Source of the DNA: a virus
Virus record (IMG/VR): IMGVR_UViG_3300043464_000049
Location: 1 to 24,312 of that record
Reading direction: 5' to 3' (one strand)
Length of the DNA stretch: 24,312 bases
In this document: positions 1 through 24,312 of the stretch, one piece after another
Layout of the letters: every line of letters starts with the position of its first letter
Numbering within the stretch: the first letter of the stretch is position 1
The notes under the pieces: model-generated
What the model was told of the DNA's origin: nothing
Seen by the model: only the letters and a program-made list of their open reading frames with translations
Databases searched by the model: none
Made by a program: the position numbers and the translations under genes

Positions 1-44
1 ATGATGATCCCTTTGAACCAATGGATGCCGTTGCTGGCTACTAA
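1..44 (+). CDS. C-terminal end of an upstream gene, possibly large terminase (partial)
   Basis: Frame 3 is open from the window edge and reads DDPFEPMDAVAGY followed by TAA at 42-44. This is a plausible acidic C-terminus of a gene that begins outside the window. Its stop lies directly before the AAGGAG ribosome-binding site of the next gene, which is typical operon spacing. In many podovirus genomes the gene just upstream of the portal is the large terminase, but thirteen residues are too few to identify it. That assignment is inferred from position only. Confidence 0.4.
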   Translation, partial: DDPFEPMDAVAGY

Positions 45-53
45 GGAGCAACT

Positions 54-347
54 ATGTACCTAGAAATGTATAACAAAGAAGACTATGTGCCTCTTAATTG
101 GGACACACTAGCATCTAACCCCGATGTTTGGGAAACAATCAAAGAAGAAATTGAAAAGAAATTCAGTGCAGACTGCATCCTGACTGTCATCACTGCCGCT
201 AAAGAAGCTGGCCTCAAAGACAAGGACATCTTCCTCCCTGTTAAGGATATGGAAGAGGACGAAGAAGAGTACGAAGATATGTCAGAAGGTATGCCTGAGT
301 ATGCAGACCTTGAAGAAGATTCCATTGGCGATACAACTAAGGAATAA
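54..347 (+). CDS. Small acidic phage protein upstream of portal, function unknown
   Basis: The product is 97 aa. The start is supported by AAGGAG at 43-48, five bases before the ATG. Residues 1-65 look like a compact, mostly helical domain. The last 30 residues are extremely acidic, with an EEDEEEYED run, and are probably disordered. The stop is 2 bp before the portal ATG, so the two genes are almost certainly co-transcribed. I do not recognise a family. Its position between a probable terminase and the portal suggests a role in head assembly or DNA packaging, and the acidic tail might contact basic protein or DNA-bound surfaces. Both of those are inference. Confidence 0.75.
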   Translation: MYLEMYNKEDYVPLNWDTLASNPDVWETIKEEIEKKFSADCILTVITAAKEAGLKDKDIFLPVKDMEEDEEEYEDMSEGMPEYADLEEDSIGDTTKE

Positions 348-349
348 GT

Positions 350-2293
350 ATGGAAACCAATAGCCGTGATATGAAGATTTCCGAGTGGGTCCTGTCCCGC
401 TGTGAGAACTGGCGTAACCACCGTGATGAGAACTACCTAGACTATTGGGATTCTTATGAGCGTCTATGGCGTGGTATCTGGGCTGGTGAGGATGTTCATC
501 GTGAGAGCGAAAGATCACGCATTGTAACTCCTGCACTGCAGCAAGCAATTGAGACCTCTGTTGCTGAGATCGAAGAAGCTGTCTTTGGTCGTGGTGAGAA
601 GTTCTTTGACATCGTTGATGACCAAGCAGATCAGGTTAAGATTGACGTTGAGCAAATCAAGCGTCAGATGACTGAAGACTTTAAGCGCAACAAGGTCCGT
701 AAAGACATCAGCGATGTTATCCTACTTGGTGCTGTCTATGGCACTGGCATCGGTGAGATCGTAGTTGCAGAGAAGACTGAGAAGTCGCCTGCTTCGAGGC
801 CGATTGTGGAAATGGGCATCACCGCTGTTGGCGTAGAAGAAAGAACTAAATTTATGGTTGGCCTAAAGCCGATCAATCCCAAGAACTTCTTGATTGACCC
901 TGTTGCTACCAACATCGAAGAAGCACTTGGCTGTGCTGTTGAAGAGTATGTGTCTATCCACAGCGTTGTTGCTGGCATGGAAAGCGGTGTCTACAAGAAA
1001 GTAATGAATCTTGGCCCCACTGCTGTTGACACAGACCTAGAGCCTGTGCAAGAAGAGATCGAGTATCAGCAAGACAAAGTTAAAATGCTTCGTTACTACG
1101 GCCTTGTTCCCAAGTTCTTAATCGAGGCTAACGATGATGAGGAAGTGACATCTCTCTTTAACGAGAAGACTGAAGAGTATGGCACTGAGGCTGCAGACTA
1201 CACAGAACTGGTAGAGGCAATCGTTGTCATCGCTAATGACCAGTATGTTCTTAAGGCTGAGTTGTCGCCTTACATGATGCAGGATCGTCCGATGGTGGCC
1301 TTCCAGTATGACTCCATGCCCAATCGTTTCTGGGGCCGTGGCATCGCTGAGAAAGGCTACAATATGCAGAAAGCTATTGATGCCCAGATCCGTGCCCACC
1401 TAGACTCACTGGCACTGACCACTGTACCGATGATGGGTATCGATGCTACTCGTCTGCCTCGTGGTGCTCGCTTTGAGATTAGGCCAGGCAAGACAATCCT
1501 GACCAACGGCAACCCAAATGAGGTGCTGCAGCCGTTTAAGTTTGGTACTACCGATCCAGGCAACCTGCAGACCGCTGGTGAGTTTATGAAGATGATGCTG
1601 ATGGCAACATCAACCATCGATAGCACCACACCTACGGCTGACGGTGGTGGCCTCAACCCTGCTCTATCGGCAATCATCAAGAAGAATAAGCGTACTCTGG
1701 TGAACTTCCAAGAGCAGTTCTTGATTCCTTTTGTTACCAAGTCTGCCTATCGATTCATGCAGTTTGATCCTGACCGCTATCCTGCTAAAGACTTTGTGTT
1801 TGTACCGACTTCCAACCTCGGTATTGTGGCACGGGAATACGAACAAATGCAGTTTATGAACCTACTGAAGACGCTTGGTCCCGATAGCCCAATTGTTCCG
1901 ATGGTCATGTCAGCGATTATTGAGAACAGTGGACTCTCCAATCGTGAAGAACTTATTCAGCAGATGGCTCAGATGTCACAACCGAATCCGATGGCCGAGA
2001 CAGCAACTCAACTGCAGTTGCAGAGAGCACAGTTAGAGCTTGCTGACCTTGATGCAGATGTCAAACTAAAGCAAGCAAAGACCGCCCAGGCCATTACAGA
2101 TGCACAGTTAAAGCCTGCAGAACTGCAAGCCAACATTGCTGCCTCTGCTTCTAAGTACCTCGGCAACGGCCCAGGCGCTACTGACGAGTTTGAACAGCGT
2201 GTTAAAGTAGCAAATCTAGCACTAAAGGAGAAAGACATTGATACTCGTAGAGAAATTGCTAACCTTCAAATCGTGGCTGCTCGACAAAGTTAA
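350..2293 (+). CDS. Portal protein (head-tail connector)
   Basis: The product is 647 aa, in the size range of podovirus portals. Portals form a dodecameric ring at one capsid vertex through which DNA is packaged and ejected. The N-terminal part (about residues 15-110) is rich in Trp, Arg and Glu (WRNHRDENY, LWRGIWAGED) as in phage portals. The central part holds the mixed alpha/beta stem and wing region, including DRPMVAFQYDSMPNRFWGRG near residues 310-330. About residues 570-647 are a long charged, Ala- and Gln-rich helix or coiled coil (QLQRAQLELADLDADVKLKQ), typical of the C-terminal barrel helices of portal proteins. Scaffold and coat genes follow downstream, as expected. No HK97-type protease gene lies nearby. 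The assignment is based on sequence character and synteny. Confidence 0.88.
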   Translation: METNSRDMKISEWVLSRCENWRNHRDENYLDYWDSYERLWRGIWAGEDVHRESERSRIVTPALQQAIETSVAEIEEAVFGRGEKFFDIVDDQADQVKIDVEQIKRQMTEDFKRNKVRKDISDVILLGAVYGTGIGEIVVAEKTEKSPASRPIVEMGITAVGVEERTKFMVGLKPINPKNFLIDPVATNIEEALGCAVEEYVSIHSVVAGMESGVYKKVMNLGPTAVDTDLEPVQEEIEYQQDKVKMLRYYGLVPKFLIEANDDEEVTSLFNEKTEEYGTEAADYTELVEAIVVIANDQYVLKAELSPYMMQDRPMVAFQYDSMPNRFWGRGIAEKGYNMQKAIDAQIRAHLDSLALTTVPMMGIDATRLPRGARFEIRPGKTILTNGNPNEVLQPFKFGTTDPGNLQTAGEFMKMMLMATSTIDSTTPTADGGGLNPALSAIIKKNKRTLVNFQEQFLIPFVTKSAYRFMQFDPDRYPAKDFVFVPTSNLGIVAREYEQMQFMNLLKTLGPDSPIVPMVMSAIIENSGLSNREELIQQMAQMSQPNPMAETATQLQLQRAQLELADLDADVKLKQAKTAQAITDAQLKPAELQANIAASASKYLGNGPGATDEFEQRVKVANLALKEKDIDTRREIANLQIVAARQS

Positions 2294-2305
2294 ACAAATT
2301 GTCGA
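2281..2305. repeat. Perfect inverted repeat TCGACAA-N11-TTGTCGA over the portal stop codon
   Basis: The arms at 2281-2287 and 2299-2305 are exact 7-bp reverse complements separated by 11 bp. The repeat covers the last codons and stop of the portal gene. It ends 17 bp before the -35 box of the strong promoter. It is followed by A-rich rather than T-rich sequence on the plus strand, so it is not a classical intrinsic terminator. It could be an operator-like site or an mRNA 3' hairpin. Only the symmetry itself is observed. Confidence 0.5.
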
Positions 2306-2322
2306 AAAAGTCAAGAAAACTA

Positions 2323-2351
2323 TTGACAAACTACTAAAATAGTGGTATAAT
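2323..2351 (+). promoter_or_regulatory. Consensus sigma70 promoter with extended -10
   Basis: TTGACA at 2323-2328 and TATAAT at 2346-2351 both match the consensus at every base and are separated by the optimal 17 bp. TG at 2343-2344 gives the extended -10 form TGGTATAAT. The expected start of transcription is about 2358-2359, which is the A of the next gene's ATG or the base before it. No similar promoter was seen elsewhere in the late region. It would let the host RNA polymerase transcribe the two small genes and, depending on read-through, scaffold and capsid. Confidence 0.85.
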
Positions 2352-2358
2352 ATACGCA

Positions 2359-2595
2359 ATGTCGCCAGAATTACAACAATATTACGAAGACAGACTTTCA
2401 ATGATGTCCGGCAAGGCCTGGAAACAACTCATTGAAGACCTTCTAGAGATGCGGATGAACTATGAAAACATCCGCCACTGCGACAAAGACACAGTAGAGT
2501 TCCGAAAAGGACAAGTAGACATCCTAGACTACTTAATTGGACTAAAGGATTTGTCTGAAAAAGCCTACGAGGAACTAAATGAAAAGATATTTTGA
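2359..2595 (+). CDS. Small conserved-type phage protein, probably translated from a leaderless mRNA
   Basis: The product is 78 aa, acidic and helical. The segment YYEDRLSMMSGKAWKQLIED at residues 8-27 resembles, from memory, a small protein found in many podovirus head modules. Its function is unknown. Including that segment requires the ATG at 2359, which sits at the predicted transcription start of the consensus promoter. No Shine-Dalgarno sequence is possible there. The alternative starts at residues 15 and 16 (2401-2406) also lack a clear Shine-Dalgarno and would cut into the segment. The end of the gene overlaps the next ATG by 17 bp, so the two are likely translationally coupled. Initiation from a bare 5' AUG is inferred, not shown. 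Confidence 0.75.
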   Translation: MSPELQQYYEDRLSMMSGKAWKQLIEDLLEMRMNYENIRHCDKDTVEFRKGQVDILDYLIGLKDLSEKAYEELNEKIF

Positions 2596-2824
2596 CTTTC
2601 AGTGTGCCAAAGGCCACATAACTGAAAAATATATTGATGATTCTGTAAAAGTCATACAGTGTCCCCACTGTGGAAATGACGCTAGCAGGCTCATCGCTGC
2701 TCCTAGAGTTAGTTTGGAAGGCATTACGGGTGATTTTCCTGGTGCTTCAATGGCATGGGAACGTAAACGCCAAGAAAAGATAGCTTGGGAGCGTAAAACT
2801 GGTCGCTCTGACCAGTGGAAATGA
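2579..2824 (+). CDS. FmdB-like zinc-ribbon protein
   Basis: The product is 81 aa. The N-terminal segment has one zinc half-site C9-x3-H13 (CAKGH) and a second C28-x2-C31 (CPHC). It opens with YFDFQC, as in the FmdB family of small zinc-ribbon proteins, where a CxxC is more usual for the first half-site. The C-terminal half contains GDFPGASMAWERKRQEK and is strongly charged. The start overlaps the previous gene by 17 bp, with GAGGA about 6 bp upstream. Small zinc ribbons of this type are common beside phage head genes. The exact role is unknown, and either a structural metal site or a transcription-linked function is possible. Confidence 0.72.
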   Translation: MKRYFDFQCAKGHITEKYIDDSVKVIQCPHCGNDASRLIAAPRVSLEGITGDFPGASMAWERKRQEKIAWERKTGRSDQWK

Positions 2825-2829
2825 GAGAC

Positions 2830-2859
2830 AAGGAACCCTCTCACCTTTTTAGGTTCTTT
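2830..2859 (+). terminator. Weak terminator-like hairpin before the scaffold gene
   Basis: AAGGAACC at 2830-2837 can pair with GGTTCTTT at 2852-2859 (eight pairs, one G-U) around a 14-base loop that holds five T. A few further T follow. The stem is AT-rich and the loop is long, so any termination would be partial. It may act as an attenuator or only as an mRNA boundary. Confidence 0.3.
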
Positions 2860-2889
2860 TCTTAATGCTGTTAAGCACGGAGAGACATT

Positions 2890-3684
2890 ATGGCTGCTTT
2901 TATTGAGGACGGCTCGGTAGAGTCGCAAACTTCTGTTGTTACCGATGAACAAACTACCCCTACTGTAGAAGATAACACAGTTACAGAGGCGGTGCAAGAG
3001 CAAGATGAGGGCTTACCTGACAAATACAGGAACAAAAGCGCCAAAGAGATTGCTCAGATGCACATGGAGGCCGAGAAGTTAATTGGTCGCCAAGGTAGCG
3101 AGGTAGGTGAACTACGGAAGATTGTAGACGAGTATATCCGAACCCAAGCCGCAGCGAAACAGCAACTGCAAGCCCAGTCTACTGAAGAGGTTGACTACTT
3201 CGCAGATCCGAAGAAAGCAATAGAGAACGCAATTGAGAGTCATCCAAAGGTCAAACAGGCCGAACAGTTGGCTCTTGAAATGCAACGAGCAAAGGCTTTA
3301 AATGCATTGCAGGCTGCTCACCCTGACTTTCAGAATGTAGTTCGTGATCCAGCTTTCCAAAACTGGGTTGCTGGCTCTAAAGTTCGGTCAGAGTTGTTTG
3401 TTAGAGCAGACCAGTACTACGATTATGATTCTGCAAATGAACTGTTGTCGCTGTATAAGGACCGCAGAGGCTCTGCAGAGCAGACTGTAGCTGCTGAGAA
3501 GCAAGCACGAAGCCAAGCAGTTAAAGCAGCGACTACTACTGTTGCTACGGGAAGCGATGAAGCACCTACTAAGAAGATTTATAGGCGTGCAGACATTATG
3601 AAACTCATGCAAACTGACCCAGATCGTTACGATATGATGCAGCCTGAGATTATGGCGGCCTATCGTGAAGGCAGGGTTAGGTAA
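2890..3684 (+). CDS. Capsid scaffolding-type protein
   Basis: The product is 264 aa, very hydrophilic and predicted largely helical. Residues 1-40 are an acidic, Thr- and Gln-rich, probably disordered leader. Residues 42-83 (LPDKYRNKSAKEIAQMHMEA and GSEVGELRKIVDEYI) match the pattern I know from phage scaffolds placed between portal and coat. Residues 84-225 are Ala- and Gln-rich helix. The basic C-terminus (about 228-264, with RRADIMKLMQTDPDRYDMMQ) looks like the capsid-binding helix-turn-helix end of scaffolds. Scaffolds direct coat assembly and leave the procapsid before or during packaging. The position directly before the coat gene supports this. A GGAGAG ribosome-binding site lies upstream. 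Confidence 0.82.
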   Translation: MAAFIEDGSVESQTSVVTDEQTTPTVEDNTVTEAVQEQDEGLPDKYRNKSAKEIAQMHMEAEKLIGRQGSEVGELRKIVDEYIRTQAAAKQQLQAQSTEEVDYFADPKKAIENAIESHPKVKQAEQLALEMQRAKALNALQAAHPDFQNVVRDPAFQNWVAGSKVRSELFVRADQYYDYDSANELLSLYKDRRGSAEQTVAAEKQARSQAVKAATTTVATGSDEAPTKKIYRRADIMKLMQTDPDRYDMMQPEIMAAYREGRVR

Positions 3685-3713
3685 ACTAACAATATTACGA
3701 AAGGAATTTAAAA

Positions 3714-4691
3714 ATGGCTAATACAGCATTCGCTCCAAATAATGCGGTTACTAAATCCGCAGTTGATACCGCAGGTTTCGTACCTGAAGTATGGTCTGAC
3801 GAGATTATCGCTGCCTATAAGAAGAACCTGGTAGCTGCTAACCTCATCAAGAAGATGAACTTCAAAGGCAAGAAAGGCGACAAAGTCTACTTTCCTGCTC
3901 CCACTCGTGGTTCTGCTTCTGCTAAGACTGCTACCGATGCAGTTACTCTGATCGCTGCTGGTGGTACGGCTCTGTCGGTTTCTATCGACAAGCACTTTGA
4001 GTACAGCCGCTTGATCGAAGACCTTGCTGAAGTTCAAGCTATGTCCTCGCTGCGCCGTTTCTACACGGATGACGCTGGCTATGCTCTGGCTACTCAGCTT
4101 GACACCGATGTTATCCGTCTGGGTCGTCTGTCGCAAGGCGGTACTTGGAACGGTACTGATGCTACCTTTGCTTATGGCAACGGTTACATCGGTGGTGACG
4201 GCGCTACAGCATTTGATGCTACCGCTAACACCAACACTGGTAACGAGACTGCTCTGACGGATGAGGGCATTCGCCGTGCAATTCAGCGTCTTGATGACAG
4301 CGATGTTCCGATGGATGGTCGTTTCCTGATTGTTCCTCCGGTTGCTCGTAACACGCTGATGGGTCTTGCTCGCTTTACTGAGCAGGCTTTCACTGGTGAG
4401 TCCGGCAACGGAAACACGATCCGTAACGGTCAGATTGGCGACATCTATGGCATCAAAGTCTATGTGTCCACCAACGCTGATACCGCTACCACCGCTGGTA
4501 CTGGTGACGTTAACCCCCGTGTGTGCTTGATGGCACATCCTGAGTTTGGCGTTCTGGTTGAGCAGCTTGGTGTTCGTGTTCAGACCCAGTACAAGCAAGA
4601 GTACCTTGCCACGCTGCTGACCGCTGATACGCTTTACGGCGTTGGCGAACTGCGTGACACCTCTGCTGTTGCTCTCATTATCCCTGGTTAA
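3714..4691 (+). CDS. Major capsid protein
   Basis: The product is 325 aa. A clear AAAGGA ribosome-binding site lies ahead of the ATG. The N-terminus (FVPEVWSDEIIAAYKKNLVA, then KKGDKVYFPAPTRGSASAKT) is typical of unprocessed phage coat proteins of the HK97 fold. In these an N-terminal arm is followed by the E-loop region, here about residues 60-85. The segment DTDVIRLG at about residues 130-137 and the later NTLMGLARFTEQAF fit the peripheral domain. The protein ends in VALIIPG. Codons favour the same set throughout, as expected for a highly expressed gene, and a strong terminator follows directly. No -1 frameshift extension of the T7 gp10B type is apparent. Confidence 0.9.
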   Translation: MANTAFAPNNAVTKSAVDTAGFVPEVWSDEIIAAYKKNLVAANLIKKMNFKGKKGDKVYFPAPTRGSASAKTATDAVTLIAAGGTALSVSIDKHFEYSRLIEDLAEVQAMSSLRRFYTDDAGYALATQLDTDVIRLGRLSQGGTWNGTDATFAYGNGYIGGDGATAFDATANTNTGNETALTDEGIRRAIQRLDDSDVPMDGRFLIVPPVARNTLMGLARFTEQAFTGESGNGNTIRNGQIGDIYGIKVYVSTNADTATTAGTGDVNPRVCLMAHPEFGVLVEQLGVRVQTQYKQEYLATLLTADTLYGVGELRDTSAVALIIPG

Positions 4692-4698
4692 TTCTAAT

Positions 4699-4723
4699 GG
4701 CCCCGCTTCGGCGGGGTCTTCTT
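4699..4723 (+). terminator. Intrinsic terminator after the capsid gene
   Basis: GGCCCCGC at 4699-4706 pairs with GCGGGGTC at 4711-4718 (one G-T pair) around a TTCG loop closed by C-G, the very stable UUCG tetraloop. TCTTCTT follows. It lies 8 bp after the capsid stop codon. It probably gives partial termination, setting coat messenger levels above the downstream genes. Confidence 0.85.
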
Positions 4724-4742
4724 AACTAAATAGGAGATAATT

Positions 4743-5069
4743 ATGGCTGCAAGTAGCGTTGTTGTAAAAGAAGGTCGTGAACAGTTTGGTGGTGTCTTCT
4801 CTAAAGTTTGGGCCGCTAAAGGGACCATTAACTTTGCTGAAGTTGCCGATGGCGATGAGGCTGTAGACACCATTGCTGTTCCTGGTGTTGCTCTTGGTGA
4901 TGTAGTTGTTGCCATCTCTGCATCTATTGATGTAGAAGATCTTGGCCTAACTGCTGCTGTTACCGCTGCAAACGAAGTAACTGTACAAGTGTGGAACAAT
5001 ACTGGCGCAGGCATTAACCTTGCCTCTGCTGTGTATAAAGTAATCGTAGCTCGTACGATCTTTGAATAA
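4743..5069 (+). CDS. Probable capsid decoration or minor head protein
   Basis: The product is 108 aa, with an AGGAG ribosome-binding site. It is rich in Val, Ala and Gly and predicted all-beta. The pattern GDVVVAISASIDVEDLGL then ANEVTVQVWNNTGAGINLAS resembles small beta-sandwich virion proteins often found next to the coat gene in marine phages. It is flanked on both sides by intrinsic terminators and directly follows the coat gene. That context suits a protein needed in many copies, such as a decoration or head-stabilising protein. No catalytic motif was seen. Function is inferred from context; a tail protein is a possible alternative. Confidence 0.65.
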   Translation: MAASSVVVKEGREQFGGVFSKVWAAKGTINFAEVADGDEAVDTIAVPGVALGDVVVAISASIDVEDLGLTAAVTAANEVTVQVWNNTGAGINLASAVYKVIVARTIFE

Positions 5070-5082
5070 ACCTAATGGTTTT

Positions 5083-5104
5083 GCCTCTTCGGAGGCTTTT
5101 CTTT
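5083..5104 (+). terminator. Intrinsic terminator after the decoration gene
   Basis: GCCTC at 5083-5087 pairs with GAGGC at 5092-5096 around a TTCG loop, followed by TTTTCTTT. The same 14-base core occurs on the minus strand at the end of the ribonucleotide reductase operon. A smaller hairpin (AAACC TAAT GGTTT) lies immediately upstream, over the stop codon. Confidence 0.82.
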
Positions 5105-5147
5105 AGCATCTTTACTGAGGGTGTTAAAGAAAAAATAGGGAGCAAAA

Positions 5148-5447
5148 ATGATACCTCGTTGTTTTCCTACAACTTATGTTACTGCAAATGGTGCTACTAA
5201 GATGGTTGTCAATAACCTAGCCAGCACCACTGGTTTGAAGGAATGGATTGATTATATTCCTGTCAAGAAACTTGCAGTAGAGCCAACACAAAAGAATACT
5301 TATTCTACCGGAATGTGGGTTGATGTATTAGCAAGCACCACAGGTAAGCAAGCAGGCAAAGACTATATCAATGTATACGAAGATGCTGCCAAGACTGTAG
5401 CATGGTCTTCTAGCAACAACGGCTATATTCCTATTTGGTACACATAA
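5148..5447 (+). CDS. 99-aa virion-associated protein with an internal repeat, unknown function
   Basis: The start is supported by AGGGAG about 6 bp before the ATG. The protein is Thr-, Ser- and aromatic-rich and probably beta-structured. It contains the motif LASTTG followed by a DYI(P/N)V motif twice, near residues 25-40 and 61-76, which suggests two short repeated units. It follows a terminator and ends one base before the first fibre gene's ATG. It is therefore probably expressed with the fibres and may be a small fibre-associated or head-fibre component. I do not recognise a family. Confidence 0.6.
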   Translation: MIPRCFPTTYVTANGATKMVVNNLASTTGLKEWIDYIPVKKLAVEPTQKNTYSTGMWVDVLASTTGKQAGKDYINVYEDAAKTVAWSSSNNGYIPIWYT

Positions 5448-5448
5448 T

Positions 5449-6666
5449 ATGTCATTCTATCGTCCAGGTGGTTCAGGTTCAGGCAGTGTAACAACTACGC
5501 CTGTACAGGTTGGTGAAGGCGGCACTGGCGCTACAACTGCTAGTGCTGCAAGAACTAATCTAGGTCTTGGTACTATCGCTACTCAAAATGCTAACAATGT
5601 CAGCATTACTGGTGGCACAGTCATTAACGTCAGCGACATCGCTGTAGCTGATGGCGGCACTGGCGCATCAACTGCTGATGGCGCACTTGCTAATCTACTG
5701 CCTTCATACTCAAATAATGCTAACAAAGTTCTTAGCGTTAAGTCCGATGCCTCTGGTGTAGAGTGGACCACTAACGGTGCTGGTACTGTTACCAGTGTTG
5801 CAGCATCAGTGCCTACAGGTCTTTCTATCAGCGGCACACCGATTACCTCCAGTGGTACACTTGCAATTACCTACGCTTCAGGCTATGCTATTCCTACGAC
5901 AGCAAAGCAGACAGATTGGGATACAGCATACACAGATCGTCTGAAGTGGGATGGTGGCGCTACTGGCCTAACAGCTTCAACAGGCCGTACTAGCCTTGGC
6001 CTTGGTACAATTGCAACGCAAGATGCCAGTAACGTAGCTATCACTGGCGGCTCTGTTAGCGGTATTACTGACTTAGCAGTCGCTGATGGCGGTACTGGTG
6101 CTTCTACAGCCGCCAATGCTCGTATAAACTTACTACCATCTTATACCAGCAACGGTTCTAAGGTATTAGCATTAAACAGTGGTGCTACTGATGTTGAGTG
6201 GATTTCTGCTGGCGGCTCTGGTACAGTTACATCAGTTGACTTGTCTGTACCAACTGGCCTAGCAGTTAGTGGTAATCCTGTAACCACTAGCGGCACATTA
6301 GCAATTACTTTTGCTTCTGGCTACAGCATACCCACCACAACTAAGCAGAGTGAGTGGGATACTGCTTATACTGATAGACTTAAATGGGATGGCGGTAGCA
6401 CAGGCTTAACTGCATCAACTGGTCGCACTTCATTAGGCGCTACCACTGTTGGCGCTAACATATTTACTCTAACGAATCCATCCGCAGTTACTTTTGTAAG
6501 GATGAACGCAGATAATACTGTTACTGCTCGGTCTGCATCTGAATTAAAAACTGATCTTTCTCTCAATAACGTAGAGAATACAGCCTTGTCAACTTGGGCT
6601 GGTTCTGCTAACATTACAACGGTTGGAACCGTTTCAACTGGCACTATTGCTGGAGGCACTTACTAA
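5449..6666 (+). CDS. Tail fibre-like repeat protein
   Basis: The product is 405 aa. It contains the collagen-like but non-helical fibre motif GGTGA(T/S)TA at residues 24-31, 69-76 and 214-221, which is widespread in phage tail fibres. A unit of about 146 residues is repeated twice (39-183 and 184-330). Each unit ends in a nearly identical block with AYTDRLKWDGG. The C-terminus reads GTVSTGTIAGGTY. No hydrolase motif is visible, so it is more likely a structural or receptor-binding fibre than a depolymerase. The codons for the final Gly-Gly (GGA GGC) form the GGAGG Shine-Dalgarno of the next gene, whose ATG overlaps the stop by one base. Confidence 0.8.
   Translation: MSFYRPGGSGSGSVTTTPVQVGEGGTGATTASAARTNLGLGTIATQNANNVSITGGTVINVSDIAVADGGTGASTADGALANLLPSYSNNANKVLSVKSDASGVEWTTNGAGTVTSVAASVPTGLSISGTPITSSGTLAITYASGYAIPTTAKQTDWDTAYTDRLKWDGGATGLTASTGRTSLGLGTIATQDASNVAITGGSVSGITDLAVADGGTGASTAANARINLLPSYTSNGSKVLALNSGATDVEWISAGGSGTVTSVDLSVPTGLAVSGNPVTTSGTLAITFASGYSIPTTTKQSEWDTAYTDRLKWDGGSTGLTASTGRTSLGATTVGANIFTLTNPSAVTFVRMNADNTVTARSASELKTDLSLNNVENTALSTWAGSANITTVGTVSTGTIAGGTY
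5563..6438 (+). repeat. Two tandem units of about 437 bp inside the fibre gene
   Basis: Unit 1 covers 5563-5997 and unit 2 covers 5998-6438. Matching landmarks (GLGTIATQ, VADGGTGAST, GTVTSV and AYTDRLKWDGG) are offset by 144-146 residues. Protein identity is high, but the DNA has diverged strongly at synonymous sites. This is therefore an old or codon-diversified duplication rather than a recent one. Confidence 0.85.
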
Positions 6667-7382
6667 TGGCTACCATTCTTCTCAAAAAACGTGATACCAC
6701 TGGCGCTCCTGGTGCTGGCGATCTAACTAACTCTGCTTCTGGCGCTGAAGTTGCAGTTAATACTTTTGATAAGCGCCTTTACAGTAAAGACAGCGGCGGC
6801 AACGTAGTCGAACTAGGCATCAATCCTACTTCGGTCACTACTGGTGCTCTGACTGCTACTGGCACTACTACCCTGGCTACATCGCTGACTGGCGTACTAA
6901 AGGCAGCATCTGGTGTTGTGTCTTCCGCTGTTAGTGGAACCGACTATGCTCCTGCTACGTCTGGAACAAGTATTCTAAAAGGCAACGGATCTGGTGGTTT
7001 TTCTAACGCCACCGCCGGTACGGACTACGCTGGCCTAGCAACCGCACAGTCCTTCACAAAAGCCCAGCGTGGCTCTATCGTGACCCTGACAGACGGTGCA
7101 ACTATCACCCCAGACTTTGCTGATGCCAATAACTACACGGTGACTCTGGGCGGCAACCGTACTCTGGCAAACCCAACCAACCTCACCGCAGGACAGTCTG
7201 GCTCTATATTTGTGGTGCAAGATGGTACTGGTTCTCGTACACTTGCCTACGGCTCCTACTGGGACTTCTCTGGCGGCACAGCACCTACGTTGACGACTAC
7301 GGCCAATGCTATTGACCGGATTGACTATGTTGTGAGATCGACAACTTCCATCCACGCAGTCTTTACAGCAAATTACTCATAA
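6666..7382 (+). CDS. Tail fibre or minor virion protein with C-terminal beta domain
   Basis: The product is 238 aa. The N-terminal 50 residues (LLKKRDTTGAPGAGDL, then GAEVAVNTFDKRLYSKDSGG) follow the common phage fibre start that binds the rest of the particle. Residues 85-125 carry two GTDYA-type repeats (VSGTDYAPATSGTSILKGNG) that are typical of fibre shafts. Residues 135-238 are a beta-rich domain (TITPDFADANNYTVTLGGNR and RIDYVVRSTTSIHAVF) seen at the ends of many aquatic phage structural proteins. It overlaps both neighbours by one base (TAATG), so all three fibre genes form one translational unit. The receptor or partner is unknown. Confidence 0.75.
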   Translation: MATILLKKRDTTGAPGAGDLTNSASGAEVAVNTFDKRLYSKDSGGNVVELGINPTSVTTGALTATGTTTLATSLTGVLKAASGVVSSAVSGTDYAPATSGTSILKGNGSGGFSNATAGTDYAGLATAQSFTKAQRGSIVTLTDGATITPDFADANNYTVTLGGNRTLANPTNLTAGQSGSIFVVQDGTGSRTLAYGSYWDFSGGTAPTLTTTANAIDRIDYVVRSTTSIHAVFTANYS

Positions 7383-9826
7383 TGGCTATTCTCAATAACA
7401 ACCCTCTGATTGGCGCATCTGGTCAAAGCAAGGGCTATCGCATCGAGCGCAGTCTGCGGTTTAACTCTGATGACTCTGCGTACCTGGATAGGACGCTTGG
7501 AACTCCAACTAACGGGAAAATTTTTACTTTTTCTGTGTGGCTTAAACGCAGTACATTAAGCACGCTACAGTCAATTATGACTGCTAAAAGCGGGGGCAAT
7601 GAAGATTCTTTTGCATTTCTTTCAGGAGATACATTAAGGCTGTTTTTTAGTGCATATAGTAGTAGTGGTTTAACAACAAACGCTGTTTTTCGAGATGTAT
7701 CGGCTTGGTATCACATCGTATTGGCGGTTGACACTACTCAAGCAACCGCAAGTAATCGGGTAAAAATGTACGTAAATGGCGTTGAACAGACGTTTACAGG
7801 ATCTAATTACCCATCGCAAAATGCTACGCCTTTCTTTAATACTGCCCTACAGCATTTTATTGGTAGATACGCAAACCAGCCTATGCCAGCAGGTAATTTC
7901 AACGGCTACATGACCGAGATCAACTTCATCGACGGTCAGGCACTAACGCCATCCTCCTTCGGCCAGACAAACTCAGCCACGGGCGTATGGGAGCCTAAGG
8001 CCTACTCTGGCAGCTACGGCACTAACGGCTTTTATCTCAAGTTTGCTGACAACTCTGGCACTACGTCTACAACGCTCGGCAAAGACTCCTCTGGCAACAG
8101 CAACAACTGGACACCTAATGGTTTCTTACTTACCCCACCAAAAGATAATGACAGCCTAGTAGACAGCCCAACCCAGTACGGCACAGACACGGGTGCTGGT
8201 GGTGAGGTGCGTGGTAACTATGCAACCCTTAGTGCAATTGCGTCATCTTTTGGGTTTTCTAGTTCTGGGACTCCAACAATATCAAACGGGAATTTGACTG
8301 CTGTTTCATCCGCTCAAAATCAACATCAATTTACAGCACCTTTTGGTTTATCAAGCGGAAAATGGTATTGGGAAATTACACTCAATTCCACTCCAACAGA
8401 ATTAGAAATTGGTGTAACTGGAGAGCCTTTTACAGACAACAATTCACCATTCGCAACAGGCGAAGGTGCAAAGTCTTGGACTGCGTTCCCATATAGTGCT
8501 TCAGGGCCGGTCTATAACAACAACTCAGCCGCATCCGGAACATTTATTGCAAGCGCAGCAAGTGGAGATGTATTAAGAATTGCAGTAGATATGGATAACG
8601 GCAAGATTTTTTGGGGTAAAAATGGAACGTGGACGAATAGCGCAGACCCCGCCGCCGGAACAGGGTTTTCACATAGCAATTTAAGCGGAACCGTTGTGCC
8701 TGCTTTTGGGCAATCTGGTAATGGGTATTCTTATAATTTTGATGTCAACTTCGGCCAGCGCCCCTTTGCCTACACCGCACCGTCAGGCTTCAAAGCACTA
8801 TGTACGACTAACCTGCCCACGCCTACTATCGGGGCGACTGCGACGACTAGGGCAGATGATTACTTTAATACGGTGCTGTATACGGGGAATACGCCATCAA
8901 CAAACGCAATTACTGGTGTTGGTTTTGCCCCAGATCTTGTTTGGGTTAAATCTAGAACTGTTGCGGAATCACATAACTTAGTAGATAAAGTTCGTGGTAA
9001 TAATTTAAGATTAAAAAGCAATGAAACAACCGCAGAAGCATCAGCAACATTTACTCTTGATTCTGATGGATTTACTGTTGGAGCAAACTCAGAATCAAAT
9101 ACAGGCAGCATGGTAGGATGGGCATGGAAAGCCAACGGCGCTGGTTCATCTAACACACAAGGCACTATCACCAGCACAGTAAGCGCAAATACAACTGCTG
9201 GCTTTAGTATCGTGACGTATACGGCAGCCGGAGCTAACTCAACAGTCGGTCATGGATTAGGTGTTGCGCCTAGCATGATTATTCTTAAGCGCAGAGACTC
9301 AACAGGTGGATGGGCAACGTACCATACGTCTATTGGCAATACAAAGTATTTAGTTCTTAACGCAACTGACGCTGCTACAACAGAAGCTACTTATTGGAAC
9401 AACACAAGCCCAACATCAACGGTGTTTTCGTTGGGGTCTATTTGGCCCAATAACGCAACCTACGTTGCCTACTGCTTCGCACCTGTCGCTGGCTACTCTG
9501 CGTTTGGCTCCTATACAGGTAATGGCTCTAGTGACGGTCCTATGGTGTACACGGGCTTTAGGCCAGCTTTCGTAATAGTGAAATGCACAAATGCAGCAGG
9601 AAACTCATGGGTAATAGAAGATGATCAACGCCCCGCATATAATCCTGCTGACTATCTGCTTGCAAATAGTAGCGGCGCTGAAGGGTCTGGAGCTACTTAT
9701 CCTTTCGACATTCTTTCAAACGGATTTAAGTTACGAAATACTGTTCAGGCATGGAACGGTAGCGGTGATAGCTACATCTACATGGCCTTTGCCGATTCAC
9801 CATTCAAGTACTCGCTCGCACGATAA
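7382..9826 (+). CDS. Large adhesin with LamG, SPRY-like and DUF7483-like repeats
   Basis: The product is 814 aa. Residues about 22-195 form a LamG/concanavalin-like lectin domain: FTFSVWLKR, then WYHIVLAVDTTQ, then VKMYVNGVEQ, ending with YMTEINFIDGQ. Residues about 320-458 look like a SPRY domain (GKWYWEITL, LEIGVTGEPF, LRIAVDMDNGKIFWGKNGTW). Three copies of a DUF7483-like module follow at about 495-585, 605-700 and 707-812. They are recognised by GVGFAPDLVWVKSR, GLGVAPSMIILKRRD and GFRPAFVIVKC, each ending in a W- or Y-x-A-(W/Y/F) strand. This multi-lectin build points to a receptor-binding tail or capsid fibre. GC content by eye varies between about 32% and 57% among blocks, suggesting assembly by recombination. 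No enzyme motif was found. Confidence 0.8.
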   Translation: MAILNNNPLIGASGQSKGYRIERSLRFNSDDSAYLDRTLGTPTNGKIFTFSVWLKRSTLSTLQSIMTAKSGGNEDSFAFLSGDTLRLFFSAYSSSGLTTNAVFRDVSAWYHIVLAVDTTQATASNRVKMYVNGVEQTFTGSNYPSQNATPFFNTALQHFIGRYANQPMPAGNFNGYMTEINFIDGQALTPSSFGQTNSATGVWEPKAYSGSYGTNGFYLKFADNSGTTSTTLGKDSSGNSNNWTPNGFLLTPPKDNDSLVDSPTQYGTDTGAGGEVRGNYATLSAIASSFGFSSSGTPTISNGNLTAVSSAQNQHQFTAPFGLSSGKWYWEITLNSTPTELEIGVTGEPFTDNNSPFATGEGAKSWTAFPYSASGPVYNNNSAASGTFIASAASGDVLRIAVDMDNGKIFWGKNGTWTNSADPAAGTGFSHSNLSGTVVPAFGQSGNGYSYNFDVNFGQRPFAYTAPSGFKALCTTNLPTPTIGATATTRADDYFNTVLYTGNTPSTNAITGVGFAPDLVWVKSRTVAESHNLVDKVRGNNLRLKSNETTAEASATFTLDSDGFTVGANSESNTGSMVGWAWKANGAGSSNTQGTITSTVSANTTAGFSIVTYTAAGANSTVGHGLGVAPSMIILKRRDSTGGWATYHTSIGNTKYLVLNATDAATTEATYWNNTSPTSTVFSLGSIWPNNATYVAYCFAPVAGYSAFGSYTGNGSSDGPMVYTGFRPAFVIVKCTNAAGNSWVIEDDQRPAYNPADYLLANSSGAEGSGATYPFDILSNGFKLRNTVQAWNGSGDSYIYMAFADSPFKYSLAR

Positions 9827-9837
9827 CGGAGATCAAC

Positions 9838-10368
9838 ATGGCTTTTCAACTTAACGGACAACCCATCGCCTTAGATACGGCGTTTACTACGCCTGATGGC
9901 ACGCAGTATCCGGCCAACTGGATCAGGCTTGCCTCGCCATCGGAAAGAGCCGCTATCGGCATCACCGAGGTCGCAGACCCAGAGTATTACGATCAGCGTT
10001 TCTACTGGGGGCCAGGCAATCCCAAACTGCTCAATGACCGCCTAGAGACCAAGGAAGATGGCTCACCGCTATATGTCCAAGTCTACGATCCTGCGACTGA
10101 GAGCATGGTTGATACTAATGAACAAGTAGTCACTAAAGGCTTAAAGTCAAACTGGACCGCACAAGTTAAAGACACGGCTGGCAAGTTACTAGCCCAGACA
10201 GACTGGATGGTTACCCGCAAGGTCGAGCGTAACGTAGATATCCCTGCTGGCGTGGTAGCCAAGCGTGCGGCTATCGTTGCTGAGTGCGCCAGACTTGAGA
10301 CTGCTATCTCTGCCTGCTCAAGCGTAGAGGCGCTGATTGCGGTTGTTGCTTCTCAGAACTGGGCCTAA
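9838..10368 (+). CDS. Fibre-assembly-like phage protein
   Basis: The product is 176 aa, with GGAG about 7 bp before the ATG. The N-terminus (FQLNGQPIALDTAFTTPDG, then YPANWIRLASPSERAAIGI) and the segment DWMVTRKVERNVDIPAGVV at about 122-140 follow the pattern of fibre-associated or assembly proteins. In these a DWxxxR segment precedes a C-terminal helical region with YR- or KR-AAI motifs. Residues 140-176 are helical. It comes directly after the big adhesin and overlaps the next gene by one base, as expected for a fibre chaperone or assembly factor. The name is inferred from pattern and position, and a structural role is the alternative. Confidence 0.65.
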   Translation: MAFQLNGQPIALDTAFTTPDGTQYPANWIRLASPSERAAIGITEVADPEYYDQRFYWGPGNPKLLNDRLETKEDGSPLYVQVYDPATESMVDTNEQVVTKGLKSNWTAQVKDTAGKLLAQTDWMVTRKVERNVDIPAGVVAKRAAIVAECARLETAISACSSVEALIAVVASQNWA

Positions 10369-10571
10369 TGATGACTTCGCACATCTCTGAAGGCACTAAG
10401 CACGCTGTAGATGCAGTGTCTGTTATGACAGTGATTGGTACACTAGCACAGATTCTACCATCAATAGCTGCATTATTTACTATTGTGTGGACATCTTTTA
10501 GGATCTACGAAACTAAAACAGTTCAAGGATGGTTAGGCAAAGGAGCCAAAGATGAAGAAGCCAACGACTAA
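10368..10571 (+). CDS. Small holin-like membrane protein
   Basis: The product is 67 aa, the same size class as T7 gp17.5. One clear hydrophobic stretch at about residues 17-44 (VMTVIGTLAQILPSIAALFT) is followed by the amphipathic FRIYETKTVQGWLG and a charged tail. A hydrophilic N-terminus, one membrane span and a charged C-terminus fit a small holin or holin-like protein. Two ATG codons stand in tandem at the start and the first overlaps the upstream stop (TAATGATG). It is far from the endolysin, which has its own 3-TM holin neighbour. It may therefore be the main holin, an accessory holin or another membrane protein. Confidence 0.62.
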   Translation: MMTSHISEGTKHAVDAVSVMTVIGTLAQILPSIAALFTIVWTSFRIYETKTVQGWLGKGAKDEEAND

Positions 10572-10749
10572 AGCAGGCAAAGCAGAAAAAGTAGGCAAAG
10601 TAATGAGTGAATACAAAAGCGGTACACTACATAGCGGTAAAGGTGGCCCCGTTGTCAAGTCACGCAAGCAGGCTGTAGCGATTGCAATGTCGCAAGCTGG
10701 TATGTCCAAGAAACCAATGATGATGAAGAAAGCTGGCCGTGGTCGCTAA
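10552..10749 (+). CDS. Small very basic protein, DUF6496-like
   Basis: The product is 65 aa with 14 Lys, 3 Arg and only 2 acidic residues (net about +15). The core EYKSGTLHSGKGG then VKSRKQAVAIAMSQAGMSK matches the pattern of DUF6496 proteins, also found in bacteria. The start overlaps the holin-like gene by 20 bp and is served by AAAGGAG about 8 bp upstream. Function is unknown. The charge suggests nucleic acid binding, and it is the first of three consecutive basic mini-proteins. Confidence 0.78.
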   Translation: MKKPTTKAGKAEKVGKVMSEYKSGTLHSGKGGPVVKSRKQAVAIAMSQAGMSKKPMMMKKAGRGR

Positions 10750-10888
10750 AAAAGGCCTCTACTACAACATCCAGGCCAAGCGTAAACGCATCGCTGAAGG
10801 CTCAGGCGAGAAGATGCGTAAACCTGGTTCCAAAGGTGCGCCAACAGCTAAGGCATTTAGAGAAGCCAAGAAGACTGCGAAGAAATAA
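10739..10888 (+). CDS. 49-aa basic protein with GTG start (easily missed)
   Basis: The frame starts at GTG 10739 and ends at TAA 10886-10888, giving 49 aa. Key segments are AKKGLYYNIQAKRKRIAEG and EKMRKPGSKGAPTAKAF. These match, from memory, a short phage protein usually found beside DUF6496 and DUF6321 genes. It has 12 Lys, 4 Arg and 3 Glu (net about +13). It overlaps the previous gene by 11 bp and its stop overlaps the next ATG by one base, filling what would otherwise be a 140-bp gap in a tightly packed operon. GTG is the only start candidate in frame here. Function is unknown. Confidence 0.75.
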   Translation: MVAKKGLYYNIQAKRKRIAEGSGEKMRKPGSKGAPTAKAFREAKKTAKK

Positions 10889-11133
10889 TGGTAAAGAAAG
10901 TCTATCAGAACAAAGAAGGTGGCCTCAATGCCAAAGGTAGAGCCTATTTCAAGCGTACTGAAGGCGCTAATCTCAAACCACCCGTATCGGCCAAACAAGC
11001 CTCTAAATCGCCTAAAGCAGCGGCACGCAGGAAGTCCTTCTGTGCAAGGATGTCAGGAGTTCCTGGGCCACTCAAAGATGAAAAAGGCAGACCAACAAGG
11101 AAGGCCTTAGCACTAAGAAAATGGGATTGCTAA
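10888..11133 (+). CDS. Small basic protein, DUF6321-like
   Basis: The product is 81 aa with 14 Lys, 8 Arg and 5 acidic residues (net about +17). The pattern LNAKGRAYFKRTEGANLKPP, then KAAARRKSFCARMSGV, ending GRPTRKALALRKWDC, is that of DUF6321 proteins, which are common in aquatic phages and some bacteria. Two Cys (52 and 81) are present. The start overlaps the previous stop by one base, and the stop is directly followed by the adaptor gene's ATG. Function is unknown. A DNA-binding or head-completion role is conceivable from charge and position. Confidence 0.78.
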   Translation: MVKKVYQNKEGGLNAKGRAYFKRTEGANLKPPVSAKQASKSPKAAARRKSFCARMSGVPGPLKDEKGRPTRKALALRKWDC

Positions 11134-11790
11134 ATGGCAACTACATATTTAACTTTAGTAAATGATGTACTGACTAGGCTTCGTGAGACAACAGTAGCGT
11201 CTGTATCTGAGAATGACTACAGTGCGCTTATTGGTAAGTTAGTCAACGATGCCAAGCGTGAAGTAGAAGATGCTTGGAACTGGGAGTGCCTCAAAAGCAC
11301 TTATACCATTGCTACGTCCTCTGGCACTACTTCCTATGCACTAGATGGTGCTGGTCAGAAGTTTAGGCTCTATGAGGCTGTAAACGATACTAATGACTGG
11401 TATCTGCGTGAGCGTTCTGCTGCGTTCATGACAGAGAACTATTCACTTCTTCCTTCTCCTGTATCTGGGCCAACAACAGACTATGCCTTTAACGGCCTTG
11501 ATGTCAACGGTGATGTTCAGGTTGATGTGTATCCACAGCCTGATGCTGTTTACACTCTACGCTTTAATGGCTTTACACCAGAGGCAGAACTTAGTGCCAA
11601 CTCAGATCAGACTAAGTTGCCTAAGTCTCCCATCGTTGCTCTGGCTTGGGCAAAAGCCATTGAAGAGCGTGGGGAGGATGGCGGTGTCAACGTCAGCAGC
11701 CAATATGCGGTAGCTAAACAGTCTTTGGCTGACCATATTGCTATCGAAGCTGGTCGCAGACCTGAAGAATCTATCTGGTACTGGGTATAA
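11134..11790 (+). CDS. Head-tail adaptor protein (SU10 adaptor-like)
   Basis: The product is 218 aa. The N-terminus (YLTLVNDVLTRLRETTV, then LIGKLVNDAKREVEDAWNWE) is the characteristic helical start of podovirus adaptor proteins, which sit under the portal. The middle is beta-rich (RLYEAVNDTNDWYLRERS, DVQVDVYPQPDAVYTLRFNG). The C-terminal helices (IVALAWAKAIEERGED, then YAVAKQSLADHIAIE) complete the fold. T7 gp11 has the equivalent role. It joins the portal to the nozzle encoded by the next gene, whose ATG overlaps its stop by one base. The match to the SU10 adaptor family is from memory of the pattern. Confidence 0.8.
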   Translation: MATTYLTLVNDVLTRLRETTVASVSENDYSALIGKLVNDAKREVEDAWNWECLKSTYTIATSSGTTSYALDGAGQKFRLYEAVNDTNDWYLRERSAAFMTENYSLLPSPVSGPTTDYAFNGLDVNGDVQVDVYPQPDAVYTLRFNGFTPEAELSANSDQTKLPKSPIVALAWAKAIEERGEDGGVNVSSQYAVAKQSLADHIAIEAGRRPEESIWYWV

Positions 11791-13403
11791 TGCCGAACAA
11801 ACCACTACAAGCAACATCAATCACAGCACCAGGATATTTTGGTCTAAACACCCAAGATTCCGGTGTTGATATGAACAGTGCCTTTGCATTGATTGCAAGG
11901 AACGCTGTTATTGACCGATATGGTCGTATTGGTGCTAGGAAAGGATGGCTTTATAAGACTACTTCTGGTGGTACGTCATCGTTACCAGAGGTGGTTGCTG
12001 AGTTTGATAACTACGATGGCACTTACAGTATTCTGTCATTTGGTAACAATAAGCTGTTTGTTGGCGAAACAACGATGACAGAGAAGTTAGTTCGTAATGC
12101 TAACAACAGCGGTAACGCAACTTATACCATAACAGGTAATAACTGGCAAGTCATACCAGCACAGTACAGCAGTGGTTTGACAGCATCGCCTCATGCGCTT
12201 ATAGTACAGGAAGGCCACAAGCCTTTAATGTATCATAAGATGCCTAGTAGTGGTGGTGCTGCTCATGCACACAATGGTGCATTTGGTTTTCAGTTGTTGT
12301 CTGATGTTGGTACAGTGCCGTCAGGCTTCTCAGCATCAACATTCTTGCCTCGCTGTGGCATCGGTGCTTTTGGCCGCACTTGGCTTGCTAATATTAGTGA
12401 CATAGATAAGCTGACTGTATACTACAGTAGATTATTAGATCCTAGTGACTTTACTGGTTCTGGCTCTGGTGTAATCAACCTAGAAAAGGTTGTTCCTGGC
12501 GATGACAGAATTATTGCACTAGCTGCTCACAATGATTTCCTAATCATCTTCTGTGAGAATAATATTGTTATCTACAACAGTGCCTCTAATGTGTCTAATC
12601 TGGCACTGCAGGATGTGATTGTAGGTGTTGGTTGTATCTCTAGAGATTCTGTGCAGAACATTGGCACAGATGTGTTGTTTCTTAGTGCCACTGGTGTGCG
12701 CTCATTAGCAAGAACTATACAGGAGAAGTCTGCACCAGTTAGGGACATTAGCCGTAACGTTAGAGACACATTACTAGATTATATTGCTAGTGAGAATACA
12801 GAGAACATTAGAAGCGTCTACTTTGCTTCAGATGCTTTCTATCTACTGACGTTGCCTAACTCTGGATTTACTTACTATTTTGATTTAAGGCAGTTCTTGC
12901 AAGATGGTTCCGCAAGAGCAACTGTATGGGACAACATCTCTCCAAGGGGATTGTGTGCCACTCGTGATCGCAGATTGCTTTTGGGGAAGACCAATGGAAT
13001 TGCTCAATACACTGGCTATAACGATAACTCATCAACATACATTTTTTCTTATTATACTCCTTATCTTGACTTTGGGTCACCGTCTGTGATAAAGATGTTA
13101 AAGAAGATTGGTATTGTTACTGTCGGCGCTGCTGCTACTACCTTTGACATTAAGTGGGCCTTTGACTATTCCAACGACTATAAGTCAACCCAGATTACTA
13201 CAGTTTCTGGCGATGTGTCTGAATATGGAATAGCAGAGTATGGTATTGCTGAATACTCAGCATCTATTTTTCTTGAGAACCTAAAAAGACAACTATCTGG
13301 TAACGGCAACGTTGTTCAGATAGGCGTTGACGCAGAGGTAAATGGCCATCCTGTGTCTATTCAAAAACTTGACATTTATGCTGTTACTGGAAGGACTATA
13401 TAA
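11790..13403 (+). CDS. Tail nozzle-like protein (tubular protein B type)
   Basis: The product is 537 aa. The N-terminus (SITAPGYFGLNTQDSGVDMN, then FALIARNAVIDRYGRIGARKG) resembles podovirus nozzle or stabilisation proteins. A series of beta-strand repeats with FDNYDGTYSILSFGNNKLF, LIIFCENNIVIYNS and AFYLLTLPNSGFTYYFDLRQ suggests a beta-propeller body. Near residue 480 is the short tandem repeat EYGIAEYGIAEYS, also characteristic of this family as I recall it. Its place directly after the adaptor fits the distal part of a short tail. It overlaps the adaptor by one base and the 76-aa gene by one base. Confidence 0.78.
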   Translation: MPNKPLQATSITAPGYFGLNTQDSGVDMNSAFALIARNAVIDRYGRIGARKGWLYKTTSGGTSSLPEVVAEFDNYDGTYSILSFGNNKLFVGETTMTEKLVRNANNSGNATYTITGNNWQVIPAQYSSGLTASPHALIVQEGHKPLMYHKMPSSGGAAHAHNGAFGFQLLSDVGTVPSGFSASTFLPRCGIGAFGRTWLANISDIDKLTVYYSRLLDPSDFTGSGSGVINLEKVVPGDDRIIALAAHNDFLIIFCENNIVIYNSASNVSNLALQDVIVGVGCISRDSVQNIGTDVLFLSATGVRSLARTIQEKSAPVRDISRNVRDTLLDYIASENTENIRSVYFASDAFYLLTLPNSGFTYYFDLRQFLQDGSARATVWDNISPRGLCATRDRRLLLGKTNGIAQYTGYNDNSSTYIFSYYTPYLDFGSPSVIKMLKKIGIVTVGAAATTFDIKWAFDYSNDYKSTQITTVSGDVSEYGIAEYGIAEYSASIFLENLKRQLSGNGNVVQIGVDAEVNGHPVSIQKLDIYAVTGRTI

Positions 13404-13633
13404 TGAGTAACTATGTTAAGACTACTAACTTTACAGCCAAGGATTCGCTGACTACTGGCGATCCTGGTAAGATTGTTCGTGGCTCTGAGATCGATACAGA
13501 ATTTACTAACATTGCTACTGCAGTCGCAACTAAGTCTGACTCTGCTAGTCCTACTTTTACTGGCACTGTTACTGTTGCCAATCTGACTGTCAGTGGCACA
13601 TTCAGCGGCACTATCGGTGGAGGTACATACTAA
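13403..13633 (+). CDS. 76-aa fibre-motif protein with C-terminal GTIGGGTY
   Basis: The start overlaps the nozzle stop by one base and is served by GGAAGGA about 7 bp upstream. The N-terminal 45 residues (FTAKDSLTTGDPGKIVRGSE, then FTNIATAVATKSD) follow a common phage particle-protein motif. Residues 46-76 are a fibre-type strand repeat (SPTFTGTVTVANLTVSGTFS) ending GTIGGGTY. The same ending closes the fibre gene at 6666. The Gly-Gly codons (GGA GGT) make a GGAGG Shine-Dalgarno 10 bp before the next ATG. It may be a short fibre, plug or fibre adaptor at the tail tip. That is inference. Confidence 0.68.
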   Translation: MSNYVKTTNFTAKDSLTTGDPGKIVRGSEIDTEFTNIATAVATKSDSASPTFTGTVTVANLTVSGTFSGTIGGGTY

Positions 13634-16162
13634 ATGGCTACGTTTTCTGAAGCATTGCCGCAGTTACAAGCAATGGGTTATACTAACATTATGGATGCAC
13701 TACAGGTCTATAATGCAAATTTAGCATCTGGTGGTATTCCATCAGCAGCGCCTGCTCCGACACCAGCACCAGCGCCTGCTCCGACACCAGCACCAGCGCC
13801 TGTGGCAACACCGATGTTTACTTCGGCTCCTGCGCCTGCACCAGCACCTGCTCCAACGCCAGCGCCTGCTCCGATGTTGTCTACGCCTGCGCCATCAATG
13901 CCAAACATTGATGTAAGGCAGACAAACGATGTTGTTAGACAAGTAACAGACAGGTTTCCAAATGCTGAAGACAGGATTATGGAAATCTCTCGTATCTACC
14001 AAGAAACTCTTGGGCGTGGTCCTGATATTTCTGGGTTGTTATCTTATACTGAGTCTGATAAGTCTCTTGATCAAATTAAAAAGGATTTGGCTTATTCTCC
14101 AGAAGGTCAAACACTAATCAAGACAATCTATCAAAATGTTCTTGGTAGAGATCCTGATGCTAGTGGTGTAAAGACTTATACTGAATATTTATCTAAAGAA
14201 AAGCCGTACATTGGTTCTTATGGCAACAGTGAGATTGAGGCACTAAAGGCAGAGTTAAAAGTTTCTCCTGAAGGACAGAAAGTTAATGCCGATCCTGCTG
14301 CTGCAGAACTTGCTCGTATTTATAAAGAGTATGCAGGCCGTGATCTTGATGCCTCTGGTTATGCTTACTTCAAAGATGCTTTGACAAGTCCTAATGCTGC
14401 TGAAAAGATTGGTGAAGCAGTTAGAACTAGTGATGAAGCTGAACTTCGTGAGCGTCTTGGTCGTCAACCAACGGCACAAGAAACACAAGACTATATGCAG
14501 CAAAGGGATAGACAACGTGCTGATCAAGGCCGTAGTTTTGGTAACTTTGTTAAGTCTTTAATACCATTAGCTGTCAATGTTGCTTTTCCTGGCGTTGGGT
14601 CTGCAATTGGAACCAGTTTAGGACTTTCTGGTGCTGCTGCTAGTGCTGTTGGTAATGCAATTATCAGCGGAGTTACATCTGGAGTTATAACAGGGGATGT
14701 AGAAAAAGGATTAGTTACTGGCGCTTTAGTTGGTGGTGGTACTTATGCTGTTGCTTCTGGTGCGGTTGGTAACGTACTCAACAACATCGGTTTAGGTGAT
14801 GTTGCTACTAGTCTAAATATACCTTCTGGCCCCGTTACTACTCCTGTTACTGGTGGCGCAGGCGGTGTTACTGGTGGCGCAACTGTACCAAGTATGTTTG
14901 ACCAAACAGTAAATAATGTTCTTTCTGGTGGTGCTGGTCCTGGTACGTTTGGTGCAGTTGGTACAGGTGGTTTTGGCACTGCTCTTCCTAGTGTAGCTAA
15001 TCTGACTTCTTCATTGATTAGTGCTGGTATTTCTCCAGGCACAGCAGCAAACATTGCTGGTGCAACATTAGCTGGTGTTGCTGGCGCTACTGGCGCTGGG
15101 TTATTAACTGGTGCTGCTGGTGCGGTTGCAGGTCCTCCTACGCCTTCTGGAACACCTACTACAACTCCTACATTAAACATTCCAGGAGTAACATCAGGAG
15201 TTGTAACTGGCGCTGCTAACACACTTCTTGGTAATCTTGGTACTAATTTAAGTAATTTAAACCTTGGTGGTGTTGTTGGCGCTGGTATCGACTTTGCACA
15301 ATTAGCCGCACTGCGTCGTGAAGCCACTGGCCTTGGTCGTGAAATCAGTGGGGAAGCCGCTAGAATTGGTCGTGAAGGCGCTGTTCCATTTACACCGTAC
15401 ACTGTCACCACTGGTGCTGGCACAGGCACTGTATCTCCTGGTGCTGCTACTGCACTGGCCTCTCCAGAGTTCCAAGCACTTCGTCAACAGCAACTAGAAC
15501 TTGCTGGTGAGGCATTTGGTGCGGTTAATCCTGCCGAAGCTGCTAGGACATTATATGGTCAAGTAGAGGCTTTATCTGCTCCTGGTCGTGCTCGTGAGCA
15601 AGAGGCGCTGTTGCAAGGTCTACAGGCTCGTGGCTTGACTGGCTTTGGTCAGAACCTACCTACCGTTGGCGGAGGTGTAAGAACCGTCAATCCGTTGTTT
15701 GAGTCGCTCTTGTCTGCACAAGAGACTGCTAGAGCACAACAGGCACTAGCATCAACTCAGTTTGGTACTCAAGAGGCAACAAGGCAGGCAGCATTGGCTC
15801 AAGGCCTCGTTAGCGGAGCGCAAGGAATCGATCAGCAGGCTCTGGCGGCACTCAATGCAGCCGCAACCCTAGGCCAGCAAGAGAGAGCCTTAGCAAGCCG
15901 AAATTCACTGTTACAAGCCGAGTCTGCTCTGCAAGGCCTGCGTCTGCGTCAGCCGTATGATGAAGTTGGACTTGTTGCAACTGGTCGAGCATTGACTGGC
16001 GCTGGTTCCGCTACTAGAGGTTTGTTTGGTCTTCCAACTCAACCAGGCAATGTTCTTGGTAACTTAACTCTTGGTCAGTTGTTTGGTAGCAGGCCGTCAA
16101 CTACAGATGGTTTTGGAACTGGTTACATCTTTGGTAATCAAGATTACGGACAATTCTTTTAA
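13634..16162 (+). CDS. Probable internal virion (ejection) protein with DUF4214-like repeats
   Basis: The product is 842 aa. Residues 1-35 are helical. Residues 37-88 are a Pro/Ala linker. Residues about 116-270 contain three DUF4214-like repeats, marked by IYQETLGRGPDISGLLSYTE, IYQNVLGRDPDASGVKTYTE and IYKEYAGRDLDASGYAYFKD. Residues about 303-385 and 458-502 are long Gly- and Ala-rich hydrophobic stretches able to insert into or cross membranes. The C-terminal third is helical and Gln/Ala-rich. Its place after the tail genes, as the first of three large proteins, parallels gp14-gp16 of T7. These leave the particle to form a channel across the cell envelope. No transglycosylase motif is visible. 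The role is inferred from layout and composition. Confidence 0.65.
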   Translation: MATFSEALPQLQAMGYTNIMDALQVYNANLASGGIPSAAPAPTPAPAPAPTPAPAPVATPMFTSAPAPAPAPAPTPAPAPMLSTPAPSMPNIDVRQTNDVVRQVTDRFPNAEDRIMEISRIYQETLGRGPDISGLLSYTESDKSLDQIKKDLAYSPEGQTLIKTIYQNVLGRDPDASGVKTYTEYLSKEKPYIGSYGNSEIEALKAELKVSPEGQKVNADPAAAELARIYKEYAGRDLDASGYAYFKDALTSPNAAEKIGEAVRTSDEAELRERLGRQPTAQETQDYMQQRDRQRADQGRSFGNFVKSLIPLAVNVAFPGVGSAIGTSLGLSGAAASAVGNAIISGVTSGVITGDVEKGLVTGALVGGGTYAVASGAVGNVLNNIGLGDVATSLNIPSGPVTTPVTGGAGGVTGGATVPSMFDQTVNNVLSGGAGPGTFGAVGTGGFGTALPSVANLTSSLISAGISPGTAANIAGATLAGVAGATGAGLLTGAAGAVAGPPTPSGTPTTTPTLNIPGVTSGVVTGAANTLLGNLGTNLSNLNLGGVVGAGIDFAQLAALRREATGLGREISGEAARIGREGAVPFTPYTVTTGAGTGTVSPGAATALASPEFQALRQQQLELAGEAFGAVNPAEAARTLYGQVEALSAPGRAREQEALLQGLQARGLTGFGQNLPTVGGGVRTVNPLFESLLSAQETARAQQALASTQFGTQEATRQAALAQGLVSGAQGIDQQALAALNAAATLGQQERALASRNSLLQAESALQGLRLRQPYDEVGLVATGRALTGAGSATRGLFGLPTQPGNVLGNLTLGQLFGSRPSTTDGFGTGYIFGNQDYGQFF
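13748..13795 (+). repeat. Exact 24-bp tandem repeat (x2) coding the Pro/Ala linker
   Basis: Two identical 24-bp units at 13748-13771 and 13772-13795 begin GCGCCTGCTCCGACACC and encode APAPTPAP. They are in frame, so gain or loss of a unit keeps the gene intact. Imperfect copies continue to about 13875. This is a likely slippage site that changes linker length. Confidence 0.9.
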
Positions 16163-16171
16163 GAGGCGCAA

Positions 16172-17323
16172 ATGGCAAGCATTACTCAATCTTTGTTTGG
16201 ACTACCAGTAGATCCTGTTGCCGCAGCATCAAGACCAGCAAGTCCGTTGCAAGCGTATACTGGCTTAATTGGGGGTGTTGGTGAGTCACTACAACAGAAT
16301 ATTACTCAAGCCTTTGGTCAACAGACACAACAACAGGCTTTGAGTTCTATCATTCAGCAGACACAACAGCAAGCAGATCTAGGAACACCAGAAGGACTTA
16401 TTCAACTTGCTAACAATCTAAACCAACTGCCTCAGTTCTCTGGTATGGCTGTTGCTATACGTCAGGAAGCATCTAATCTTGCCCAACAAATGCAAAGAAC
16501 GCAGGCAGATGTGTTTGCCAAAGGAGCACAAGCACAGAAAGATATTATTGAAACCCAAGCAAAGATGCGTCAAGTTAATCTTGATGAGCAACTAAGACAA
16601 GAATTGTCTAGTTTGCCTGCAGATGCGACTGAAGAACAATATAATAGAGTTTTAATGAAATATGGTTCTCCAGATAAGGTTATTGCATCATTACAGGCAG
16701 GAGAAGCACGCAGAGAAAGAATGTCGTTTCAACGTGAAATGCAACAGCAACGGATTGATCTTGCTAGAGCAAATTATGAGTTTCGTGTTGAAGTTGCTGA
16801 TCTTAAAAAGATGGATAAAGAAGAAGCAAGACAAAATAAACTTCAAGGCGCTCTTGGTGTTGCAGACAATGTTATTTCAGTAGCACAGACAGCATTAGGA
16901 CAAGTTAGTGGATTTACTGCTGGTATGTTAGGTAAGCCATTAAGCGCACTTGGTATTCCCGCTGCTGTTGATTTGGAAGAAAATCTTAAAACGATTCAAG
17001 CTAACCTTGGATTTAAAGAATTACAAGCAATGCGTGATGCTTCGCCAACAGGTGGTGCGCTTGGTCAGGTTGCACTAAAAGAATTGGAATTCTTACAAGC
17101 TGCTCTAACATCTTTAAATAATAGACAATCTCCTGATCAACTTCGTAAGAATCTTAATAAAGTTGTGTTGCATTACACAAACTGGAGAAACGCTGTGTCA
17201 GGACAGATGCCTGGACAACAAGCACCAAGTGCTGCTGAAGTACCTACTGCTCCTACAACACGTCAGCAACCTACAACGCCTACACAAAGTCAACAAGGCT
17301 GGTCAATCATAAACGTAAGGTAA
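16172..17323 (+). CDS. Probable internal virion (ejection) protein, Gln-rich coiled coil
   Basis: The product is 383 aa, with GAGG about 7 bp before the ATG. Residues 40-70 and 95-225 are Gln-rich helices, very likely coiled coil. Residues about 225-265 are less polar. Residues about 270-335 (LKTIQANLGFKELQAMRDAS, then PTGGALGQVALKELEFLQAA) form a conserved helical module I recall from phage virion proteins near ejection genes. The last 45 residues are a Pro-, Gln- and Thr-rich tail. It lies between the 842-aa and 575-aa genes with gaps of 9 and 4 bp. No enzymatic motif is seen. The function is inferred from position. Confidence 0.65.
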   Translation: MASITQSLFGLPVDPVAAASRPASPLQAYTGLIGGVGESLQQNITQAFGQQTQQQALSSIIQQTQQQADLGTPEGLIQLANNLNQLPQFSGMAVAIRQEASNLAQQMQRTQADVFAKGAQAQKDIIETQAKMRQVNLDEQLRQELSSLPADATEEQYNRVLMKYGSPDKVIASLQAGEARRERMSFQREMQQQRIDLARANYEFRVEVADLKKMDKEEARQNKLQGALGVADNVISVAQTALGQVSGFTAGMLGKPLSALGIPAAVDLEENLKTIQANLGFKELQAMRDASPTGGALGQVALKELEFLQAALTSLNNRQSPDQLRKNLNKVVLHYTNWRNAVSGQMPGQQAPSAAEVPTAPTTRQQPTTPTQSQQGWSIINVR

Positions 17324-17327
17324 ATAC

Positions 17328-19055
17328 ATGGCTACTTACACCGTTCAAGCGCCTGATGGCAAGACAATTACTCTTGAGGGCCCAGCTAATGCTCCTCAAG
17401 ATGTGGTTATTGCTCAAGCACAGCGTCTTTATGCAGAACAAGAAAGACAGCGTTTATTAGCAATGCCTTACTCTGAAGTTGTACAAGGCACAGAAGGAAT
17501 ACCGGAACAAGCGCCAACACAACTTGGACCTGTTGCACGCAGAGCAGTTGGATTTATTAAAGGTGCTGTTGTCGATCCTATGGAAGCAGTAGCACAGATT
17601 GTTGGTGGTGAAGAAACACGAAAAGCAGTAGCTGAGCGTGAGGCCTCTTATCAAGAAATGCGTAAAAGTCTTGGTGAAGAAGGATTTGAAGGCACTAGAT
17701 TACTTGGTCAAATAGTAAGTCCAGCTTCTCTTGGCGGTGCAGGCGCAGGTGTCAAAGTTGCTCAAGTTGCATCTAAATGGAAATCATTCTTAGGTGGAAA
17801 AACAGCAACTGGTGTTGCTGCTGGTGCTGGATCTGCTGCTTTATTACCTGTAACCACGCCTATAGAAGAAACAGATAATTTCTTTCTTGAAAAGGCTAAA
17901 GACATTGGTTTTTCTGGCCTTGCTGGTGGCGCTATTTCTAAGATTGGCGCATCACTCACACCAGAATTAAAAGCAGGTGCTAGAGAACAAATGGCTCGTG
18001 GTGTTGTTGTAGCCCCAGGACAGGCTTATGAAGGCGTTCCTGGATGGGTTTTTAGACAAATGGAAAGTGTTGGTTTTGGTCCGTCAGAAAAAGCAATTCG
18101 TAGTTCGTTTACACGTTCTGCTGCAGATGAAGTATTGAGCAGTATTGATCAAACATTGCCAAAGACCGTAAAAGATGGTATGCAAGCGTCTGGATATGTT
18201 CAGAAAGCAATTAGTAATTTCTATGATGATGCTTTTACTAAACTTGGAAATGTAGTTCCAGATAATCAGTTTGCTAATGATATTAGTACTGTGTTGTCAA
18301 GAGCAACTGATGAATTATCTGCAAAATCTGCCAAAGCATTTGAAAATGAAATAAAAGCAAATATTATAAAGAAGTTTCAACTTGGTCCGGCGGCACAAGG
18401 TGCTTTAGTACCAGCAGGAACTATGGCAATACCAACAACAACCGGATCAAAGTTAAAAGAAATTGATCGTTATCTAAAAGCGCAGATTGAAAAATATAGC
18501 AAAGGAACAGATAGCGATAGCCTTGCTCGTACTGCCGGATATGAAGATATGCTTAATGCGTTTAGAGCATTTACAGGACGTGTAGATACTACAGGGCTGA
18601 TTGCAAAAGCAGATGATGCATGGGCTAAGTTATATAGATTTGCAGATGCTTCACAAAAAGCATTTATAGAAACTGGTGATTTTAGTGCAGAACAGTTAGC
18701 ACAAGCAGCAGTTAGGCAAGGATCAACTTTACAAGCAGGGGCTGGACAAGCTCCTATGCAAGAATTTGCACAACGTGCAGTAGAAGTTATTGGTAAAGAT
18801 AAAGATGTACTTCCTTTGGGCTATAGACAGGCCGTTATTGGTAGTAAGATTGCCACAGGCACTGCTCTAACATTGTTTAGTCCGCAAGTGGCTGTTCCTA
18901 TTCTTTTTGCTTCTGGTGTGTCTTATAAAACTGCTCAACAACTAATGAAAGAGCCATCAAAAGCACGCAAAGCAGTATCAGAAGCAATTCAAAAGATTGG
19001 CCCAAGAGCAGCAGGAGCAATTTTGTTTGCACAACAGCAACAACCAGCAGAGTAA
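17328..19055 (+). CDS. Probable internal virion (DNA ejection) protein
   Basis: The product is 575 aa. The N-terminus (YTVQAPDGKTITLEGPANAP, then VVIAQAQRLYAEQE) matches a short module found at the start of many phage internal virion proteins. Residues about 135-215 hold Gly/Ala-rich hydrophobic segments (VSPASLGGAGAGVKVAQVAS and FSGLAGGAISKIGAS). The middle, 225-480, is helical and polar. Residues about 500-535 are another hydrophobic stretch (IATGTALTLFSPQVAVPILF). Alternating membrane-active and soluble helical parts suit a protein that is released from the head and inserts into the envelope. It ends 2 bp before the next ATG. No lysozyme or protease motif is visible. Confidence 0.65.
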   Translation: MATYTVQAPDGKTITLEGPANAPQDVVIAQAQRLYAEQERQRLLAMPYSEVVQGTEGIPEQAPTQLGPVARRAVGFIKGAVVDPMEAVAQIVGGEETRKAVAEREASYQEMRKSLGEEGFEGTRLLGQIVSPASLGGAGAGVKVAQVASKWKSFLGGKTATGVAAGAGSAALLPVTTPIEETDNFFLEKAKDIGFSGLAGGAISKIGASLTPELKAGAREQMARGVVVAPGQAYEGVPGWVFRQMESVGFGPSEKAIRSSFTRSAADEVLSSIDQTLPKTVKDGMQASGYVQKAISNFYDDAFTKLGNVVPDNQFANDISTVLSRATDELSAKSAKAFENEIKANIIKKFQLGPAAQGALVPAGTMAIPTTTGSKLKEIDRYLKAQIEKYSKGTDSDSLARTAGYEDMLNAFRAFTGRVDTTGLIAKADDAWAKLYRFADASQKAFIETGDFSAEQLAQAAVRQGSTLQAGAGQAPMQEFAQRAVEVIGKDKDVLPLGYRQAVIGSKIATGTALTLFSPQVAVPILFASGVSYKTAQQLMKEPSKARKAVSEAIQKIGPRAAGAILFAQQQQPAE

Positions 19056-19057
19056 AT

Positions 19058-19498
19058 ATGTCTGATCCAGCAGCCACCGCAAGAGCTGCGCTAGGGGGTA
19101 TCAAAGAAGCCGTTGCTGTAGGCCGTGAAATAAAGGAAACAGCAAAAGAAGTAAATGCTTTCTTGGACGAGGAAGCTAAGGCTCGTGTTGCCTGGAAGCG
19201 CAAACAACAGCAGATTGAACGCCGTGGAGACATGATGTTCATGAACGCCTATGAGGAATATAAAATCATTAGGCAGATTCGTGAAGCAGAAGCGGATATG
19301 TACCGACAAATAGAGCAACAATACGGTAAATCTGCTGTCTCCGAAGTTAAATCTCTTATAACACAGATGCGTAAACAACATCTGGAACTCACTGACGAGA
19401 TGTATCGAAAGCGCATGGAAACTAGGCGGGAGATGTTGTGGCTTCTTGCAGCATCGACTGTTGTGTACGGAATCTTTAAAATGATGGGGCTTATGTAA
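19058..19498 (+). CDS. Coiled-coil protein with C-terminal membrane anchor
   Basis: The product is 146 aa. Residues 15-120 are one long, highly charged helix or coiled coil (WKRKQQQIERRGDMMFMNAY, EEYKIIRQIREAEADMYRQI). Residues about 125-146 are a hydrophobic C-terminal segment (EMLWLLAASTVVYGIFKMMG). A single span at the very end suggests a tail-anchored inner-membrane protein. It sits between the ejection genes and the holin and overlaps the latter by one base, so it may be linked to lysis or to the ejection apparatus. It has no signal peptide or lipobox, which argues against a classical Rz/Rz1 spanin. No family was recognised. Confidence 0.65.
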   Translation: MSDPAATARAALGGIKEAVAVGREIKETAKEVNAFLDEEAKARVAWKRKQQQIERRGDMMFMNAYEEYKIIRQIREAEADMYRQIEQQYGKSAVSEVKSLITQMRKQHLELTDEMYRKRMETRREMLWLLAASTVVYGIFKMMGLM

Positions 19499-19980
19499 TG
19501 ATTACTTTACTATCTACTTTAATCTCTTTCTTGATGGGCGGTCTGCCCAAGATCCTTGATTTCTTCCAAGATCGGTCAGATAAGTCGCATGAACTTGATT
19601 TAGCAAGAATGCAGACTGAGCGTGAAATGCAGATGCTGCAGTTAGGCTTTGCTGCTCAGGTTAAAGTAGAAGAGATACGCACAGAGCAGGTGGCTATGCA
19701 GACAGCAGTTCAGGAAAGACAGGCACTGTATGCACACGACATCGAGATCGGTAAAGGAGCATCACAGTGGGTCACAAATATGCGTGCCTCTGTGCGGCCA
19801 GTGATTACCTACGGTATGTTCTGTATGCTTCTGTTTGTGAACATCTTTGGCTTTTTCTACGCATGGAAGACTGGTGTGCCGTTTGACCAAGCAATGTCTA
19901 TCCTCTGGGATGAGGACAGTGCCATCATTTTCTCATCTGTGATAGCGTTTTGGTTCGGGTCACAGTCGTTTAAGAAATGA
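19498..19980 (+). CDS. 3-TM holin (gene-transfer-agent holin-like)
   Basis: The product is 160 aa. Hydrophobic segments lie at residues about 2-22 (ITLLSTLISFLMGGLPKILD), 100-123 (ITYGMFCMLLFVNIFGFFYA) and 140-156 (SAIIFSSVIAFWFGSQSF). A charged coiled coil lies between the first and second. The order and the ending (RPVITYGMF, then WDEDSAIIFSSVIAFWFGS) follow the family of 3-TM holins known from gene transfer agents. Holins open the inner membrane so that the endolysin can reach the cell wall. The endolysin gene follows with a 4-bp overlap, a classic lysis cassette. The family match is from memory of the pattern. Confidence 0.82.
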   Translation: MITLLSTLISFLMGGLPKILDFFQDRSDKSHELDLARMQTEREMQMLQLGFAAQVKVEEIRTEQVAMQTAVQERQALYAHDIEIGKGASQWVTNMRASVRPVITYGMFCMLLFVNIFGFFYAWKTGVPFDQAMSILWDEDSAIIFSSVIAFWFGSQSFKK

Positions 19981-20453
19981 AAGTCTCGCAAGAGTGCATC
20001 CACATGATCAAGCACCACGAAGGTGTTAGGACAAAGCCTTATCGCTGTCCTGCACTTTTGTGGACCGTTGGAGTAGGCCACGTTATTGATCCTAGCCACA
20101 TTGGAGTTAAACTAGATGAACGCAGAAATTTACCAATTCCCCAAGGTTGGGACAGAGTCTTATCAATGGATGAAGTTGATGCAATCCTCGCCGCTGACTT
20201 GGCTACGTTTGAGCGAGGCGTACTACGATTGTGTCCTACTGGTCTTACTCAGCCTCGGTTTGACAGCCTCGTTTCCTTCTCTTTCAATGTTGGCCTCGGC
20301 AATCTCCAACGCTCTACAATAAGAATGCTCCACAATAGGGGCGAATATGAGGCCGCTGCTGAGAAGTTCTTGGATTGGTCTAAAGCTGGTGGTAAGGTTC
20401 TTCCAGGCCTCCTGAAGCGCCGTAAAGACGAGATGGCGCTATACTTACGATAA
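19977..20453 (+). CDS. Endolysin, T4-type lysozyme (GH24)
   Basis: The product is 158 aa. It hydrolyses the MurNAc-GlcNAc bond of peptidoglycan. The active-site segment runs HHEG (E15), YRC (C24), WTVGVGH (T30). The spacing E-8aa-C-5aa-T equals the E11/D20/T26 triad of T4 lysozyme but with Cys at the Asp position. The rest (DEVDAILAADLATFERGVLR, FDSLVSFSFNVGLGNLQRST, KVLPGLLKRRKDEMALYL) is the usual GH24 helical domain, including the FSFNVG motif. There is no signal peptide or SAR segment, so export depends on the holin. The start overlaps the holin by 4 bp. Confidence 0.92.
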   Translation: MKVSQECIHMIKHHEGVRTKPYRCPALLWTVGVGHVIDPSHIGVKLDERRNLPIPQGWDRVLSMDEVDAILAADLATFERGVLRLCPTGLTQPRFDSLVSFSFNVGLGNLQRSTIRMLHNRGEYEAAAEKFLDWSKAGGKVLPGLLKRRKDEMALYLR

Positions 20454-20481
20454 TGTCGGACTTTATTTGTAACTGCCGACA
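20454..20481. other. Hairpin TGTCGG-N16-CCGACA after the endolysin stop
   Basis: The arms at 20454-20459 and 20476-20481 are exact 6-bp complements around a 16-base AT-rich loop. The sequence starts directly after the endolysin stop codon. No T-run follows on the plus strand, so it is a poor intrinsic terminator. It may be a 3' end stabiliser for the late messenger or may be chance. The remaining 23 bp up to the minus-strand terminator hold nothing else I can see. Confidence 0.35.
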
Positions 20482-20504
20482 AAACAGTACAATAACGGAG
20501 GGAT

Positions 20505-20529
20505 AAAAAAAGAGCCTCCGAAGAGGCTC
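20505..20529 (-). terminator. Strong intrinsic terminator of the minus-strand operon
   Basis: On the minus strand GAGCCTC (20529-20523) pairs with GAGGCTC (20518-20512) around a TTCG loop and is followed by seven T (20511-20505). This is a textbook terminator 10 bp after the stop of the 40-aa gene. On the plus strand the hairpin lacks a T-run, so it probably works in one direction only. It guards the late genes from antisense transcription. Confidence 0.92.
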
Positions 20530-20538
20530 AAACCTAGA

Positions 20539-20661
20539 CTACCAGAAAAACATAAACCTAATTATAAACAGGTCAACAACCACTGCTTTCGTGCCTTCAT
20601 AATCTGGCACAAATTCAATTCCAAACATCATACCGCTGATTAAGTAAATATCGATTTCCAT
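20539..20661 (-). CDS. 40-aa hydrophobic protein at the end of the RNR operon (easily missed)
   Basis: The minus-strand frame opens with ATG at 20661-20659, one base after the ribonucleotide reductase stop, and ends with TAG at 20541-20539. It starts MEIDIYLISGMMFGIEFVPD and ends VVVDLFIIRFMFFW, with two hydrophobic beta or membrane-like strands around a short polar turn. I recall similar short proteins ending in a VVxDLxIxRxxF-type pattern in many phages. It fills the exact space between the reductase and the terminator. Function is unknown. GAGA in the end of the reductase gene may act as a weak Shine-Dalgarno, and translation is probably coupled. Confidence 0.68.
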   Translation of the reverse strand: MEIDIYLISGMMFGIEFVPDYEGTKAVVVDLFIIRFMFFW

Positions 20662-20662
20662 A

Positions 20663-22552
20663 TTAGATCTCGCAGTGGCCTGCAACACAGGCTAATGTTT
20701 GAGCACCTTCGACATTATCATCCTTCTCGCTAAGTAGATTCCAGTCAATGTGTGCAGGCATCTTCGATAGCAGTTCCTCATAGGCCTCTTTAGAGCATTC
20801 CTCATACGGCGCTTGCCTATAAGTACCGCCATCCCAAGGCAGGAAAGACACACCAGAAACCTCATCAAAGTGTCGCCATACCCATGCGCCAACATCCATC
20901 CACTCATCTTCTTTGACACTAATGGTCACTGACGGCTTATGTTCGCACCAGTGGCGCTGATACATCAACCAAAGATCGAGGTGCTGCAATGCTGTTAGAT
21001 CGTCACGCAACCGTGCTCCTTCTGGAGCCTTCATCGGAAATGAGAAGACTACTGTGCTGTCTGGTCGCATTACGCAATCTTCTGCAGGCACGCCAGCAAC
21101 AGTCAGGAATGTTGAGAGAGGATCTTTCTTATCTCCACGAACACGGCGTATGTAATAGCTACTATGTCGAGCATGAATACCAGAGGCAGAATCAACAAGT
21201 TGAGACACAGTGCCGCTAGGCTTGACACAAGTGATAGCAGTAGACCTAGGGATGCCCAGACTATCTGCAAACTCAGAATTGGCATCAATGGCGATGCTTC
21301 GTAGCTGTTTAAGATTTTCCGCAGTGCTTTCACAAACCTCTCCCATCCAGTGATTATCTAAGATACCTGTTAGGCTAACACCTAAGAGGCGCTCATCTTC
21401 TGTGTTCTTCTGCCAAATCTTCCGCAGATACGGGAAGTGTGTCAGCGTAGACTGGAATGTACCTAAGATAGTGGCAATGCGTACCTTGCGTGCCAACGAC
21501 TCTACAGTGTCCTCTGCTCTGACCACGACTTCTGTGAGGTTACAAAACTGGTAGGGTCGTAGTATGATTTCGCTACAGGGGTTAGTACCGAAGTCATAAT
21601 TCGAATCACGCCTTCCGTTCTTTGCAGCTTGACTCTTACTTGCGGCTCGTGAGAAGATTCCACGCTCTCCAGAATGACTGTTGTATAGGCTTGTCCATTC
21701 TTGTAAAAACTGTCCAATATCTGGTTTAGTTGTGTAAGTTGCTGAGTTGTTAGCGAGTGCTCGTTGTCCATTTTGTTCCCACCAGTTTCCACTTTTGGCG
21801 CTCCTCATCCTATCGTCTTCTAAGTCTGACAAAGAGATCATTGCTGATCTTCGTACCCCACCCACAACAACAACTTCCCCGATCTTGCAGAGAATATCAT
21901 GACATTCGAGTGATGTAAGTTTCCTACCTGCGGCTGCTCTAAATTTGGCAGTAGTGAATTTAAAAAGTTCATCCAGAGGTCCTGGTCCAGAGGCACGTCC
22001 TCCAAAGGTTTTGAGTCTGGCTCCTGCAGGTCTAATTCTGGAAAGGTCGTACCTTGCCACTTCCCCAGAGTATAGTAAAGCGATGAGTTGGCGTAATGCC
22101 TTTGCCCATCCTTCTTTCGAATCTGCAACAGAAATAACAGTTTCAGAATCAAACAACTGGTCTGGGACTTCAGGTAATTGATCGACATATTTGTGCTCCA
22201 CAGAAAAGCCTACACCAGTGCCACAGAGTAGGATGTACATGGCCTCATCGAATGCCTTTGGGTCATCGATAGGCAGATAGCTGCAGTTGTAGCCAGCGGT
22301 GTTGTCTCGCTCCAGTGCCTTGCCAGCGGTCATAATAGCACGCATGGATGGCATCACTTCCAAGTTTAGGATAGCGTTTTTGATTTCATCATACAGCGCA
22401 TCAGGCATCTTGTAGTCGTGCTTCTCTTTCAAGTGGTTATCTATGAAAGCACAATACCGAGCCACTGTCTCATTCCAATGCTCACGCCTACCAACATCTG
22501 ACAGAAAACGACTGTAACGGCTTTTAGCAATAAATTCTGAGTAGTTATTCAT
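20663..22552 (-). CDS. nrdJ: Adenosylcobalamin-dependent (class II) ribonucleotide reductase
   Basis: The product is 629 aa. It reduces ribonucleotides to deoxyribonucleotides using a B12-generated thiyl radical and needs no oxygen. Key residues are the NPCSE motif with thiyl Cys C326 and E328, C90 and C337 as the reducible pair, and the C-terminal shuttle pair C622/C627 (ACVAGHCEI). The spacings C326-C337 (11) and C622-C627 (5) equal those of Lactobacillus leichmannii RTPR (C408/C419 and C731/C736), so it belongs to the monomeric type. It is about 110 residues shorter than that enzyme. Other hallmarks are VVVGGVRRSAMISLSD, ANNSATY and CVKPSGTVSQL. The start overlaps the 52-aa gene by 8 bp. 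It supplies dNTPs for phage replication, and activity depends on host or environmental cobalamin. Confidence 0.93.
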   Translation of the reverse strand: MNNYSEFIAKSRYSRFLSDVGRREHWNETVARYCAFIDNHLKEKHDYKMPDALYDEIKNAILNLEVMPSMRAIMTAGKALERDNTAGYNCSYLPIDDPKAFDEAMYILLCGTGVGFSVEHKYVDQLPEVPDQLFDSETVISVADSKEGWAKALRQLIALLYSGEVARYDLSRIRPAGARLKTFGGRASGPGPLDELFKFTTAKFRAAAGRKLTSLECHDILCKIGEVVVVGGVRRSAMISLSDLEDDRMRSAKSGNWWEQNGQRALANNSATYTTKPDIGQFLQEWTSLYNSHSGERGIFSRAASKSQAAKNGRRDSNYDFGTNPCSEIILRPYQFCNLTEVVVRAEDTVESLARKVRIATILGTFQSTLTHFPYLRKIWQKNTEDERLLGVSLTGILDNHWMGEVCESTAENLKQLRSIAIDANSEFADSLGIPRSTAITCVKPSGTVSQLVDSASGIHARHSSYYIRRVRGDKKDPLSTFLTVAGVPAEDCVMRPDSTVVFSFPMKAPEGARLRDDLTALQHLDLWLMYQRHWCEHKPSVTISVKEDEWMDVGAWVWRHFDEVSGVSFLPWDGGTYRQAPYEECSKEAYEELLSKMPAHIDWNLLSEKDDNVEGAQTLACVAGHCEI

Positions 22553-22703
22553 CTAGGTCAATCTCCAATTCATCAAACTTGTTCTCAATCTTATCAGCGA
22601 ATCTCTCTACTATTTCTTCTGACGATATATCTAGCACCTCCAATAGCGTTATTTCATCAAGTCTCGCCATCCTTTCCATTATGTCCCTCAGTGTTAATGA
22701 CAT
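22545..22703 (-). CDS. 52-aa acidic phage protein (easily missed)
   Basis: The minus-strand ATG at 22703-22701 follows AAGGGG by about 5-6 bp and the previous stop by 2 bp. The TAA is at 22547-22545, inside the start of the reductase gene. The protein reads MSLTLRDIMERMARLDEI, then LLEVLDISSEEIVERFADKI, and ends ELEIDLDE. It is fully helical and acidic. I recall this LDE(I/V)TLLE(V/L)LDISSE pattern from many phage early operons. No function is known to me. It could bind a neighbouring enzyme or a host factor. Confidence 0.75.
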   Translation of the reverse strand: MSLTLRDIMERMARLDEITLLEVLDISSEEIVERFADKIENKFDELEIDLDE

Positions 22704-22705
22704 AC

Positions 22706-22963
22706 CTACCCCTTATAATAAATTTCTTTAATCTTATCGTAATTAGCGATTGCAAACTCTAGATAGTGCTGTGCCTTCTTTAAGTCCTCAATGCCGTTCT
22801 TTCTATTGTGCCGCTGCACATACTTTATCACATTACAGAGCCAAGGATCAAGTTCCCAATCTAGGAACACATCCCAAGGCTGGATTGCTGTTTTGTAGTG
22901 GTTGCCTCCTATTTGTTTGCTAGCAATGTACTCGCCTAATGTTTTAGGTTGCTGCTGCGACAT
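22706..22963 (-). CDS. DUF3310 (SaV-like) protein
   Basis: The product is 85 aa. The hallmarks are GGNHYKTAIQPWDVFLDWEL, then NVIKYVQRHNRKNGIEDLKK and AQHYLEFAI, which define the DUF3310 family of small phage proteins. An all-helical fold is predicted. A strong AAGGAG lies 7 bp before the ATG, within the 20-bp overlap with the exonuclease gene. The family is associated with phage nucleotide metabolism by neighbourhood, and the biochemical role is not established. Here it lies between an exonuclease and a ribonucleotide reductase. Confidence 0.9.
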   Translation of the reverse strand: MSQQQPKTLGEYIASKQIGGNHYKTAIQPWDVFLDWELDPWLCNVIKYVQRHNRKNGIEDLKKAQHYLEFAIANYDKIKEIYYKG

Positions 22964-23678
22964 CGGCGTGCTCCTTTATTGCTTTGGTGGATTTGGACCA
23001 GCTTCCACAATTCGTGCATTGGAATCTTTGGAAGGTTCCTGTGGTTGTGTAGGAGAATCCACGTTTTTGCAGTCGATGGCTACCGCAGTTGGGGCAACCG
23101 TCACCTCCGTAGAGGTTATGATTAGGATGAGACTTAATCCAAGGGAGCAGACGATCATAGACTTTCTCCAATAAAACCACATCTTGCTTATTGTACTTCT
23201 CCATTACCTTCCAAGCAACGGGGTCTTTGTTCATGCACTTAACCCAAAGCTGATAGCCTTCGTGCGCTGTCTTTTTACCAAGACCGAGGCGCTGTGCAAT
23301 GTAGTCAAGTTTGTTGCTAGGAAATCGAAACTCTTTACGAACTACTCTTAATAGATCAATCTGCTTGTATGGTGCTGGTGGTGCTAAGTGCTGAAGCAGG
23401 AACTCTTTATTGAGCACTGGGATGTCAAACCGAGTGCCATTGTAATGAACAACTGCATCTGCCTCAGAGATAAGATCGTGGATCTTTCGCAGCATAGTTT
23501 TTGGCTGTGTGTTGTGTACGGAAGAAAACATAATCTCTTTCTTGCCGTGCCACTTAGCAGCCCAACACAGAACATAGGAAGACTCTAACAAATGCTCTGG
23601 ACTAATATACTGATCCCGAAGGCCCCAGATGTGTGCAGTGTTGGGGCTTGTTTCGATGTCTAGCATTAGTAGTTTCAA
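22944..23678 (-). CDS. DEDDy 3'-5' exonuclease with C-terminal zinc ribbon
   Basis: The product is 244 aa. Exo I is LDIET (D7, E9). Exo II is VHYNGTRFDIPVLN (N80, D85). Exo III is YNKQD (Y162, D166), giving the DEDDy set of the RNase H-like fold, as in proofreading exonucleases and YprB-type proteins. A C-terminal zinc ribbon follows, with C195-x2-C198 and C221-x2-C224. The start codon appears to be TTG at 23678, overlapping the upstream TGA by 4 bp (TTGA), with GAGGA about 9 bp before it. The alternative ATG at 23666 would still keep D7 and E9. It probably acts in phage DNA replication, recombination or host DNA breakdown. DNA polymerase is not in the window. Confidence 0.85.
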   Translation of the reverse strand: MKLLMLDIETSPNTAHIWGLRDQYISPEHLLESSYVLCWAAKWHGKKEIMFSSVHNTQPKTMLRKIHDLISEADAVVHYNGTRFDIPVLNKEFLLQHLAPPAPYKQIDLLRVVRKEFRFPSNKLDYIAQRLGLGKKTAHEGYQLWVKCMNKDPVAWKVMEKYNKQDVVLLEKVYDRLLPWIKSHPNHNLYGGDGCPNCGSHRLQKRGFSYTTTGTFQRFQCTNCGSWSKSTKAIKEHADVAAAT

Positions 23679-23956
23679 GATTGCTCTTCCTCAGTGTCGT
23701 CAAACTCTTCCTCTTGTTCGCCGAATGTTTTAAATCCGCAATCGGCATGAAATCCAAAACGATCTTCTACTTGGATCTTTTGTACAACATCGACATAGCC
23801 AGTGCTCTCTAGGAACTTGGCAAACTGATACAACACTGGAACCCAAGTAATAGTATCATCAAACTCGTGCTTTGCTTTGATGGTGGTCCGATCAGGCCAG
23901 CTACCACTATCACCAATGTATTCTATGTCTTCGTATGTAAACTTAAAGGTTTTCAT
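23675..23956 (-). CDS. Small acidic protein between nuclease genes, unknown function
   Basis: The preferred start is ATG 23956, which has AGGAG at 23966-23962 five bases upstream. This gives 93 aa starting MKTFKFTYEDIEYIGDSGSW. An earlier in-frame ATG at 23977 would add seven residues but has no better ribosome-binding site and would deepen the overlap with the upstream gene. The body is alpha/beta, and the last 20 residues are very acidic (EQEEEFDDTEEEQ). It overlaps both neighbours by a few bases. No family was recognised. The charge pattern could mimic DNA or contact a basic partner, which is speculation. Confidence 0.7.
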   Translation of the reverse strand: MKTFKFTYEDIEYIGDSGSWPDRTTIKAKHEFDDTITWVPVLYQFAKFLESTGYVDVVQKIQVEDRFGFHADCGFKTFGEQEEEFDDTEEEQS

Positions 23957-24290
23957 TGCTTCTCCTAAGTAAGTCAAAAAAGTAATTACAGTCTACCACA
24001 ACCAGGGGCTTATCTCTGTTTTGCTTGATGACGAGGACTGGCTCGTATCCTCGACTGTTGTCCTTCGCTTGTTGATAATGTCCATATACAGAGATTGTTG
24101 CTCTGGACTTGCATTCCACACTGATTGGTAGCTTCCGTCTTGCTGCTGGACTAAGAAGCAGGTCTTCCCCCGACACGCCCATGCTAACTGAACGAACATC
24201 ATCAGGCTCCAGACCGAACTTTGCTATTATCAGATCTCTTACGGCTTGCTGCAGCACTCGGCCTTTTGCTTTCGCTGATGATGGCTTCAA
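23943..24290 (-). CDS. PD-(D/E)xK nuclease, Holliday-junction-resolvase-like (start uncertain)
   Basis: The product is at least 115 aa. The core KAKGRVLQQAVRDLI, SMGVSGEDLLLSPAARR and PISVECKSRATISVYGHYQQ gives the nuclease pattern D43-x15-E59-x-K61 with a downstream Gln-containing helix, as in phage endonucleases annotated as resolvases. The end KQNRDKPLVVVDCNYFFDLL is also typical. The start given is TTG 24290, with AAGGA about 8 bp upstream. The frame stays open to the window edge, so the true start may lie further upstream and the gene may be cut by the window. It probably acts on branched or nicked DNA in phage replication or recombination. Confidence 0.8.
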   Translation of the reverse strand: MKPSSAKAKGRVLQQAVRDLIIAKFGLEPDDVRSVSMGVSGEDLLLSPAARRKLPISVECKSRATISVYGHYQQAKDNSRGYEPVLVIKQNRDKPLVVVDCNYFFDLLRRSNENL

Positions 24291-24312
24291 TGTTGATTTC
24301 CTTTCTTGTTTT

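Follow-up and report, generated by a model that had tools for sequence, protein, structure and literature searches.

Does a gene inside a phage capsid operon begin at the 5' end of its mRNA, with no room for a ribosome-binding leader? The question is raised by a linear 24-kb IMG/VR fragment (the window, i.e., the whole stretch of 24,312 nt that was analysed), in which a sigma-70-type promoter, named P2, is followed almost immediately by the ATG of p78, a gene for a 78-residue protein. According to the original prediction, this promoter fits the consensus throughout and fires at the ATG, so that p78 would be read from a leaderless mRNA within a phage head module. The features of the locus are as follows:

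350-2293, + strand: portal protein gene, upstream of P2 (PHROG 1216, E 9.1e-41)
2323-2328, + strand: -35 hexamer TTGACA of P2, identified by sequence; in relatives the first two T are invariant and the other bases are kept in 26-34 of 36 distinct upstream sequences
2343-2351, + strand: extended -10 element TGGTATAAT of P2, with the hexamer TATAAT at 2346-2351
2352-2357, + strand: discriminator, from the -10 element to the predicted +1; variable in sequence and constant in length among relatives
2358, + strand: predicted transcription start A2358 (alternative 2359), placed by the sigma-70 spacing rule
2359-2595, + strand: p78, 78 aa, predicted four-helix protein, first cistron of the putative P2 transcript
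2579-2824, + strand: Zn-ribbon gene, 81 aa, Zn_ribbon_8-like below the Pfam cut-off; overlaps the end of p78; own Shine-Dalgarno (SD) sequence GAGGA
2890-3684, + strand: probable scaffold protein gene, positioned as the scaffold gene of Saffermanviridae; own SD; downstream in the putative P2 transcript
3714-4691, + strand: major capsid protein (MCP) gene (PHROG 267, E 3.8e-47); own SD; downstream in the putative P2 transcript

A Near-Consensus Promoter at the p78 Start Codon

P2 contains every element of a sigma-70 extended -10 promoter (TTGACA, a spacer of 16-18 nt, TGN, and TATAAT): its spacer measures 17 nt and ends in TGG (2343-2345), the TG of the extended -10 element being 2343-2344. In the promoter scan it scores 12/12 with the TG and is the sole 12/12 site in positions 1-12000. 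The pattern TTGACA-N16..18-TATAAT is expected by chance 0.014 times per window, judged on both strands of 1000 dinucleotide-shuffled versions of the whole window, and with the TG added it appeared in none of the 1000. Sequence and shuffles thus bear out a near-consensus extended -10 promoter ahead of ATG 2359; the stronger wording, agreement with the consensus at every position, stands for both hexamers, the spacer length and the TG, but not for the remainder of the spacer, which has no consensus.

The -10 element and the ATG (2359-2361) are separated by the 7 nt ATACGCA (2352-2358). The predicted +1 is the seventh or eighth base after the -10 element, which would leave a leader of 0-1 nt. Among the 36 distinct upstream sequences, base 7 is an A in 31, and the other five, with 9-nt spacing, have an A at base 8. 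We infer from this arrangement that P2 is active in transcription and that its exact +1 is A2358 or its neighbor.

Genomic Context and Translation Start of p78

The gene order is 97-aa gene, portal, p78, Zn-ribbon, probable scaffold, and MCP, which places p78 within a phage head module as predicted, with the portal upstream and scaffold and MCP downstream. The portal-scaffold-MCP order and a remote MCP similarity are shared with Saffermanviridae (Pf-WMP3, A-4L), the MCP identity being 27-33% over approximately 75% of the length, and the p78-Zn-ribbon pair is absent there. Elsewhere in the window, positions 20663-22552 on the - strand encode a B12-dependent (class II) ribonucleotide reductase with an insertion domain. 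For p78 itself, no match was found in Pfam, PHROG or PDB and no solved fold is alike; its matches in BFVD are uncharacterised proteins.

Over the 20 nt ahead of position 2359, anti-SD pairing is weak (-2.8 kcal/mol), against -5.6 to -8.3 kcal/mol for the flanking head genes. Several later genes of the window pair as weakly as p78, thus a weak SD alone does not make this gene special. It does combine two traits expected of a leaderless mRNA, namely no SD before 2359 and an AUG start.

The start codon could in principle lie further downstream, at the adjacent methionines M15/M16 (2401/2404), which would give P2 a conventional leader of approximately 43 nt. Both ATGs are conserved in the window clade, and such a start would account for a p78 subclade in which the codon aligned with 2359 is CTA or ATA. 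However, position 2401 is likewise without an SD (-1.0 kcal/mol), and the marine and other SD-bearing relatives begin at the same N-terminus as the 2359 product. In codons 2-14, the pairwise ratio of nonsynonymous to synonymous changes is 0.35 as opposed to approximately 4:1 at neutral sites, i.e., synonymous changes are far above neutral expectation; in the CTA/ATA subclade the p78 ratio is 0.96, on 45 differences only. The AlphaFold2 model of p78 comprises four helices (mean pLDDT 91.7), the first of which spans residues 3-16 with high confidence and would be removed by a start at M15/M16. We therefore reject M15/M16 on the codon substitution pattern and helix 1, and consider this start very improbable. 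A conserved leader ending at M15/M16, which the original prediction had named as evidence against itself, was looked for, and the segment in question proved to be 14 codons conserved as protein. Conservation, codon substitutions and the predicted fold support translation of p78 from 2359.

Conservation of P2 and p78 Among Relatives

The window p78 alone retrieved 97 relatives from IMG/VR, and re-querying with distant members yielded more. Among 50,697 annotated phage records the gene has no match, which marks the lineage as essentially uncultured. One p78 was found on a 3-kb contig in an actinobacterial MAG, which may be mis-binned, and relatives of the TerL and exonuclease are scattered over many hosts. 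The order portal-p78-Zn-ribbon-scaffold-MCP is kept across relatives. Judged by these sequences, p78 is a core gene of a large uncultured podovirus lineage, most lineages of which have P2 at this place.

The portal-to-p78 gap ranges from 33 to 672 nt in relatives, via differing spacers and inserted genes. Despite this variation, the -10 element stays 7 nt from the codon aligned with 2359 in 62 loci, 8 nt in eight and 9 nt in two. Both hexamers and the TG are conserved across the 36 distinct upstream sequences, and the discriminator is variable; the -10 element is nearly invariant except that its hexamer has T or G as third base. The conservation of promoter-to-ATG spacing, proposed as a check of the original prediction, was thus recovered: in the p78 cluster of the window the distance is 7 nt in 45 of 70 loci and 8 nt in 6-7, and four further clusters have 6-9 nt.

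P2 was also found by a scan blind to the protein, in which viral contigs were searched for a perfect extended promoter followed by an ATG. Among the matches listed, 223 loci were fetched, and in 11 of these the promoter lies ahead of a p78 homolog (profile E 1e-29 to 2e-8). The portal gene is just upstream in all 11, and the Zn-ribbon, scaffold and MCP genes follow wherever the contig extends. Thus, P2 appears to be a conserved internal promoter of the head module and not a trait of one clade. When all 121-133 candidate starts were scored in three related genomes, that of p78 stood out as a lone outlier (score 13-14 versus 8.5-9 for the next) and as the sole start with such a promoter.

These synteny data bear on another explanation, in which p78 and the Zn-ribbon gene would be a moron, i.e., a cassette with its own transcription that was inserted into the head operon. 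The pair does have its own promoter and is missing between portal and scaffold of Saffermanviridae. A moron would be expected to bring its own terminator and to occur sporadically; instead, the pair is fixed at the same place in nearly all relatives, the gap 3' of the Zn-ribbon gene folds no better than shuffled sequences (z 0.24), and the scan found no + strand terminator after that gene. Core synteny leads us to reject the cassette, the least probable of the explanations considered here.

Other Promoters and Inserted Genes

In relatives, a second consensus sigma-70 promoter, P1, precedes the terminase genes and has a leader of >100 nt (L084:4842-4870 in genome G001, with equivalents in G002, G003, G006, G007, and G010). 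No consensus promoter was found in the stretches scanned on the divergent early side of relatives. Because P1, with a normal leader, drives the upstream late genes, recognition by the host polymerase does not set p78 apart. The benefits suggested in the original prediction, namely translation when ribosomes are altered or early expression by the host polymerase alone, are speculative. A search for phage RNA polymerase (PF00940) gave no match in five relatives, and the positive control likewise gave none; in the 36-kb relative G003, none of the large ORFs resembles a phage RNA polymerase.

Several lineages carry reverse-strand endonuclease VII/HNH-like genes (PHROG 3322) between portal and p78, for instance at L008:4636-5250 (-), L067:3754-4335 (-), and similar loci. 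Insertion of an endonuclease gene, in the form of two differing genes, replaces the -35 side of P2; the -10 element and the 7-nt spacing stay. One inserted reverse-strand endonuclease gene has its own promoter and a leader with the SD AGGAGG. The notion that leaderlessness is a general habit of the lineage was discarded in view of this SD leader and the long leader of P1.

Two Arrangements of Promoter and Start Codon

We surveyed the spacing in 318 p78 loci that fall into 20 clusters (70% identity), and found the distance from the -10 element to the start codon to be bimodal. The 6-9 nt class comprises 128 loci from five p78 clusters (that of the window, L464, L077, L558, and L249), with an SD in 0/128 and ATG in 128/128. 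The 30-66 nt class comprises 53 loci, all 53 with an SD, of which 43 start with GTG or TTG. Only two loci, both at 11 nt, fall between the classes. These counts include re-fetched contigs and related loci and are not independent events; the 128 and 53 loci correspond to 52 and 32 unique protein-architecture combinations, respectively. By cluster, ATG is the start in five of five leaderless-type clusters versus two of the seven leadered clusters with starts listed. Where no promoter was detected, roughly half of the loci have an SD; 'no SD' in this group may include weak SDs, since the upstream SD was called from a motif list. The absence of an SD from the whole 6-9 nt class, together with the weak pairing at 2359, upholds the claim that p78 starts without one. 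Leaderless initiation prefers AUG (PMC9031893), and the ATG-only starts of this class fit that preference. In cluster L558, the aligned codon is ATA or GTA and a new ATG 6 nt upstream gives a spacing of 6 or 9 nt.

The leadered sister clades (L516 and the L551-L554 type, e.g., L517:1410-1500) carry a fixed 5' UTR, located approximately 50 nt upstream of p78. It has a hairpin TGTTGTA-GAAA-TACAACA near the predicted 5' end, followed by TCCT-NNNN-AGGAG, in which the SD can pair with TCCT. This UTR is possibly a transcript stabiliser or a translational control element.

In 17 loci of three lineages (a subclade of the window cluster, L449, and L572), P2 is intact and the predicted +1 falls downstream of the sole usable start. 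Fifteen of them belong to the window's own cluster and have CTA or ATA at the codon aligned with 2359, the nearest in-frame NTG being 1 nt after the -10 element. The ATG follows the -10 element by 3 nt in L449 and overlaps it in L572; the promoter is otherwise consensus. Hence, mRNA from P2 cannot encode full p78 at these 17 loci. Many members of another cluster, L227, are without P2 (58 loci of the no-promoter class and 26 of the no-promoter class with SD); since most L227 loci lack both P2 and an SD, a missing SD by itself is weak evidence. Leaderlessness as a necessary property of p78, as the original prediction implied, does not survive the 15 loci with an NTG 1 nt after the -10 element or the lineages that combine the same promoter with SD leaders of 30-66 nt.

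These exceptions are what would be expected if P2 were real and drove the Zn-ribbon, scaffold and capsid genes, while p78 was made essentially from P1 read-through mRNA; the closeness of P2 to the ATG would then be intergenic compaction, with negligible leaderless translation. P2 is retained where the p78 start precedes the predicted +1, the downstream genes have their own SDs, and many relatives keep p78 without P2. Such compaction does not, however, predict the bimodal spacing, with SDs absent at 6-9 nt, always present at 30 nt or more, and two loci between, nor the ATG-only starts of the short class if translation from P2 mRNA is unimportant, nor the shift of the L558 start by 6 nt with a spacing of 6 or 9 nt still held. 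We regard exclusive supply by read-through as improbable, though clearly less so than the M15/M16 start.

Proposed Role of P2

In the account that we consider probable, P2 is a sigma-70 promoter inside the late operon that serves its capsid half, and p78 is the usually leaderless first cistron. Host RNA polymerase would start at A2358 or 2359 and transcribe p78 and the genes for Zn-ribbon, scaffold and capsid into one mRNA, which would supplement read-through from the upstream late promoter P1. This mRNA would begin 0-1 nt before the AUG, p78 would be read from it as a leaderless cistron, and the later cistrons would use their own SDs. P2 may in this way boost scaffold and capsid expression. 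The account is built on the promoter, spacing, synteny, and SD and start-codon patterns, all read directly from the sequences. Because P2 stays intact in loci whose start is upstream of +1, its purpose is most likely to transcribe the genes for Zn-ribbon, scaffold and capsid; p78 can also be read from P2 mRNA in most cases, though not in all. The conserved part is the promoter; the predicted leaderless reading of p78 is the commoner of two ways to translate the first cistron, the other being the 30-66 nt SD leader.

Leaderless reading of this cistron might also be a selected regulatory state, with lineages switching between the leaderless and the structured SD-leader form; we hold this to be rather unlikely. 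The p78 tree has few columns, thus leader gain and loss cannot be polarised on it. If selection did act, the translation mode of p78 would differ from that of scaffold and capsid on the same mRNA, e.g., in the response to initiation-factor levels during infection.

Relation to Known Systems

In T7, the promoter phi10 before the capsid gene is recognised by the phage polymerase and has an SD leader. Like the putative P2, it is an internal promoter that boosts scaffold and capsid within the late genes; unlike it, phi10 uses the phage enzyme and an SD leader, whereas P2 is host-type and, in the window clade, predicted to be without leader. The classic leaderless phage mRNA is that of lambda cI, the lysogeny repressor, transcribed from the regulated promoter PRM. 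It shares with p78, for which these traits are predicted, a start codon at or near the 5' end of a phage mRNA made by the host sigma-70 RNA polymerase (PMC9031893); cI is a lysogeny repressor, whereas p78 is a small capsid-operon gene in a phage without evidence of lysogeny. The SigA promoters of cluster O mycobacteriophages include some that are predicted to be leaderless, their +1 falling on the first codon; one of these serves a gene within a structural operon (PMC4351075). These resemble P2 in being predicted leaderless and, in that one case, lying inside a structural operon, but the phages are unrelated, their host is actinobacterial, and the case concerns a leftward gene and not the head of a capsid transcript. 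In Deinococcus-Thermus, a -10 motif lies approximately 6-7 bp before ORFs without an SD, in about a third of D. radiodurans genes (PMC12340547). The short distance and the missing SD are as in p78; here, by contrast, one gene per phage genome is concerned, with a full -35 hexamer and extended -10 element.

The arrangement is not rare in viral contigs: among the matches listed, an ATG 6-8 nt after an extended promoter is the start of an ORF of 60 aa or longer in 66/130 cases, as against 27/114 for an ATG at 11-13 nt, the two scans being comparable only as fractions opening ORFs. That about half of the 6-8 nt matches listed (L249 to L326) open ORFs suggests that leaderless starts may be under-annotated in phages. 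In L277, L280, and L318, the ATG of another gene (132-140 aa, MELEDPFSVSGVLDTAAWARTG...) lies 7 nt after a consensus extended promoter, and in L277 and L318 this gene is just upstream of a portal relative.

Leaderless phage mRNAs are thus already known, mostly as single repressor genes or unconfirmed predictions; P2-p78 is a well-supported further case, set apart by its conservation and by the existence of leadered counterparts. Within the p78 family, promoter and protein stay the same while the leader varies: it is missing (0-2 nt), long and equipped with an SD, or so out of place that the start codon lies upstream of +1. With such a natural series, the costs and benefits of leaderless initiation can be tested within a single operon. 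The rules of spacing, SD and start codon described here can also help to correct start calls in metagenomic phages.
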